From: a virus | IMG/VR virus record: IMGVR_UViG_3300050120_000110 | Coordinates: 1-38,410 of that record | Reading direction: 5' to 3' (one strand) | DNA: 38,410 nucleotides | Part shown: positions 1 through 38,410 of the stretch, one piece after another | Layout of the letters: each line of letters starts with the position of its first letter | Position numbering within the stretch: the stretch's first letter is position 1 | Made by a program: the position numbers and the translations under genes | Notes under the pieces: model-generated | Seen by the model: only the letters and a program-made list of their open reading frames with translations | Database searches by the model: none | Told to the model about the DNA's origin: nothing

Positions 1-200
1 TGTTGCATAATTATCGGGACCGTCGGGCGTACATTTGTGCATAGGAAGTTTGCGTCCCTCCGGAGAAATTAACAAGTCCAGCCAAATATATTGTGGTTGT
101 TGTTGACAATGAAAAACGAGCGGTCGGCGGAATGATACTTTCTGGGGTTCCTGACGCTAGTGTAATGTTGTTTTGAGATACAAGCCCGGTAGTTGCTGAT
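1..200. repeat. Terminal redundancy, left copy
   Basis: These 200 bases recur at 38211-38410 with one difference (c at 82, t at 38292). The simplest reading is an overlap left by linearising a circular map, so the unit genome is 38,210 bp. The repeat covers the 3' end of the fiber gene and the start codon of the holin-like gene. That places fiber and lysis genes next to each other on the circle. Whether the virion DNA is circularly permuted or has fixed ends cannot be decided here. Confidence 0.95.
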
Positions 201-1213
201 GGAGTTGCTGCGGATGTTGACGAAAATGCAGCTTGAACCGCAGTTATAGTAACTCCTGCGCTTTGAATATGGTAAATATTCCCAACAACGTCCCAATCGC
301 CCGCTGTTAATGAGATCGACGCAAAGTTTGACGTTACGCCACTTGTCGGAGTAGTTGTAATCGGACCCGACGAAATAACTTCCCCCACCGCCCCAGAGTT
401 AGCGTTATTATTTGTCGTCGTTCCAACGATTCCGTCGGTCTGACTAGGCGTAATCGTACCACTGACGGCGAGCGAAGAGAGCGTACCAACACTCGTAAGA
501 CTGGAATTGACTACGCCCGCCGCGAGAGTCGCACCTGTTAACGTCCCCGCCGCCGCAGCAACTGTGATCGGAGCCGTACCGTTGAAATTGACGCCGTTGA
601 TCGCCCTAGGCGTCTGTAGCGCTGTTGCAGTCGCCGCGTTGCCCGTCGTACTTCCGGACGATCCGGTAACACTACCCGAGATTGGAGCCGTTACGGTTAA
701 TCCGGCCAGAGTTCCAACGCTTGTCAAGCTGGACGCAGTAACCCCCGCAGCAAGAGTGCTGCCCGTTAGCGTTCCCGCAGCCGCAGCAACAGTGATCGGA
801 GCCAAGCCAGTGAAGTTGACGCCATTGATTGTATTTCCGGGGTTAAGCGACTGCGCCGAACCTGTGAAGTTACCCGTCAACGTTCCAGCAGCCACAGTGC
901 CGGTGACATTTAGATTCGCCAACGTTCCGACACTTGTAAGGCTGGAGTTGACCACGCCTGGCGCGAGAGTTGAACCCGTCAGAGTCCCCGCTGCTGCGGA
1001 CACAGTGATCGGTGCCGCGCCAGTGAAATTGACGCCGTTGATCGCGGCACCTGGTGTTAACTGACCCGCCGTTGCCGCAAACCCAGGAAACGACCCCGTT
1101 CCCTCGTTGAGCGACTGTTGAATCCATTGATACAACGCCAACTGAACGCGCGAGTTATACGAATCGAGTTGACTCGATATCGTAATCGGCAGATCGGGTA
1201 GAACTTGGGACAT
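11..1213 (-). CDS. Tail fiber / receptor-binding protein
   Basis: This 400-aa protein probably forms the trimeric fiber that contacts the host surface. Three imperfect repeats of about 42 residues (around 59-99, 129-171 and 205-246) share an INGVNFTG start, an APITV strand and an SSLTSVGTL end, as in phage fiber shafts. From about residue 250 the composition changes to a compact beta-rich tip containing LTAGDWDVVG and a basic end, MYARRSR, typical of C-terminal fiber domains. The N-terminus (SQLDSYNSRVQLALYQWIQ) probably attaches to the tail. It follows the collar gene after 21 bp. On the circle its stop codon is 2 bp upstream of the holin-like gene. No strong ribosome-binding site is visible. 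A fiber role is secure as a class; the receptor is unknown. Confidence 0.85.
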   Translation of the reverse strand: MSQVLPDLPITISSQLDSYNSRVQLALYQWIQQSLNEGTGSFPGFAATAGQLTPGAAINGVNFTGAAPITVSAAAGTLTGSTLAPGVVNSSLTSVGTLANLNVTGTVAAGTLTGNFTGSAQSLNPGNTINGVNFTGLAPITVAAAAGTLTGSTLAAGVTASSLTSVGTLAGLTVTAPISGSVTGSSGSTTGNAATATALQTPRAINGVNFNGTAPITVAAAAGTLTGATLAAGVVNSSLTSVGTLSSLAVSGTITPSQTDGIVGTTTNNNANSGAVGEVISSGPITTTPTSGVTSNFASISLTAGDWDVVGNIYHIQSAGVTITAVQAAFSSTSAATPSATTGLVSQNNITLASGTPESIIPPTARFSLSTTTTIYLAGLVNFSGGTQTSYAQMYARRSR

Positions 1214-1234
1214 GATCGTTACGTTAGCCCGAGA

Positions 1235-1945
1235 TTACGTCTTAATTATCTTTTGAACCACTGCCGACGGTTGCATGGTGTTGTGGGCGGTGTTCGATCC
1301 GGTATTTACGGAAGACGCCGTAATTCCCGTGGCGGCGTTAAATGTATTTGAATTTGTCCCAAAGTCAACCGCGTTATCCCCCGCCCCGCCGGCGGTTGTG
1401 TTACTTATGGATCCGGAAAAACCGTGATGATGCGTTGGGTCCGTAATATTAATTGTGTGATTGTGAGCCGCAAGTTCCGCAGTAATTAGAACGTGATTTT
1501 CCTCGCCAATCGTTTGCTGCCCCAATGTGCGAGCGGAAAGTCCCGTGCCAGTACCAGAGCCAATTGTCGTTCGGCCCCGTAAATCAGGAACGTTAAACGT
1601 CGTTGACCCGTCACCAACCCCCCATGTGGTCGATAACGCTGCAAACAGTCCCGAATAAGTTGTTCGACTCACTGCCGAACCATCGCAGGCCAAATAACCA
1701 GAGGGAATCGCAACACCCGCGAAATCAATTACTTGCCCCGGAATCGCAGCCTGATAATCCGTTCCTGCCACAGCGGCAGTAGTTCCTCCCGCACCGTCGC
1801 CTTTAAGGACAGTTACGACGCTAGTCGCCGGACACGCATTGCCGTTTGTCTGAGACTGAATCCAAGACAGCAACGCCATTACCTGAGTGGCGTCCGCAGT
1901 CGTCCCGTTAGTCAACGTGAGCGGAAAATTGTTAACGATACTCAT
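1235..1945 (-). CDS. Phage tail collar domain protein
   Basis: This 236-aa protein carries a tail-collar (PF07484-type) domain at about residues 70-135. The hallmark stretch has IPSGYLACDGSAVSR, then the TFNVPDLRGR strand, and is followed by a His-rich region (AAHNHTI, DPTHHHGF), as in short fibers with metal-binding tips. The N-terminal 30 residues (SIVNNFPLTLTNGT...VMALLSWIQ) resemble the start of the neighbouring fiber, which suggests a shared attachment region. The ATG overlaps the stop of the 544-aa tail hub gene (ATGA), so translation is coupled. It is probably a second tail fiber or fiber-connector subunit. Confidence 0.85.
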   Translation of the reverse strand: MSIVNNFPLTLTNGTTADATQVMALLSWIQSQTNGNACPATSVVTVLKGDGAGGTTAAVAGTDYQAAIPGQVIDFAGVAIPSGYLACDGSAVSRTTYSGLFAALSTTWGVGDGSTTFNVPDLRGRTTIGSGTGTGLSARTLGQQTIGEENHVLITAELAAHNHTINITDPTHHHGFSGSISNTTAGGAGDNAVDFGTNSNTFNAATGITASSVNTGSNTAHNTMQPSAVVQKIIKT

Positions 1946-3576
1946 GATTGGAGAGTGTACCCGGTTCGTTGCGTTCTGGCGTAAAAAGTCCCTACCGCGG
2001 TATTAGACGAGGCAACCGCCGATACTTCGATTGCCAGTTTATTGAACACCAGTGGTATGGGCCACGGGACGGTGTACGTAATTGGCTGTGTAGCCGAAGA
2101 TGACCATTGTCCAGACCCCCATAGAAACGAATTCCAAACTGCGCCATTCGCCTGAGTCGTAACACCTGCCGACGCAATAAAGTTGCCTCTATCGTTGAAA
2201 GATTGAATTGAAAAGTTAAGTGGCATGCCCGACGACGACAATTCGATGGTCGATTCCACAACTTGTTTCATCGCCATTTCATCGCGTTTAGGGAAATCCG
2301 AAGACTTCATGTCTATGTTGAAAGGCACGCCAAGGTCAGTGTAAATCGTGTTCGTGTTCGGTCTAGTCAAACTTTGAAGTAACTGGGCAAGATTGAACAC
2401 ACTCGATAAAATGAACGCGTCCCCCGTGGAAGACGCGCATCCGTACTCAAATGTATGAGGGCCATTCCACCGAAGTCGCGTCGTATCGAACCAGTAATCG
2501 TATGTTCCCGACACCCCATCAACGATGGTGGGAATACAAATACGATAGATAGCTCCAGCAAATGCGGCTGCGACACGCGAAGGGGTTGTAACGTAATTGA
2601 ATGGTGTTCTCAAGTCGGATTGCGCACCAATCGATCCCAATTGATGGGCAACGACCGTTACCGCCCCGTACGGACTAACAATGTAAGCCGCGTCGGTTCC
2701 TGCAAAAAACACACCGAAAGGTGTAGACACGACTGATCTCGGCGACAAGGTGCCGACATTCAGGGATATGTAATTCAGCGACAGACTGCCGGTCACAGCG
2801 GCATCCCCGGTTATCTGCCATATCTGAGTTACTTTGAACGCCAGCAACGCTCCGATAACACCCGCCGAAGTCGTTTGAACCGGCAAGCCCGACAACGCTG
2901 TGATCGGCGTACTGTCACCCAATGTCAACGCCTGACCCGCATTAGTCATGACGGTAGGAGTCAGAACATCGCTGTAGAACGCTTGATTCTTAACTGCGAA
3001 GTACGCTCGATTATTCAAGTTGGCAACGAAAGTTGGAACTCCGGGTAATCCGTTCGTCGCCGTGTTCATCGTTGAATACGCGGGCGCTGCGGGGTTCGTT
3101 ATGTCGATCACACCGAAGAAATTAGACCCCGCGCCCGTGTACCCCGGATGCGTGATGATGACCTTAATCCCAACGATAGTCAGAGTTGGCGGCGTCCAAG
3201 CTCCGGTCACAGCGGGGGACGTGGGACGCCCCTCGGCATTCCCTGCTGTAACGCCCGTAACCGTAATGAACGCCTGTGATACCAGGTCATACACAAACGG
3301 CTCGTCATGCCCCGCTGTAAGCCCCGTGGCAACCATTCCGTAGACCCGCGTGCCAATGACAACTTGCAATGATACGAACGCGGGTGTCGTGAAACCGACG
3401 AAATTAGTCAATGCTGCACCAACTCCCGGACGAGCGATTATCAACTCGGGGTTTGACGGGTCGAAAACAAGATTCTGAAGCTTACGGCAAGCTCCCGGAA
3501 ATACATCCGTGGCGTCGAAAGCGTCAACTAATCCACGTGGCGTAAAGCGGATCGGAGTGGATTGAGCGATAGCCAT
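1942..3576 (-). CDS. Tail hub / DNA stabilisation-like virion protein (P22 gp10-like)
   Basis: This 544-aa protein has no transmembrane segment and is dominated by short beta strands and Gly/Thr/Val-rich turns, as expected for a beta-propeller-like tail component. The N-terminus (IRFTPRGLVDAFDATD, then FPGACRKLQNLVFDP) resembles a family found after the head-tail adaptor in many podoviruses and often labelled packaged-DNA stabilisation or gp10-like. Its position between the adaptor-like gene and the collar/fiber genes fits a tail hub that closes the portal channel and anchors fibers. Assignment to the exact P22 gp10 fold is inference from family memory and gene order; a structural virion role is firmer. 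Confidence 0.6.
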   Translation of the reverse strand: MAIAQSTPIRFTPRGLVDAFDATDVFPGACRKLQNLVFDPSNPELIIARPGVGAALTNFVGFTTPAFVSLQVVIGTRVYGMVATGLTAGHDEPFVYDLVSQAFITVTGVTAGNAEGRPTSPAVTGAWTPPTLTIVGIKVIITHPGYTGAGSNFFGVIDITNPAAPAYSTMNTATNGLPGVPTFVANLNNRAYFAVKNQAFYSDVLTPTVMTNAGQALTLGDSTPITALSGLPVQTTSAGVIGALLAFKVTQIWQITGDAAVTGSLSLNYISLNVGTLSPRSVVSTPFGVFFAGTDAAYIVSPYGAVTVVAHQLGSIGAQSDLRTPFNYVTTPSRVAAAFAGAIYRICIPTIVDGVSGTYDYWFDTTRLRWNGPHTFEYGCASSTGDAFILSSVFNLAQLLQSLTRPNTNTIYTDLGVPFNIDMKSSDFPKRDEMAMKQVVESTIELSSSGMPLNFSIQSFNDRGNFIASAGVTTQANGAVWNSFLWGSGQWSSSATQPITYTVPWPIPLVFNKLAIEVSAVASSNTAVGTFYARTQRTGYTLQS

Positions 3577-3579
3577 GAA

Positions 3580-4272
3580 TCACCACGGCTCGATCTTGGT
3601 TGGACGCAAAGACCCGCCAATACGGAACCTGCGCGGATCAAGTTTGACCTCTTTGACCACCTGTTGCTCGTCTCCCTCAGTCAAAAGATGAACACCCAAC
3701 ATACGCATGGCGTCCGCTTCAAAGCCCGGATAGCGCGTGTCGTCGGTCACACGCATAAGCCTCATCGCCGTGGCAGTTACGAGATAGTCCTGATCTTCGA
3801 ACCACGGAATCGTCGCGCTCGATTCGGGCGTGACGATATCCGCACGCTTGACCATGTAGCGATGCGTCAGGATCAGCCCCGTATTTGATTGGGGGTAGAT
3901 GTAGAGCAATCCCGGCTGCTGCGTAGCAACGGGAGAAAGATCGGTAGCCCACTCGTACGGGTAATTCGACGTGGTTGACTTGTTGGGCTCACTATCGAAC
4001 TGCTGTCGATTCGACGGTTGCAGGAAATACGGTTGATCGTTGATGAGATACATCAACTCATACGTCCGAAGATAGTCGGGTTCAAGATTGAACGGACCGT
4101 TGCTGTTGGCAATCACAGGGATCGTCGTCGATACGAGATTGACCTTCAAATTCCGATGCATAACCAAGTCTTGCAAGACAAGGTTAAGACACCTTCCGCC
4201 CAACGAAACGAATCCTGGGCACTTGGCGATTGCCAGTGCGTCAGCGACGATTTGTTGGGCAGAAATGGGCAT
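3580..4272 (-). CDS. Head-tail adaptor-like protein
   Basis: This 230-aa protein starts with a helical segment (ISAQQIVADALAIAKCPGF, then RCLNLVLQDLVMHRNL). Aromatic-rich strands follow (FNLEPDYLRTYELMYL, YPYEWATDLSP, LLYIYPQ). This architecture is common in podoviral head-tail connector proteins encoded just after the capsid module. It lies between capsid-side orphans and the tail hub, and its start overlaps the 137-aa gene stop. I infer a dodecameric adaptor under the portal, analogous to P22 gp4 or T7 gp11. I see no catalytic motif. Moderate confidence in the adaptor role, high that it is a gene. Confidence 0.5.
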   Translation of the reverse strand: MPISAQQIVADALAIAKCPGFVSLGGRCLNLVLQDLVMHRNLKVNLVSTTIPVIANSNGPFNLEPDYLRTYELMYLINDQPYFLQPSNRQQFDSEPNKSTTSNYPYEWATDLSPVATQQPGLLYIYPQSNTGLILTHRYMVKRADIVTPESSATIPWFEDQDYLVTATAMRLMRVTDDTRYPGFEADAMRMLGVHLLTEGDEQQVVKEVKLDPRRFRIGGSLRPTKIEPW

Positions 4273-4685
4273 TACAGACCCACCTTGGCTTTGGCGTCTG
4301 CAATCGCTTGCGTACCCTTGTCAATCTCTTCTTGCACCTTACCGACGCTGTTGCTGATGTTGGTGATAGCAAGCTTTTCTTGACTGGTGAGCTTTCCGCC
4401 CGCCGACTGCTTCATGTCCAGCGAAGACATATGCTCGCGCATTTGATCCAGTTGCTTGATCATCTGATCTCGCTTGGCTTCCAGTTCCGGAATTTCGGCA
4501 CGTGTGCGCTGACGGTCCAAAACGTCGTGCAGAATATCCACACGGGCGTTCACGGACTCGAACGACTCGCCGTCGTACAGATAGCCGCTGACTGCAAAAG
4601 TCTTGCCGTTGGGCAAGGTTGCACTCAGGTTGTAATTTCCGGTTACGGCTACGCCGGACGGATCAATAGGTTTATTTTCGCTCAC
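4272..4685 (-). CDS. Orphan protein with C-terminal coiled coil
   Basis: This 137-aa protein is not recognised. The first 45 residues look beta-rich (NYNLSATLPNGKTFAVSGYL). Residues 50-130 are highly charged and heptad-like (ELEAKRDQMIKQLDQMREHM, then VGKVQEEIDKGTQAIADAKA), predicting a long helix or coiled coil. The start is a GTG at 4685, chosen because AGGAGA sits about 8 bases upstream. The gene lies in the capsid-to-tail interval and could be a head decoration, completion or small tail chaperone protein. There is no sequence evidence to choose between these. Confidence 0.7.
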   Translation of the reverse strand: MSENKPIDPSGVAVTGNYNLSATLPNGKTFAVSGYLYDGESFESVNARVDILHDVLDRQRTRAEIPELEAKRDQMIKQLDQMREHMSSLDMKQSAGGKLTSQEKLAITNISNSVGKVQEEIDKGTQAIADAKAKVGL

Positions 4686-4709
4686 TGGGGGTTCTCCTGG
4701 GGTTGGTAA

Positions 4710-5192
4710 TTAGTGTGCGCGTTGAGCTCTTGCGGCGGAAGTCATCAAATGCTTGTTCATGGGCTTGCGGTAAGCATTCTCTTGATCACCATGAATGCTC
4801 TTCTCGTGCTCCCAACAACGGGCCACTCGGCTCTTCATATCGGCCAGAGTCATCGGATCGAACTCATACGTTTGGCCGTGGTAGTACGCCACCCCGTTTG
4901 TAGTCAGATCGAGACCCGCACCAGCCGGAAGGTCGATGCGATAGAAATACGTCGGGTATTCGACATTCTTGTATTTCAGTTTCTTTTCGTCCTTTTCGGC
5001 AGGGTTCAGACACACCGAAACGGTAACCGTCTTACCGGTGGGCTGCTCCTCGGTCCCGTTGTACGGGCCGACCATGGATAGCGCGTGTGCCTGAGCCTCA
5101 CCGCGAGCGGCCTCAGATTCGCCTAGAGCCGATTGCAGACGAGTAATCTCGTCGCGCATGAACTTCAGTTCTTCTTCAGTGGTCTTAGCCAT
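4710..5192 (-). CDS. Orphan protein of the capsid module
   Basis: This 160-aa protein is not recognised. An N-terminal charged helix (EEELKFMRDEITRLQSALGE) is followed by a beta-rich middle with an apparent folded domain (KTVTVSVCLNPAEKDEKKL, PTYFYRIDLPAGAGLDLT, VAYYHGQTYEFD) and a basic C-terminus rich in His, Arg and Ala. The start overlaps the stop of the upstream 113-aa gene as TAATG. Position after the capsid protein suggests a virion or head-associated role, but nothing in the sequence identifies one. Confidence 0.7.
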   Translation of the reverse strand: MAKTTEEELKFMRDEITRLQSALGESEAARGEAQAHALSMVGPYNGTEEQPTGKTVTVSVCLNPAEKDEKKLKYKNVEYPTYFYRIDLPAGAGLDLTTNGVAYYHGQTYEFDPMTLADMKSRVARCWEHEKSIHGDQENAYRKPMNKHLMTSAARAQRAH

Positions 5193-5533
5193 TACGATGC
5201 TCCACGGGTGACGTTGATGACCATCGGATGATCGGCGGAATCTCGACCAAACGAACGGGTTTCCAGAATATGGACCGGGACGGATGGTGCCGACTCGACA
5301 AGCACCGGCTCTGATGGTGCCGACTCGGCCACAGGTTCAGCGGCAGGAGCCGGAGAGGGAACCCCGTCCACCTCATCTGTGGCCGAGACCGACGTAACTG
5401 GTTCGGTGCGTTCGCCATCAACCGGGGAAAGAGAAGGCTCGGGATGGTTGAACGGGATCATCTTTTCGACAAACCCCTCAATTTTCGCAACCTCTTCCTT
5501 CAAACCTTCGAAGGTGGTGATTTCTTCATTCAT
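5192..5533 (-). CDS. Acidic Pro/Ala/Glu-rich orphan
   Basis: This 113-aa protein is strongly acidic. It has a helical N-terminus (EITTFEGLKEEVAKIEGFVE) and then a low-complexity linker rich in Pro, Ala, Ser, Glu and Val (about residues 30-90). The start at 5533 has a clear AGGAG ribosome-binding site and follows the stem-loop at 5555-5576 after the major capsid gene. Low complexity plus helical ends would suit a disordered assembly factor or a head-exposed decoration, but that is inference. No family is recognised. Confidence 0.65.
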   Translation of the reverse strand: MNEEITTFEGLKEEVAKIEGFVEKMIPFNHPEPSLSPVDGERTEPVTSVSATDEVDGVPSPAPAAEPVAESAPSEPVLVESAPSVPVHILETRSFGRDSADHPMVINVTRGAS

Positions 5534-5554
5534 TGAATTCTCCTAGATGTGGAA

Positions 5555-5576
5555 CCCCGGACGGTTAGGTCCGGGG
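5555..5576 (-). terminator. Stem-loop after the capsid gene
   Basis: A perfect 8-bp inverted repeat (CCCCGGAC / GTCCGGGG) flanks a 6-nt loop, between the end of the major capsid gene (stop at 5590) and the next start at 5533. In the minus-strand direction it is not followed by a strong T-run, so it is more likely an attenuator or mRNA-stabilising hairpin than a full intrinsic terminator. Confidence 0.45.
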
Positions 5577-5589
5577 ATGGGTCAACCGA

Positions 5590-7056
5590 TTACTCCGACG
5601 CAGTTCCGGCTGTGTAACCCGGCGAGAACGCAGAACCGGACTCAACTCGCGCCATGTAGGCGTTGTTCAGGATGATCGTGCCGTACATCATTTTCCAAGA
5701 TACCACACGGGTCTGGTTCATCGGGTCCGACTTGTCGGCATCGCGCAGGTAGTGATACTGCACGTTCTCGAGCAAGACCTGACCGTAAGCGTCGGTACCG
5801 AAGAAGTACGTAGGGAACACAGTCACGCCAGTTGCGGGAGCCGAAGGCGGCGTTTGTGCGGCACCAACGCCGGTCAGAACCACCGTAGAGCCGGACGCCA
5901 GTTGCGTTGCCATACCAGCCAGAGGGCCGGTCGATGGGCCGGACGCAGACACCGCCAGATTCGTCGGCGTCGCAGAGGTGCCGATATAGACGTTGAACAC
6001 AAATCCGGTCAGAGTCGGCAGCGTGATGCTGATCGAACCCGTAGCCCCCGTGGTCACAGTGCCGGAACCAACTTGGTAGATTTTCTGTTCCACCGAAGTT
6101 TGAGCCGGAGACGCAGTGACTTGCAGGAAATACGTCGCTGCGGCCAGTTGCCCACCCGTGGTCGCCGGAGTTCCGTTACCCACCGTCGCAACACCCGTCC
6201 AGTACGGAATCATATTGGTTTTGCAGAACCGGGTGCCCCCCCATTCGCCAATGTCGTTGTTGTACAGACGATCGATATCGCTGTATGACCACGCGGTGGC
6301 GATGGTGGCGTTTTGACGCAAGTCCTGAGTCACAAGCGGATGCACCAGCGCCACATAATGCGGCATGGCGCTGGGCTTCTTGCTCATGTTCTTATAAGCG
6401 TTCGCGTCTTCCATCATGTCCACGCGCTCATCGCCGTTGAACAGAGGTGCGCCAAATGTTTCCAGAGAACCGACAATCTTGCCGATTTCCATAGGACTCA
6501 TCACGTCAGCCGCAACAAGCGCGGCGCGGTTGGCCTTGCCGTTGGCGTAATTGACCTGCGTTGCCGTGGTCAGGATGTTGAACACATTGCGCTCAACGGT
6601 TTCCGGTTGCTGAATGGCGATCAAACGAATCGCCTGTTTGAACAGGGGATGCTTGATGGTCATGTCGGCCACATCGGTGACTCGAACCAGATCGCCCCAT
6701 TGTTGCGCTTGGGCGCTGACTTGGGCAATCGTGATCGCCTCACCGGCAGCGGCCACACCTTCAGAGAGCGGCGAAAACGGCAAGGGAAGACGTTCGTAAC
6801 GAGTCGCGGTGTACGTAACACCGGCATTTTTCTCGATTCGAAGCGGTTGACCGAACTGATAAGCAACCAATTGACGCTGAGCGATTCGAAGCACGGCCTC
6901 TTGAATGTGTAATTCAATATCGTTCGCAATCGTTTGATTGTTCGGACCGGGGGAGTAATTCGTCAGCCCCGGATAGAGTTTCTCCATTTGGGCAACGAGC
7001 CAACTGGCACCGATAATGATGGCGATGACAGCGAGTGACAGCAAAAGGTATTTCAT
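5590..7056 (-). CDS. Major capsid protein, N4 gp56-type, with Ig-like insertion
   Basis: This 488-aa protein forms the capsid shell. The HK97-fold core of the N4 gp56 family is seen from about residue 40: a long helix (ELHIQEAVLRIAQRQLVAYQ), IRLIAIQQPETVERNVFNIL, HYVALVHPLVTQDLR, and the C-terminal VVSWKMMYGTIILNNAYMAR. Residues about 289-409 are a Thr/Gly/Ser-rich block that interrupts the core and looks like an Ig or fibronectin-like surface domain. Residues 2-22 are a hydrophobic leader (YLLLSLAVIAIIIGASW), unusual for a capsid protein. The start at 7056 is preceded by AGGAT; an internal ATG at 6987 would remove the leader but has no clear ribosome-binding site. It follows the scaffold gene by 8 bp. 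Confidence 0.92.
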   Translation of the reverse strand: MKYLLLSLAVIAIIIGASWLVAQMEKLYPGLTNYSPGPNNQTIANDIELHIQEAVLRIAQRQLVAYQFGQPLRIEKNAGVTYTATRYERLPLPFSPLSEGVAAAGEAITIAQVSAQAQQWGDLVRVTDVADMTIKHPLFKQAIRLIAIQQPETVERNVFNILTTATQVNYANGKANRAALVAADVMSPMEIGKIVGSLETFGAPLFNGDERVDMMEDANAYKNMSKKPSAMPHYVALVHPLVTQDLRQNATIATAWSYSDIDRLYNNDIGEWGGTRFCKTNMIPYWTGVATVGNGTPATTGGQLAAATYFLQVTASPAQTSVEQKIYQVGSGTVTTGATGSISITLPTLTGFVFNVYIGTSATPTNLAVSASGPSTGPLAGMATQLASGSTVVLTGVGAAQTPPSAPATGVTVFPTYFFGTDAYGQVLLENVQYHYLRDADKSDPMNQTRVVSWKMMYGTIILNNAYMARVESGSAFSPGYTAGTASE

Positions 7057-7064
7057 GATTTATC

Positions 7065-7835
7065 CTAGATTCTGATATTTTCCAGCCGCCTCTCGCGCTT
7101 TTCAGCCTCTGACAGTCTACCACCACCCGACGATGAAACGTCGGATCGTGCGCCCGGAGTTGTTGCGCGAGTTGCGGAACCTGATTTTGTGGATTTCACT
7201 TCGGATGATTTAAGCTTTCCATCCAGCATGTCTTTGCCGACCAGGATAGCCAAAAGGTTCTCCCGTGGCGCATTGTTACCCCGTGATCGGAGTTCGGTCA
7301 GCATGGTTTCAACACGATCCTTGTACGCGGCAAACAGTTTTGGCTTTGATGCCTGCAACTGACTGAACGCGGCCTTGTCGGTCATGTCTTGCGCTGTGAA
7401 CAACGTGTTCTGAGAGATTGATCGAGCTTCCCGCGCCGCCCGGTTGGCATTGATGGCATATTTCTGCCAATCGTTCGCCTCGGGGTTGCGCAAGACTTCT
7501 TCCTCTTGCTGCCAGATTCGTTGTTCCTCACTCGGTTGCGCAGGGCTTGCCGGTTGACGCCGCGCAGCTTCAAGCTCGGCCCGAGCCGTAGCCAGTTGCC
7601 GTTCGGCTTCCTGTGCGCGACTGCGCGCAGCCTGCATGTCCCGTTGATACCGTGTGAGCGGCTTTGGTTCGGGGTCTTCCGCAGGTTCCTCGGGCTCATC
7701 GACCGATTCATCCTGAGTTTCCTCGGGCTCATCGACCGATTCATCCTGAGTTTCCTCGGGAATCGGATCATCGTCAGGTTCAATACACGCCGACAACCGT
7801 TTGACCAACCAATCAAGTAAAAGCGATTTCCACAT
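7065..7835 (-). CDS. Scaffolding-like protein
   Basis: This 256-aa, mostly helical and highly charged protein lies just upstream of the capsid gene. After a short amphipathic N-terminus (WKSLLLDWLVKRLSA) comes an acidic block with a duplicated ETQDESVDEPE unit, then a coiled coil (about residues 70-110, RDMQAARSRAQEAERQLATA). The C-terminus is basic (LSEAEKRERRLENIRI), the usual capsid-binding end of scaffolds. Position, charge pattern and lack of a fold motif support a scaffold. I chose the ATG at 7835 because GGAG lies 6 bases upstream. An ATG at 7847, 1 bp after the metallopeptidase stop codon, would add four residues. Confidence 0.75.
   Translation of the reverse strand: MWKSLLLDWLVKRLSACIEPDDDPIPEETQDESVDEPEETQDESVDEPEEPAEDPEPKPLTRYQRDMQAARSRAQEAERQLATARAELEAARRQPASPAQPSEEQRIWQQEEEVLRNPEANDWQKYAINANRAAREARSISQNTLFTAQDMTDKAAFSQLQASKPKLFAAYKDRVETMLTELRSRGNNAPRENLLAILVGKDMLDGKLKSSEVKSTKSGSATRATTPGARSDVSSSGGGRLSEAEKRERRLENIRI
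7686..7760 (-). repeat. 33-bp tandem repeat in scaffold gene
   Basis: A 33-bp unit occurs at 7686-7718 and exactly again at 7719-7751, with a 9-base partial third copy at 7752-7760. It encodes the duplicated acidic ETQDESVDEPE segment and is in frame, so copy-number change would alter only the length of the acidic arm. Confidence 0.9.
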
Positions 7836-7848
7836 TTCCATCTCCATG

Positions 7849-8262
7849 TCAGGTTACGCCGGACAGCGATTCGGAGGCCCCCGCCTCACGCGATTTAGTT
7901 CGTGACGTGAACTGCTCGATAACTTTGATCCGCTCGGCGGTAGCGGGATGCATATTCCCACCTTTGTCGAAGCGAGATAATACCTTAATTAATGCGCCGC
8001 CATAGCCGAGTTTGGCCGCAAATAGGTCGGCTTCAAACTCTTGCTGGTGGCACAGTCGTTTCATCCAAGCGGGAAACATTAACGCCAGCGCCCGCCATTC
8101 ACTGTGATGATTTTCACAGTGATACAACTCATGCGCAATGACGGCCTGTTGCTCGACGCTCGAAAGCTGACAAAACAAATTACTGACATAGATACGCTTC
8201 CACCAGAAAAAACTGGCGGAAGCAGCTACGGTATTTCGTTTTGTAACTTTGACTTTAAGCAT
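7849..8262 (-). CDS. M48-type zinc metallopeptidase, candidate prohead protease
   Basis: This 137-aa protein has the zincin signature HELYH (residues 44-48), with Glu45 as the expected catalytic base. A second-helix EFEAD (75-79) supplies the likely third zinc ligand Glu75. HPATAERI (105-112) matches the HPxxxxRI element of M48 peptidases. It lacks the membrane segments of HtpX/Ste24, so it is a minimal soluble M48 domain. It sits between portal and scaffold genes, where tailed phages usually encode the prohead maturation protease, and no serine-type prohead protease is visible elsewhere. I infer cleavage of scaffold and/or capsid leader during maturation. The fold call is strong; the role is contextual. 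Confidence 0.8.
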   Translation of the reverse strand: MLKVKVTKRNTVAASASFFWWKRIYVSNLFCQLSSVEQQAVIAHELYHCENHHSEWRALALMFPAWMKRLCHQQEFEADLFAAKLGYGGALIKVLSRFDKGGNMHPATAERIKVIEQFTSRTKSREAGASESLSGVT

Positions 8263-8267
8263 TATGG

Positions 8268-8510
8268 TTAGACACCTGCGGCTTTTAGCCTGGCGTGAAC
8301 TTTCGCCAGATCAGGAGCAGCTCCCGCCGACTGATTGGCGATCACAACTCCCGTTGCCGCGTTCAATCGTTTATCGAACGCGGCTTCTTCAATCTGAGCG
8401 CCATTAATGGATACCGGCAACGGTACAGCTTTAGCCTCAAGCGTTTGCAGGCGCTTGGCAATAACCTCAGGGTCGATTTGGCTGGATTGTGAAAAATCAT
8501 GAGTAATCAT
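8268..8510 (-). CDS. Small orphan between portal and metallopeptidase
   Basis: This 80-aa protein is not recognised. It is helical and Ala-rich, with a charged N-terminal helix (IDPEVIAKRLQTLEAKAVPL) and a C-terminal helix (DLAKVHARLKAAGV). The ATG lies next to the portal stop, and the metallopeptidase begins 5 bp after this gene's stop codon. Position suggests a head assembly or protease accessory role, with no direct evidence. Confidence 0.7.
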   Translation of the reverse strand: MITHDFSQSSQIDPEVIAKRLQTLEAKAVPLPVSINGAQIEEAAFDKRLNAATGVVIANQSAGAAPDLAKVHARLKAAGV

Positions 8511-8512
8511 TA

Positions 8513-10690
8513 TTAGCCCCTACCCGGTTGGCCCGGCATTTGATCGGATTGTATAGCCCCCGGCGGCTGTTGCATAGGCCGACCTGGAGCGGGTTGTGCA
8601 CCGGGACGCGGCATTCCGGCAACGCCCGGTCCCGCGCCTCCCGGAACTCCCGGCGCCCCCTGTGGCGGAGGCATCGCGGCTTGCCTCTTTTTCTGTAATG
8701 CCTGCATATGCGCCTGCATATGGGTTCGCATCATGCCCGTCGGATCCCCAGTCGCTTGCGCGGACTGCTGATGAACCTGAATATGCTGCAAGTCGTCATC
8801 CGCCTCGTGCACATCGGCGTGAATGCCGTTTGTAATCATTTCGTCCTCAATTTCAGGAGGAACTGAATATTTATTTCTATCATCAATCAGAATCTGATTC
8901 GCCAGTTCCGCCCCGAATACGTTGTCGGTGAGCATCTGCAAGATTGGGGTAATGTCCAGGCGCCTACCGTTAAGCTGCTGTGGCGGAATACCCCTAAGCA
9001 CGTTCATCGTGGCGATTTGCTGCTGCATGCGCTGCATATTCATCACGAACGTGGTTCCGGTCCACTGGAAGAAATAGCGCTCGCCCCACTGCTGCGGCGG
9101 AATTTGCTGCATTGCGGCACGAACGCCAATATCCCCCAACGTCAGGACCGTAATATCGTCATCGCGGAACTGGGCATCGTATTCAAAGAACCGTTCCATC
9201 AATGGGTTCAGGATTTCTTCCTCAAACCGTTCGGCATTGTCTGTGATCGACACAGACTGTTCCTGTTGCTGCGCCCCCATAGCGTTGGCGTTCTTACGCC
9301 CGGAAGGCATTTGCCCCATCATCATGGGGTTAACGTCCAGCGATTCGTGAATTTGAGCCTTGATCGAGCCGCACATCGCCACGCTGTCTTTCCACAGGGC
9401 GGGAAAGCTGGTGAATTTAGTACTGTTCGGGTCTACCGGCCACACGGCGGCAAGACCGAAGACCATCATCGCGTAGTTGGGGTTTTTCTCTGGATCAGTC
9501 ATGACCACAGGCAGCAACGAATACATCGCGCTGTCTTGACCCATGTTCCAGAAGTCGTTCAGGTTCCATTGTAGGAACTTTACAGCGTCTACTTTCGACT
9601 TACCGTTGAACGATCCGCTGATTCGATCAACGGGCGCAGAAATAATGGATCGTTTCTGCCCCCACTGCGGGGCTTTGATAATTCCGAGAATTTCCTTTTC
9701 ACCCGCGAAATAGATATCCGCGAGTGATTTCTTGCCCTTTTCAAATTCCACATAGGCTTGCGCCCAGTAGATCAAAGCGTACTTGAAAGTCCCTTCGGTA
9801 CGAATCCCCGCATCCGAAGTTCGTTTTTTCTGAGGATTGATCTTTTCCGTACCCTTTCGGTCGGTCATCCATTCGGACAGTTCACTTTCGTCGTCGTCCG
9901 CTAAGATAAAAACACCCTCGTCCACCATCTTTTGGATAGCGGCTTTCGACATGCGAAGCTTTAGACACGAAATGTCCGCGTTATCAATATTGTTACAAGT
10001 TGGAGGAATAACGACCAAATCCTCAGTTGCAAAGTCGGAAATATCCGGACCCTCGACAAGAATTTCCTCGTCTTTTTCCTCGTCAACTTCTTCGGTCGGA
10101 TCTTGAACCTCAACTTCAGAACCCTCGACAGTATTCAAAATGGGATTTCGCCGAACGACGCCGGATATGTTCCGATAGCTTCGCTTCCAATCCATGCAGA
10201 TATTCCACTGGCCTGTCACATCTCCCGCCAACAAGATGGATCGACAAACTGATTTCAGTTTGGTTGTACGGATGTAATGCTCAAGCAGCGCCAGTTGCGG
10301 GCCGGGTTCCTGATTGTCCGATCCTACTGCTTCCACATGGCTATATTTTGTCGGAAACAGTTGCTTGAGCGTTCGCTTGGCCCTTGCGGTAATCGCGTCT
10401 CTCACAGCGGGGATATAGCATTTCGAGTTCCCCGCATACATTGCGTTATCATCAGGCTCGGCATTGAAAATCTTCCAATACTCTTCAAGGGCTTCGTTCG
10501 CCTCTTCCCGGTTTTCATACGCCTTACAAATCGTCGGATACATTTTCTCGACGTGCATGTAAACGTCGGAGTTGACCTTATCCGCCCAGTTCTCGATATC
10601 CTTGGGCTCTTCCTTATCCTTGGAAACGACGGACGGGTCCTCAGCCTGGGGTTTACCCTTGATGCCTCGAAGTTTTGATTTTTTTGCCAT
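8513..10690 (-). CDS. Portal protein
   Basis: This 725-aa protein forms the DNA-entry vertex of the capsid. The N-terminal half has the portal-type pattern of an acidic helical start, then DAITARAKRTLKQLFPT and an aromatic-rich stem/wing region (YWAQAYVEFEKGKKSLADIY). The C-terminal about 110 residues are disordered and rich in Gln, Pro, Gly and Met, as in large P22/N4-like portals. Size and location directly after the terminase support the call. The start is the ATG at 10690, five bases after the stop of a 28-aa gene. An in-frame TTG at 10765 would read across that small gene and is rejected. No strong Shine-Dalgarno is seen, so coupling to the upstream small gene is likely. Confidence 0.88.
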   Translation of the reverse strand: MAKKSKLRGIKGKPQAEDPSVVSKDKEEPKDIENWADKVNSDVYMHVEKMYPTICKAYENREEANEALEEYWKIFNAEPDDNAMYAGNSKCYIPAVRDAITARAKRTLKQLFPTKYSHVEAVGSDNQEPGPQLALLEHYIRTTKLKSVCRSILLAGDVTGQWNICMDWKRSYRNISGVVRRNPILNTVEGSEVEVQDPTEEVDEEKDEEILVEGPDISDFATEDLVVIPPTCNNIDNADISCLKLRMSKAAIQKMVDEGVFILADDDESELSEWMTDRKGTEKINPQKKRTSDAGIRTEGTFKYALIYWAQAYVEFEKGKKSLADIYFAGEKEILGIIKAPQWGQKRSIISAPVDRISGSFNGKSKVDAVKFLQWNLNDFWNMGQDSAMYSLLPVVMTDPEKNPNYAMMVFGLAAVWPVDPNSTKFTSFPALWKDSVAMCGSIKAQIHESLDVNPMMMGQMPSGRKNANAMGAQQQEQSVSITDNAERFEEEILNPLMERFFEYDAQFRDDDITVLTLGDIGVRAAMQQIPPQQWGERYFFQWTGTTFVMNMQRMQQQIATMNVLRGIPPQQLNGRRLDITPILQMLTDNVFGAELANQILIDDRNKYSVPPEIEDEMITNGIHADVHEADDDLQHIQVHQQSAQATGDPTGMMRTHMQAHMQALQKKRQAAMPPPQGAPGVPGGAGPGVAGMPRPGAQPAPGRPMQQPPGAIQSDQMPGQPGRG

Positions 10691-10695
10691 GAAAT

Positions 10696-10782
10696 TTACG
10701 AGTTGGGCCACGTGCCTGTGATTACGGAGAGCATTATGAAAATGAATACTCCTGTCATCAGCCAAGTGACGAAGGGTCCCAT
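10696..10782 (-). CDS. 28-aa membrane peptide between terminase and portal
   Basis: This tiny gene encodes a 28-aa peptide (starts MGPFVTWLM, core GVFIFIMLSV, ends TGTWPNS) with one predicted transmembrane helix. Its ATG overlaps the terminase stop as TAATG, and its own TAA is five bases before the portal ATG, so it fills the interval exactly. That packing, the absence of any other gene there and the start/stop coupling argue for translation. The role is unknown; it may act in the membrane, or its translation may serve to couple terminase and portal expression. Confidence 0.65.
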   Translation of the reverse strand: MGPFVTWLMTGVFIFIMLSVITGTWPNS

Positions 10783-12773
10783 TATCGACCCGGCAAAGCC
10801 GACAAATATTTGGTTCCGTACGAATTCACAGCGTTAGCCTTTATGGTTTCCGTCGCATTCTCAAGCCTATCGACAGCATATGTCAAGGCTTCAAGCCCCT
10901 CGATCAACGTTTTGGCCGGTCCCCGCTCAGGTTCCGAACCACGTTCACCGCCCGATTTAGTCGGCCAATTGTAACCCTGAGACAGGGCCTGTAGGGTTGA
11001 CCGTGCGTTCTCATCAACCTGGAACATGCGCCGACCCCGCAATTCCGTTCGGATCATGGGGCTCAGTGCACCCCGAGACATGACCGAATGCTCGGCGGAC
11101 TGTGCGGGATATCCCGCCGTTTTAAGAGCTGATACCAAAGGATTTCTACCTACTTGGTCGAATATATCAGCTGGAATCCAGGCGCTCACACGCTTACCCG
11201 GCCACATTGCGCGGATCAACGCGGCTATGTCCGGTATGGCGTCCATGGGCATCAGGGGACTAACCCAATCAGCCAGCACCGTCAGGTACCGACCGTTAAC
11301 CGATGCGAGAACAGCTGTGGTTTCCGTTCCTGTCGCGTTGCATCCAAGAAGTAAGCCATCACTTCTCAATGGTTCGTAACCAGACACAATATTCTGATCG
11401 GAGAAATCCCCGTAGATTGGAACTCCGGAAAACACCCGAAGTGCATACGCCAACGCGTTCAGACAGTCTCGCTTGCCGGTTGGGAAGTTCAGAATCTGGC
11501 TTATCAACGTCTGGTGCGCGGCGCGTCCGCCCACCAAAATAATATCCCCCGCCATGAAAAACGGACGTAACCCCATGATGAACGCGGCCTTATCCCGGTC
11601 CTGAGGCGCGTTGATTGGCCTGATATCTAGGTGCTGCCCGGTCATCAGGCTCATAGCCCGAATCGGTTGCAGCAGCCAATCATCCAATGAATTCTTTTCG
11701 ATCACAACTCTAGCATCGTCGTGCCGCTTGGACATTGTGAACGCCCCGGCAACAATCTCATCCGGTTGCCAGTATTCCGCCCCGGACTGATGAACGTAAA
11801 TCCTCGTCCCCATCTTGCTGACCGTTACGTGTCCGGTCTGGTCGGACTTCTTCACTTCAACCGTTCGGGCCGGATCAACTATGACTACACGGGGGGAATA
11901 ACTCGCAGGGGGCACGTCTTGAAAGCGGAGCATGTCCTCAGTGAAGGGTTTACCCTGAGCCCCGGACGCGACGAGCATGTATTCCTGCATGAATTCCCGC
12001 AGCATCCCCTCCTGTGAATACTGGTCGCGCTTGCGCCTAACCCAATCCATTGGATAACGTTCGGGCCATAGCGATTCGGCCAACGGATCGTCAATGTCTC
12101 GATCACACAGTGGGAACCTTCCGTGCGTCCATGACGAGGAGGCTGCCGCCCGGTTTAACAAGCAATCGTCCGCCAGGGGAGTCCCCGTCATACGGATCTT
12201 CCCTAAATCCTTATCCATGGCGGGCATAAGTTCGAGGTGAATTTTCTTCCAGTTCCGGTCAACCGTATTCGTATCCCGAACCAATTCCTTGTTCTCGATA
12301 TCGTCAAGATACGCCCGGTCGGGCCGCATGTCATGATGTTTATAGCCCCGGATTTCCTCTTCCCATCCATGGGCTTCGATCAAAACACCGTTCTTAAGGA
12401 GAATCTTGTTCTCAGACCAAGTACCGCCTTTTTGCGTTCCAAACAGGTTCAACACACGCATGTTGGTCACAAGCTCATGCTTCATTGCCTCAATACGCTG
12501 ACACGCCTTGGTATATGTTTCCCCGAAAATCAAGCAGTATTTGAAATTACCGAAGCACGCTTCCATCAGCAAAAACTCTTCGCTGAGCGTCGTCTTAGCA
12601 CCTTCCCGGAAAGCCTCGATCACAACCAGTTCATCGGAGCTGCGCCACATGTCCATGATCTGAATATGAAACGCTGGAGAAGCCTGACGGTGGCGATGCT
12701 CGAACAACATTGCCGACCCAAGGGCACGATCCTCATTTATGGATCTTAGGATTGCTTCGTTTGAGAGTGCCAT
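10782..12773 (-). CDS. terL: Terminase large subunit
   Basis: This 663-aa protein is the packaging motor ATPase and nuclease. A Walker A-like motif reads FREGAKTT (residues 55-62), of the T7 gp19-like variety. Walker B with catalytic acid is RAYLDDIE (153-160). An ATPase coupling motif follows at MTGTPL. The RNase H-like nuclease domain begins near VVIVDPART, and a second acidic site is likely at ARVVIEKN. Length is in the normal range. It is the second gene of the late operon, just after the 70-aa orphan. The small subunit candidate lies at the other end of the same operon (29302-29790). Confidence 0.92.
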   Translation of the reverse strand: MALSNEAILRSINEDRALGSAMLFEHRHRQASPAFHIQIMDMWRSSDELVVIEAFREGAKTTLSEEFLLMEACFGNFKYCLIFGETYTKACQRIEAMKHELVTNMRVLNLFGTQKGGTWSENKILLKNGVLIEAHGWEEEIRGYKHHDMRPDRAYLDDIENKELVRDTNTVDRNWKKIHLELMPAMDKDLGKIRMTGTPLADDCLLNRAAASSSWTHGRFPLCDRDIDDPLAESLWPERYPMDWVRRKRDQYSQEGMLREFMQEYMLVASGAQGKPFTEDMLRFQDVPPASYSPRVVIVDPARTVEVKKSDQTGHVTVSKMGTRIYVHQSGAEYWQPDEIVAGAFTMSKRHDDARVVIEKNSLDDWLLQPIRAMSLMTGQHLDIRPINAPQDRDKAAFIMGLRPFFMAGDIILVGGRAAHQTLISQILNFPTGKRDCLNALAYALRVFSGVPIYGDFSDQNIVSGYEPLRSDGLLLGCNATGTETTAVLASVNGRYLTVLADWVSPLMPMDAIPDIAALIRAMWPGKRVSAWIPADIFDQVGRNPLVSALKTAGYPAQSAEHSVMSRGALSPMIRTELRGRRMFQVDENARSTLQALSQGYNWPTKSGGERGSEPERGPAKTLIEGLEALTYAVDRLENATETIKANAVNSYGTKYLSALPGR

Positions 12774-12775
12774 GG

Positions 12776-12988
12776 TTAGCCGACGTTCTCGCGGAGAATG
12801 TGATATTTGATTATTTCTATTGCGCCAAGCGTCTTTGACGTTGAGGTTTGCTCCGACGCTCTAATCACCCATTCGTCGTTCACAAGGAGAATCATTACAC
12901 ACTCCGACGCGCCGTAACTAACTGCTTCCGTAAGAATTTCAGTTACGGTTTTTTTGTTGGTTTCCTCTTCTGTAATCAACCTAAGCAT
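12776..12988 (-). CDS. 70-aa orphan, first gene of the late operon
   Basis: This 70-aa protein is not recognised. It has a charged N-terminus (LITEEETNKKTVTEILTEA), a hydrophobic strand (CVMILLVNDEWVIRA) and a helical end, suggesting a small alpha/beta fold. The start at 12988 has AGGAG eight bases upstream. It is the first coding sequence downstream of the noncoding control region, and its stop lies 2 bp before the terminase ATG. A small terminase regulator is possible from position only. Confidence 0.7.
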   Translation of the reverse strand: MLRLITEEETNKKTVTEILTEAVSYGASECVMILLVNDEWVIRASEQTSTSKTLGAIEIIKYHILRENVG

Positions 12989-13135
12989 GATTTTCTCCTG
13001 ACGCGCAAGTGTATCTCATCGTCAGTAATTTATGAACCTTTAAATTGTACGCGGTTGGTAGACTGCGTCCGCAAAATAAACCCCCCGTCCGTCCGTCCCC
13101 CCTCGGTGGTCCCGGAGTTAGCGCTTACCAACCAT

Positions 13136-13187
13136 ACGTACCGATCAGCCATCGACCCCCAGGACCGTCAGCACGTACCGATCAGCC
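13136..13187. repeat. Direct repeat ACGTACCGATCAGCC, two copies
   Basis: The 15-mer ACGTACCGATCAGCC occurs at 13136-13150 and 13173-13187, start to start 37 bp apart. A truncated relative, GCCGATCAG, appears near 13253. It could be a protein-binding site; nothing else identifies it. Confidence 0.75.
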
Positions 13188-13237
13188 CCCTCCCCTGTTA
13201 ATTATAGATTAGTACATCTCGTAACGTTATTTGGTTT

Positions 13238-13372
13238 CGATAATTAGCGCGAGCCGATCAGTAATTTATAGTAATTTACTGAGAGGCCGAAACTTAACAT
13301 AATATCGATAATTAGGCGTTTATAAATTACTGTAAATTACTATAAATTACTGAGAGCTCCGAACGATAATTA
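13238..13372. repeat. CGATAATTA iterons, three copies
   Basis: CGATAATTA occurs at 13238-13246, 13306-13314 and 13364-13372, all in the same orientation, interleaved with the inverted AGTAATTTA arms. TAATTATAGA is also repeated at 13199-13208 and 13367-13376. The arrangement resembles iteron clusters for an initiator or regulator. Confidence 0.7.
13258..13353. repeat. 22-bp inverted repeat in AT-rich core
   Basis: The sequence at 13258-13279 is the exact reverse complement of 13332-13353, each arm itself built of two AGTAATTTA-like units. Both arms are followed on the plus strand by TTACTGAGAG. A partial copy, TCAGTAATTTAT, lies at 13022-13033, near the start of the late operon. The arms could form a cruciform or bind a dimeric protein at both sites. 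Confidence 0.85.
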
Positions 13373-13401
13373 TAGAAATTAACGGGCCTTTTATCGGCAC
13401 G

Positions 13402-13428
13402 GATTAGGTGGGTTGGGGGCACCTAATC
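13402..13428. other. 9-bp stem-loop with G-rich loop
   Basis: GATTAGGTG (13402-13410) pairs perfectly with CACCTAATC (13420-13428) around a G-rich 9-nt loop. An outer 9-bp inverted repeat, TATCGGCAC (13392-13400) and GTGCCGATA (13458-13466), brackets it. There is no T-run, so a terminator is unlikely; a structured RNA or DNA element fits better. Confidence 0.6.
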
Positions 13429-13609
13429 GCTCTCGATTACATACGTTTTAGGTTAGAGTGCCGATAGTTCCTTGCGTTCAGCTTTCAAAGTCACCGATAG
13501 TCGGCCACAGGGCAACTACATCCCCACTTATGATTCTTGTGGTTGACTTGTGGTTGGTTATTCTATGCCGTTGATTTCATTCATCTTTTCCCCTATTCAA
13601 CCACTTACC

Positions 13610-13630
13610 TACTACTTTATGAAAGTAGTA
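13610..13630. other. Perfect 9-bp hairpin, TACTACTTT/AAAGTAGTA
   Basis: TACTACTTT (13610-13618) and AAAGTAGTA (13622-13630) form a perfect 9-bp stem with a 3-nt loop. The following plus-strand sequence is A-rich rather than T-rich, so it is not a plus-strand terminator, and no T-run follows on the minus strand either. It may be an operator palindrome or a structural element. Confidence 0.6.
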
Positions 13631-13640
13631 ATAATAAAAA

Positions 13641-13700
13641 GGGGGAATATAGGAGATGGTGGAGAAGGGGGAAAATATATAGGGGGAATCTGTGGGGGGG
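13641..13700 (+). other. Purine-rich tract with four G-runs
   Basis: Four runs of at least five G lie at 13641-13645, 13667-13671, 13682-13686 and 13694-13700 within a nearly all-purine plus strand. The intervals are 21, 10 and 7 nt. A long-looped G-quadruplex or strong strand-asymmetric structure is possible, next to the hairpin at 13610-13630. Confidence 0.4.
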
Positions 13701-13793
13701 AGTGAGATGCTACCGGTTACAGTAGTTGTGGTTGAAATCGACTAACAGACCGCGCCAACACTAGAAACTTAGTCACCCACAATAGGTTTCACG

Positions 13794-13858
13794 CCTCTTT
13801 TAAGAGGGTTTGCCTTTGAAACCCGCGCCGTTACTGTGCCTTCTGTATACCCATACAG
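13794..13858. other. Cluster of three small stem-loops
   Basis: Three adjacent perfect stems are visible: CCTCTT/AAGAGG (13794-13799 with 13802-13807), GGGTTT/AAACCC (13806-13811 with 13819-13824) and CTGTAT/ATACAG (13843-13848 with 13853-13858, loop ACCC). The first two share bases and are mutually exclusive alternatives. They lie upstream of the first rightward gene and could form a regulated 5' leader. Confidence 0.45.
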
Positions 13859-13951
13859 CAACTACACCTAAATCATACCGGTTGTCCACTGTGGTTGCCG
13901 TGCACCACTGACGAAAACAACATACACTATCGTTTTTAATTGGAGATAAAC

Positions 13952-14296
13952 ATGAACACTCACAGAGACCTGAAAACAATCCACGCCGACAGAGACGAAT
14001 GCGGCGCGCGCCTTAGGGCCACTGTGGCCGCCTATTCGCTCGATGAGACGCTGGAGGGCCTGGGGGAGATCAAAACCGGCATGCGACTACTCCAGCGCCT
14101 CTACCAAGAGGCATCAGACGCCAAGTCTCATGCTCGCAGGCTGGCGCAACCCAAACAGAGCGGGACAATGGTTCGTAACGTCTACATGGACGCCGATGTC
14201 CACGCCACGCTCTACAAGTACGGTGATGGCAATCTATCGGCTGGTGTGCGCCGCGCTGCCGAATCGGTCAGACTTTGTGCGCCGAGCAACAACTAA
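13952..14296 (+). CDS. RHH-like small protein, first rightward gene
   Basis: This 114-aa protein begins at the ATG at 13952, which has GGAG six bases upstream; the in-frame TTG at 13940 is less likely. Residues 30-70 form a charged helix. Residues 75-108 (VRNVYMDADVHATLYKYGDGNLSAGVRR, given here in parts: a VRNVYMDAD strand, then GNLSAGVRRAAESV) resemble a ribbon-helix-helix-type DNA-binding unit seen in small phage regulators. It lies immediately beside the repeat-rich noncoding region, so it may bind there. The RHH call rests on the strand plus GNLSxGxRxA pattern and is moderate. Confidence 0.6.
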   Translation: MNTHRDLKTIHADRDECGARLRATVAAYSLDETLEGLGEIKTGMRLLQRLYQEASDAKSHARRLAQPKQSGTMVRNVYMDADVHATLYKYGDGNLSAGVRRAAESVRLCAPSNN

Positions 14297-14321
14297 GGGT
14301 TAGCACCTATGTGGATACCTG

Positions 14322-14350
14322 TTGACACTACCGTCACTATCTTATATAGT
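14322..14350 (+). promoter_or_regulatory. Near-consensus sigma70 promoter
   Basis: TTGACA (14322-14327), a 17-bp spacer and TATAGT (14345-14350) match 11 of 12 consensus bases. It is the best host-type promoter in the window and should drive the 62-aa membrane protein, the hexapeptide-repeat protein and the genes after it. The predicted start site is near 14357. Confidence 0.8.
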
Positions 14351-14381
14351 CACTACATCAATAACGCAACTGGAGTAAATC

Positions 14382-14408
14382 ATGCAAAGGAGACGATGTA
14401 ATGCGTAA
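14382..14408 (+). CDS. Eight-codon leader peptide overlapping the next start
   Basis: An ATG with TGGAG upstream opens an 8-codon reading frame (MQRRRCNA) that ends in TAA at 14406-14408, overlapping the ATG of the 62-aa gene at 14401. Its codons 3 and 4 are AGG AGA, which also form the Shine-Dalgarno of the downstream gene. Translating ribosomes would pass over that site, so it could tune downstream expression through rare arginine codons. Evidence is positional only. Confidence 0.3.
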   Translation: MQRRRCNA

Positions 14409-14589
14409 CGAACACGATGCCAACGAGGCGCTATACCGTACAGCTCCCCGCCACGCGCCATTACTGGGCCATCCTCACCGCTCGTACAACCGGCCACCGC
14501 CAGCCGACAAGCACGAAGTATTATGGGGTTTCGTGCTGGCGGTGGTTATCGCCGTGAGTTTGGCCGCTGTTTTGTTTTACAGGTTGTAA
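14401..14589 (+). CDS. Small single-pass membrane protein
   Basis: This 62-aa protein has a polar, His/Arg/Pro-rich N-terminus and one C-terminal transmembrane helix (about residues 41-60: WGFVLAVVIAVSLAAVLFY). By the positive-inside rule the N-terminal part probably faces the cytoplasm. The start follows AGGAGA by about 7 bases. It is the first full gene after the strong promoter, so it is probably made early. No family is recognised; a host-membrane effector or superinfection function is possible. Confidence 0.7.
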   Translation: MRNEHDANEALYRTAPRHAPLLGHPHRSYNRPPPADKHEVLWGFVLAVVIAVSLAAVLFYRL

Positions 14590-14621
14590 ACCCCTGACGG
14601 GGAACAAATTAGGAGAATATG

Positions 14622-15524
14622 ATGATCGATATTTATATAGTTTCTAAAAATTGGAAATCTGAGGGTAAATGGAAGATCGCTCCGGCGGGTCTTGCTTGGA
14701 TCAAAGAAGGCGCACGGTCCAGCATCGGCGCACGGTCCAGCATCGGCGAATGGGCCAGCATCGGCGAATGGGCCAGCATCGGCGAAGGGGCCAGCATCGG
14801 CGCACGGTCCAGCATCGGCGAAGGGGCCAGCATCGGCGAATGGGCCAGCATCGGCGAAGAGGCCAGGATCGGCGAAGGGGCCAGGATCGGCGAAGGGGCC
14901 AGGATCGGCGAAGGGGCCAGGATCGGCGAAGGGGCCAGCATCGGCGAATGGGCCAGCATCGGCGAATGGGCCAGCATCGGCGAAGGGGCCAGCATCGGCG
15001 AAGGGGCCAGCATCGGCGCACGGTCCAGCATCGGCGAATGGGCCAGCATCGGCGAATGGGCCAGCATCGGCGCAGGGGCCAGCATCGGCGCACGGTCCAG
15101 GATCGGCGAAGGGGCCGGCATCGGCGCACGGTCCAGGATCGGCGAATGGGCCAGCATCGGCGAATGGGCCAGCATCGGCGAAGAGGCCAGGATCGGCGAA
15201 GGGGCCAGGATCGGCGAAGGGGCCAGGATCGGCGAAGGGGCCAGCATCGGCGCACGGTCCAGCATCGGCGCACGGTCCAGCATCGGCGAATGGGCCAGCA
15301 TCGGCGAATGGGCCAGAGATGTAGTAGACCTAGGTTGGGTAGACGGTTATCGTAAGTGTGTTGCACAGAAAGACGGCGTTGCCTGGATTGGCGCGGGCTG
15401 TCGGTGGTTTACTCTTGCCGATGCGCTAAAGCACTGGTCAAACAAGGATGGTCGTGAGTTAACGATGTGCTTGATGCAGTCAGCAATTTTCATCGCAGGG
15501 CTGCGCGGCTGGAGCCACGAATGA
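14622..15524 (+). CDS. Hexapeptide-repeat (left-handed beta-helix) protein
   Basis: This 300-aa protein is dominated by 33 perfect-length hexapeptides (variants of EWASIG, EGASIG, EGARIG and ARSSIG). The periodic Ile-Gly every six residues matches the left-handed beta-helix rule seen in acyltransferases and polymer-like repeat proteins, giving about 11 coils. A 30-aa cap (IDIYIVSKNWKSEGKWKIAP) precedes the repeats, and a 72-aa Trp/Cys-containing domain (VDGYRKCVAQKDGVAWIGAG) follows. No acyltransferase catalytic residue is apparent. ATGs lie at 14619 and 14622; the second has better spacing from AGGAG. An early anti-host or DNA-mimic role is conceivable but unproven. Confidence 0.85.
   Translation: MIDIYIVSKNWKSEGKWKIAPAGLAWIKEGARSSIGARSSIGEWASIGEWASIGEGASIGARSSIGEGASIGEWASIGEEARIGEGARIGEGARIGEGARIGEGASIGEWASIGEWASIGEGASIGEGASIGARSSIGEWASIGEWASIGAGASIGARSRIGEGAGIGARSRIGEWASIGEWASIGEEARIGEGARIGEGARIGEGASIGARSSIGARSSIGEWASIGEWARDVVDLGWVDGYRKCVAQKDGVAWIGAGCRWFTLADALKHWSNKDGRELTMCLMQSAIFIAGLRGWSHE
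14712..15305 (+). repeat. 18-bp tandem repeat array, 33 units
   Basis: Thirty-three consecutive 18-bp units, each ending in ATCGGC, differ mainly in the first six and the tenth to twelfth bases (for example GAATGGGCCAGCATCGGC). A higher-order block (EWASIG, EEARIG, EGARIG runs, EGASIG) appears twice, about units 8-13 and 26-30, showing duplication of several units at once. The unit has no stop codon in any plus frame and none in at least two minus frames, so long false reading frames appear here. Confidence 0.95.
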
Positions 15525-15883
15525 AAACCGTACTCATTACGTTTATACTGGTTCTAGCATCGCTCACAGCGAGCGCCCAGTCAAACGATTGGACAAACAC
15601 TGATATGGCCATGCAAGCCACTGTGACTGCCGCACTAATCGTCGATTGGCATCAAACCCGTGAAGCTATGGCTAACCCGCAGGCGTACCGTGAGATGAAT
15701 CCGATGATCGGCCATTCCGCCCGGGCAGTCAATCAGTACTTCGCGGGGGCCATTATCGGTAGCGCGGCACTCGCATATGTCCTACCTCAACCCTGGCGCG
15801 AACGGTTTCAAGCGGGAACTCTAGCGGTTGAGATTGTCGCTATCGGTCATAACAAGTCTCTTGGCTTGCGTGTGTCTTTTTAA
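15521..15883 (+). CDS. Secreted or membrane-anchored small protein
   Basis: This 120-aa protein starts with a Sec signal peptide (KTVLITFILVLASLTASA) with a likely cleavage after TASA. The mature part contains DWHQTRE, EMNPMIG and NQYFAG elements, a pattern I associate with a widespread phage/prophage family of unknown function, and a second hydrophobic segment (AGAIIGSAALAYVLP). The ATG overlaps the beta-helix gene stop as ATGA. It should act in the periplasm or inner membrane. It may alter the host envelope, for example in superinfection exclusion; that is inference. Confidence 0.7.
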   Translation: MKTVLITFILVLASLTASAQSNDWTNTDMAMQATVTAALIVDWHQTREAMANPQAYREMNPMIGHSARAVNQYFAGAIIGSAALAYVLPQPWRERFQAGTLAVEIVAIGHNKSLGLRVSF

Positions 15884-15893
15884 GGAAAATGTA

Positions 15894-16211
15894 ATGCTTC
15901 AACTTCTACCCAACCTGATGGCAAAAATGAAAAATGATCACTTTCTAGCTGCACTCGATTGTGAACCCTCATTTGCACGTACATCCGTAGAACTTGAGCT
16001 TATGCGAAGGCTCGATGAATTGGCCGCTAACGAACTGCCCGAAGACATCGAAGAGCGACTTAAAAAAACCTACGAGGTTGACATGGAACAAAGTGAATTT
16101 AGAGCGAATTTGATCCGTGAAATACAGCTATTGTGTGAACAACCGGGTAGTAAAGAAGACTTAATTTCTGCAATTAATAAATCTGTGTCTAACAGTTACG
16201 TCGAACTTTAA
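15894..16211 (+). CDS. Acidic helical orphan
   Basis: This 105-aa protein is not recognised. It is largely helical and acidic (SVELELMRRLDELAANELPE, then EERLKKTYEVDMEQSEFRAN). The ATG at 15894 has AAGGAAAA upstream; an in-frame start at 15828 would overlap the preceding gene by 56 bp and is rejected. Its 3' end overlaps the convergent PrimPol-helicase gene by 4 bp, and no intrinsic terminator separates them. Confidence 0.65.
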   Translation: MLQLLPNLMAKMKNDHFLAALDCEPSFARTSVELELMRRLDELAANELPEDIEERLKKTYEVDMEQSEFRANLIREIQLLCEQPGSKEDLISAINKSVSNSYVEL

Positions 16212-18478
16212 CCTACCGCCCGAAGCAATCGATCCTCTTGGTCAGCGGTATACGCTCTGCCGACCTCAGGACCTGCCATAGACCGCGTTCGATGATCTGG
16301 TTTAACGTATAGAGTACTCTTTGCCGCTTCGGGGCCTACAGGGTTGTTTACGCGACCCTTGGCTAGCCCCGGATGCGGCTTGTAGCCCAATCCCTCCAGC
16401 ATATCCTTACGCTTGTTGCGGGGGTATTGCCTGTCGCCTCCGACCTCACGCAGAAGCAAGTCAAGGTAGTGTGAGCTGATCCAGCCGCCACGGAAACCGA
16501 CTTGATCCTGTTCGATGGCGTTGATAATCTCTTGCTCCACGCGTCCGGCGCTTTCCTCGATGGCCGCGCCAGTGCTACTTGTGATCGGCGCACGATGGCA
16601 GTTCACGGCGGGATTTAGCGCATCGGGAATCGCATAGCTGCGCAAGAAGTCATTCACAATCGCGAAACCATCAGCATTGAGCCAGCGGTACAGATCGGGG
16701 AAATACTCTCCGCCCATACCGTCCCGAACGATATCTGATTCTGATTGCTGGTTAGTGAAAAAGATTGCAAATTTACGTCCGTTGATGGTCTTTCGTACAG
16801 CGTCTTTAGGGTTGCATGTAATGAGAAAGTTCGCGCACACTGCGCGTCCGGTTTTAGCTGTACCTTTGCCTTCAATCTCAAGCCAGTCATTGGTAATCAT
16901 GGCTGTGAGCGATTCGATAATCTCTGTGTGCTTGTCGCTGTTAAAAATATCCTCTACGGCAATAAATATCCGGTTTTCCAGCCAGTCGTTAAACCTGCTG
17001 GCAAGCTCCATAGGCTTGGCCGTGTGGCTGTGTTCGCGGCCTATCGCGCTTGTAAGGCAACGGGACAATAGAGTCTTGCCGTTGCCCTCACATCCTTGAA
17101 TCACCGGGCACCATTGAAACTTCACGCCCGGGTGTTGCACTACAGCGGCCATGTACGCCAGCAGAATAGCGCGGTCATTGGCGTCAGGTAGCAGTCGCCC
17201 GATATGTTGCAGGAAAGGCGATGCGTCGCCCGATGCGCGTGGCGTGTTGATTGGCACGTACGTATTGACGTAATCGCTGTTTCCCGATTCCCACATTTCG
17301 CCGGGCGCCTTTGTTGGCTTAAATTCCCCGAAGTTAGCGCGTGGGAAGTTGTAGGCTTGCGACTGGGTATAGCACTCCCACGCGCTGCGCGTTGTCTTAC
17401 CGTTCGTGGCGTCAAGCACGAAGGTATACCCACCGTACATCACATCGAAACGGGCTTTATCGAACGTGTGACCGCCAGGGGTCAGGATATGGTTGCTGCC
17501 TGAAATGTAGGTGCAGCCTTTGAACAGTTCAACTTGCGCGGCGGGGTGTAGATATCGGTCGGTTTGTTCGTCGCTATCCGCCACAGGAGTGGGTCGTTTG
17601 TCCCGGCATACGTCGCGCTGTTGTCCAACCGCATTGAGAATCGTGCGCGGTAGATAGTCGTCTCGGTCCCATTTATCACGAACCAGCTTAGAGCGAAGCA
17701 TGAGATTGCGCATGCGCTCACAGTTCTTACCTGTCCAGAATGCCAGGTGTTGCGCTAGGGCCGCGTCCGGTGCACTGTGGTCATATCCCCTTGCATCCTC
17801 GGGCCACGCTCGGCACAGGGCGGGAGTCACGGCATCCCACATATCGGCGAATGTTGCTTTTCCACCAAAGGCGCCAGCGGACGACTTGGAATTACAGGCT
17901 CGGCGGATCAGATCGTCGTCGTCTACCGGGCCGTTCCATTCGGCTACGGGGGCGGTTGTCCAAGCGGTGGGTGTAACGTCTGCGGATGACGGGGCAAACC
18001 ACCTGCGTATAACCTCGCCGATTCGTGGCTCTGTGACTGACGCATCGCCCATCGAACCGGGAAGACCCAGTGCGATGTATCGCTTGTCATGATACAGCTC
18101 TAACCCACTTCCGGACGGTCCCCGGCTCGCATGCGCCGGAATAGCGCCAGAACCCCATAGATGCCAGCCTTGCCCGCTCTGACTGACTTCAAGCGCGCAG
18201 GATGGCAACATGGCGCGAATCTCAAGCGCCAGTGCTGACCACGCGCCATCAACCGCGCAATGATCCACATCGAGACACCAGAACGGATCATTTGCCGTTA
18301 GAACGAATCCCACGCGGCCATCACCAGCCAGATACGCGGTCAGATAATCAGTCCAAACCTCAGGGTCGTGCGGATTGCATGGCATTCCGGTGCGCCAGTC
18401 GGTTGGAACTTTGTCGACATTGTGAGTGATGAATTGTTTGTATGCGCCAAGCGGTGCAAGTGCTGGCGGTAGTGTCAT
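16208..18478 (-). CDS. Primase-polymerase / SF3-like helicase
   Basis: This 756-aa replication protein probably primes and unwinds DNA at the fork. The N-terminal PrimPol domain has the catalytic WCLDVDHC (DxD near residues 70-72), the SGQGWH motif (about 101-106) and a following YIALGLPGS strand. The C-terminal helicase has Walker A GCEGNGKT (about 462-469), Walker B-like IFIAVEDIF and a sensor/Asn strand FLITCNPKD. This is the bidomain layout of NrS-1-like and DUF5906-type phage primase-helicases. The ATG at 18478 overlaps the upstream stop (ATGA); a GTG at 18487 would add three residues. It is the last gene of the leftward replication operon. Confidence 0.85.
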   Translation of the reverse strand: MTLPPALAPLGAYKQFITHNVDKVPTDWRTGMPCNPHDPEVWTDYLTAYLAGDGRVGFVLTANDPFWCLDVDHCAVDGAWSALALEIRAMLPSCALEVSQSGQGWHLWGSGAIPAHASRGPSGSGLELYHDKRYIALGLPGSMGDASVTEPRIGEVIRRWFAPSSADVTPTAWTTAPVAEWNGPVDDDDLIRRACNSKSSAGAFGGKATFADMWDAVTPALCRAWPEDARGYDHSAPDAALAQHLAFWTGKNCERMRNLMLRSKLVRDKWDRDDYLPRTILNAVGQQRDVCRDKRPTPVADSDEQTDRYLHPAAQVELFKGCTYISGSNHILTPGGHTFDKARFDVMYGGYTFVLDATNGKTTRSAWECYTQSQAYNFPRANFGEFKPTKAPGEMWESGNSDYVNTYVPINTPRASGDASPFLQHIGRLLPDANDRAILLAYMAAVVQHPGVKFQWCPVIQGCEGNGKTLLSRCLTSAIGREHSHTAKPMELASRFNDWLENRIFIAVEDIFNSDKHTEIIESLTAMITNDWLEIEGKGTAKTGRAVCANFLITCNPKDAVRKTINGRKFAIFFTNQQSESDIVRDGMGGEYFPDLYRWLNADGFAIVNDFLRSYAIPDALNPAVNCHRAPITSSTGAAIEESAGRVEQEIINAIEQDQVGFRGGWISSHYLDLLLREVGGDRQYPRNKRKDMLEGLGYKPHPGLAKGRVNNPVGPEAAKSTLYVKPDHRTRSMAGPEVGRAYTADQEDRLLRAVG

Positions 18479-19023
18479 ACGACGCACCTCGCAGCAAGAT
18501 CAACGAGCCAACGGGCTAAAGCCGGCGGTGTTTTTTCTCGTTCGTTTGTTGGCAGCTGTGGGCCTTTTCCGGAACGAATACGATGGGTATGGGGGGCGAG
18601 ACATATTTCAAATTTTGGAGTTTTCATAGGCTCACAACCAACAACATACAACCATGTTGGCTTTTTTGCCTTATGGCCAAACCAACATTGATTAATTTCA
18701 CATGCCCAACCGCCAAAAGTATCGGGGCGTTGCCCCGGTTTGGGAAGATGTTGATCGTCCCACAACGTTGATCGTGCTGGATGTTCCAAAACGCCGCCGA
18801 CACGTTGGACTTGCCTTACTGCAAATCGGGCTAAGTCTTTTTCGTCCGGTCGAGGTTTCGCAAAATGTCTTAGACCACCCCACGCGCGGCAAGGAGGGTG
18901 CGCCACAATCGGTAGATCACCAACATACAATCGCGCGTCCCTCTCTATGTCCCAGACGTCACACTCAGGAAACGTTTTGTAGATGCTGTCGGCGCGGGCG
19001 AACAATACAGCGACAGCTTTCAT
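18475..19023 (-). CDS. PCRxWG protein, distant cytosine-methyltransferase-like
   Basis: This 182-aa protein has CDVWDIERDAR, then IVAHPPCRAWGGLRHFAKP, GGVLEHPARS, GWACEINQCWFGH and a TWLYVVGC strand. Such proteins are frequent in phages and prophages. The PPCRxWG motif recalls motif IV (PCQ) of C5-cytosine methyltransferases, but the glycine-rich SAM motif I is not obvious and the protein is about half the usual length. It may be a reduced methyltransferase-fold enzyme or a DNA-modification accessory factor. The gene overlaps both neighbours by ATGA in the replication operon. Confidence 0.55.
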   Translation of the reverse strand: MKAVAVLFARADSIYKTFPECDVWDIERDARLYVGDLPIVAHPPCRAWGGLRHFAKPRPDEKDLARFAVRQVQRVGGVLEHPARSTLWDDQHLPKPGQRPDTFGGWACEINQCWFGHKAKKPTWLYVVGCEPMKTPKFEICLAPHTHRIRSGKGPQLPTNEREKTPPALARWLVDLAARCVV

Positions 19024-19322
19024 ACACAGCTCTCCATAGCCGCGCGGCGCAATTCCTCAGAAGCGGATCGGGCCTTGGGTTCACCCGCAGCCAAACCTTG
19101 CGCCAGTACAACCAGATCGCGGCGGATCAATGCGGCGGACATGATAGCTCGCTTGAGGTTGGGCATCGTTCCAAAATACTTGCTGATGAGCGCGGGCGAG
19201 CATGCAGCACGTGCCGCAAGGTGTTCGCGTGTTACTTGCTGGTAGCCAACCACTCGCGCCAGAACGAGCGCAGTATCCATAATTTCGCACTTTCGTAGTG
19301 CGGGTCCGCGTCTTGTTTTCAT
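19020..19322 (-). CDS. TetR-type HTH protein, DNA-binding half only
   Basis: This 100-aa protein matches the N-terminal DNA-binding part of TetR regulators: an opening helix (IMDTALVLARVVGYQQVTRE), the HTH (LAARAACSPALISKYFGTMP) and a NLKRAIM helix. The large C-terminal ligand-binding domain of TetR is missing, leaving about 45 residues after the HTH. The start overlaps the upstream nuclease stop as TAATG. It could be a local transcription regulator acting on the divergent promoter near 23250 or on the control region; this is inference. Confidence 0.7.
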   Translation of the reverse strand: MKTRRGPALRKCEIMDTALVLARVVGYQQVTREHLAARAACSPALISKYFGTMPNLKRAIMSAALIRRDLVVLAQGLAAGEPKARSASEELRRAAMESCV

Positions 19323-19690
19323 TACAAACTCCCCGTCGATACGAGCGCGTAACCGCCCAAATTGTTAACAAGATCGGCCCATCGTTTTTGCGCAACATCA
19401 CGCGGATTGTTCGGGTTGAACTTCCACTCCGGGCGTTTCACTTCAAGTGATGCGAACTGCCCGAGTGTCGTTCCGACCATGGACGGTGTGATTATCACAG
19501 GGCGGATGCCGATAAGATCGCCCGATTTAACGGATGCGTTTACCGCCGATGAATCGTTCGCCAATCCCCATCGGATAAATGAACCGTTATCAAGCATGCC
19601 AGCTCCGACGTTGTTCCTAAAAAGTCGCCAGCCTTCGCGGGATGCTCGGATGCGTAGCGCGTTTTGAATGTCGGATTCTTTATCTTTCAT
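19322..19690 (-). CDS. VRR-NUC domain nuclease
   Basis: This 122-aa protein is a minimal PD-(D/E)XK nuclease of the VRR-NUC class. Key positions are Glu5 in KESDIQNAL, the RNNVGAG loop, Asp58 in SGDLIG, the LEVKRP motif (Glu83, Lys85) and Gln101 in DVAQKRWADLV, followed by GGYALV. This is the full family core without extra domains. Such enzymes cut structured or branched DNA, so a role in recombination or fork processing alongside the helicases is likely. Overlaps both neighbours (ATGA and TAATG). Confidence 0.85.
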   Translation of the reverse strand: MKDKESDIQNALRIRASREGWRLFRNNVGAGMLDNGSFIRWGLANDSSAVNASVKSGDLIGIRPVIITPSMVGTTLGQFASLEVKRPEWKFNPNNPRDVAQKRWADLVNNLGGYALVSTGSL

Positions 19691-19932
19691 TTGAGTATCT
19701 CCTTGAGTTTAATTCCATGAGGGATGATGCATTCCCCCGTCACTGTGTATTTCACGCGAGAAGTTGAATCCCCTGGTATTTTCTCGATCCGATCCAAAGC
19801 GCCTTGTACATGCAGTCTATACAGCGGACCCAACGACGAATCGCGTTTTAAACCGAATCGATCCTCGATCTGTTTGGCGGTCACGGACCCCTCGTCCAGA
19901 GCGAAAAGCCATACGTTGGCAACTTGGCTCAT
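19687..19932 (-). CDS. Winged-helix-like small protein
   Basis: This 81-aa protein has helix-turn-helix-like spacing (SVTAKQIEDRFGLKRDSSLG, then LYRLHVQGALDRIEK) followed by a two-strand wing (SRVKYTVTGECIIP). It is probably a DNA-binding accessory or regulator. The ATG at 19932 overlaps the previous stop as ATGA; an in-frame extension to 20031 has no supporting context and would overlap the upstream gene by about 100 bp. Confidence 0.6.
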   Translation of the reverse strand: MSQVANVWLFALDEGSVTAKQIEDRFGLKRDSSLGPLYRLHVQGALDRIEKIPGDSTSRVKYTVTGECIIPHGIKLKEILK

Positions 19933-20120
19933 ACCTTGTCCCCCATCTTGTCGGCGATTTCCTGCGCTGACTCCTTTACTTCGATGGTCCGACCATCGAA
20001 GGTCCGCACGTATGCGCGGATGCCGTGCCATTGGGACGATGTCCCAGCTTCAAGGATTTCAGCTATGGCCGACGGAGCCAGAAAAACCTTCTGTCCATAG
20101 GTGTTATTGAGTTCAATCAT
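19929..20120 (-). CDS. Small FlbD-like orphan
   Basis: This 63-aa protein (starting MIELNNTYGQKVFLAPSAIA, ending in a VKESAQEIADKMG helix) resembles FlbD-type small beta proteins that occur in phages and flagellar loci. In phages the function is not known. It overlaps both neighbours by ATGA junctions. The family comparison is tentative; the coupling supports a real gene. Confidence 0.6.
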   Translation of the reverse strand: MIELNNTYGQKVFLAPSAIAEILEAGTSSQWHGIRAYVRTFDGRTIEVKESAQEIADKMGDKV

Positions 20121-20329
20121 TTCGACCCCTTTGTCTCTACCATCGGTGGAACATAATCCATGCGACTTCGTTGACGCACTTTAGATTGCTCCGCATCCCG
20201 GTCAGCCGGTGCATTGAGGGCGCGATCGGCTGCGATGGCTGCGCGGGCAAGTTTCCTGCCATATCCTCCTGCCCCCCATGCATGCTCTTTCAAAATGGCA
20301 TCGATCTGGCCATCCGTAAGTTCTTTCAT
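20117..20329 (-). CDS. Small orphan (MKELTDGQID family)
   Basis: This 70-aa protein opens with MKELTDGQIDAILKEHAW and contains LARAAIAADRAL, a pattern common among small phage proteins of unknown role. The C-terminus is charged and probably disordered. The ATG overlaps the helicase stop (ATGA). Confidence 0.65.
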   Translation of the reverse strand: MKELTDGQIDAILKEHAWGAGGYGRKLARAAIAADRALNAPADRDAEQSKVRQRSRMDYVPPMVETKGSK

Positions 20330-22812
20330 AATTCAATCCTTTGTTTAAGTTCATCCGCTTCTTTACGCCCAAGTGTTTGGGCAGTTCCTATATCGATTCC
20401 ATACTTAAAATAAAACCGCCTCTGCGCCATGGATATGGTGTCGCCCTGCGCGGTACGCTGACCGCCCCATAACGCCATGGCTTCACGCAACTGAGCCTGC
20501 GCTTCTTGCCTTTCGCGGTGCCGCGCCTTGAGCGAAGCTTGAATCAATTTATCGGGATGAAACGCGGGCGGGGCGTCAATCTCGCCACGCAGCTTGGCCA
20601 GTGCTTCAGGGGTCAACTCGTACAGATCACCGTCAACTTCTTCGGGTAGGGAGCGACCTGCGGGTTCCGGCGCAAAACCGCAATAGGGGCAAGTTGCCAA
20701 TACTCGCTCGTACGCGCCAGTACACTCAGGACAGGTCCGCACCGGAATAACTTGTTCGACGGTTGCGCTGGTTCGACGCTCACGACGGTCCAGTGTCCAG
20801 ACCCTGGGGGCATCGGGTAATCCATGGCGGTGAACGTTCCCAACGTGGTCGATAATGATTGCATGTAACTTTCCTTCCATGGGACGCAACGAACGTCCGA
20901 ACTGTTGACAGAATAACCCGTAGCTTTGCGTCGGCCGCGCCATGCTGATAACTTCGATGGCTGGAAGGTCGAACCCTTCACCAAACAGATCAACGTTCAC
21001 CACTTGCAACAATTCACGTCGCCTGAGTCTTTGCAGGATCGAACGACGTAAACCGTCAGGTGTCTTCGCGCTAACCATTTCGGCGGGTATCCCGTGATGC
21101 CGAAATGCTGCCGCCATCTCAGTTGCGCTTTCTACATCCACAGTAAAAGTTATCCCCAACTTACCCGGCGCAATGCGTTGATAATGTTGCACCACGTCAC
21201 CGACGATATGGCTCTTATGAACGGCATGCGCGAGTTTGGGCGGAGAAAAGTCGCCCGAAGCGCTGAGCGGTACATCGCGCAGATCAATGTCAGAGGGCGG
21301 TGCAAATATCCGGTACTCAGTCAAATATCCATCCGCGATAAGCTCTCGCATCGTCGGCCCTTGCACCATCGTGTCCATAAGGCCATCGGCGTGACGACCG
21401 AGTCCGTTACCGTCAGCTCGGCACGGCGTGGCGGTAACGCCTAACATGCGGGCTTGAGGAAACATGGACGCCGCAGCACCCCATTTGTTTTTCTTCAAGA
21501 CGTGATGGCAGTTGTGCACAACTATTCCGTTTGCGACGTAAGTGTGATGCTCATCAACTTCAAAATTGTAGACATAACCGCCCTCACCACAACCTCCGGG
21601 TGTTCCAATATTTCGGTGTTCGTAAATCTCAACGTCGTCCAACCCAGTCCATTTAAAAACTTCTCCTTTTTCGCATCTTTCAATGAACCTTTCCCGGAAT
21701 GCGTCGAACCGTCCGCCTCCAGCGCTAGCCTCAGTTTCCAGTTCCCCATATCCGGCTTGTACACTGGCGGGAAACCGCTCCCGTCCCCGATTGTGTGTCC
21801 GGTCCGAATGTTCGGTTGAGGCACAAAACCCAACGCGGAAAACATGATCGACAAAGTTTCTTCGGCCAAAGTTGCTGGTTTTCCATTCCCCCCTTGAACT
21901 TTCGGCTTGTGCCCAATCTCCCGTAGACGGTTCGTCATTTTTGATACCGATCTCGGATCGTGCATTGGATTTTTCTTGCGCATGCGGTCTGACGCATATT
22001 CCAGATTTGTCTTCGTCGCAGTTTCGGATGAAATCCTTTTTCGGTATTCCGTAGAGCATTCCCGACAGCAATACCCCCGACCCGTCTTCGCGTAAAAAGC
22101 CATCAATGGTGCGTTCCGAATGACGGGCGCCCCGCAAATAAAACAGTTCATCAAAAAGTACCTCGTCTGTGCGTTCAAGTTCGTCGGCTCTGATCCAGCC
22201 CCGTTTGGTAAAAAAGGGATGGTTCGGTGTGCAGTTAAGTTCATGATGCGTTATTCTAATACGCACCATTCGTTTCGGTTGTGCTTTTTTGAACAAACGA
22301 ACTACTTTTCGTTCGACAAACTCCCCCGAAACTTCGTTGAAGGCGGTCACTGTATCGCCGACGCGAACGTCTTCAATAGGTCTCCCGTCAATGAGCGTAC
22401 CTGCGATAAAGCACTCATCCTGAACAACTAAAGATACCGATTGCGTCCAGGCGTTGGGTTCCATGCGCACCAGCGTGTCAACACCAGCCACAGCAACGCG
22501 ATTGCCTGGATCAACGTAATTTCGGCGCAGTTCGGCCAGGTGCTGCGTGGTGCAGGTATGGGCGACCGCCTTCGGCCCGACGATTCTGTGACGGACACCG
22601 TTACGGGCCAGCGCAAGACTAATCTGCACGACAAGTTCCTGACGATGCGCGATAGCTACCGACGCGCCCGGCTCACGGGCTATGATGTCGCTGAAAATCA
22701 CAGTCTTACCGCCGCCTGTAGGGAGTGTCAGCAACACGTTGCGATGACCCTGTGACCACGCGTTTAACACGCCGTCACGGCAATCTATCTGATAGGGACG
22801 AAGTTGTGTCAT
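20326..22812 (-). CDS. SF2 DExH helicase precursor with intein
   Basis: This 828-aa precursor is an SF2 helicase. It has MTQLRPYQ (Q-like motif), Walker A LPTGGGKT, a DE-CHH Walker B box split by an intein, GVTATP (motif III), FGEGFDLPAIEVI (motif V), QQFGRSLRP (motif VI), and a CPEC/CPYC zinc finger near the C-terminus. Removing the 301-aa intein gives a 527-aa protein of normal size and restores DECHH, so splicing is required for ATPase activity. The ATG at 22812 overlaps the 33-aa gene stop as ATGA; an ATG at 22878 would overlap that gene and is rejected. It probably acts in replication or restart. Confidence 0.9.
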   Translation of the reverse strand: MTQLRPYQIDCRDGVLNAWSQGHRNVLLTLPTGGGKTVIFSDIIAREPGASVAIAHRQELVVQISLALARNGVRHRIVGPKAVAHTCTTQHLAELRRNYVDPGNRVAVAGVDTLVRMEPNAWTQSVSLVVQDECFIAGTLIDGRPIEDVRVGDTVTAFNEVSGEFVERKVVRLFKKAQPKRMVRIRITHHELNCTPNHPFFTKRGWIRADELERTDEVLFDELFYLRGARHSERTIDGFLREDGSGVLLSGMLYGIPKKDFIRNCDEDKSGICVRPHAQEKSNARSEIGIKNDEPSTGDWAQAESSRGEWKTSNFGRRNFVDHVFRVGFCASTEHSDRTHNRGRERFPASVQAGYGELETEASAGGGRFDAFRERFIERCEKGEVFKWTGLDDVEIYEHRNIGTPGGCGEGGYVYNFEVDEHHTYVANGIVVHNCHHVLKKNKWGAAASMFPQARMLGVTATPCRADGNGLGRHADGLMDTMVQGPTMRELIADGYLTEYRIFAPPSDIDLRDVPLSASGDFSPPKLAHAVHKSHIVGDVVQHYQRIAPGKLGITFTVDVESATEMAAAFRHHGIPAEMVSAKTPDGLRRSILQRLRRRELLQVVNVDLFGEGFDLPAIEVISMARPTQSYGLFCQQFGRSLRPMEGKLHAIIIDHVGNVHRHGLPDAPRVWTLDRRERRTSATVEQVIPVRTCPECTGAYERVLATCPYCGFAPEPAGRSLPEEVDGDLYELTPEALAKLRGEIDAPPAFHPDKLIQASLKARHRERQEAQAQLREAMALWGGQRTAQGDTISMAQRRFYFKYGIDIGTAQTLGRKEADELKQRIEL
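21511..22413 (-). mobile_element. Intein inserted in the DE/CHH ATPase box
   Basis: The intein spans precursor residues 134-434 (ATG at 22812). Block A is CFIAGTLIDG with nucleophile Cys1. Block B is ELNCTPNHPFFT with the TxxH pair. Block F is YVYNFEVDEHHTYVANG and block G is IVVHN followed by Cys+1. All residues needed for standard splicing are present. The 158 or so residues between the N-domain (ending near DELFY) and C-domain are polar, lack a hydrophobic core and show no LAGLIDADG or HNH motif. They are the other-frame reading of a nested endonuclease gene. Confidence 0.93.
21522..22151 (-). CDS. Homing endonuclease nested out of frame in the intein
   Basis: This 209-aa protein is read in the +1 frame relative to the intein and lies wholly inside it. 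It has an N-terminal zinc ribbon (CFIC near 3-6, CCREC near 28-32), a NUMOD-like KKNPMHDPRSVSKMTNRLR linker, and a Vsr/EDxHD or DUF559-like nuclease core: KPDMGNWKLRLALEADGSTH (Asp134, Glu145, Asp147, His151), Asp159, then GWTTLRFTN. The ATG at 22151 has GAGGT about 10 bases upstream and coincides with the point where the intein N-domain ends. The stop is 9 nt before the last intein codon boundary region. An upstream ATG at 22244 lacks a good site. It probably cleaves intein-less helicase alleles. Confidence 0.85.
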   Translation of the reverse strand: MNCFICGAPVIRNAPLMAFYAKTGRGYCCRECSTEYRKRISSETATKTNLEYASDRMRKKNPMHDPRSVSKMTNRLREIGHKPKVQGGNGKPATLAEETLSIMFSALGFVPQPNIRTGHTIGDGSGFPPVYKPDMGNWKLRLALEADGSTHSGKGSLKDAKKEKFLNGLGWTTLRFTNTEILEHPEVVVRAVMSTILKLMSITLTSQTE

Positions 22813-22910
22813 GAAGTAAGTTGGATGATGGCGATACCCATGAGTGCGACCACTAACGATCCGCACGCGAGCAGCCATGCTACGGCGAGCGCTATGAAAA
22901 AGTAGTCCAT
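22809..22910 (-). CDS. 33-aa membrane peptide upstream of helicase
   Basis: This short gene encodes a 33-aa peptide starting MDYFFIALAVAWLL and ending IAIIQLTS, almost entirely hydrophobic, with one or two membrane passes. Its TGA overlaps the helicase ATG (ATGA), and it begins 4 bp after the stop of another small membrane peptide gene. This head-to-tail packing fixes the helicase start and supports translation. Function unknown. Confidence 0.6.
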   Translation of the reverse strand: MDYFFIALAVAWLLACGSLVVALMGIAIIQLTS

Positions 22911-22914
22911 TTTC

Positions 22915-23019
22915 TCAGTATCCGAAGACAAGCACGCTGGCGCAGATCAACACTACGCGTGCAACTTGCCACACCAGGGGTATGCAAATTAGAGACAAAA
23001 CGATCAACGTCAGGTACAT
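22915..23019 (-). CDS. 34-aa membrane peptide
   Basis: This short gene encodes a 34-aa peptide starting MYLTLIVLSLICIPLVW and ending SVLVFGY, highly hydrophobic with a central Arg. GGAG lies about 6 bases before the ATG, and the gene begins 1 bp after the 61-aa gene stop. Together with the next 33-aa gene it forms a tandem pair of small membrane proteins at the head of the leftward replication operon. Function unknown. Confidence 0.6.
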   Translation of the reverse strand: MYLTLIVLSLICIPLVWQVARVVLICASVLVFGY

Positions 23020-23020
23020 T

Positions 23021-23206
23021 TCAATCTCCAGTGGAGGGTTCGCTTAGGCGCTCGATAAGCTCGTCAATCCTGCGCGAAGTAAACGTTATGCACTGCTTTG
23101 CAGCGTACCCCCGCCCTTCCCCTAGGGTGCCAAGATGTTTTAGCGCCGACAACGCGGTTCGCAATAGGTCCCGTTCAGGGCAGTCAAAGTAGAATTGACG
23201 TTTCAT
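23021..23206 (-). CDS. 61-aa orphan, first gene of leftward operon
   Basis: This 61-aa protein starts MKRQFYFDCPERDLLRTALS and continues in charged helices (RRIDELIERLSEPS). AGAGGA lies upstream of the ATG, and the gene follows the leftward promoter at 23246-23273. I recognise no function. As the first product of the operon it may be an early regulator. Confidence 0.65.
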   Translation of the reverse strand: MKRQFYFDCPERDLLRTALSALKHLGTLGEGRGYAAKQCITFTSRRIDELIERLSEPSTGD

Positions 23207-23231
23207 TTTACAATCCTCTTAAAAATAATTC

Positions 23232-23260
23232 TTGACGACAAGGTCACTTTAGCCTATATT
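23232..23260 (+). promoter_or_regulatory. Rightward sigma70 promoter
   Basis: TTGACG (23232-23237), a 17-bp spacer and TATATT (23255-23260) match 10 of 12 consensus bases. Predicted transcription begins near 23267 and reads the tRNA and then the rightward replication operon. It overlaps a leftward promoter. Confidence 0.7.
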
Positions 23261-23273
23261 TCGTTTGCGTCAA
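23246..23273 (-). promoter_or_regulatory. Leftward sigma70 promoter, interleaved with the rightward one
   Basis: On the minus strand TTGACG (23273-23268), a 16-bp spacer and TAAAGT (23251-23246) match 9 of 12 consensus bases. Each promoter's -10 lies within the other's spacer, so polymerase binding should be mutually exclusive. It would drive the leftward operon starting at 23206. Confidence 0.6.
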
Positions 23274-23288
23274 GTTTATTTTCGCATT

Positions 23289-23363
23289 GCCGACGTAGCA
23301 CTCTGGGAGTGCACCCCGCTGTCTACGGGGTTCAGGCGGGTCCGATTCCCGTCGTCGGCGCCA
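23289..23363 (+). tRNA. tRNA-Asp (anticodon GTC), CCA encoded
   Basis: The 75-nt sequence folds as a cloverleaf. The acceptor stem is GCCGACG/CGTCGGC (7 bp), with discriminator G and encoded CCA. The D stem is GCAC/GTGC, the anticodon stem CCCCG/CGGGG with loop CTGTCTA (anticodon GTC), and the T stem GCGGG/CCCGT with one G-T pair. Asp identity bases G10, G34, U35, C36 and G73 are present. Oddities are T at position 37 (normally a purine), A at 38 (C in E. coli tRNA-Asp), T instead of A14, and a T loop TCCGATT with C at position 55. It lies 28 nt after the rightward -10 box. Confidence 0.85.
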
Positions 23364-23415
23364 GGTTTTTGTTCAACCACGCCGATGGGTCTCGGCAGAC
23401 ACTAGGAGAAACCCG

Positions 23416-24255
23416 ATGACAATTTCAGTCACAGTCAGCAACATCGAAGCGATGACCGCTGTTGACATTGCGCGTCTTGCGCAAATGCTGCTCAGTCACA
23501 ATGGGCACGCGAGCCCGATGGTGGCCGGCCCCATGGTAGCGAATCCGCCCACCCCTGCGGCTGATCCGGTCGCTCAACCCCTGCCCGTTATTTCGTTTCC
23601 TGAGGTTCCGGCGCCCGTTGCAAACAATCCGTTTGCAGAACGCGGAGAGTATCAGTCCCCTTCGCTGGCGGTACATCAGTCGAAAACCCCATTCGCTAAG
23701 ACCGAAGAATTGCAGATTAACCACGCGGCGGCAGGAGACTTGCGCGAACCCGCCGAGTTGCAACAAGCCCCCGGCATCGACGTGGATAAAGCGGGACTCC
23801 CATGGGATGGTCGTATTCACGCATCGACTCGCGCAAAGAATGCGGACGGTACGTGGCGCATGCGTCGTGGAATTGAAGAAGCCCTTGTGGCAGCCGTGAC
23901 GGGCGAGTTGCGCCAAACGATGGCTCCGGTCATTCCACAACCCCCGGCTCAGGCGGTGCCAGCAATCCCAAAGCCCCCCTTTGTGCCCAGTGTGGTGCCG
24001 CCTGTTCCCCAAGCCAGTATTACGCCAGAGACTGCGTTGGTTGGTGCTGTGCTAACTGCATCCCATTCTGACGTTCCCGCACTGACGTTCCCCAAGTTGA
24101 TGCAACTCATCACCACTGCGTTTACGTCCAAGGCGTTGAGTCAGGAACAGATCAAGGCTGCGATTGAAGCCGCCGGTTTGCCTTCACTGCCGATGTTGGC
24201 ATCGCGTCCTGATTTGGTGCAAGGGGTGGCCGACAGTTTGGGGCTGCGGGCATGA
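23416..24255 (+). CDS. Orphan with conserved LPWDGRIHASTRAKNADG segment
   Basis: This 279-aa protein has a short helical N-terminus, a long Pro/Ala-rich linker, and a central block (DKAGLPWDGRIHASTRAKN, then DGTWRMRRGIEEALV) that recurs in phage replication operons in my recollection but has no assigned function. A second Pro-rich linker leads to a C-terminal helical domain (FPKLMQLITTAF, SQEQIKAAIEAAGL). AGGAGAA precedes the ATG. As the first gene after the tRNA it is co-transcribed with the nuclease, ssDNA-binding and polymerase genes, so a replication accessory role is likely. Confidence 0.75.
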   Translation: MTISVTVSNIEAMTAVDIARLAQMLLSHNGHASPMVAGPMVANPPTPAADPVAQPLPVISFPEVPAPVANNPFAERGEYQSPSLAVHQSKTPFAKTEELQINHAAAGDLREPAELQQAPGIDVDKAGLPWDGRIHASTRAKNADGTWRMRRGIEEALVAAVTGELRQTMAPVIPQPPAQAVPAIPKPPFVPSVVPPVPQASITPETALVGAVLTASHSDVPALTFPKLMQLITTAFTSKALSQEQIKAAIEAAGLPSLPMLASRPDLVQGVADSLGLRA

Positions 24256-25313
24256 CAGCGCACTCCAAACTCCCCCCAAGCTCTGCCGCAAGGCGCGTTC
24301 AGTGCCCCGGCAGTCGGATCATGTCGGAGCGTTATCCGCAAGACGAAAACGATCCGAAGGCCCGTGAAGGAACGGAAGCCCACCTCGTGGTGGCCGCGCA
24401 TCTTCGGGCCGAGCCTACGCCTGCGTTTGCAACTGAGGAAATGCTTGATGGCGCGGATATGTTTCATGACGCCTTGCGGGGAAACATTCCCCACATCGAG
24501 GAACGTGTTGATTGCTCGTCAATTCATCCCGATTGTTGGGGAACGCCGGACGCATGGTATTTTTATCCTAAGCGTAAATGGCTGCACGTTCTCGATTACA
24601 AGTTTGGTCGCAGGCACGTTGAAGTTTTCGAGAATTGGCAGTTGCTTGAATACGCTGCCGGTATCATCGCAAACTTTCCGTTGGAAGTGCTCGGCGTGTC
24701 GCTCACAATCGTGCAACCGCGTTCGTATCATAAGGATGGCCCGGTGCGGACGTGGAACTTAAATCGATTGGAATTTATAGGATACGTAATTTCGCTTAAG
24801 GAGGCGGAAGACCTTGCAACCCGCGATATGCCGGAATGCAAAACCGGCCCGGAATGCCGCGATTGCCCAGCACGTCACGCGTGCCCAACGTTGCAATCGT
24901 CTGGTTATTCTGCGGCTAAGTCTTCTGGCGAGGCCATATCGTTCGAACTGTCTCCCGCCGCGATGGGCAAGGAACTGGCTATGCTGCGCGACAGCATTAT
25001 GCTCATGTCGGCCCGTGCGGACGGCTTGGAAAATGAAGCCCTTGTGAAAGCCAAACAAGGTGTTGCGGTTCCCGGTTGGACGACCGAGCAAGGTCAAGGG
25101 CGGGAGAAATGGGCAAAACCGGTCGAAGAGGTTATTAGCCTGGGCGAAATGCTGGGGATCGACGTGTCGAAACCCGGAGTTGTGACGCCGAAACAGGCAA
25201 TCAAAAAAGGTCTTTCGGAGGATGTGGTTCGCGCCTATTCCGAAACGCCCCCCGGAGAGGTCAAACTTGTTCGGGACAACGGTTCGATGGCGCGTAAATG
25301 GTTCAATACTTAG
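24252..25313 (+). CDS. PD-(D/E)XK nuclease, DUF2800-like, with Cys cluster
   Basis: This 353-aa protein has the RecB/Cas4-like nuclease pattern: GTEAHLV (motif near residues 40-46), Asp100 in GTPDAWYF, the VLDYKFGR motif (Asp115, Lys117) and Gln130. A Cys near the N-terminus (Cys18) and C202-x2-C205-x5-C211 later match the iron-sulphur arrangement of AddB/Cas4 nucleases, with Cys196 extra. The family is frequent in phage replication clusters next to DUF2815-like and polymerase genes. It may process ends for recombination. The ATG overlaps the preceding stop (ATGA). The Fe-S cluster is inferred. Confidence 0.85.
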   Translation: MTAHSKLPPSSAARRVQCPGSRIMSERYPQDENDPKAREGTEAHLVVAAHLRAEPTPAFATEEMLDGADMFHDALRGNIPHIEERVDCSSIHPDCWGTPDAWYFYPKRKWLHVLDYKFGRRHVEVFENWQLLEYAAGIIANFPLEVLGVSLTIVQPRSYHKDGPVRTWNLNRLEFIGYVISLKEAEDLATRDMPECKTGPECRDCPARHACPTLQSSGYSAAKSSGEAISFELSPAAMGKELAMLRDSIMLMSARADGLENEALVKAKQGVAVPGWTTEQGQGREKWAKPVEEVISLGEMLGIDVSKPGVVTPKQAIKKGLSEDVVRAYSETPPGEVKLVRDNGSMARKWFNT

Positions 25314-25323
25314 GAGAATTTAA

Positions 25324-25512
25324 ATGACCTCTTGCAAAACATGTAGATTTTGGCTTTTGAATGAGCCCGGTCATCCTGAAGCAGAAATTGGAGAGTGCAG
25401 GTTAAACCCGCCAGTTAATTGTCCGTACGAAGAGGGGGCAGAACCGCAATGGGCGTTTCCAATGACTTTTGGAACATTCTGGTGTGGTAAGTTTGAAGAG
25501 CGTAAACAGTAA
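25324..25512 (+). CDS. Cys-rich small protein
   Basis: This 62-aa protein has CKTCRFW at the N-terminus, GECRLNPP and NCP in the middle, and FWCGKFE near the end. The five or six cysteines suggest a zinc ribbon or metal site. This small family is common in phages and genomic islands and has no established function. AGGAGAAT precedes the ATG, 10 bp after the nuclease stop. Confidence 0.75.
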   Translation: MTSCKTCRFWLLNEPGHPEAEIGECRLNPPVNCPYEEGAEPQWAFPMTFGTFWCGKFEERKQ

Positions 25513-25531
25513 CGTTAAACAGGAGAAACAT

Positions 25532-26371
25532 ATGAGTGAAGTACTTTTCCCAGTCGGTCGCATGATCGGTGGTTCGGTTTACAAGGAATACCCGGAGACT
25601 GACAGTTTCGGCAAGCCCAAGCTTAATCATGACGGTACGCCAAAAACGTCATTTTCGTTTGGCGTGGCGATCCCCAAAGCGGGCGAACAACATTGGTCGC
25701 AAACGCCATGGGGCGCGAAGGTCTATGCGGTCGGCCAAGCTGGTCATCCCAATCAGATCGCATCGCCCAACTACGCTTGGAAGATCAAGGATGGTGATTC
25801 AACCGTGCCGAACCGCAACGGTAAACTCCCCAGTTCGCAAGAAGGCTGCGCGGGTTGCTGGGTTATCTGGTTCAAACAATCGTGGGCACCAAAACTTGTG
25901 ACCGACAAGGGCAACGTTCAACTGATCGAACCTGAGGCTATCGTGCCGGGTTATTACGTTGAAGTGTTTGCCAACGTCATTACGAACACGGGACCTACCC
26001 CCGGCGTTTACATGAATCCGTTGGCGGTCAACCGCGTGGCGTTCGGCGAGAAATTCGTTACCGCGAGTGTTGACGCATCGTCGGTCGGGTTCGGCCAATC
26101 GGCGTTGCCTGCTGGCGCGTCGGTCACACCGATTGGGGGTGGGTTTCAACCGCAGGTTCAACCGGGGGCGGTGCATCATGTTCCGCAACCCGCGCAAGTT
26201 CTCGCACCGCCCAACCCCGCGTTTCTCGCCATTCCGCCAGTACCTGCCGCGCCGCCTGTCAAACCCGCGCACGTCATGCTGCCTGCGGCGCAAGGTGCGA
26301 CGTATGAGCAACTTATCGGCGCGGGTTGGAACGATGCGTTGCTTGTTCAACACGGGATGATGCAACCGTAA
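25532..26371 (+). CDS. DUF2815-like single-stranded DNA-binding protein
   Basis: This 279-aa protein has the N-terminal OB-like region of phage DUF2815 proteins (VGRMIGGSVYKEYPETDSFG, FSFGVAIPKAGEQHW, CWVIWFKQSWAPK, YYVEVFANV, GVYMNPLAVNRVAFG). A long Pro/Val/Gln-rich tail follows (residues about 170-250), ending in a helical YEQLIGAGWND segment. An acidic-hydrophobic or flexible tail is usual for ssDNA-binding proteins. AGGAGAAAC precedes the ATG at 25532; an in-frame upstream extension overlaps the previous gene and is rejected. It lies between nuclease and polymerase genes. Confidence 0.8.
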   Translation: MSEVLFPVGRMIGGSVYKEYPETDSFGKPKLNHDGTPKTSFSFGVAIPKAGEQHWSQTPWGAKVYAVGQAGHPNQIASPNYAWKIKDGDSTVPNRNGKLPSSQEGCAGCWVIWFKQSWAPKLVTDKGNVQLIEPEAIVPGYYVEVFANVITNTGPTPGVYMNPLAVNRVAFGEKFVTASVDASSVGFGQSALPAGASVTPIGGGFQPQVQPGAVHHVPQPAQVLAPPNPAFLAIPPVPAAPPVKPAHVMLPAAQGATYEQLIGAGWNDALLVQHGMMQP

Positions 26372-26418
26372 AAAATCGTCAAAACATCCTGAAGTTTTCG
26401 AATCGGAGATTAATAAAA

Positions 26419-28182
26419 ATGAACCCGTTTGTGTTTGACATTGAAACATACATTAATTATTGTTTGGTTCTTTGCCGCTCGGTTGACGGGGGCACAACAA
26501 TAATTATTTACGAGAGATTCAATGATGAGGTTCTTCACAACTCGCCATTTCCCAAAGCGACCCTTATTGGGTTCAATTCAATCAATTACGACTTTCCAAT
26601 CCTGGCATTGGCGCTCACAGGCGCGTCTAACCAAACGTTGAAAGGCGCAAGTGACGCAATCATTGTCAAGGGCTTAAAGAATTGGCATGTGACCGAAGAG
26701 TTTGGTGGCGTCGATTTGTCAAAGATCGACCACGTCGATCTCATAGAGGTCGCCCCTGGAATATCCGGCTTGAAAATCTATGGTGGCAGATTGCATTCCA
26801 AGCGCATGCAAGACTTGCCGATTGAACCGAGCGCGTCTATCTCGCCTGAGCAACGCAAATTGCTTATCGAGTATTGCGGTAACGACCTGCAAACGACAAT
26901 CGATCTCTATCGCCGTCTCGAACCCCAACTCGCGCTGCGACGGGAAATGTCCAAGGAGTTTGGCATCGACCTTCGCAGCAAATCCGATGCGCAGATTGCC
27001 GAAGCGGTGATCCGCAAGGAGGTTGAAAAACGTGTCGGTCACAGGGTCTATCGCCCTGACGTTCATCCCGCGTACAAGTTCAAGTATCGCCCGCCCGCAT
27101 GGGTTGCGTTCCAATCCGAAGGCATGCATCAACTCATGCGTGTGATCGATACGTGCGAGTTCGGTCTTAGTCCTGACGGTTCGGTGGAAATGCCCCGCGT
27201 TTTGCAGGACATGCGAATTCGAATCGGTGGTGGCGTTTACCGAATGGGTATCGGTGGGCTGCACAGCAGTGAGTCGTCTGTGTCCCACCATGCCACAGGA
27301 ACCACTCGTATCGTGGATCGCGACGTGACAAGCTACTACCCTAGCATCATCCTTAACGAATCGCTTTATCCGGCGCATTTAGGCCCGGCGTTCCTTGACG
27401 TTTATCGCGCCCTGGTAGAACGGCGTGTGCATGCCAAACATGCGGGGTTGAAGGTCATGGCGGACGCATTGAAGATTTGCGTGAACGGGTCGTTCGGGAA
27501 GCTCGGTAGCAAGTGGTCCGTTCTGTATTCGCCCGATCTGTTGATCCAAGTCACTCTGACGGGGCAGATTGCGTTGCTTATGTTGATTGAGGCGTTGGAA
27601 GAGGCCGGGATCAAGATTATCAGCGCGAACACAGACGGGGTTGTTTCGATTGTTCCCGAATACGAGCGCAAACGTTTTGGATTTGCGGTTCTGCTGTGGG
27701 AAATTGCGACAGGTTTCAACACCGAAGAAACCGAATACTCAGACCTGTACGCGAAAGATGTGAACAACTATATTGCCGTCAAACCGGATGGTACGACTAA
27801 GCTTAAGGGCTTGTACGCCCCTTCGGGTTTGCAGAAAAACACCACCAATGAGATTTGCGTCGAGGCCGTGATCGCCAAGCTGACGCGGGATATTGACGTT
27901 CGTTTGACCATCGGCGCGTGCCACGACATTCGCAAGTTTGTCACGATCCGCAAGGTTAATGGCGGGGCGAAGTACGGCGACCAATTGTTGGGTAAGGCGG
28001 TTCGCTGGTATTACGCTAAGGGCGAGACGCGTTGTATCGAATACGCGGCCAAGGGAAACCGGGTTGCTCGATCACAGGGGGCTCGCCCAGTTATGGAACT
28101 GCCAGATCGCTTGCCCGACGACATTGACTACGATTGGTACGTGGCAGAGGCCGAATCTATTTTGTCGGATGTGGGGGCATGA
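26419..28182 (+). CDS. Family B DNA polymerase
   Basis: This 587-aa protein has both exonuclease and polymerase motifs of family B: Exo I FDIET (residues 6-10), Exo II GFNSINYDFP, Exo III YCGNDLQTT, motif A DVTSYYPS (from Asp302), motif B KICVNGSFG (from Lys352) and motif C ANTDGV (Asp406). It is short for PolB but in the range of small phage versions, and I see no terminal-protein-priming insertion signature. GGAG lies upstream of the ATG at 26419, which places the Exo I motif at the N-terminus as expected. It is probably the replicative polymerase working with the PrimPol-helicase. Confidence 0.9.
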   Translation: MNPFVFDIETYINYCLVLCRSVDGGTTIIIYERFNDEVLHNSPFPKATLIGFNSINYDFPILALALTGASNQTLKGASDAIIVKGLKNWHVTEEFGGVDLSKIDHVDLIEVAPGISGLKIYGGRLHSKRMQDLPIEPSASISPEQRKLLIEYCGNDLQTTIDLYRRLEPQLALRREMSKEFGIDLRSKSDAQIAEAVIRKEVEKRVGHRVYRPDVHPAYKFKYRPPAWVAFQSEGMHQLMRVIDTCEFGLSPDGSVEMPRVLQDMRIRIGGGVYRMGIGGLHSSESSVSHHATGTTRIVDRDVTSYYPSIILNESLYPAHLGPAFLDVYRALVERRVHAKHAGLKVMADALKICVNGSFGKLGSKWSVLYSPDLLIQVTLTGQIALLMLIEALEEAGIKIISANTDGVVSIVPEYERKRFGFAVLLWEIATGFNTEETEYSDLYAKDVNNYIAVKPDGTTKLKGLYAPSGLQKNTTNEICVEAVIAKLTRDIDVRLTIGACHDIRKFVTIRKVNGGAKYGDQLLGKAVRWYYAKGETRCIEYAAKGNRVARSQGARPVMELPDRLPDDIDYDWYVAEAESILSDVGA

Positions 28183-29123
28183 ACCTCTTCCAAACCCCCA
28201 AAATGGAACCGGCTATTATTGCAATGATGGCTCGCCATAAGCATTGCGTAATATTCAGGAATTACGCTTGCTTGAAGAAGATATATCTGCGCTTCAACAG
28301 CATTCCCGGCGTTACGCCATTCCTGATCCGCTCGCGTGATAGCTTTCACGGGAAGACGCTTGAACGCTGGCGCGAGGCCGGGGGCTTGCTCGTCCGGTCC
28401 TATGACGCTCAATACCCAAAAATTCCCGACTGTGACGCCATGATGTTTCCCGAAGCGCCGTTGCAGTACAGGTACTTGGAAAGCTATGTTGGACCGTCCG
28501 TCAAGGAAGTTATTTGCTACCGGCCGCCGTCGTGGAAACTCCACGAAGCGACCGTGGAGTTCAAGTTCCCCTCGTCCGACAGTCACAAGGCCATCATGGC
28601 TGTGGTTGATGCCCTAGCCGGACGGGAGCTTACTCCACGGCTTCAAGCTGCGTTGGATTTGTCCGGGTTTGACGGCGCCACAACCGCAGTATTCGAAGCA
28701 TCCGAAATGGAGTCGATCACAGGGATATCGGAACGTCAATTTAAGCCGATGCTGCATATGGCGTCACTCAAGATCAAATACGAGCGGTATCAGTCTTACG
28801 TTCCGACGATCCGGCCCGACGATTCGGACCAACGAGAGTTTTATGATCGCGTCGTGGCGTTGCCCGATTCACATCGAGGCGAACGCATGCTGCGGTTCGG
28901 CAATTTCCCCGGTCTGGCAAGGCTTGACGGGCAATTCAGGCTTATGCGGTTGCTTGCGCGACAGAGAAACTTGTCAACCAAGCCCCATATCTATCTGGTA
29001 CGACGCGGGGTCGTTGCTCCTGACTTCACTGTAATCGACGGGATATGTAATGCCCGTCGTGCCGATTGGGTCAAAATGCGCGATGCGATTGACGCCGCGC
29101 CGGTCTATCAACTAGAAGAATGA
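28179..29123 (+). CDS. Orphan downstream of DNA polymerase
   Basis: This 314-aa protein is not recognised. It has an aromatic/basic N-terminus (MARHKHCVIFRNYACLKKIY), a YRPPSWKLHEATVEF strand region and a helical middle (SHKAIMAVVDALAGRELT). The ATG overlaps the polymerase stop (ATGA), and it is the penultimate gene of the rightward operon. Tight coupling suggests a replication or DNA-processing role. No nuclease or nucleotide-binding motif is obvious. Confidence 0.7.
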   Translation: MNLFQTPKMEPAIIAMMARHKHCVIFRNYACLKKIYLRFNSIPGVTPFLIRSRDSFHGKTLERWREAGGLLVRSYDAQYPKIPDCDAMMFPEAPLQYRYLESYVGPSVKEVICYRPPSWKLHEATVEFKFPSSDSHKAIMAVVDALAGRELTPRLQAALDLSGFDGATTAVFEASEMESITGISERQFKPMLHMASLKIKYERYQSYVPTIRPDDSDQREFYDRVVALPDSHRGERMLRFGNFPGLARLDGQFRLMRLLARQRNLSTKPHIYLVRRGVVAPDFTVIDGICNARRADWVKMRDAIDAAPVYQLEE

Positions 29124-29126
29124 AAA

Positions 29127-29429
29127 ATGAACATGCACGACATTGAGTTCTTACTCGATCAACTAATAACTTCGGTGTATCAAACGGGTCAAATCAATAT
29201 AGATCACGATAAATATTGGCCCATGATGCAACAAATCAATGAACTGCGATTCGAATTATTGTCGGCTATTAACCAAACTGTAGAGCCAAGAGTAGCGGGG
29301 ATTACCCCATTTCAATCTGAGCGGTTGTTACGCGAACCGACCGAATTCGGGGCGCAGACGTTAGATACGCTTGATTCAACTCTTGAAGAATCTGCAACTG
29401 ATCGCCCCCACCGGAAGTTTCATCCTTGA
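29127..29429 (+). CDS. Small orphan converging on the small terminase gene
   Basis: This 100-aa protein has a helical start (MHDIEFLLDQLITSVYQTGQ, then QQINELRFELLSAINQ) and a C-terminal 43 codons that overlap the convergent terminase-like gene by 128 bp. The start is 4 bp after the preceding stop. The first 55 or so residues look like a genuine protein; the tail may simply be the antisense of the other gene. No function recognised. Confidence 0.5.
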   Translation: MNMHDIEFLLDQLITSVYQTGQINIDHDKYWPMMQQINELRFELLSAINQTVEPRVAGITPFQSERLLREPTEFGAQTLDTLDSTLEESATDRPHRKFHP

Positions 29430-29790
29430 CGCCACGAAGTTGAATAGCGGCCTTGAGCTTGACTTCCGCCATGGCGGCGGTTTCAAACGGCATCGTGGCT
29501 AGATCGTGGATAACGCCCAAGGCTTCCACGCGGTAGGCACGTGTTAGGTTCTCAAGCTCTGACGTGAAGCGTTCCGCCGACATTCGGTCATAGTCGGGGT
29601 TTCGTTTAACCGTCTCGATTGCTGCGACGAATCCTTGCAATTCGTCGGACGCACGGATGTAGCTATCCAGTTCGCGAGTCGTGCATCCCAAGTAACTGGC
29701 GGACAGGAAAATATCGCCCTTCGCCAGCAGTAAGCTGTCGCGAATGGTTTTTTCGCTTATCAAACCGTCACGCAGGGCCTCACGGGTCAT
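29302..29790 (-). CDS. Terminase small subunit-like protein
   Basis: This 162-aa protein has an N-terminal HTH-like unit (EALRDGLISEKTIRDSLLLAKG, then IFLSASYLGCTTRELDSYIR) resembling the DNA-binding domain of small terminases. Helices (LENLTRAYRVEALGVIHDLA) suitable for oligomerisation and a Gly-rich tail follow. It is the last gene of the late operon, with its start overlapping the 31-aa gene stop (ATGA). No other small-terminase candidate is near terL. Assignment is moderate; a regulator is the alternative. Confidence 0.55.
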   Translation of the reverse strand: MTREALRDGLISEKTIRDSLLLAKGDIFLSASYLGCTTRELDSYIRASDELQGFVAAIETVKRNPDYDRMSAERFTSELENLTRAYRVEALGVIHDLATMPFETAAMAEVKLKAAIQLRGVKDETSGGGDQLQILQELNQAYLTSAPRIRSVRVTTAQIEMG

Positions 29791-29882
29791 TTCTTTGGTA
29801 CCTTCTTCTTCTTATTCTTTGCACTGCGTTCGCCACGCTTGGGAAGATCGCGGGGGGAGGGCATCGGTTTATCCTTGTGCAT
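29787..29882 (-). CDS. 31-aa Lys/Arg-rich peptide
   Basis: This tiny gene encodes a 31-aa very basic peptide (starting MHKDKPMPSPRDLPKRGE, ending KNKKKKVPKK). GGAG lies about 8 bases before its ATG. It begins 2 bp after the ATP-grasp gene stop, and its TGA overlaps the next ATG. It may bind DNA or RNA. Packing and the ribosome-binding site support translation. Confidence 0.6.
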   Translation of the reverse strand: MHKDKPMPSPRDLPKRGERSAKNKKKKVPKK

Positions 29883-29884
29883 GA

Positions 29885-31228
29885 TTAGAACTCCAGCCCC
29901 TTGGCGTATCCAAAGGCATGCAACTGGGGCAATTGCTTGCGCATGCGTCCGGACCCTATGTCCAAACGATACATCGGATTGTTCGGAATTTTAACCTTAT
30001 CCACGGCCCCGTAGGCGGTCCTGCGAGCCGCTGTGATCGACCTGTCTGTGCCAGTCACAACCATGGTGTAATCTCCCGCCGTAACGTATCCTGGCAGGTC
30101 TACAACCTTGTCGCCGACCATGCACGGAGCTTCGCCCAACATCACTTCGGATAGGTGAATATGGAGCATATCTTCCGCCCCACGAATTGGTATACCGCAC
30201 AGGTCTTTGTTCGTGATACGCGAGTACGGAAAGTCGGGCAGAGCCATCAGTACGCTAACGCAAATCTCTCCCTCAACCATTTCAATCGTGTCTTGGCCGT
30301 TAAGGCCGTCTAGCATCCATTGGATCGGGTCTTCATTCTTGACGTGGGCCGTAACGTTGTGCTTGGTCGGCCAGCCGTCCCGCATCGTCCATTCCATAGG
30401 CCACGGGCCATCTTTGTCGATGATGCAGTTGTTGTCGATGTATCCGCAATAACCCAACTTATCGAGCGTCGGGCCGATGGGCAACAGGACTTCGCGGGCG
30501 AGACGGGAATTCTTGGTCACACGGCTCAAAGTGCCCATTTCGCCAGTCGCAACGCCCAAGTCGCCATCCATGAGTTTCTTGTATTCCCAATTCTCATAGA
30601 ACCACTGCGACCACCCACCCGGGCCGTACCATCCGCCAACCGCCATTTCCACGCCGTACTTGCGCTCTTGCAGAATGAATCCGTCTTTTCGAGCCGACTT
30701 GCGCAGCGCTTCGTTTTTCTTCCAACGAGACAGCATGTACACCAGATCGGCGGGATCTCCCGCCACGTAGGACAACGCCTTATCGGCGTCACCGGACGGC
30801 TTGGAAACGAGATATTCGGGATGTTTCTTGACAAACGCGATCGCGTCGTCATAGTCAAAAAACGACTTCGATTCCATGATCTTGATGCCCGCAGCCTTCA
30901 TTGCGGCCTGACCTTTGGCACGGTTCAATTCAAGCTGCGCGGCCTCTTGCGATGGCGCTAGTATGGGGTATCCCTGTGCTCGATACGGATCGAGCATATC
31001 GAGCCAGCGGGCATTGTCAGGCAAGTAAATCAGGTCCGCCCAGTCGAGCCACTTGGTTCGCAACTCGTTGAAGTCAGTGATCTTGTCGATCATCCCACGT
31101 CCGGCAATTCTTGGCGAACCGTCAGCATGGGGCTTGTCATACCACTTGACTTGCCAGCCCGCCATTTTGGCCCGCATAGCCATGTCCAGGCAGTTACTGG
31201 CGTTGTCGATTATTAGGAGACGTTTCAT
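29885..31228 (-). CDS. PurD-like ATP-grasp protein
   Basis: This 447-aa protein resembles phosphoribosylamine-glycine ligase (PurD): an N-terminal Rossmann-like start (RLLIIDNASNCLDMAMRAK), the ELNRAKGQAAMKAAGIKIME entry helix, the ATP-grasp strand YLVSKPSGDADKALSYV, GFILQERKYGVEMAVGGW, the LMDGDLGVATGEMGT loop and the Mg/ATP site YCGYIDNNCII with MEWTMRDGWPT. It diverges from cellular PurD in the first domain. It lies inside the late operon after the ejection proteins. Purine synthesis is one option; ligation of an amino acid or amine to another substrate, such as a modified base, is another. Confidence 0.75.
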   Translation of the reverse strand: MKRLLIIDNASNCLDMAMRAKMAGWQVKWYDKPHADGSPRIAGRGMIDKITDFNELRTKWLDWADLIYLPDNARWLDMLDPYRAQGYPILAPSQEAAQLELNRAKGQAAMKAAGIKIMESKSFFDYDDAIAFVKKHPEYLVSKPSGDADKALSYVAGDPADLVYMLSRWKKNEALRKSARKDGFILQERKYGVEMAVGGWYGPGGWSQWFYENWEYKKLMDGDLGVATGEMGTLSRVTKNSRLAREVLLPIGPTLDKLGYCGYIDNNCIIDKDGPWPMEWTMRDGWPTKHNVTAHVKNEDPIQWMLDGLNGQDTIEMVEGEICVSVLMALPDFPYSRITNKDLCGIPIRGAEDMLHIHLSEVMLGEAPCMVGDKVVDLPGYVTAGDYTMVVTGTDRSITAARRTAYGAVDKVKIPNNPMYRLDIGSGRMRKQLPQLHAFGYAKGLEF

Positions 31229-34140
31229 TGTGGCGGGTTAACAGTTTGCTTGAACGCTTCGGACGCGGCCCGAACAGTGTAAGGCAGCATGTGGGCGTCA
31301 ATCGCGGCTTTGTTTTTGATTGATGGGTCTTTGGCGTATTTCATGATTTCCGACATTACGTCAGGATTGTAGATCGCCTCGGCTATGATCTTTTCCCGTT
31401 GCTCGTTGCGCATCTTGTTCATGTATCGAGTCAGTACCCGAGCCGCACCATACGAAGGTGATGCAAACCTATTGCTTATACCTTTGGCCTCACTCAACGC
31501 TTGGGGGATTGATGTCCCGATGGCTTTGGAAAGGGGATCACCCAGTTTCTCAAACGATAGGAATTCAGGGGCCTGCACGCGGCCCGTCAGTTCCTTGGCT
31601 TGAAGAACAGTCTCCAACCCCCGAACCTGTGTCTTACCTAGAGACTGTTCCAACACCTTGCGATTCGCGGCCATGAACTCCAACGGGTTCTTTTGACTCG
31701 ATGCGTAGTCCACAATCGACCGTGCAACCGCCCTCTTTTCATCGGGGGTTCTAGCCGATCCGACTAGCGCCGTCATTTTGGATGGCGAATTGAACGCCCC
31801 TGTGATCGCCGTCTGCGGGTTCTCACTTCCGGCCAACTTTGATATTGCGCTCTTGGAAAATGCGCGTTGCTCATCGATCACACGGGCGCGATTCGCGGCC
31901 AACGACCGGGCCGAATTGTCTGCCGTGTCGATTTGTTTAGCAATCCATGGAACGGCTTGCAACGGCTCTTTGTACTCTCGTTTGAAAGCTTCTACGGCTT
32001 GCGGACTAATCTTTCCGTCCCGAACGACACGCTTGGAAAAAATATCCATAACGCCATTCTGCAATGCGTCAAGCGACGGTTTGTCATTTCCAGCCATTTC
32101 CAGATACTCGCGTACACCGGATGCGTCTCGGGGTTTGAACACAAGCGATGAGAAAATCTTGGAATTCTCGTTCGCAGACGTCGGTCCGAACCGACCTGGA
32201 GCAACCATTTCTCCACCAACCCCACGCTTGAATAACTGCGCGTACTTGGTTGCATAGAATTGATTGGCATCTTTCAGCATCTTCCCGACGTTACCGTACT
32301 GGGGGCCTTCCATTTCCGTAATCTTCGCCTTTAGTTGCTCGCGTATAGGCGCCAGCATCCGGGCTTGTTGCCCAGCATCAGCGTTACCCATTTTCGCGGC
32401 AGCGCCCAGTGAGGCCATATCCGCATTCGCCTGTTTATAAAGTGAATGAAACTCTTGTAATGTTGCGATTGGCTCGGATGGCTTGAACGGCACACCCTGG
32501 CGAATCTTGGCGCCGGTAGGGGCAATTTTGATTTGTGGTTTCTCGGCGAGTGGGGCATAGCGCCTAAGAATGTCGCCGATCACACCGGGTTTATCCTGAA
32601 ATGTGTTCCCCGAATCGCGATTTATCTTTCCGGCCAAATCCCGAATGTCGGACATATTGACCTTCAATCCTGCGGCATCGGCGGCAGAGTAAGCCGCACT
32701 ATAACGAGCCGAAGCTGCTTGTTTTGCCGTATCCGCCAGTTTGGATCGGGCTTCAAGCGCTTGGATACCCGCTTGTTCACTGTCCCCGCGTTGATACTTA
32801 TTGGCTAGCGAACGCTCCTGAGATTCAAGCCGCGTTGTGGCTGAATCGAGCCGGTCTATCTTTTCGGCCTGCGCCCGTTGCACTCCCGCCGTAGCGGGCG
32901 TTTCGACCACAGGGGGCGGAAACCGTACGTCAGTTTGTTTAGCAATGGCCGACTCAAGCCCTGCCTGTTTCTGGTGGGCTAGGTTGTGAGAGGCTTCGTC
33001 TGTGGCGCCGAAATGTTGCTCTGTAGCCTTGATACTCGGCGCGTTGCTCATACGTCCGAGCGTCAAGTTTTCCCGTAGCCCCGGAACCTTACCCGCGAGT
33101 GTTTCCGCTTGCGCCATATTCTGGCGTACTTGTGGCCCCGCCAAAGGTCCGCCTAATTCGGCGGCAGCGTCTTGCGCGGCAAGCGTGGCAGCGGCCTTGT
33201 CCCGTGACGCTTTGGATAGCCCCGTAATCCCAACGTCTGAGGCTTTCGATCTGACCCAGTTTGATCCGCCCGCTACGGCATCAATTCCCTTCATTGCCAG
33301 CATTGGTCCGGACAGGCTCCCGGCGAGTTCACCGATTCCCTCATAGCCCTTTGGCGCGATGTGCTTGCCCATAGTGGCGCCTTCACCGCTAAGTACGATT
33401 GCTGCGGCCTCTTTGGCGGCTGCGATCAAAGGTGTGGCCGACTTGGCAATCACGCCGGCGCTAGGAACCAGACTTGCCCCGGCAAATTCAGCCACGTGCC
33501 CCGCACCCTCAGCAAACAAGTTGGGTTTACCGTAGGCGTCCTTCGGAATCGGCATATTTGGGTTGTATTGCAAAACCTTCGGAGCAACATCCCGTGCATA
33601 ACGGGTGCTATAAGGAAGCGCTTCCGTATCGCGTTCCTTCATGGGCAAACCCATCGCTTGCATGCCTTTACGAATAGGGTAACTAGCAATGTCGTAACCC
33701 AATGGAAGTAAGCCCGGAATATAAGAAGCGCCTTTCTTTAACTGGTTCAAGGCGTAGGGAAGTACTGGGTCGGATTGTTGCGTCGGCCTACCTAATGGGG
33801 CTTTAACGGCATTGGCGTTTGACTGCGGACCCCAACCAGCGTTCGGGTCAGCCACAGGGGCTGCAGGTTGCGTAGTTCCCGCAGGAATACGTGATATCTC
33901 CCGACCGACAGCTGCGCGTTGCTGATCGTTGTATCGCGGGTCGGCCTGTTCCTGCTTTAGAATTTGCAATCTTCCCGCGTCGGCAGTCTCGCGTGATCCA
34001 CCCGCGTATCCGGTCCTTGGTGCGGGTTGCCCCGACAATTGACCTTGAAGAAGCTTGAACGCTTGCCCTTGTGTCGCGCCAGCAGGCCCCGTAATGTCGT
34101 AGGATTTTCCTTCCGGCGATGTGAATGTGAAGGTCGGCAT
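31225..34140 (-). CDS. Large internal virion / DNA ejection protein
   Basis: This 971-aa, mainly helical, Ala/Lys/Gln-rich protein is probably packaged and ejected to build a channel across the host envelope. The N-terminal PTFTFTSPEGKSYDITGP, then GATQGQAFKLLQ, is a recurrent start of podoviral ejection proteins. A moderately hydrophobic segment (AGASLVPSAGVIAKSATPLI, around 230-265) could interact with membrane. Long coiled regions follow. I see no lytic transglycosylase motif. It overlaps the ATP-grasp gene by 4 bp and follows two other ejection candidates. Confidence 0.7.
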   Translation of the reverse strand: MPTFTFTSPEGKSYDITGPAGATQGQAFKLLQGQLSGQPAPRTGYAGGSRETADAGRLQILKQEQADPRYNDQQRAAVGREISRIPAGTTQPAAPVADPNAGWGPQSNANAVKAPLGRPTQQSDPVLPYALNQLKKGASYIPGLLPLGYDIASYPIRKGMQAMGLPMKERDTEALPYSTRYARDVAPKVLQYNPNMPIPKDAYGKPNLFAEGAGHVAEFAGASLVPSAGVIAKSATPLIAAAKEAAAIVLSGEGATMGKHIAPKGYEGIGELAGSLSGPMLAMKGIDAVAGGSNWVRSKASDVGITGLSKASRDKAAATLAAQDAAAELGGPLAGPQVRQNMAQAETLAGKVPGLRENLTLGRMSNAPSIKATEQHFGATDEASHNLAHQKQAGLESAIAKQTDVRFPPPVVETPATAGVQRAQAEKIDRLDSATTRLESQERSLANKYQRGDSEQAGIQALEARSKLADTAKQAASARYSAAYSAADAAGLKVNMSDIRDLAGKINRDSGNTFQDKPGVIGDILRRYAPLAEKPQIKIAPTGAKIRQGVPFKPSEPIATLQEFHSLYKQANADMASLGAAAKMGNADAGQQARMLAPIREQLKAKITEMEGPQYGNVGKMLKDANQFYATKYAQLFKRGVGGEMVAPGRFGPTSANENSKIFSSLVFKPRDASGVREYLEMAGNDKPSLDALQNGVMDIFSKRVVRDGKISPQAVEAFKREYKEPLQAVPWIAKQIDTADNSARSLAANRARVIDEQRAFSKSAISKLAGSENPQTAITGAFNSPSKMTALVGSARTPDEKRAVARSIVDYASSQKNPLEFMAANRKVLEQSLGKTQVRGLETVLQAKELTGRVQAPEFLSFEKLGDPLSKAIGTSIPQALSEAKGISNRFASPSYGAARVLTRYMNKMRNEQREKIIAEAIYNPDVMSEIMKYAKDPSIKNKAAIDAHMLPYTVRAASEAFKQTVNPPQ

Positions 34141-35430
34141 TTAATGCACCTTCACCGACCAACCTTCGGGGAGTCCACCTGTTGCTGATCCGCCCGATGT
34201 GTCATCAACATAGGCGTTCGGGTTATCTGCGAATGATGGATCAATCTTCATGGCCTTGGCTTGTTTGGCGTATTTCGCGTTGATGTTCTTACGCGCCACA
34301 TCGAATACGTTTTTGTCCATCGCGTCGAGCACATTCATGAGTTGCTGCTTGTTGGTTTCGGTGTAATCGCCAGTTACCATTTTCGTAATGGCGTTTATCC
34401 CACGGTCGTACATTGAGCCAAAATTTTTATTAGCCTTGTATTGCTCATTCGTGTTCCTGCCGGATTGCAAATACATCGTATAAAGTTGCTGAATCTTCGC
34501 TGTAGACGCCGGATCGGCTGTGGCAATTAGCCCACGCAGTTGCTGTGACTGTTGCTGAGCTAATGTCACAGGGGTCATTTCCTTAGTCTCTCTGGCCGCG
34601 AACTCATTCATGTTCCCGGCAGTCGGCGCTTTTCCCCCGGACGCCGCTTGATTCGCACGCTGTTGTTCGATTTCGAGACGGGTATCGCCTTGTTGCAACC
34701 TACCCCCGGCAAGTTTAAGCATTTCCTGTCGATAAGCCTGAGTGTTCTCAATTCCCATCAAACGCATGTCGCGATTCAACGCCTGATTCTCTTGCGTTAC
34801 GACATTGCGTTGTTGGGTCATTAACGCGAGATTTTGTTTCGCTTCTTTGCTCCCCACGGAAGCAACGATCTGTTTATAAATTTCGGGCCGTAACTCGTCC
34901 GGGTAACCCTTCCTATCCATGTAGGCAATGATTTGTTCGCTTGATGCATCATTCGTAAGCGCGGGCGCACCTTGCGGTTGAACTGCGGGAACTGGCGCCA
35001 TCCCCGGAGACGACTGTGGTTGAGTCGCGGGTGCTCGTTGTTGCATCCCCTGTACCGTCCGATACGGGGGAATTCCTTGCGGTTGCTGTGCCGCGCCGGG
35101 CATAGCCGGGGCGCTCATCGGAACGCCCTGTTGCTGACGCTGAGTCATGAGCATTTGCGGTACGGCCAACGACTGCGGTTGATTTTGAACCTGTGGCACT
35201 TGCATCGGCACTGACGCTTGACCCGGAGGCGGGGCGTGCATGAAACCGCCCACACCTTGGTTTACTTGTAACTGGCGGGCCTGTGCGGCACGCGCCTGTT
35301 CCAACTCATACGCCCGCTGCTGCATCAACTGGGCGCGTTCCGCCTGCTGCTGCTGTTGCCCCATGCGCTGCGTATAGGCGTCCATACCTTGCGCAAAGCC
35401 CTGAGCGTAACCCGGTGCGAACAGAGCCAT
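34141..35430 (-). CDS. Gln-rich internal virion protein
   Basis: This 429-aa protein has a Gln/Pro/Met-rich N-terminal half (after MALFAPGYAQGFAQGMDAYT) and a helical C-terminal half (IIAYMDRKGYPDELRPEIYK, QQLMNVLDAMDKNVFDVARK). It ends just 1 bp before the 971-aa gene and its start overlaps the 415-aa gene stop. Composition and position match middle-sized podoviral ejection proteins. Confidence 0.65.
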   Translation of the reverse strand: MALFAPGYAQGFAQGMDAYTQRMGQQQQQAERAQLMQQRAYELEQARAAQARQLQVNQGVGGFMHAPPPGQASVPMQVPQVQNQPQSLAVPQMLMTQRQQQGVPMSAPAMPGAAQQPQGIPPYRTVQGMQQRAPATQPQSSPGMAPVPAVQPQGAPALTNDASSEQIIAYMDRKGYPDELRPEIYKQIVASVGSKEAKQNLALMTQQRNVVTQENQALNRDMRLMGIENTQAYRQEMLKLAGGRLQQGDTRLEIEQQRANQAASGGKAPTAGNMNEFAARETKEMTPVTLAQQQSQQLRGLIATADPASTAKIQQLYTMYLQSGRNTNEQYKANKNFGSMYDRGINAITKMVTGDYTETNKQQLMNVLDAMDKNVFDVARKNINAKYAKQAKAMKIDPSFADNPNAYVDDTSGGSATGGLPEGWSVKVH

Positions 35431-36677
35431 TACAGATACCCCGTGTTGCCAAACCCGCTTGTATCGCCGAAGCTGTTATTCAAACCGCCCGACGATCCAC
35501 CGTAACTTGAGTTGTAACCGTAGCCCCCAATCGAACCTTGCATACCTGACGGGCCGCTGAATGCGTTGTTCAACCACGACCCTGGCGTGTTGTAGGAGGT
35601 TGCGGCCCCTTGCGCGACTTGACCAATAAGATTGCCGGTCCCGGCATTGGCCTGAGCTTGCGCGTTCTGTTGGAACTGTGCGGCGTTCACACCCTGCCCC
35701 ATGTATTGCTGCGCCTGAGTATTGGTGTTGTAGAAATTCTGATTCAATCCGCTGAGCCCCTGTGAATAGGCCGTTGCGTTCTGCGCGGGCATACCCGCAA
35801 TCATTTGCTGTGCTGCCAACGGAACACCCGCCGATTGCTGTGTATAGCCCGGCATGGCCGCAAGATCGGCATTTTGCAACTGTCCCTGCGTACCACCGGC
35901 ATTGCTCGCTGTGGCAAGACCTTGAAGACCTGTGGCTTGTCGCTGGAGTTGTTGATTCTGCCAGTCGATATTGAAGTTGCTCATCGCCTGGTTGTATTCC
36001 GATCCGCCCACAGGGGAGGCACCTAACCCGCGAGCCGCTTGACCCGCGTTGACCTGATCGGACAACTGCTGTTGCGTTCGGTTATATAACGCGCTTTGCG
36101 GATCAAGCGACGTTTGGTACAACTGATTGCCTGCACCGTACAGGTTCTGCATTTGCTGACCGGCAAGACCCGCTTGTTGCCCGATGGCGGTTGCGGCTTG
36201 ACCGTATTGCTGGCCGGCAGCGTTTGCGGCCTGCTGGTACGGTTGGTAATTAATTCCCTGCTGTTGCGCCAGAGTCTGAGCGTATAAGGGGCCCGCTGCG
36301 TTTTGCGCACCGTAATTGTTTTGTTGCTGCTGATTGAAGTTGGATTGAAATCCAAGGTCAGCTGTTGCTAATCCCGGCGTGGCGTATTGAGACGATAGTC
36401 CGCCTTGCCCGCCACCAGATGGTGCGCCTTGTGGTTGAGAGTAACCGCCCGCGTCCATACCCCCACCGCCAATATTCTGGATACCGCCTCCCGCAGAGGG
36501 TTGGCCGCCTTGCGCCTGAGCCTGTCCCGGCGGCGCATATCCGGGCGGAAGATACGCTTGCCCACCGTTCCAGCTACCACCAGGAACATATCCTTGGCCG
36601 GTGGCGTTGCTCCCCGATCCACTCTGAGAATTTAGTACGGAGCCGAGAATAGCCCCACCTGCGATGATCCACGGCAT
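35430..36677 (-). CDS. Gly/Gln/Asn-rich internal virion protein
   Basis: This 415-aa protein opens with a hydrophobic MPWIIAGGAILGSVLN segment, then low-complexity Gly/Gln/Ser and a Gln/Ala-rich helical middle (QQYGQAATAIGQQAGLAGQQ), ending in Gly/Ser/Tyr/Asn repeats. The N-terminal hydrophobic helix and the compositional bias resemble small ejection proteins. It is the first of three consecutive ejection candidates and starts 1 bp after the cupin stop. Confidence 0.65.
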   Translation of the reverse strand: MPWIIAGGAILGSVLNSQSGSGSNATGQGYVPGGSWNGGQAYLPPGYAPPGQAQAQGGQPSAGGGIQNIGGGGMDAGGYSQPQGAPSGGGQGGLSSQYATPGLATADLGFQSNFNQQQQNNYGAQNAAGPLYAQTLAQQQGINYQPYQQAANAAGQQYGQAATAIGQQAGLAGQQMQNLYGAGNQLYQTSLDPQSALYNRTQQQLSDQVNAGQAARGLGASPVGGSEYNQAMSNFNIDWQNQQLQRQATGLQGLATASNAGGTQGQLQNADLAAMPGYTQQSAGVPLAAQQMIAGMPAQNATAYSQGLSGLNQNFYNTNTQAQQYMGQGVNAAQFQQNAQAQANAGTGNLIGQVAQGAATSYNTPGSWLNNAFSGPSGMQGSIGGYGYNSSYGGSSGGLNNSFGDTSGFGNTGYL

Positions 36678-36678
36678 G

Positions 36679-37017
36679 TTATCCCCCTGTCAATCGAACC
36701 ACGACCGATTTTACTTCCGAATCACTCGAAGATTCACCTATAAGTGCGTCGTCATCGGCCACAGAAGACGCGTGAATGCACAACCATACGGCGTCGGTTA
36801 CAGCCCTAACCCCGTGATTTCTTCCCGCCCGAATGGTTATTACCGCCGGGGCGTTGTATGTCATTTGCATTTCTGGAAAATCCACAATGACTGAGCCACT
36901 CGCAAGAACCGATAAATGATCGTACTTATGCTTGTGTTGGACAAAGGTGTTTCCCGCGGGAATGTGCGTCTCTTTTGCGTACACCCCTCCGACCAAATGA
37001 TGGATTATGTTGCTCAT
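36679..37017 (-). CDS. Cupin-fold protein
   Basis: This 112-aa protein has a cupin barrel: motif 1 from HIPAGNTFVQHKHKYDHLSV (Gly22, His28, His30, His34, Gly41) and motif 2 at IRAGRNHGV (His68). The usual Glu of motif 1 is replaced by His34. Related cupin genes occur beside virion and lysis genes in podoviruses. It could be a virion component or a small sugar/metal-binding enzyme; no substrate can be named. It lies between the 3TM holin and the ejection genes. Confidence 0.75.
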   Translation of the reverse strand: MSNIIHHLVGGVYAKETHIPAGNTFVQHKHKYDHLSVLASGSVIVDFPEMQMTYNAPAVITIRAGRNHGVRAVTDAVWLCIHASSVADDDALIGESSSDSEVKSVVVRLTGG

Positions 37018-37087
37018 TTACCAACCGCTGGCAATTGCGCCAGTAGCTCCGTTTTACGACCCGAATTGCCACTCTGAATGTAAGAGA

Positions 37088-37621
37088 TTACTTTGTCAAG
37101 TTCTTACTTTGCATCTGAACCATAAGCGCGTTCTTTTCAGAGCTTCCGCTGCTACTACCAAAGTAGTAATTTACGATGGCGCCCCACGCCGCACCTAATG
37201 CGCCAAGAAGAATAAGTAAAGCCTGGTTGTCAGTTGTCTTCAAATCGCCAAGCAACATGCCAATCAAAATGCCAAAGAACCCCACTGTGATAATCACGGC
37301 CAGCGTTGCCGGGACATTACTGCGCGTGGCCGTCTGCATAGCTCGTGCGTCTTTGGTATTGTCAACGGCCAGTTGCGCGAGAGTTTCGATATTCTTGAAA
37401 CCCATCGCTTGCATGGTGACTTGAAAGTCTTGATCCGCCTTCTTGAGCGCCAGCATTTGATCTGGAGTTACTCCCGCCAACGCTTGTTTAATCGTGTCTT
37501 CCGACTTTGAATCTAGCCCTAACGCCGATCCGATGGCGTTCACGGCCAATCCCCCCAGCGGACCGCCTAGAGCGGTGCCGATCCATGGGGCTACTGTCGA
37601 AACAAGTGACTTCCAATCCAT
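37088..37621 (-). CDS. Holin, 3TM (GTA-type)
   Basis: This 177-aa protein has a hydrophobic Gly/Ala-rich N-terminal segment (WIGTALGGPLGGLAVNAIGS), a polar helical middle with TPDQMLALKKADQDFQ, and two strong C-terminal transmembrane helices (LAVIITVGFFGILIGMLL and ALLILLGALGAAWGAIVNYY). This is the layout of the phage holin family called holin of 3TMs. It starts 1 bp after the endolysin stop. It should make the inner-membrane lesion for endolysin release. Confidence 0.85.
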   Translation of the reverse strand: MDWKSLVSTVAPWIGTALGGPLGGLAVNAIGSALGLDSKSEDTIKQALAGVTPDQMLALKKADQDFQVTMQAMGFKNIETLAQLAVDNTKDARAMQTATRSNVPATLAVIITVGFFGILIGMLLGDLKTTDNQALLILLGALGAAWGAIVNYYFGSSSGSSEKNALMVQMQSKNLTK

Positions 37622-37622
37622 A

Positions 37623-38045
37623 TCAACCCTTTCGCATCATGTCGGCGAGTCGATTAGCGCGTTGACCAACCTGTTTCGCCCACAGGGACAGAAGCATTTG
37701 ATCCGCAGCCCGGTCATAGTCGCCACCTTTGATGCACGCCAGCGTATTCTTGAACGACGACAGACCCTTCGTACCGTCGCCCCAACCCATGTTCAGACAC
37801 ATATTAGCCATGACCTGTTGACGCGAATCAGTCAACTGTGACCACCAAGGGGCGTTTGTATTCAGCAATGTAATCGCCCGCGACACATCGTTGGCCAACA
37901 TCAGATCAATCTCAGAGTCCGACAAGCCAACGTCGTCAAGGTTCCGCCCAACGCCGATGGTCACCTTGCCGACCGTATCCCGGTAAGGTTTGTACTTTCG
38001 CCCTTCATCCACAGAGAGCTGAGCGCATAGCGCATCGACGTTCAT
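37623..38045 (-). CDS. Endolysin, GH24 lysozyme
   Basis: This 140-aa protein is a T4-type lysozyme that cleaves peptidoglycan. The catalytic triad spacing is exact: Glu14 in VDEGRK, Asp23 in YRDTVG, Thr29 in VTIGVG. The C-terminal DRAADQMLLSLWAKQVGQRA, then LADMMRKG, completes the family. There is no signal peptide or SAR segment, so release depends on a holin. The ATG overlaps the 58-aa holin-like gene stop (ATGA). Confidence 0.93.
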   Translation of the reverse strand: MNVDALCAQLSVDEGRKYKPYRDTVGKVTIGVGRNLDDVGLSDSEIDLMLANDVSRAITLLNTNAPWWSQLTDSRQQVMANMCLNMGWGDGTKGLSSFKNTLACIKGGDYDRAADQMLLSLWAKQVGQRANRLADMMRKG

Positions 38046-38218
38046 TCCAAATCTCCCGAATCTCGTTGCTTGCGTAAATGTTGCGCGATTTTAAGAGAGT
38101 ACCAAACGATGGCTAGACCCGTCGAAATGATTGTCATGATCGGCGGCAAAGCATTAAGCACGCCGAGTAATACAGCCAAACCAGAGGCCCAATCCGCAAT
38201 GTGTTTTGCGTGTTGCAT
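38042..38218 (-). CDS. Small class II holin-like protein
   Basis: This 58-aa protein has two hydrophobic helices (IADWASGLAVLLGVLNAL and IMTIISTGLAIVWYSL) separated by LPP and a basic tail (AQHLRKQRDSG), the layout of class II holins. Its ATG at 38218 lies in the repeated terminus and on the circle is 2 bp after the fiber stop. Its TGA overlaps the endolysin ATG. No good Shine-Dalgarno is seen, so it is probably coupled to the fiber. It could be holin or antiholin to the 3TM protein. Confidence 0.75.
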   Translation of the reverse strand: MQHAKHIADWASGLAVLLGVLNALPPIMTIISTGLAIVWYSLKIAQHLRKQRDSGDLE

Positions 38219-38410
38219 AATTATCGGGACCGTCGGGCGTACATTTGTGCATAGGAAGTTTGCGTCCCTCCGGAGAAATTAACAAGTCCAGTCAAATATA
38301 TTGTGGTTGTTGTTGACAATGAAAAACGAGCGGTCGGCGGAATGATACTTTCTGGGGTTCCTGACGCTAGTGTAATGTTGTTTTGAGATACAAGCCCGGT
38401 AGTTGCTGAT
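38211..38410. repeat. Terminal redundancy, right copy
   Basis: Second copy of bases 1-200. The single difference (t at 38292 against c at 82) changes a fiber codon from Ala to Thr near the C-terminus. It contains the duplicate 3' end of the fiber gene (38221-38410) rather than a second gene. Confidence 0.95.

Follow-up and report, generated by a model that had tools for sequence, protein, structure and literature searches.

Does a small zinc peptidase mature the head of the phage described here? The question is raised by an open reading frame in a viral record of 38,410 bases, the whole of which was analyzed and is called the window below. A preliminary description of this DNA had placed an M48-type metallopeptidase of 137 aa with HELYH, EFEAD and HPATAERI motifs between portal and scaffold, had seen no other protease and, on the view that a prohead protease is usual at this place in tailed phages, had suggested that a zincin may perform capsid maturation. 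The features of the head operon are as follows.

10782..12773, minus strand: terminase large subunit (phrog_38, E 1.5e-50).
8513..10765, minus strand: portal, head-tail adaptor family (phrog_332, E 2.6e-13; 54% identity to the L005 portal).
8268..8510, minus strand: ORF of 80 aa separating portal and zincin, with no family match in Pfam, PHROG and NCBIfam scans and no leader.
7849..8262, minus strand: M48-type gluzincin of 137 aa, candidate head leader peptidase (ORF with ATG start).
8119..8133, minus strand: HELYH codons, residues 44-48 (H44 and H48, two zinc ligands; E45, catalytic Glu; all three identical in 85/85 distinct relatives).
8026..8040, minus strand: EFEAD codons, residues 75-79 (E75, probable third zinc ligand, and D79; both in 85/85).
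7927..7950, minus strand: HPATAERI codons, residues 105-112 (P106 and R111 invariant in the alignment of relatives, H105 not).
7065..7847, minus strand: scaffold-like acidic protein of 260 aa, presumed substrate (38% identity to the L004 scaffold).
7785..7847, minus strand: scaffold leader, residues 1-21, ending LSAC before IEPDDD (junction set by profile alignment).
5590..7056, minus strand: major capsid protein (MCP) of the N4-gp56 family, 488 aa, presumed substrate (TIGR04387, 151 bits against a cut-off of 60).
6967..7056, minus strand: MCP leader, residues 1-30, ending LYPG before LTNYS, presumed removed (extra relative to leaderless relatives).

The genes follow one another on the minus strand of the window in the order terminase, portal, 80-aa ORF, peptidase, scaffold-like protein and N4-gp56-type MCP. 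The position claimed for the peptidase was confirmed by this order, with the 80-aa ORF intervening on the portal side. On the plus strand, positions 7849..8262 contain stops in frame. The alignment of relatives to the window portal begins at an ATG at 10690, and an AGGA is found upstream of the ATG of the MCP leader. In this leader (6967-7056, minus strand) about 20 residues form a hydrophobic stretch which is almost transmembrane in character and longer than that of most relatives. Other parts of the window hold a helicase ORF (20326-22878, minus strand; ResIII, phrog_16 helicase) whose residues 173-456 form an intein splicing domain, an NrS-1-like primase-polymerase (16208-18487, minus strand) with matches to NrS-1 polymerase HBD and DUF5906, and a GARS-like ATP-grasp ORF of purine type (29885-31228, minus strand). 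The last is adjoined by three large ORFs without Pfam or PHROG matches (31225-34140, 34141-35430 and 35430-36677), and the four together are possibly a small-molecule or base-modification cluster.

The peptidase was analyzed by profile searches, alignment of relatives and structure prediction. It matched the Pfam profile Peptidase_M48 (PF01435) with 29.2 bits against a cut-off of 20.3; matches to M56, PhageMetallopep and M78 were under their Pfam cut-offs, and the protein was far under the cut-off of the NCBIfam HtpX equivalogs. The AF2 model of the window zincin had a pLDDT of 93, and VIA structural comparison matched it to ZMPSTE24 with a Z score of 9.6 over 107 residues at 2.4 A, followed by BepA (9.0), Ste24 (8.6), BlaR1 (7.3) and the minigluzincin abylysin (6.8), with further minigluzincin scores of 5.0 for a selecase mutant and 4.7 for jannalysin. 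The best PDB match of the model by Foldseek was Ste24 with an E value of 1.2e-3 and none was at 0.001 or below, so that it is the VIA re-alignment which bears the fold claim. The features expected of the M48 family, namely HExxH with a downstream Glu in ExxxD, a profile score above the curated cut-off and the catalytic-domain fold, were all found. The role of E75 as a ligand is one which we assign from knowledge of the M48 family.

A portal scan of viral contigs gave 34 loci, and these together with the loci of the first scan yielded 31 peptidase ORFs of at least 90 aa, 22 of them distinct. The 85 distinct complete peptidases used here came with the peptidase- and MCP-profile scans (best 80 of 118 and best 80 of 522 confirmed loci, respectively); all such counts refer to loci or to distinct sequences and not to independent lineages. 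Residues H44, E45, H48, E75 and D79 were invariant in all 85 distinct complete zincins, as were P106 and R111, and residue 105 was variable (Y in 38, H in 31 and R in 11 of the 85). A chance motif or a dead enzyme was rejected on the retention of the five catalytic-type residues in 85/85. The gene most likely encodes a small M48/gluzincin-type zinc peptidase, predicted to be active from its intact site, and the first claim of the preliminary description stands, on the minus strand. When the window zincin was compared by tblastn with 50,697 phage records no match was obtained, and the zincin of L195 gave one weak match (E 0.05) to the same records.

With respect to other proteases, Pfam scans of the 30 window ORFs (one at E up to 1, the others at E 0.01) identified no other peptidase family, intein/HINT self-splicing domains aside, and at this level the earlier observation holds. 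No Pfam match to a serine-type S78, S80, S49 or S14 domain was obtained in the gene itself or in any of the 30 ORFs, which places the zincin outside those prohead protease families. To expect a prohead protease at this place in most tailed phages was too general a premise: to our knowledge there is none in podoviruses such as P22, T7 and phi29, and the absence of another protease is therefore no argument by itself.

A survey of related portal-scaffold intervals, as had been proposed, found the zincin there in a fixed order of portal, zincin, scaffold and MCP on one strand in 74/74 distinct loci. As would be expected of a prohead protease, the gene lies within the head module, beside scaffold and MCP, in every one of them. 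Among 109 loci with portal and MCP, several of which derive from the same contig, the zincin was present in 107, the exceptions being the distant L007 and L008. In 37 of the 74 loci the zincin overlapped the end of the portal by no more than 8 bases, and in 4 by more (a matter of start choice); in the others the two were apart, by a distance within 50 bases in 1, of 51-700 bases in 8 and of more than 700 bases in 24. A scaffold profile match was obtained in 75/75 distinct loci with zincin and MCP. One presumed relative, L006, was a spurious opposite-strand match inside an unrelated operon and was excluded. In cellular genomes the MCP scan gave matches in three genomes of Paraburkholderia and in a betaproteobacterial bin, all four with zincin, scaffold and MCP leaders; the related head operons of the Paraburkholderia genomes (L194-L196, of which L194 is in P. 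phenoliruptrix LMG 22037 and L195 in P. tropica LMG 22274) are apparently present as prophages. Searches of viral contigs with the MCPs of the two exceptions found no relative for L007 and three for L008, and an MCP search of plasmids returned one distant N4-gp56 record.

The presumed substrates carry N-terminal extensions of one kind. MCP leaders were read from 85 distinct N-termini, two of them from the zincin-less L007 and L008, and in the zincin group the extension consists of a basic start, a hydrophobic stretch and a junction, after which come Val, Leu, Ile or Ala and then T/V-N. Scaffolds have the same kind of extension ahead of their acidic region (leader read by eye), and their resemblance to the MCP is confined to this N-terminal start. 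A score matrix trained on the junctions identified a third protein family, about 170 aa long, which starts in the same way. Its 78 ORFs, distributed over 73 loci, are without exception on the strand of the head operon; no such protein was found in the window. Mean Kyte-Doolittle hydropathy over P12-P3 was about 1.7 in MCP and scaffold alike, and the shortest leaders had 8-9 residues (L135). Junction positions were taken from a pattern for the MCP and from a profile for the scaffold. While the hydrophobicity of P1' in the MCP is imposed by the junction-finding pattern, the profile-placed P1' of the scaffold was V, I, L, A or M in 64/65, a result in keeping with a thermolysin-like preference. 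An AF2 model of the MCP had a pLDDT of 31 and was discarded. Three gut-phage stretches with N4-gp56-type MCPs (L190, L191 and L193), within which no zincin was found, have N-terminal motifs which appear similar to the site of the host protease Prp, such as LFDLQVFA, and in L191 LKKLHTxMFD is common to scaffold and MCP.

For 65 phages the end of the MCP leader was compared with that of the scaffold leader, both in the same phage and across phages. Identities at P1-P3 averaged 2.25 in matched pairs and 1.38 in shuffled pairs over all 65, and 1.90 versus 1.01 when the set was reduced to the 41 junction pairs distinct at P1-P4 (p 2e-4, the lowest value that 5000 shuffles can give), so that capsid and scaffold share a junction motif, although one which is weak in the window phage. 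The excess extended to P5-P8 (1.61 versus 1.09, 41 distinct pairs) and was not seen at P9-P12, the internal control (0.73 versus 0.66, p 0.26). Well-matched examples, MCP first, are FLTLG|VVN and FLTLG|IEP (L060), FSRG|VTN and LSRG|IGE (L055), FRPA|VTN and IRPA|IDD (L147), FESQ|LTN and LECQ|VDG (L053), and LLPG|VTN and LLPG|VDD (L069). The window phage is a poor match, with LYPG|LTN in the MCP and LSAC|IEP in the scaffold. The MCP junction pattern failed in 5/131 loci, and of these five L055 and L057 were restored manually, while L058, L141 and L056 were omitted (L058 and L141 have the same N-terminus as L057, and L056 the same as L055); L062 was also corrected and L194-L197 were added by hand.

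Common descent and exchange of DNA were considered as sources of this match. Pairs in which neither gene has FPG (n=32) gave 1.78 matched versus 0.85 shuffled at P1-P3, so that an ancestral FPG retained in both genes is no explanation. The effect was kept when one phage was drawn per MCP cluster at 95, 90, 85 and 80% identity (40, 31, 20 and 8 clusters; 63 phages), the largest p over 20 draws at 80% being 0.018 for P1-P3 and 0.030 for P5-P8. Identical residues had identical codons in 85/293 cases (29.0%, against 29.5% expected), so that the leaders match at the protein level, and gene conversion of DNA was rejected as the source.

The third protein behaved similarly. A third-family match was obtained in 45/65 phages, 36 of them above the score limit, and 22 distinct triples were compared (the picks in L002, L022 and L184 look misplaced and were kept). 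Against the MCP, P1-P3 identities were 1.64 versus 1.07 (p 2e-4) and P5-P8 was also in excess (p 2e-4); against the scaffold, P1-P3 identities were 1.45 versus 0.93 (p 2e-4), with p 0.033 for P5-P8. One recogniser per phage, evolving with its targets, would be the simplest reading. Partial Mantel tests on the 44/65 phages with all four proteins gave r 0.20 (p 0.037) between junction distance and zincin distance with the other proteins controlled for, compared with 0.165 (p 0.030) for the mature scaffold, 0.150 (p 0.073) for the MCP and 0.055 (p 0.30) for the portal; the simple correlation with junction distance was lowest for the zincin (0.479). These figures do not single out the zincin, as the mature scaffold is nearly as good. 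The covariation indicates a shared recogniser and does not name the zincin as that recogniser.

A wider MCP scan identified sister phages with close MCPs, and zincin profiles obtained no match in the 89 loci searched. Among the zincin-less relatives 38/39 distinct MCPs were leaderless, where the 39 are MCPs of at least 300 aa from loci with a portal match, L186-L193 and loci with a short upstream region lying outside the count. The longest ORF of these MCPs offers no further in-frame start upstream; many open with M[AP][TV]N, and in the alignment their start lies no more than a few residues from the leader junction seen in the zincin group. Their scaffolds are mostly acidic from the start (at some loci no scaffold ORF was found), and the top junction score among them was 5.0 (L224) against a training median of 16.7. 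The single exception, L211, has an MCP with a leader (6932-8347) and a leaderless scaffold (6189-6887), and no zincin or M48 match was found in its incomplete record of 27.9 kb. HExxH matches in L207, L208 and L253 look like out-of-frame or low-complexity ORFs and were rejected as zincins. In a quick tree of 98 MCPs a single branch (SH-aLRT 90) set the 59 zincin-bearing rows apart from the others, L211 being adjacent to this clade; L211 may be an intermediate or a loss. As the zincin-bearing MCPs are on one branch, the co-occurrence of zincin and leader rests on one origin, and repeated change, as read from these sequences, underlies the junction covariation only.

We propose that the phage zincin is a dedicated leader peptidase for head proteins, a candidate role which we judge to be probable. 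The MCP, the scaffold and, in many relatives, the third protein of about 170 aa would be synthesised with N-terminal leaders made of a short basic start, a hydrophobic stretch and, directly before Val, Ile or Leu, a junction such as FPG, SPG, TLG, SRG or RPA. These leaders may gather the head proteins together or keep them ready for assembly, and the zincin would cleave ahead of the hydrophobic residue during head assembly, leaving the MCP with an N-terminus, [VIL][TV]N, close to the natural M[AP][TV]N of the leaderless sisters. The gene, fold, conserved active site, operon order, leaders and junction covariation are computed results, as is the near absence of MCP leaders in zincin-less relatives; from them we infer that the leaders are cut, that the zincin is the cutter, and the exact bond, the timing and the role of the leader before its removal. 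The zincin is put forward as the recogniser since it is phage-encoded, has an invariant active site and adjoins its presumed targets, and by analogy with phage 80alpha. In 80alpha an N-terminal motif also present in ribosomal protein L27 is common to capsid and scaffold (PMC5744158, in excerpt), and the host cysteine protease Prp takes 13 and 14 residues off the capsid and scaffold (PMC5744158; PMC9405229, Table 1; both in excerpt). The suggestion that the zincin takes part in capsid maturation is partly supported, and better than before: its original grounds, position and the lack of another protease, were weak, and in their place stand the active site (85/85), the operon order (74/74) and the covarying leaders, which 38/39 distinct MCPs of zincin-less relatives lack. 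Points against it are the single origin of the zincin group, the poor agreement between the two leaders of the window phage, the MCP leader of L211 in a record where no zincin was found, and the N-terminal capsid motifs of L190, L191 and L193, stretches in which no zincin was found either.

Covariation would also arise if the leaders were never cut. The hydrophobic N-terminal helices of the three proteins could pack together, or on a common partner, and hence coevolve as docking signals, the zincin having some other role in assembly. What covariation needs is a shared partner, not a cut, and it spans P8-P1, longer than many protease sites; the MCP of L211 keeps its leader without a zincin, and the N-terminus of the 80alpha scaffold is essential when its cleavage is not (PMC5744158, in excerpt). 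However, the covarying stretch ends where the native MCP start of the leaderless sisters aligns, the scaffold residue after it is hydrophobic in 64/65, and an invariant active site beside these genes would be left unexplained. We therefore regard uncut docking signals as unlikely, and cleavage by the zincin as the better account.

The leaders could instead be removed by a host protease, as by Prp for 80alpha, the zincin having a different target, and a host enzyme acting on a motif shared by capsid and scaffold is a direct precedent (PMC5744158 and PMC9405229, in excerpt). The junctions, however, vary between phages (FPG, SPG, TLG, SRG, RPA, ESQ) and match within a phage, which suits a recogniser evolving with the phage, and the only cellular matches, three Paraburkholderia and the betaproteobacterial bin, are outside the Prp-bearing groups as these are given in the excerpt of PMC9405229. 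This makes a host protease improbable.

It is also conceivable, if quite improbable, that the leaders are membrane or export signals and that the zincin releases the head proteins or acts like a signal peptidase, in which case cutting would be right and the purpose of head maturation wrong. Several M48 enzymes are membrane proteases, the leaders are basic and then hydrophobic (Kyte-Doolittle about 1.7), and that of the window MCP has a near-transmembrane stretch; yet an AxA-like signal peptidase site is absent, leaders go down to 8-9 residues (L135), and we know of no membrane step for such heads. Finally, that the zincin targets host proteins or other phage proteins, such as a repressor, and occupies the head operon by chance is highly improbable given its fixed place between portal and scaffold in 74/74 distinct loci and the matching substrate-like leaders, even with folds of other roles (BlaR1, IrrE, CapP) in the fold list and a weak PADLOC capP match (E 0.003).

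The wider claim, which we favor by a small measure only, is that in this N4-gp56-type lineage the head is matured by a phage metalloprotease reading a fast-evolving leader code common to MCP, scaffold and often a third protein, and that protease and leaders arose together and coevolve. If true, the zincin would be a separate invention of the head-maturation step. Near relatives which build the same capsid without leader or protease would provide a handle on the purpose of leader removal, the within-phage covariation would provide a set of natural protease-substrate pairs for work on specificity, and the three Paraburkholderia genomes with such loci offer cultivable hosts for tests. Searching for within-genome leader matches on non-homologous head proteins could expose other unrecognised head proteases.

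The head-maturation proteases known to us are serine or cysteine enzymes, and a metallo-type peptidase acting on head leaders would, as far as we know, be the first in any tailed phage. Among the top-ranked results of literature searches, none described a zincin as a prohead protease. In the excerpt of PMC6563490, M48 and prohead both occur, as words for different elements, and that of PMC4936722 gives a 107-aa Peptidase M48 annotated in a Pseudomonas prophage with no mention of a head role. Among enzymes of the same fold, ZMPSTE24/Ste24, BepA and BlaR1 (M56) have HExxH and the downstream Glu in ExxxD in common with the zincin, but M48 catalytic-domain proteins have several hundred aa compared with 137 aa here, and we know of no link between them and virus assembly. 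The minigluzincins (abylysin, jannalysin and selecase MJ1213) are close to the zincin in size, at about 100 aa, and may share its single-domain core, but have low sequence similarity to it (phmmer of the window zincin against MJ1213, E about 0.5). The serine-type prohead proteases (HK97 S78, T4 gp21, the phiKZ/SPN3US type and lambda C) are likewise phage-encoded in the head operon, and N-terminal propeptides occur on the head proteins there too; they differ in having an unrelated fold and catalytic class, and the zincin loci have separate short hydrophobic leaders on the MCP, the scaffold and often a third protein. The likeness to Prp and 80alpha lies in one N-terminal motif on both capsid and scaffold, which here too would be read by a single protease taking a short peptide off each. 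Neither Prp nor its NLQxF|A site was found (window ORFs scanned; the junctions are FPG, SPG, TLG and others). Prp (family C108) is encoded by the host, belongs to the cysteine class and has a site, NLQxF|A, that hardly varies, whereas the candidate described here is phage-encoded and of zinc type, with a junction which varies from phage to phage and agrees within each phage. If this role is confirmed, the process, leader processing of head proteins, is a known one, and what is new is the catalytic class.

What the first reader, a model, noticed from the sequence alone, without database searches (positions are those of the whole stretch)
20326..22812. Intein interrupts the catalytic DE/CHH box of a phage SF2 helicase
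Seen: the extein junction is VVQDE, intein, CHHVLK; splicing rebuilds DECHH. Insertion between the Walker B Glu and Cys+1 makes helicase activity wholly dependent on splicing and places the homing site in the most conserved DNA of the gene, favouring spread among distant helicases. All splicing residues (Cys1, TxxH, His-Asn, Cys+1) are intact.
Basis: partly seen in the sequence, partly recalled or inferred. Interest (0 to 1): 0.75.

Follow-up and report, generated by a model that had tools for sequence, protein, structure and literature searches.

The report
Intein hiding an out-of-frame homing endonuclease
A self-splicing insert (intein) in a phage helicase gene carries a second gene, a DNA-cutting homing enzyme, in another reading frame of the same DNA, and about a hundred phage loci share this arrangement although the isolate records checked do not annotate the second gene.

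Summary
A 301-aa intein (21511-22413, minus strand) splits an SF2 helicase between DE and CHH. All splicing residues are present, the ends model as a HINT fold, and intein-free homologues exist.

The same DNA encodes, one base out of frame, a 209-aa zinc-finger plus DUF559 (EDxHD/Vsr-like) homing endonuclease, 21522-22151. About 70% of the intein is dual-coded. Middle of the intein frame: predicted disordered (pLDDT ~40). Endonuclease frame of the same DNA: pLDDT 92, closest to Neisseria NGO0050 and I-Bth0305I.

86 distinct inteins with this architecture turned up in viral contigs, isolated phages (Vibrio CP-T1, Pseudomonas MR14, Corynebacterium phi673) and bacterial assemblies. All have the nuclease at +1, 81 of 86 after a Walker-B DE. 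Synonymous shuffles expect a median of 9 stops in the intein frame; every locus has none. Free-standing relatives have 29 and 9. Substitutions in the overlap follow the nuclease's codon rhythm. Vibrio phage vB_VchM-138 has the same helicase exactly lacking CP-T1's intein.

Closest precedents: fractured genes (Dassa 2009) and out-of-frame HNH inserts (Arsenault 2025). A 2025 preprint on non-canonical actinophage inteins could not be read. Splicing and cleavage are untested.

The parts
20326..22812 (-). SF2 helicase gene with intein (527-aa extein + 301-aa intein; alternative upstream ATG at 22878)
22414..22812 (-). N-extein (133 aa), ends ...VVQDE
20329..21510 (-). C-extein (394 aa), begins CHHVLKKN
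21511..22413 (-). Intein, 301 codons, reading frame of the helicase
22117..22413 (-). N-terminal splicing domain of the intein (residues 1-99, pLDDT above 90 through residue 90)
21664..22116 (-). Intein-frame residues 100-250: predicted disordered read-through of the endonuclease gene
21511..21663 (-). C-terminal splicing domain of the intein (residues 251-301), overlapped by the end of the endonuclease gene
21522..22151 (-). Nested homing endonuclease gene (209 aa + stop), +1 frame relative to the intein; open frame extends up to 22244
22160..22164 (-). Shine-Dalgarno-like GAGGT, 8 nt before the nested ATG; read in the intein frame as part of T-D-E-V
22056..22145 (-). Putative zinc-binding region of the endonuclease (C3, C6, C28, C32)
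21549..21878 (-). EDxHD/Vsr-like catalytic domain (residues 92-201; invariant D134, E145, D147, H151, D159)
21522..21524 (-). Stop codon (TAG) of the endonuclease, formed across the Ile-Val codons of the intein's last splicing block

Best explanation
This is a mobile intein of an unusual architecture. The helicase frame encodes a cis-splicing HINT intein. Its homing endonuclease is not a domain of that polypeptide but a separate overlapping gene, shifted +1 nt, that starts inside the N-terminal splicing domain and stops inside the C-terminal splicing block. Translation in the helicase frame gives the precursor, which excises the 301-aa intein (a HINT domain with a ~150-residue disordered loop) and rebuilds DECHH. 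Translation from an internal start (SD-like GAGGT, then ATG 22151) gives a free 209-aa zinc-finger/DUF559 endonuclease. That enzyme most likely cuts intein-free Walker-B alleles in co-infecting phages, and recombination copies intein and nuclease together. Shown here: both frames are open far beyond chance, both are under purifying selection, both ends fold as splicing domains, the nuclease folds as EDxHD/Vsr-like, empty alleles exist, and the unit is more conserved than its flanks in several close carrier pairs. Inferred: splicing, internal initiation (rather than frameshifting or re-initiation), cleavage and homing.
For: Nested ORF matches DUF559 at 4.9e-11. Intein frame has 0 stops against 7.3 expected when synonymous codons of the nuclease are permuted (P<2e-4); the third frame has 13. 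Over 86 distinct loci: median 9.0 expected, 0 observed in all. Free-standing relatives L066 and L069 have 29 and 9 stops in the equivalent frame. Of the loci classified, 101 put the match at +1 of a long host frame, none at -1 and none in frame; splicing blocks were found in these hosts except L114. In the overlap core, substitutions fall at HE codon position 3 (L016/L018: 4,1,34; p 5e-12). Window against L022: 54% identity in the HE frame, 27% in the intein frame. ExDGxxH in 102 of 104. HE model pLDDT 92; 3hrl Z 13.6, I-Bth0305I Z 11.8, Vsr Z 9.6. Intein model: HINT Z 19, middle pLDDT ~40. CP-T1 minus its 1059-nt intein equals the vB_VchM-138 helicase in length, 73/1923 mismatches. L098/L100: 4 changes in sampled intein DNA against 99 in 786 nt of C-extein.
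Against: No direct evidence of nuclease translation, splicing or cleavage. An SD-like motif before an HE-frame start is found in only 40 of 86 loci (intein frame 9, third frame 8), so initiation may differ between loci. The nuclease can be broken with the intein frame intact (L039 premature stop, L121 internal deletion), so it is dispensable to the host.
Confidence: 0.9

Rival explanations
1. The nuclease is made by programmed +1 frameshifting during helicase translation, giving an N-extein/intein-N/nuclease fusion rather than a free protein.
For: The nuclease frame is open upstream of the ATG for 31 codons in the window and is always +1 relative to the host frame.
Against: SD-like motifs precede HE-frame starts in 40 of 86 loci against 8-9 in the other frames, and 13.5% of HE-frame starts have one against a 5.1% background. 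L003 has TAAGGA 9 nt before its ATG. The upstream open stretch varies and is very short in some loci (L023). Slippery sequences were not searched for systematically.
Confidence: 0.12
2. Fractured gene / trans-splicing: the host is made as two pieces by a split intein with a free-standing nuclease gene between them (Dassa 2009).
For: Same nuclease superfamily, same place in the intein, related split inteins (NrdJ-1 match).
Against: The host frame is one uninterrupted ORF in every complete locus, with 0 stops across the nuclease gene.
Confidence: 0.02
3. Decayed element: a mini-intein with a dead nuclease remnant that happens to leave the frame open.
For: Homing-cycle theory predicts such states; L039 and L121 show broken nucleases.
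Against: In the window the catalytic residues and fold are intact, and related pairs show strong purifying selection in the nuclease frame.
Confidence: 0.04
4. Chance overlap or a composition artefact.
For: Long spurious overlapping ORFs do occur; this window has them in a repeat at 14.7-15.3 kb.
Against: Synonymous-codon shuffles, free-standing controls, +1 offset in all 86 distinct inteins, and codon-periodic substitutions.
Confidence: 0.01

Closest known systems
Out-of-frame HNH insertions in phage methylases (ShiLan domain, Pacc40 gp60; Arsenault, Gosselin, Gogarten 2025, PMC11855218)
   Same: A mobile insert stays open in the host frame while encoding a homing endonuclease in another frame; patchy distribution; authors speculate about separate translation.
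   Different: HNH nuclease; no splicing domain detected, so the insert is thought to stay in the protein; third frame; no detectable RBS. Here a HINT intein removes the insert, the nuclease is DUF559/EDxHD, and the two share codons in both splicing domains.
Fractured genes with split inteins and Vsr-like homing endonucleases (Dassa et al. 2009, doi 10.1093/nar/gkp095; not held, described from memory and citations)
   Same: Phage DNA-metabolism genes, inteins, and a separately translated Vsr-like endonuclease gene between the splicing domains.
   Different: There the host gene is broken into two ORFs and splices in trans; here one continuous ORF splices in cis and the nuclease gene overlaps it out of frame.
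Canonical endonuclease-containing inteins (PI-SceI type)
   Same: HINT splicing domain interrupted by the endonuclease at the usual place; homing into conserved host motifs.
   Different: The canonical endonuclease is an in-frame domain of the same polypeptide; here it is a different protein from a different frame.
I-Bth0305I (EDxHD homing endonuclease; PDB 3r3p)
   Same: Catalytic domain fold (Z 11.8) and phage-derived, modular layout.
   Different: Intron-encoded; 17% identity over the aligned domain; different DNA-binding regions.
[quoted passage not shown] not held)
   Same: Cited in PMC11855218 for overlapping reading frames in actinobacteriophages, so it may describe similar inteins.
   Different: Could not be read; its scope is actinobacteriophages, while most carriers found here are Vibrio phages and uncultivated viruses.

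Membership tests
Self-splicing (class 1) intein | Cys/Ser at position 1, TxxH in block B, terminal His-Asn, Cys/Ser/Thr at +1 | tested here: met
   Direct reading; Cys1 in 86/86, TxxH in 82/86, HN in 83/86 (SN in 3), +1 Cys or Ser in all distinct relatives
Self-splicing (class 1) intein | HINT fold | tested here: met
   Pfam Intein_splicing 3.3e-11; AF2 model Z 19 to Mtu RecA intein
Self-splicing (class 1) intein | Protein splicing | not testable with these tools
   Needs expression
EDxHD / Vsr-like homing endonuclease | DUF559/Vsr-like catalytic domain with conserved acidic and His residues | tested here: met
   Pfam DUF559 4.9e-11; invariant D134, E145, D147, H151, D159; Z 11.8 to 3r3p, 9.6 to 1cw0
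EDxHD / Vsr-like homing endonuclease | Cuts the insertion-free allele of its host gene | not testable with these tools
   Only indirect: exact empty allele, unit more conserved than exteins in close pairs
Canonical endonuclease-containing intein | Endonuclease is an in-frame domain of the intein polypeptide | tested here: not met
   Nuclease is +1 relative to the intein; intein-frame middle is disordered, with 0 in-frame cases among relatives
Fractured gene with split intein | Host gene broken into two ORFs | tested here: not met
   One open frame across the nuclease gene
ShiLan-type out-of-frame insertion | Endonuclease in a frame other than the host's, host frame open | tested here: met
ShiLan-type out-of-frame insertion | HNH nuclease and no splicing domain | tested here: not met
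   DUF559 nuclease and HINT domain

The most novel reading that the evidence does not exclude
A widespread, largely unrecognised class of inteins in phages of many bacterial phyla encodes its homing endonuclease as an overlapping gene in the +1 frame. It is a natural case of two entangled proteins: indels that break the nuclease also break an essential host protein, which would slow loss of the selfish gene. It would bridge free-standing nucleases beside the target gene (L066), fractured genes and fused inteins.
Probability: 0.6. Interest if true: 0.85.

Novelty: new variant of a known kind. Interest (0 to 1): 0.75.

Why it matters
Inteins are taught as a splicing domain with an in-frame endonuclease. 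Here two unrelated proteins share about 70% of the intein's DNA in different frames, across about a hundred phage loci including phages sequenced years ago whose records show only a helicase. Gene callers miss the nuclease, so such inteins would be filed as nuclease-free or degenerate. The arrangement offers an intermediate between free-standing and fused endonucleases, makes the question of how nucleases enter inteins testable, and is a natural example of the sequence entanglement that synthetic biologists build to stabilise genes.

Tried and rejected
Megablast of 20 kb of the window against phages: no match. Single-protein scan of viral contigs reached only 2 relatives; the 9-member alignment reached 312, of which the best 80 were kept. 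Chance overlap rejected. Fractured/trans-spliced arrangement rejected: no stops in any complete locus. In-frame nuclease rejected: none found. Distance correlation: HE-intein r 0.45, HE-extein 0.49, partial HE-intein given extein 0.28, so deep co-inheritance of HE and intein is not separable from host relatedness by this test; close pairs are the clearer evidence of mobility. The ~150-aa mini-intein at the same Vibrio site (L142, L143) was considered as a deletion derivative; its sequence looks diverged, and this was not measured. L114 (called +1 by the frame test alone) has no splicing blocks and was dropped. Dassa 2009, Taylor 2011 and the Gosselin preprint are not held. PMC searches found no paper describing an out-of-frame nuclease inside an intein.

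Full report
Observation. The minus-strand ORF at 20326-22812 (alternative start 22878) is an SF2 helicase (ResIII, Helicase_C) interrupted by an intein at 21511-22413, between ...VVQDE and CHHVLKKN. The intein has Cys1, TPNH, the terminal HN and Cys+1.

What was missed. In the same strand, shifted by one base, an ORF at 21522-22244 overlaps the intein. From ATG 22151 it encodes 209 aa. Pfam gives DUF559 at 4.9e-11, and a profile of 72 relatives matches PDB 3hrl (1.5e-11) and I-Bth0305I (0.0098). Invariant residues include D134, E145, D147, H151 and D159, and an N-terminal Cys4 cluster precedes the nuclease. About 70% of the intein's DNA is coded twice.

Which frame does what. AF2 on the nuclease alignment gives pLDDT 92. 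The second look at Foldseek's matches ranks 3hrl (Z 13.6, 1.2 A over 89 residues), I-Bth0305I (Z 11.8) and Vsr (Z 9.6). AF2 on the intein alignment gives confident residues 1-90 and 251-301, with residues 101-250 mostly under pLDDT 50. The confident part is a HINT fold (Z 19). So the middle of the intein polypeptide is read-through of the nuclease gene and needs only to stay open.

Is it chance? Permuting synonymous codons of the nuclease predicts 7.3 stops in the intein frame in the window; there are none (P<2e-4), while the third frame has 13. Across 86 distinct inteins the expected median is 9.0 and all have 0; 82 have P<0.01. Two free-standing members of the same nuclease family, L066 and L069, have 29 and 9 stops in the equivalent frame, as expected for them from shuffles.

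How widespread? tblastn against isolated phages finds 40 records, all lying under annotated helicase, coil-containing, hypothetical or P-loop NTPase genes. Nine representatives were fetched; eight were checked by frame and all are +1, and L021 (Rostov M3) is 100% identical to CP-T1 over the gene. An alignment-based scan gave 80 viral and 38 genome-assembly loci. Frame classification of 109 loci: 101 with the match at +1 of a long open frame, 0 at -1, 0 in frame, 8 other. Of the 101, L114 lacks splicing blocks; the 8 others are two truncated at contig ends (L035, L059), two free-standing genes (L066, L069) and four generic DUF559 genes. Splicing blocks were found at both ends in nearly all of the rest; the exceptions, such as L086, are cut by contig ends. 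Among 86 distinct inteins, 81 follow DE, 58 precede CHH, and Cys1 is universal. Representative hosts by Pfam are SF2 helicases, DNA polymerase III clamp loaders and SNF2 ATPases; a few hosts (L091, L108) gave no host family.

Selection on both frames. In the overlap core, substitutions between related loci concentrate at the third position of the nuclease codons: 4,1,34 for L016/L018 (p 5e-12) and 21,14,65 for L102/L103. In the N-terminal splicing domain they concentrate at the third position of intein codons, for example 1,0,14 for L017/L018. Window against L022: 54% amino-acid identity in the nuclease frame, 27% in the intein frame.

Expression signals. In the window GAGGT (22160-22164) lies 8 nt before the nested ATG, within the intein codons for T-D-E-V. 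A 5-nt SD-like match at suitable spacing precedes an HE-frame start in 40 of 86 loci, against 9 for intein-frame and 8 for third-frame starts; 13.5% of HE-frame starts have one against 5.1% of other codons. In many loci the nuclease stop codon is a TAG formed across two hydrophobic codons of the last splicing block. Near the end, intein GYVYNFEV and nuclease VMSTILK are the same DNA.

Mobility. Vibrio phage vB_VchM-138 has the CP-T1 helicase without the 1059-nt intein, equal in length after removal, with 73 mismatches in 1923 nt; its site reads DEAHH. Among Vibrio phages the same site is empty (PS17B.1), holds a ~150-aa mini-intein (268E42.1, K459), or holds the +1 type (1.088.O and others). 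PS65A.1 has a mini-intein there plus a second intein at Walker A. L098 and L100 share nearly identical inteins (4 changes in the sampled intein DNA) with C-exteins differing at 99 of 786 nt; L016/L017 differ at 4.9% in the nuclease core and 23.5% in the C-extein. These patterns fit homing between diverged hosts, though other recombination could produce them. L066 has the nuclease as a separate gene directly upstream of an intein-free helicase, a plausible pre-invasion state. L039 (premature stop in the zinc finger) and L121 (internal deletion) look like decaying nucleases with the intein frame intact.

Mechanism. Shown: dual open frames, dual constraint, folds, empty alleles, and patchy or mobile distribution. 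Inferred: splicing, separate translation by internal initiation, cleavage of empty Walker-B alleles, and homing. A +1 frameshift route to the nuclease is not excluded.

Novelty. Out-of-frame HNH nucleases in non-splicing methylase insertions were published in 2025 (PMC11855218). Separate Vsr-like nucleases between split-intein halves were published in 2009 (not held). I found no paper describing a cis-splicing intein with its nuclease out of frame, but a cited 2025 preprint on non-canonical actinophage inteins could not be read and may overlap. I therefore class this as a new variant of a known kind.

Noticed in passing
window 14719-15316: 33 near-perfect copies of an 18-bp repeat. One + frame encodes a hexapeptide-repeat (left-handed beta-helix) protein (Pfam Hexapep 8e-42, 14619-15524), and other frames on both strands are open too. 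Possibly a repeat-expanded surface or ice-binding-like protein; function not examined.
   Followed up: partly
L066 3358-3999 and 3965-5626: Free-standing relative of the nested endonuclease directly upstream of, and overlapping the start of, an intein-free helicase with DEAHR at the target site: a possible ancestor state or collaborative-homing arrangement.
   Followed up: partly
L141 (Vibrio phage PS65A.1), helicase 301-3432: Two inteins in one helicase: a mini-intein at Walker B and a larger intein, apparently with its own in-frame endonuclease, at Walker A (GGGK/T).
   Followed up: no
L039 about 4025; L121 about 4001-4195: Nuclease frame broken (premature stop; internal deletion) while the intein frame stays open: apparent decay stages of the nuclease.
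   Followed up: partly
L108 and L111: Same architecture with Ser at +1 (DE/SSILK) rather than Cys, in large proteins whose host domain Pfam did not name (L108 tested).
   Followed up: no
L013, L016-L018: The nested endonuclease carries two Cys4 zinc-finger-like modules rather than one, suggesting modular growth of the DNA-binding part.
   Followed up: no
L140 (vB_VchM-138), insertion site: The empty site encodes DEAHH whereas CP-T1 has DECHH; the difference may reflect co-conversion of the +1 Cys codon or a requirement for Cys+1.
   Followed up: no

Follow-up and report, generated by a model that had tools for sequence, protein, structure and literature searches.

A predicted homing-endonuclease gene nested in the +1 frame of inteins from phages and bacterial genomes

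The window, i.e. the whole 38,410-nt stretch of virus record IMGVR_UViG_3300050120_000110 analyzed here, contains a helicase ORF that includes an intein, and a gene for a predicted homing endonuclease lies inside this intein in the +1 frame. The same layout is present in at least 95 distinct relatives besides the window phage, and it very probably represents a two-frame mobile intein, with the nuclease overprinted on the intein. The overprinted arrangement appears to be a new form of mobile intein, while out-of-frame endonucleases without an intein and split inteins with a free-standing EDxHD endonuclease were already known. The features of the window locus are as follows (a slash marks a splice junction):

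20326-22878, minus strand: SF2 helicase gene hosting the intein (ResIII/Helicase_C, RadD/YejH-like), from Pfam, PHROG and NCBIfam matches
21511-22413, minus strand: intein of 301 aa, with boundaries from Cys1 and HN/C and a Hint fold match
22129-22413, minus strand: N-terminal splicing domain of the intein (Cys1, block B TPNH), from AlphaFold pLDDT values of 94-98 for residues 1-90, lower after 90, and a 36-row intein alignment
21664-22113, minus strand: intein-frame linker of ~150 residues, predicted to be disordered and free of stops (pLDDT 41-49 for residues 101-250)
21511-21663, minus strand: C-terminal splicing domain of the intein (strand GLDDVEI, block F VYNFEV, block G VVHN), with pLDDT ~80-97 for most of residues 251-301
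21522-22151, minus strand: nested homing-endonuclease gene, 209 aa plus stop, offset +1 relative to the intein frame, from a DUF559 match, AlphaFold and relatives
22056-22145, minus strand: zinc-ribbon-like motif CxxC...CxxxC of the nuclease (C3, C6, C28, C32), from near-invariant columns of a 53-row alignment
21675-21719, minus strand: putative catalytic motif E145-x-D147...H151...D159 of the nuclease, invariant in 53 sequences and supported by the fold match to 3r3p
21525-21663, minus strand: dual-coding zone, where nuclease GWTTLRFTN...STILK and the intein C-domain use the same DNA in two frames, from suppressed substitution rates and a fixed register
22160-22164, minus strand: Shine-Dalgarno-like sequence GAGGT, 8 nt before the nuclease ATG and within intein codons D-E-V, from family-wide enrichment

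The 850-aa helicase ORF is unbroken, runs through the nuclease gene, and matches Pfam ResIII and Helicase_C, the PHROG family phrog_16 (DNA helicase, 8e-82) and NCBIfam RadD. The intein is inserted at DE/C of the Walker B motif, between the N-extein ...VVQDE and the C-extein CHHVLKK.... A reading of the sequence alone had already taken the insert for an intein, in agreement with its profile matches to Pfam Intein_splicing (PF14890) and to the intein C-terminal region TIGR01443, and with its Hint fold. In the AlphaFold2 model of the intein frame, residues 1-90 and most of residues 251-301 are predicted with high confidence (apart from a pLDDT dip at 271-280), and nearly all of residues 101-250 score below 50; the folded parts of the model match known Hint domains, including those of the RecA and DnaB inteins. 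Among 36 aligned inteins C1, H65, H300 and N301 are invariant, and T62 is conserved at 90% or more. The insert thus possesses Cys1, a TxxH block B, the penultimate His, the terminal Asn, a Cys/Ser/Thr residue at +1 and the Hint fold, as expected of a class 1 type intein, and is predicted to be self-splicing.

The nuclease ORF runs from an ATG at 22151 to a stop codon at 21522-21524, wholly within the intein, and its position, length and +1 frame relative to the helicase-intein ORF are exactly those given by the sequence-only reading. The same reading proposed a nuclease core of the Vsr/EDxHD or DUF559 kind; Pfam DUF559 indeed matches the window protein (E=4e-11) as well as all 53 aligned members of the family, and the AlphaFold2 model (mean pLDDT 91.4) retrieves as top fold matches 3hrl, which is the best sequence match as well, and the EDxHD homing endonuclease I-Bth0305I (3r3p). 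A lack of homologs and of a fold had been named in the sequence-only reading as refuting the +1 frame, and the frame stands up to this check, with abundant homologs and a confident predicted fold; by pLDDT, the same DNA encodes a confidently folded enzyme when read in the +1 frame and a largely disordered chain when read in the intein frame. Combined with the invariant putative catalytic residues and the NPM motif, which is conserved in the 53-row alignment, these sequence and model data place the protein among the EDxHD/DUF559 (PD-(D/E)xK-like) endonucleases, with predicted cleavage activity. Three details of the initial description needed adjustment. The cysteine motif exists, but instead of two CxxC pairs it comprises one CxxC and one CxxxC; the gene starts near the end of the intein N-domain but not exactly there, as the ATG falls at intein codon 88, slightly inside the modelled domain; and the intein frame under the nuclease is a motif-free linker for approximately residues 101-250, but not over the last ~139 nt of the nuclease, which encode the intein C-domain too.

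Searches with tblastn found the nuclease in 40 phage records, those of Vibrio phages, Pseudomonas MR14 and Corynebacterium phi673 among them. The host gene over the nuclease is annotated there only as a helicase, a hypothetical protein or similar, and none of these 40 public records (0/40) carries a nuclease annotation under the match, which suggests that the nuclease is systematically missed by annotation. In all nine phages examined, the window included, it lies at +1 and wholly within the helicase-intein ORF. IMG/VR as well as bacterial and archaeal genomes were scanned with profiles, the nuclease being the only query, so the offset is unbiased in these scans; they brought the relatives to the 40 phage ones plus over 100 from metagenomes and genomes. 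About 24 short chromosomal DUF559 proteins among the genome matches were left out as not belonging to the nuclease family. Classification with separate profiles for the nuclease, the intein N-domain and the intein C-domain yielded 122 loci in which a single ORF spans the nuclease and contains both intein domains; they come from phages, IMG/VR contigs and bacterial genomes, and the nuclease is offset by +1 in 122 of 122, by 0 or +2 in none. Three loci cut by contig ends agree with this layout, and L145, missed by the C-domain profile, is likewise nested at +1. Removal of nuclease copies of >85% identity left 97 non-redundant loci, whose kinship is reduced only by this cut-off. The insertion point is DE/C of Walker B in 94 of the 97, the residue at +1 to the intein is Cys in 94 and Ser in 3, and the host genes are mostly helicases, with SNF2-like and clamp-loader genes represented too. 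Three full-length relatives of the nuclease are free-standing (L040, L056 and L147); L040, considered as a candidate exception to nesting, turned out to be such a relative without any intein. The nuclease genes of L056 (3968-4579) and L147 (3355-3996) are located directly upstream of an intein-less helicase, which they overlap or abut and which keeps an intact Walker B motif (DE-S-H or DE-A-H); this placement suggests homing without an intein. In L033, L035 and L049 (weaker in L042) an in-frame LAGLIDADG domain near the P-loop lies upstream of the two-frame intein at Walker B in the same gene.

The intein frame is open far beyond chance. Over the nuclease, the 97 non-redundant loci contain 0 stops in the intein frame (an unbroken ORF being part of the inclusion rule for this count), compared with 721 expected from permutation of synonymous codons, 985 expected from extein codon usage, and 1344 present in the third frame; the linker of the window locus alone has 0 versus 6.4-12.5 expected. 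No full-length nuclease flanked by intein domains was found with a broken ORF, except through a contig end.

Substitution rates by host codon position (1/2/3), from counts over 16 independent pairs, reveal which protein is under selection in each segment. The exteins (.219/.153/.463) and the intein N-domain (.183/.142/.330) vary most at the third position; in the linker under the nuclease the pattern is rotated to the nuclease wobble (.333/.167/.140); in the shared C-domain all three positions are suppressed (.131/.080/.108); and in the C-domain beyond the nuclease the rates are.031/.037/.344. In the pair L002/L005, 31 of 41 changes in the overlap alter the intein linker yet are silent in the nuclease. 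Thus, selection acts on the nuclease through most of the overlap and on both proteins in its last part. The nuclease ends within the intein C-domain in 96 of the 97 loci, with a median of 127 nt of dual coding, and although intein lengths range from 200 to 461 aa across loci, 73 of 96 have exactly 131 nt between the conserved nuclease Trp (GWxxxRF) and the end of the intein. Such a fixed register fits a single origin of the overlap and would explain why the offset never changes: the intein sequence must be kept in the shared C-domain, so the frames are presumably locked in phase.

As for its expression, translation of the nuclease most probably begins internally, directed by a Shine-Dalgarno sequence embedded among the intein codons. 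A match of at least 4 nt precedes the nuclease start in 64 of 95 loci versus 18.7% of control starts, and one of at least 5 nt in 40 of 95 versus 5.8%, the start codon having been chosen partly by Shine-Dalgarno strength, with an identical rule for the control. In the DEV-codon motif, GAG and GAA occur at a ratio of 12:1, against ~1:1 in the exteins. By the simple rule 31 of the 95 loci lack a match, so initiation may differ among loci. The nuclease could alternatively be made by programmed +1 ribosomal frameshifting, as a fusion of the helicase N-half, intein-N and nuclease; its frame is always +1, and in some loci it stays open for up to 130 codons upstream of the presumed start. This mechanism is nevertheless improbable, because 42 of 95 loci have a stop in the nuclease frame no more than 5 codons before the start, which leaves hardly any space for a shift, and because Shine-Dalgarno-like motifs are strongly enriched before that start.

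The remaining alternatives concern the reality of the two frames and the nature of the insert. We regard it as very unlikely that the intein frame is merely a decayed in-frame arrangement, split by an old frameshift, that has lost splicing and whose nuclease is either a remnant or just a free gene. A few degenerate copies do exist, such as L077 (3646-4245), a 200-aa intein on a Planctomycetota contig that retains only a shrunken nuclease remnant and is likely a decay stage towards a mini-intein, but the family at large has kept invariant catalytic residues in 53 sequences, invariant Cys1, penultimate His and terminal Asn in 36 aligned inteins, and purifying selection in both frames, and no in-frame member was found among the classified loci. 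Group I introns commonly carry nuclease genes out of frame; still, an RNA intron with a nuclease gene is an extremely improbable identification for this insert, in which no stop interrupts the host frame and that frame specifies both complete Hint domains, N- and C-terminal, along with the residues of the splice junctions. With the intein frame complete, an intron is also unnecessary. An artificial split of the frames by a sequencing or assembly indel, a general possibility for any metagenome contig and one that the sequence-only reading had named as fatal to its proposal, has next to no chance of being true: cultured phages, metagenomes and bacterial genomes together supply 97 non-redundant loci with the same +1 offset, and its presence in many independently sequenced phages, including the cultured Vibrio CP-T1, Pseudomonas MR14 and Corynebacterium phi673, excludes such an error.

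The two-frame mobile intein would operate as a single ORF encoding helicase, intein and helicase, from which the Hint domain would excise the intein after translation and so rejoin the helicase across Walker B. A separate +1 gene, laid over the central loop and C-terminal splicing domain of the intein, would supply the homing endonuclease, which would not be fused to the intein; this enzyme would cut the conserved DE-C-H or DE-A-H site of intein-free alleles, after which the entire element would be copied in during repair. Selection on the overlap maintains the nuclease protein, with the intein frame in the linker needing only to avoid stops, and the demands of the shared C-domain on the intein would keep the two frames phase-locked.

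Divergence patterns and alleles at the site are consistent with mobility. Between L141 and L142 the linker/nuclease part differs by 0.2% and the exteins by 10.2%, and between L002 and L003 the values are 1.5% and 15%; such contrasts between element and exteins fit recent transfer in some pairs. Recent homing is not universal, as in pairs such as L135/L140 the overlap has diverged further than the exteins. Distances of the nuclease and of the intein N-domain are correlated (Mantel rho.36, 0/1000 permutations), which indicates that nuclease and intein travel together. The intein-minus helicase alleles that the sequence-only reading suggested looking for were found at the same site, together with mini-inteins devoid of the endonuclease gene. 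Related empty alleles read DEAHH, DEGHH or DECHH; the intein-less relatives of the window helicase with these motifs are L158, L159, L160, L162, L163 and L165, and the nearest are only ~44-57% identical to it, homing in the window phage itself being not directly seen. A Gly at +1 of the empty site would be incompatible with splicing and could mark resistance, and a Cys there could be the scar of a lost intein. Nuclease-less mini-inteins occupy the site in Vibrio phages K459, K389 and K453, in 13VV501A and in PS65A.1. The helicases of Vibrio phage 13VV501A (L169) and of PS65A.1 (L170) carry two inteins each, one at the P-loop besides the mini-intein at Walker B, and the P-loop intein of PS65A.1 carries LAGLIDADG.

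Canonical mobile inteins, with in-frame LAGLIDADG or HNH endonucleases, resemble this element in having Hint splicing domains at a conserved position in an enzyme acting on nucleic acids, a nuclease between blocks B and F and, as predicted here, spread by homing. They differ in that the nuclease described here is of the EDxHD/DUF559 type, has its own start and stop and lies at +1 in each of the 122 classified loci, and the in-frame reading of the same DNA is predicted to be disordered. In fractured genes, as reportedly described by Dassa et al. 2009, which is cited in PMC3653736, split inteins have a free-standing EDxHD endonuclease between their halves. The likeness is in an EDxHD-type nuclease encoded as a separate gene together with an intein in phage DNA-metabolism genes, and the difference in the host gene, which is there divided into two ORFs, whereas here a single ORF of 850 aa spans the nuclease. 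At the equivalent DE/C site, the uvsW genes of Salmonella phage S16 (L167, 1814-4540) and Proteus phage PM2 (L168, 1814-4546) are fractured, and a TnsA-like/NUMOD3 nuclease ORF overlaps both split-intein halves; the different nuclease family and frame offset argue that this form probably had an independent origin. A structural counterpart of the nuclease is intron-associated: I-Bth0305I (3r3p) shares the fold of the catalytic core (Foldseek probability 1.00, E 1.6e-3) and the E/D/H/D set that is invariant in the nuclease, but it is 16% identical, and the window protein possesses an additional N-terminal zinc-binding-like and helical region. The nearest published precedent is provided by the out-of-frame HNH endonucleases of phage DNA methylases known as the ShiLan domain and the Pacc40 insertion, where no self-splicing domain, intein or intron was found and the insertion was inferred to be retained in the protein (PMC11855218). 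They have in common with the present case a homing endonuclease concealed in a different frame of a host gene that is kept open, but here the nuclease is of another family (DUF559/EDxHD, not HNH), and a complete intein surrounds and partly overlaps it. In the literature searched, an out-of-frame endonuclease inside a true intein was not found described; the novelty could be lowered by bioRxiv 10.1101/2025.01.02.630785, on actinobacteriophage inteins of non-canonical architecture, which lies outside that literature.

Inteins were known to have their homing endonuclease either fused in frame or encoded as a free-standing gene between the two halves of a split intein, and this layout is a third possibility. 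A step between the fused and the split arrangements, as originally proposed, is plausible; the split inteins observed at the equivalent site have a nuclease of another family, and the layout itself is family-wide, phase-locked and stable, not transient. We consider it likely that two-frame inteins constitute a distinct, widespread and stable class of mobile elements, with a fixed register and a phase locked by the C-domain, which has spread at Walker B among ATPases of phages and bacterial genomes, helicases and clamp loaders included, whose separate frames let the nuclease and the splicing domain evolve separately, and which may feed the origin of split inteins. The 97 non-redundant loci offer natural cases for the study of overprinting, in which a functional protein was placed atop a disposable linker, followed by ~127 nt that encode two folded domains at once in a constant phase. 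The gain, retention and loss of endonucleases by inteins can be tested by comparing, at a single site, empty alleles, mini-inteins, two-frame inteins, the fractured form with a different nuclease and helicases beside a free-standing nuclease relative.

Concerning the rest of the window, megablast against the phage collection found no close relative of the window phage, and the plasmid collection gave no match. Four successive large minus-strand ORFs (447, 971, 429 and 415 aa) without a PHROG match at 1e-5 occupy positions 29885-36677 of the window, and a tRNA-Asp (GTC) gene lies on the plus strand at 23289-23363, just outside the helicase gene.

Follow-up and report, generated by a model that had tools for sequence, protein, structure and literature searches.

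In the textbook intein, a single polypeptide contains the homing endonuclease as an inserted domain. Canonical large LAGLIDADG inteins have a self-splicing HINT fold that is split by a homing endonuclease, and they target conserved gene motifs. The phage intein described here is similar in these respects. However, in the canonical inteins the endonuclease is an in-frame domain, while here it appears to be a distinct protein, read in the +1 frame and from another nuclease family. Klebsiella phage pKp383 has an intein in its helicase, at a different site, that by eye is LAGLIDADG-like. In the fractured genes reportedly described by Dassa in 2009, a Vsr-like nuclease gene lies between the halves of a split intein. 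These are the same kinds of part as found here, and two of our loci, L090 and L091, resemble such genes. However, at the locus described here and in 234 of all 249 loci the intein frame continues without a break through the nuclease. The homing endonuclease I-Bth0305I is said to be intron-encoded, in work by Taylor from 2011, and differs in this from our nuclease.

The name of the nuclease family, EDxHD, is taken from PMC3943268. I-Bth0305I and the EDxHD homing endonucleases treated there share with our nuclease the catalytic fold (Z 12.0 to I-Bth0305I), the association with a phage mobile element and an added DNA-binding part. The ShiLan domain and the Pacc40 HNH insertion, as described in PMC11855218, are also similar: the endonuclease is out of frame, the host frame stays open and the insertions are apparently mobile. 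However, their authors find there neither an intein nor an intron, no splicing domain is recognisable and the enzymes are HNH nucleases, while here a full intein is present, the nuclease is DUF559 and not HNH, and ordered sequence is common to intein and nuclease. The intein section of PMC9403480 mentions an EDxHD-family DUF559 gene, but no out-of-frame arrangement. A literature search found no account of an arrangement such as ours; a preprint cited in PMC11855218, "Actinobacteriophage Inteins ... Non-Canonical Architecture", may hold one.

The intein and its host gene

The window, i.e. the whole stretch of 38,410 nucleotides that was analysed (IMG/VR record IMGVR_UViG_3300050120_000110), contains on its minus strand a helicase gene with an intein. 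Host gene and intein form one unbroken 850-residue ORF and not separate ORFs.

20326..22878, minus strand: host gene, RadD-like superfamily 2 helicase, 850 residues, from the ORF call
21511..22413, minus strand: intein, 301 residues (host residues 156-456), from Pfam and NCBIfam matches
22144..22413, minus strand: N-terminal splicing domain, intein residues 1-90 (AlphaFold2 pLDDT mostly above 90; Foldseek)
21664..22116, minus strand: predicted disordered polar linker, intein residues about 100-250 (pLDDT mostly below 55)
21511..21660, minus strand: C-terminal splicing domain with blocks F and G, intein residues 252-301 (AlphaFold2)

The host ORF matches the DNA helicase family PHROG 16 (E 8e-82) and NCBIfam RadD with E 1.8e-34, which is under the curated cut-off of that family. 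The intein is inserted in helicase motif II, between DE and C. It is recognised by Pfam Intein_splicing (E 3.3e-11) and, at host residues 435-457, by TIGR01443, the intein C-terminal region (E 1.4e-7). In 62 aligned relatives C1, H65, V299, H300 and N301 are invariant. C1 provides the N-terminal Cys/Ser nucleophile of class 1 inteins, and the Thr-x-x-His of block B is present, with T62 conserved in at least 90%. The C-terminal His-Asn is followed by Cys in 86 of 86 sequences; in L221 Ser comes next instead. When the window was scanned with Rfam for an intron, no family reached its gathering score.

Structurally, the intein model has a HINT fold; the best Foldseek match among solved inteins is 2lwy (E 2.0e-6). 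Only residues 1-90 and 252-301 are ordered in the model, the latter except for a loop at 269-277. The bases of the linker double as the core of the nuclease described below, and the wobble sites of the nuclease show almost no intein constraint there. The linker is slightly more polar than expected, a small effect (GRAVY -1.07 compared with -0.98 when resampled; 80 of 115 more polar).

A nuclease ORF in the +1 frame

Within the intein, the +1 frame is open from an ATG at 22244 (22244..21522, minus strand, 240 residues), and residues 166-226 of this ORF match Pfam DUF559 (E 4.9e-11).

21522..22151, minus strand: zinc-finger and Vsr-like (DUF559/EDxHD) nuclease ORF, +1 frame, 209 residues (DUF559 match, AlphaFold2, substitutions)
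22161..22164, minus strand: candidate ribosome-binding site (GAGG) for the nuclease, within the intein codons Asp-Glu-Val
22056..22145, minus strand: Cys4 motif, C3, C6, C28 and C32, at least 90% conserved in 62 sequences
21675..21719, minus strand: putative catalytic segment, E145, D147, H151 and D159, invariant in 62 sequences
21522..21524, minus strand: stop codon TAG within the codons of intein block G
21522..21660, minus strand: dual-coded zone, last strand and C-terminal helix of the nuclease over the intein C-domain; synonymous sites of both frames are constrained

The nuclease probably starts at the ATG at 22151, as judged from the DNA, which gives 209 residues. This start is favoured by a GAGG nine bases upstream, which the ATG at 22244 lacks. 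In four relatives (L004, L006, L007 and L008) the nuclease start is likewise preceded by GAGG, and over the whole set the trend is weak. The stop is TAG in 93 of 117 relatives, and in 114 of 115 it comes before the end of the intein.

The AlphaFold2 model of the nuclease is confident (pLDDT 91.9). It has a Vsr-like endonuclease fold, with Z scores of 13.3 to 3hrl, 12.0 to I-Bth0305I and 9.5 to Vsr; Foldseek alone gave no match with E below 0.001. A PHROGs search with the nuclease found only a weak unnamed family.

Relatives and transfer between genes

The endonuclease is not in the frame of the splicing domains in any of the 236 inteins that carry it; the offset is always +1. An intein-blind scan with the nuclease alone gave the nested architecture in 75 of 80 loci, and among 91 loci examined the nuclease lies wholly within one uninterrupted intein ORF in 86. 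In the complete set of 249 loci this holds for 234, with 131 distinct DNA sequences. By Pfam, the host genes include SF2 helicases, SNF2, a DinG-like helicase and terminases, and one further host, recognised by eye, is DnaX-like. In two terminase inteins the +1 frame holds an ORF for an unrelated HNH nuclease. Judged by the sequences of these relatives, this is a widespread, mostly unannotated packing of a mobile element.

The element has been transferred between different exteins, as the nucleases of L084 and L065 are 89% identical and their exteins 58%. The insertion site of the window intein is empty in the helicase of Shewanella phage SppYZU01. Mini-inteins without a nuclease also exist among the relatives, and L217 retains only the 3' half of the nuclease. 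In L090 and L091 the host gene and intein are broken into separate ORFs; the intein halves are in phase but separated by some 25 stops, and both halves are overlapped by the nuclease. L050 and L134 have free-standing forms of the nuclease adjoining a helicase. A search of plasmids found no relative of the nuclease. The only hit among genome contigs, L012 from a Thioploca MAG, was a weak match to a DUF559-like gene with no surrounding intein and was dropped from the counts.

Constraint in the two frames

From the DNA letters, the sequence-only reading had proposed that 21522-21660 is read in two frames, both conserved, with a constraint peak limited to this interval. The double reading is confirmed by ORFs, HMM matches, folds and relatives. 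Only about 10 bases (21576-21567) are common to the two HMM matches, while in the AlphaFold2 models and in the column profile ordered, conserved sequence overlaps over 21660-21525. Intein residue 252 starts at 21660, thus the proposed interval is the part that is ordered in both frames.

The interpretation holds in part: the expected peak is present in the nuclease frame, but suppression in the intein frame extends beyond the interval. The wobble-base bias of the nuclease was profiled in 117 non-redundant relatives (less than 90% nucleotide identity). Residues 1-163 are free, at 0.01-0.06 bits, while the bias is 0.40 bits at residues 164-178, 0.39 at 179-192 and 1.30 at 193-205 (31 versus 133 columns, p 2e-13). 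Synonymous sites are thus constrained from about residue 164 to the end (21662-21525). In the intein frame, synonymous sites are suppressed across the whole nuclease and not just in the interval: four-fold substitutions per site are 0.011 in the core, 0.019 at intein codons -60 to -21 and 0.20 in the last codons, compared with 0.455 in the intein N-domain.

Particular codons are preferred in both frames. Arg175 of the nuclease is AGR in 96 of 115 sequences versus 248 of 865 for other Arg; in block F of the intein, Val(-20) is GTC in 92 of 101 and Asn(-18) is AAT in 86 of 100, versus 215 of 926 and 193 of 357 in the N-domain. In mini-inteins without the nested frame, of which there are only four distinct sequences, the choices are mixed.

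Substitutions were also counted in 22 close relatives. In the exteins and the intein N-domain, 57-66% fall on host codon position 3, while in the nuclease core 64% fall on host position 1, which is nuclease position 3. At four-fold sites of the nuclease (six groups), the rate at codons -60 to -21 is not significantly lower than in the core (0.284 versus 0.309, p 0.75); slowing is confined to the last 17 codons (0.091, p 0.008). This is evidence against the strong form of the dual-constraint claim, and a whole-position count suggesting a drop at -60 to -21 was set aside because of it.

It had further been suggested that the nuclease C-terminus was recruited or trimmed to fit block F. No trimming is seen: beyond Asn178 the nested tails have a median of 28 residues (n=115), and three free-standing relatives have 33, 23 and 24. 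Block F does seem to have shaped the sequence of the tail, STISKL.

When synonymous codons of 62 nested nucleases were resampled, 479 stops were predicted in the intein frame and none is observed. These nucleases had been picked for an open intein frame, therefore the unbiased figure is that of the nuclease-only scan.

A homing endonuclease probably overprinted on an intein

We suggest that the phage intein is very probably mobile and that its homing endonuclease, instead of being a domain of the intein protein, is a second protein overprinted on the intein coding sequence in the +1 frame. The helicase frame would give the intein, with its N-terminal splicing domain, disordered polar linker and C-terminal splicing domain, which would excise itself and rejoin helicase motif II. 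One base on, internal initiation just past the N-terminal splicing domain would give the zinc-finger Vsr-like nuclease, ending at the TAG within the Val-His-Asn end. By analogy, the nuclease would cut intein-free helicase genes and thereby copy the element. For the larger part of the overlap the nuclease alone would need its sequence, the intein needing no more than a polar linker and no stop codon. In the last 45 or so codons the two proteins are both predicted to be structured, and each holds the sequence.

Alternatively, programmed ribosomal frameshifting could produce the nuclease fused to the N-terminal part of the helicase and the intein N-domain. The constant +1 offset fits this, as do the 64 of 107 aligned loci without a Shine-Dalgarno match of at least 4 bases and the 11 of 107 without a nearby start codon. 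However, in 96 of 107 a start codon lies no more than 25 codons from the first zinc-finger Cys, and Shine-Dalgarno sites are enriched over random segments (43 of 107 loci versus 26.3 for at least 4 bases, 16 versus 4.2 for at least 5), in addition to the GAGG of the window. We consider frameshifting improbable, even though the enrichment is only moderate and a Shine-Dalgarno site as a universal start signal was rejected. The truncated nuclease of L217 and the mini-inteins show that decay happens, and the nested frame could be a decaying remnant with selection on the intein alone. In that case the catalytic-type residues would hardly be invariant in 62 sequences and the window copy intact; moreover, host-frame four-fold sites hardly change along the length of the nuclease (5 changes in 454 sites versus 65 in 143 in the N-domain) and substitutions track the nuclease wobble. 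A remnant is very unlikely.

Only marginally less unlikely is an intein that has stopped splicing and persists as a tolerated loop, the proposal made for the ShiLan insertion. The central part of the intein frame carries no sequence that belongs to it alone, and insertions of the ShiLan type are on record in PMC11855218. Against such a loop stand the invariant splicing residues and the following Cys, the interruption of motif II and a C-domain under constraint at positions where the nuclease is free. Long spurious ORFs do turn up in this window, but a chance open frame over a conserved gene is excluded by the homology to DUF559, by the matching fold and by an offset that is conserved in 234 of 249 loci, and we give it practically no weight.

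How overprinting arose is more tentative. With slightly less than even confidence, it can be speculated that the overprinted inteins are a general phage class with at least two origins, EDxHD nucleases in helicase, SNF2, DinG-like, DnaX-like and terminase genes and the unrelated HNH in terminase inteins. The class would have arisen by the clearing of stops from the intein frame through a once free-standing nuclease gene, and not from a nuclease domain inserted into an intein, with the split L090 and the free-standing L050 and L134 as steps. The fixed intein motifs would then supply the nuclease ends: Asp-Glu-Val, in some members of the family, the ribosome-binding site, and Val-His-Asn the stop.

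A large family with the endonuclease as a second protein in another frame would alter how inteins gain and lose mobility, and the arrangement may be a clear natural example of bases common to two unrelated ordered folds. It would also account for long "helicase" or "coil containing" proteins with a nonsense-like middle. The nuclease is without annotation in the eight public phage records examined, so that homing activity would be missed in such phages.

Arrangement of the nested nuclease

The intein breaks motif II of a RadD-like helicase in the window between DE and C-HH, and this motif is present uninterrupted in the helicase of Shewanella phage SppYZU01. Three features overlap at the site:

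22878..20326, minus strand: RadD-like helicase ORF, 850 aa
22413..21511, minus strand: intein, helicase ORF residues 156-456 (Pfam Intein_splicing, E 3.3e-11; NCBIfam C-terminal splicing region, E 1.4e-7)
Open from 22244, stop 21522, minus strand, +1 frame relative to the intein: nested nuclease ORF (Pfam DUF559, E 4.9e-11)

Judged from the sequence, the ATG at 22151 is the likelier nuclease start, because a GAGG, coded within the intein codons Asp-Glu-Val, lies nine bases upstream and is found at the same place in four related loci (L004, L006, L007 and L008), and because the first pair of the Cys4 motif comes next.

Viral contigs were scanned with the nuclease alone as query, i.e., blind to inteins, and among the best 80 of 229 relatives the nuclease lies wholly within one uninterrupted intein ORF in 75, offset by +1 each time. 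The remaining five are two loci cut by the contig end, one free-standing gene (L050) and two identical loci with a stop-interrupted intein (L090, L091). Further scans, one of which used the intein N-domain of nested members and is hence not unbiased, brought the classified loci to 249: the nuclease is nested at +1 in 234 and sits with an interrupted intein in 2, another 7 have it without a complete intein, and in 6 an intein is present but this nuclease is absent. The nested loci comprise 131 distinct DNA sequences and 117 clusters at 90% identity; a single extein cluster including the RadD-like helicases takes in 100 of these 117 representatives, and other host genes include SNF2, DinG-like and terminase (by Pfam) and DnaX-like (by eye). 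Matches are present in 40 of 50,697 named-phage records (37 Vibrio, 2 Corynebacterium, 1 Pseudomonas), and in all eight records inspected the match is inside a single annotated CDS, without a second CDS.

Both kinds of component, intein and EDxHD nuclease, are already known, and one publication describes out-of-frame HNH insertions without an intein (PMC11855218). Our literature search found no account of an intact intein overprinted in the +1 frame by a nuclease, with one directly relevant preprint beyond its reach.

Selection on the two frames

Parsimony changes were counted per codon position in 22 sequences from six groups of close relatives, a set in which no member is comparably close to the window itself. 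Host position 3 takes 57-66% of changes in exteins and in the N-domain of the intein. In the nuclease core the favoured position is host position 1, equivalent to nuclease position 3, with 64%.

Changes per four-fold sites in the 22 close relatives (codons count back from the last intein Asn)
Host frame: intein N-domain, 65/143; 3' extein, 117/249; nuclease core, 5/454; codons -60..-21, 2/106; codons -20..-4, 8/40
Nuclease frame: nuclease core, 146/472; codons -60..-21, 25/88 (no drop, p 0.75); codons -20..-4, 4/44 (p 0.008)

In the deep alignment of 117 representatives, nuclease wobble-base bias was scored against the own usage of each sequence class and stop avoidance. The bias is about zero through residue 163, and then 0.40 bits over residues 164-178, 0.39 over 179-192 and 1.30 over 193-205 (31 end columns versus 133 upstream, p 2.3e-13, indicative, as relatedness is left out of the model). 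The sequence-only reading had proposed a synonymous-constraint peak at 21522-21660; the jump after residue 163 agrees with it, but nuclease four-fold sites at codons -60..-21 show no significant slowing in the close relatives, and the proposal is partly supported.

The same reading had placed family-conserved residues in both frames, and this holds at nuclease residues 170-178 (GWxVLRFxN over RVDxVEVxE) and 194-199 (STISKL over VYNxEV). Between them lies a stretch (182-192) that is loosely conserved in the nuclease and retained in the intein frame as a loop close to DGTFGG-C-PDG; the column profile shows a division of labour between the two frames. Single codons illustrate the wobble bias. The Arg175 codon is AGR in 96/115 versus 248/865 at other Arg columns (p 5e-30, again indicative with relatedness left out), and AGR rather than CGN makes Glu readable in the intein frame. 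Gly170 ends in G in 94/114 versus 353/1019, which yields Val in the intein. In block F of the C-terminal splicing domain, Val is GTC in 92/101 (215/926 in the intein N-domain) and Asn is AAT in 86/100 (193/357).

The nuclease stop precedes the intein end in 114/115 and is TAG in 93/117, a preference that would be expected if the stop spans the conserved (Leu/Val)-Val of block G. An earlier suggestion that the nuclease C-terminus was trimmed is unsupported, since the tail after Asn178 has a median length of 28 in nested nucleases and 33, 23 and 24 in three free-standing relatives. STISKL is missing from the tails of these three, so block F has probably shaped the nested tail.

Codons were resampled with 62 nuclease proteins held fixed; in these 62, which were chosen for an open intein frame, 479 intein-frame stops are expected and none observed, and third-frame stops number 919 against 813 expected. 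In 80/115, linker polarity is slightly above the resampled expectation. From the absence of stops and the slight polarity excess, it follows that the middle of the intein needs an open frame, and perhaps polarity, without any particular sequence.

Predicted folds of the two products

The AlphaFold2 model of the 209-residue nuclease has a mean pLDDT of 91.9. Foldseek alone gave no match with E below 0.001 for this model; when the candidates it supplied were re-examined with VIA-align, the scores were Z 13.3 for 3hrl, Z 12.0 for I-Bth0305I, a homing endonuclease (2.6 A across 93 residues), and Z 9.5 for Vsr. For the intein a HINT fold is predicted, with 2lwy as the best Foldseek match (E 2.0e-6). 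Its confidence is high only over residues 1-90 and 252-301; residues 100-250 are mostly below pLDDT 55, and a low-confidence loop lies at 269-277.

The first base of intein residue 252 is 21660, so 21522-21660, the interval picked out in the sequence-only reading, is the stretch in which both products are ordered in the models. There the last strand and C-terminal helix of the nuclease are predicted over the C-terminal strands of the intein.

Related forms and probable mobility

We suggest that a free-standing nuclease could have been enclosed by an intein and later lost, a direction read from related forms. Free-standing nuclease genes stand just upstream of a helicase-like gene (L050, L134) or upstream of a terminase-like gene (L156; neighbours by eye). 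The split-intein-like L090 (2517-3491, plus strand) has in-phase halves separated by some 25 stops, each half being overlapped by the nuclease, and is a candidate intermediate linking fractured genes with overprinted inteins. In L217 (2501-3085, plus strand) the intein is intact and the nested nuclease lacks its 5' half, only the 3' part being retained, which is a natural step towards a mini-intein; mini-inteins are found in L201, L225, L240 and L245.

At two loci, inteins of terminase-like genes (by eye) carry in their +1 frame an HNH ORF of an unrelated family, and the two nested ORFs are 59% identical:

L247:2625-3473, plus strand: HNH ORF (Pfam HNH_2, E 1.9e-6)
L254:2459-3331, plus strand: HNH ORF

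The nucleases of L084 and L065 are 89% identical and their exteins 58%, and over 6767 pairs nuclease similarity and extein similarity are rank-correlated at only 0.44. These sequence comparisons support horizontal spread of the element.

One host ORF (L086:1020-4727, plus strand) matches the Pfam intein splicing model in two places, the second being the insertion examined here. The same-family helicase of Klebsiella phage pKp383 (L252:67-2742, plus strand) is interrupted at the Walker A motif instead, by an in-frame intein that looks LAGLIDADG-like by eye.

Repeats elsewhere in the window

A 301 aa ORF (14619-15524, plus strand) contains a tandem repeat at 14719-15316 of about 33 copies of an 18-base unit, overlapped by five long ORFs on both strands. 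Its hexapeptide, ASIGEG/ASIGAR, presumably resembles a left-handed beta-helix protein. A perfect 33-base direct repeat of 2.3 copies lies at 7686-7760, within a minus-strand ORF (7065-7847).
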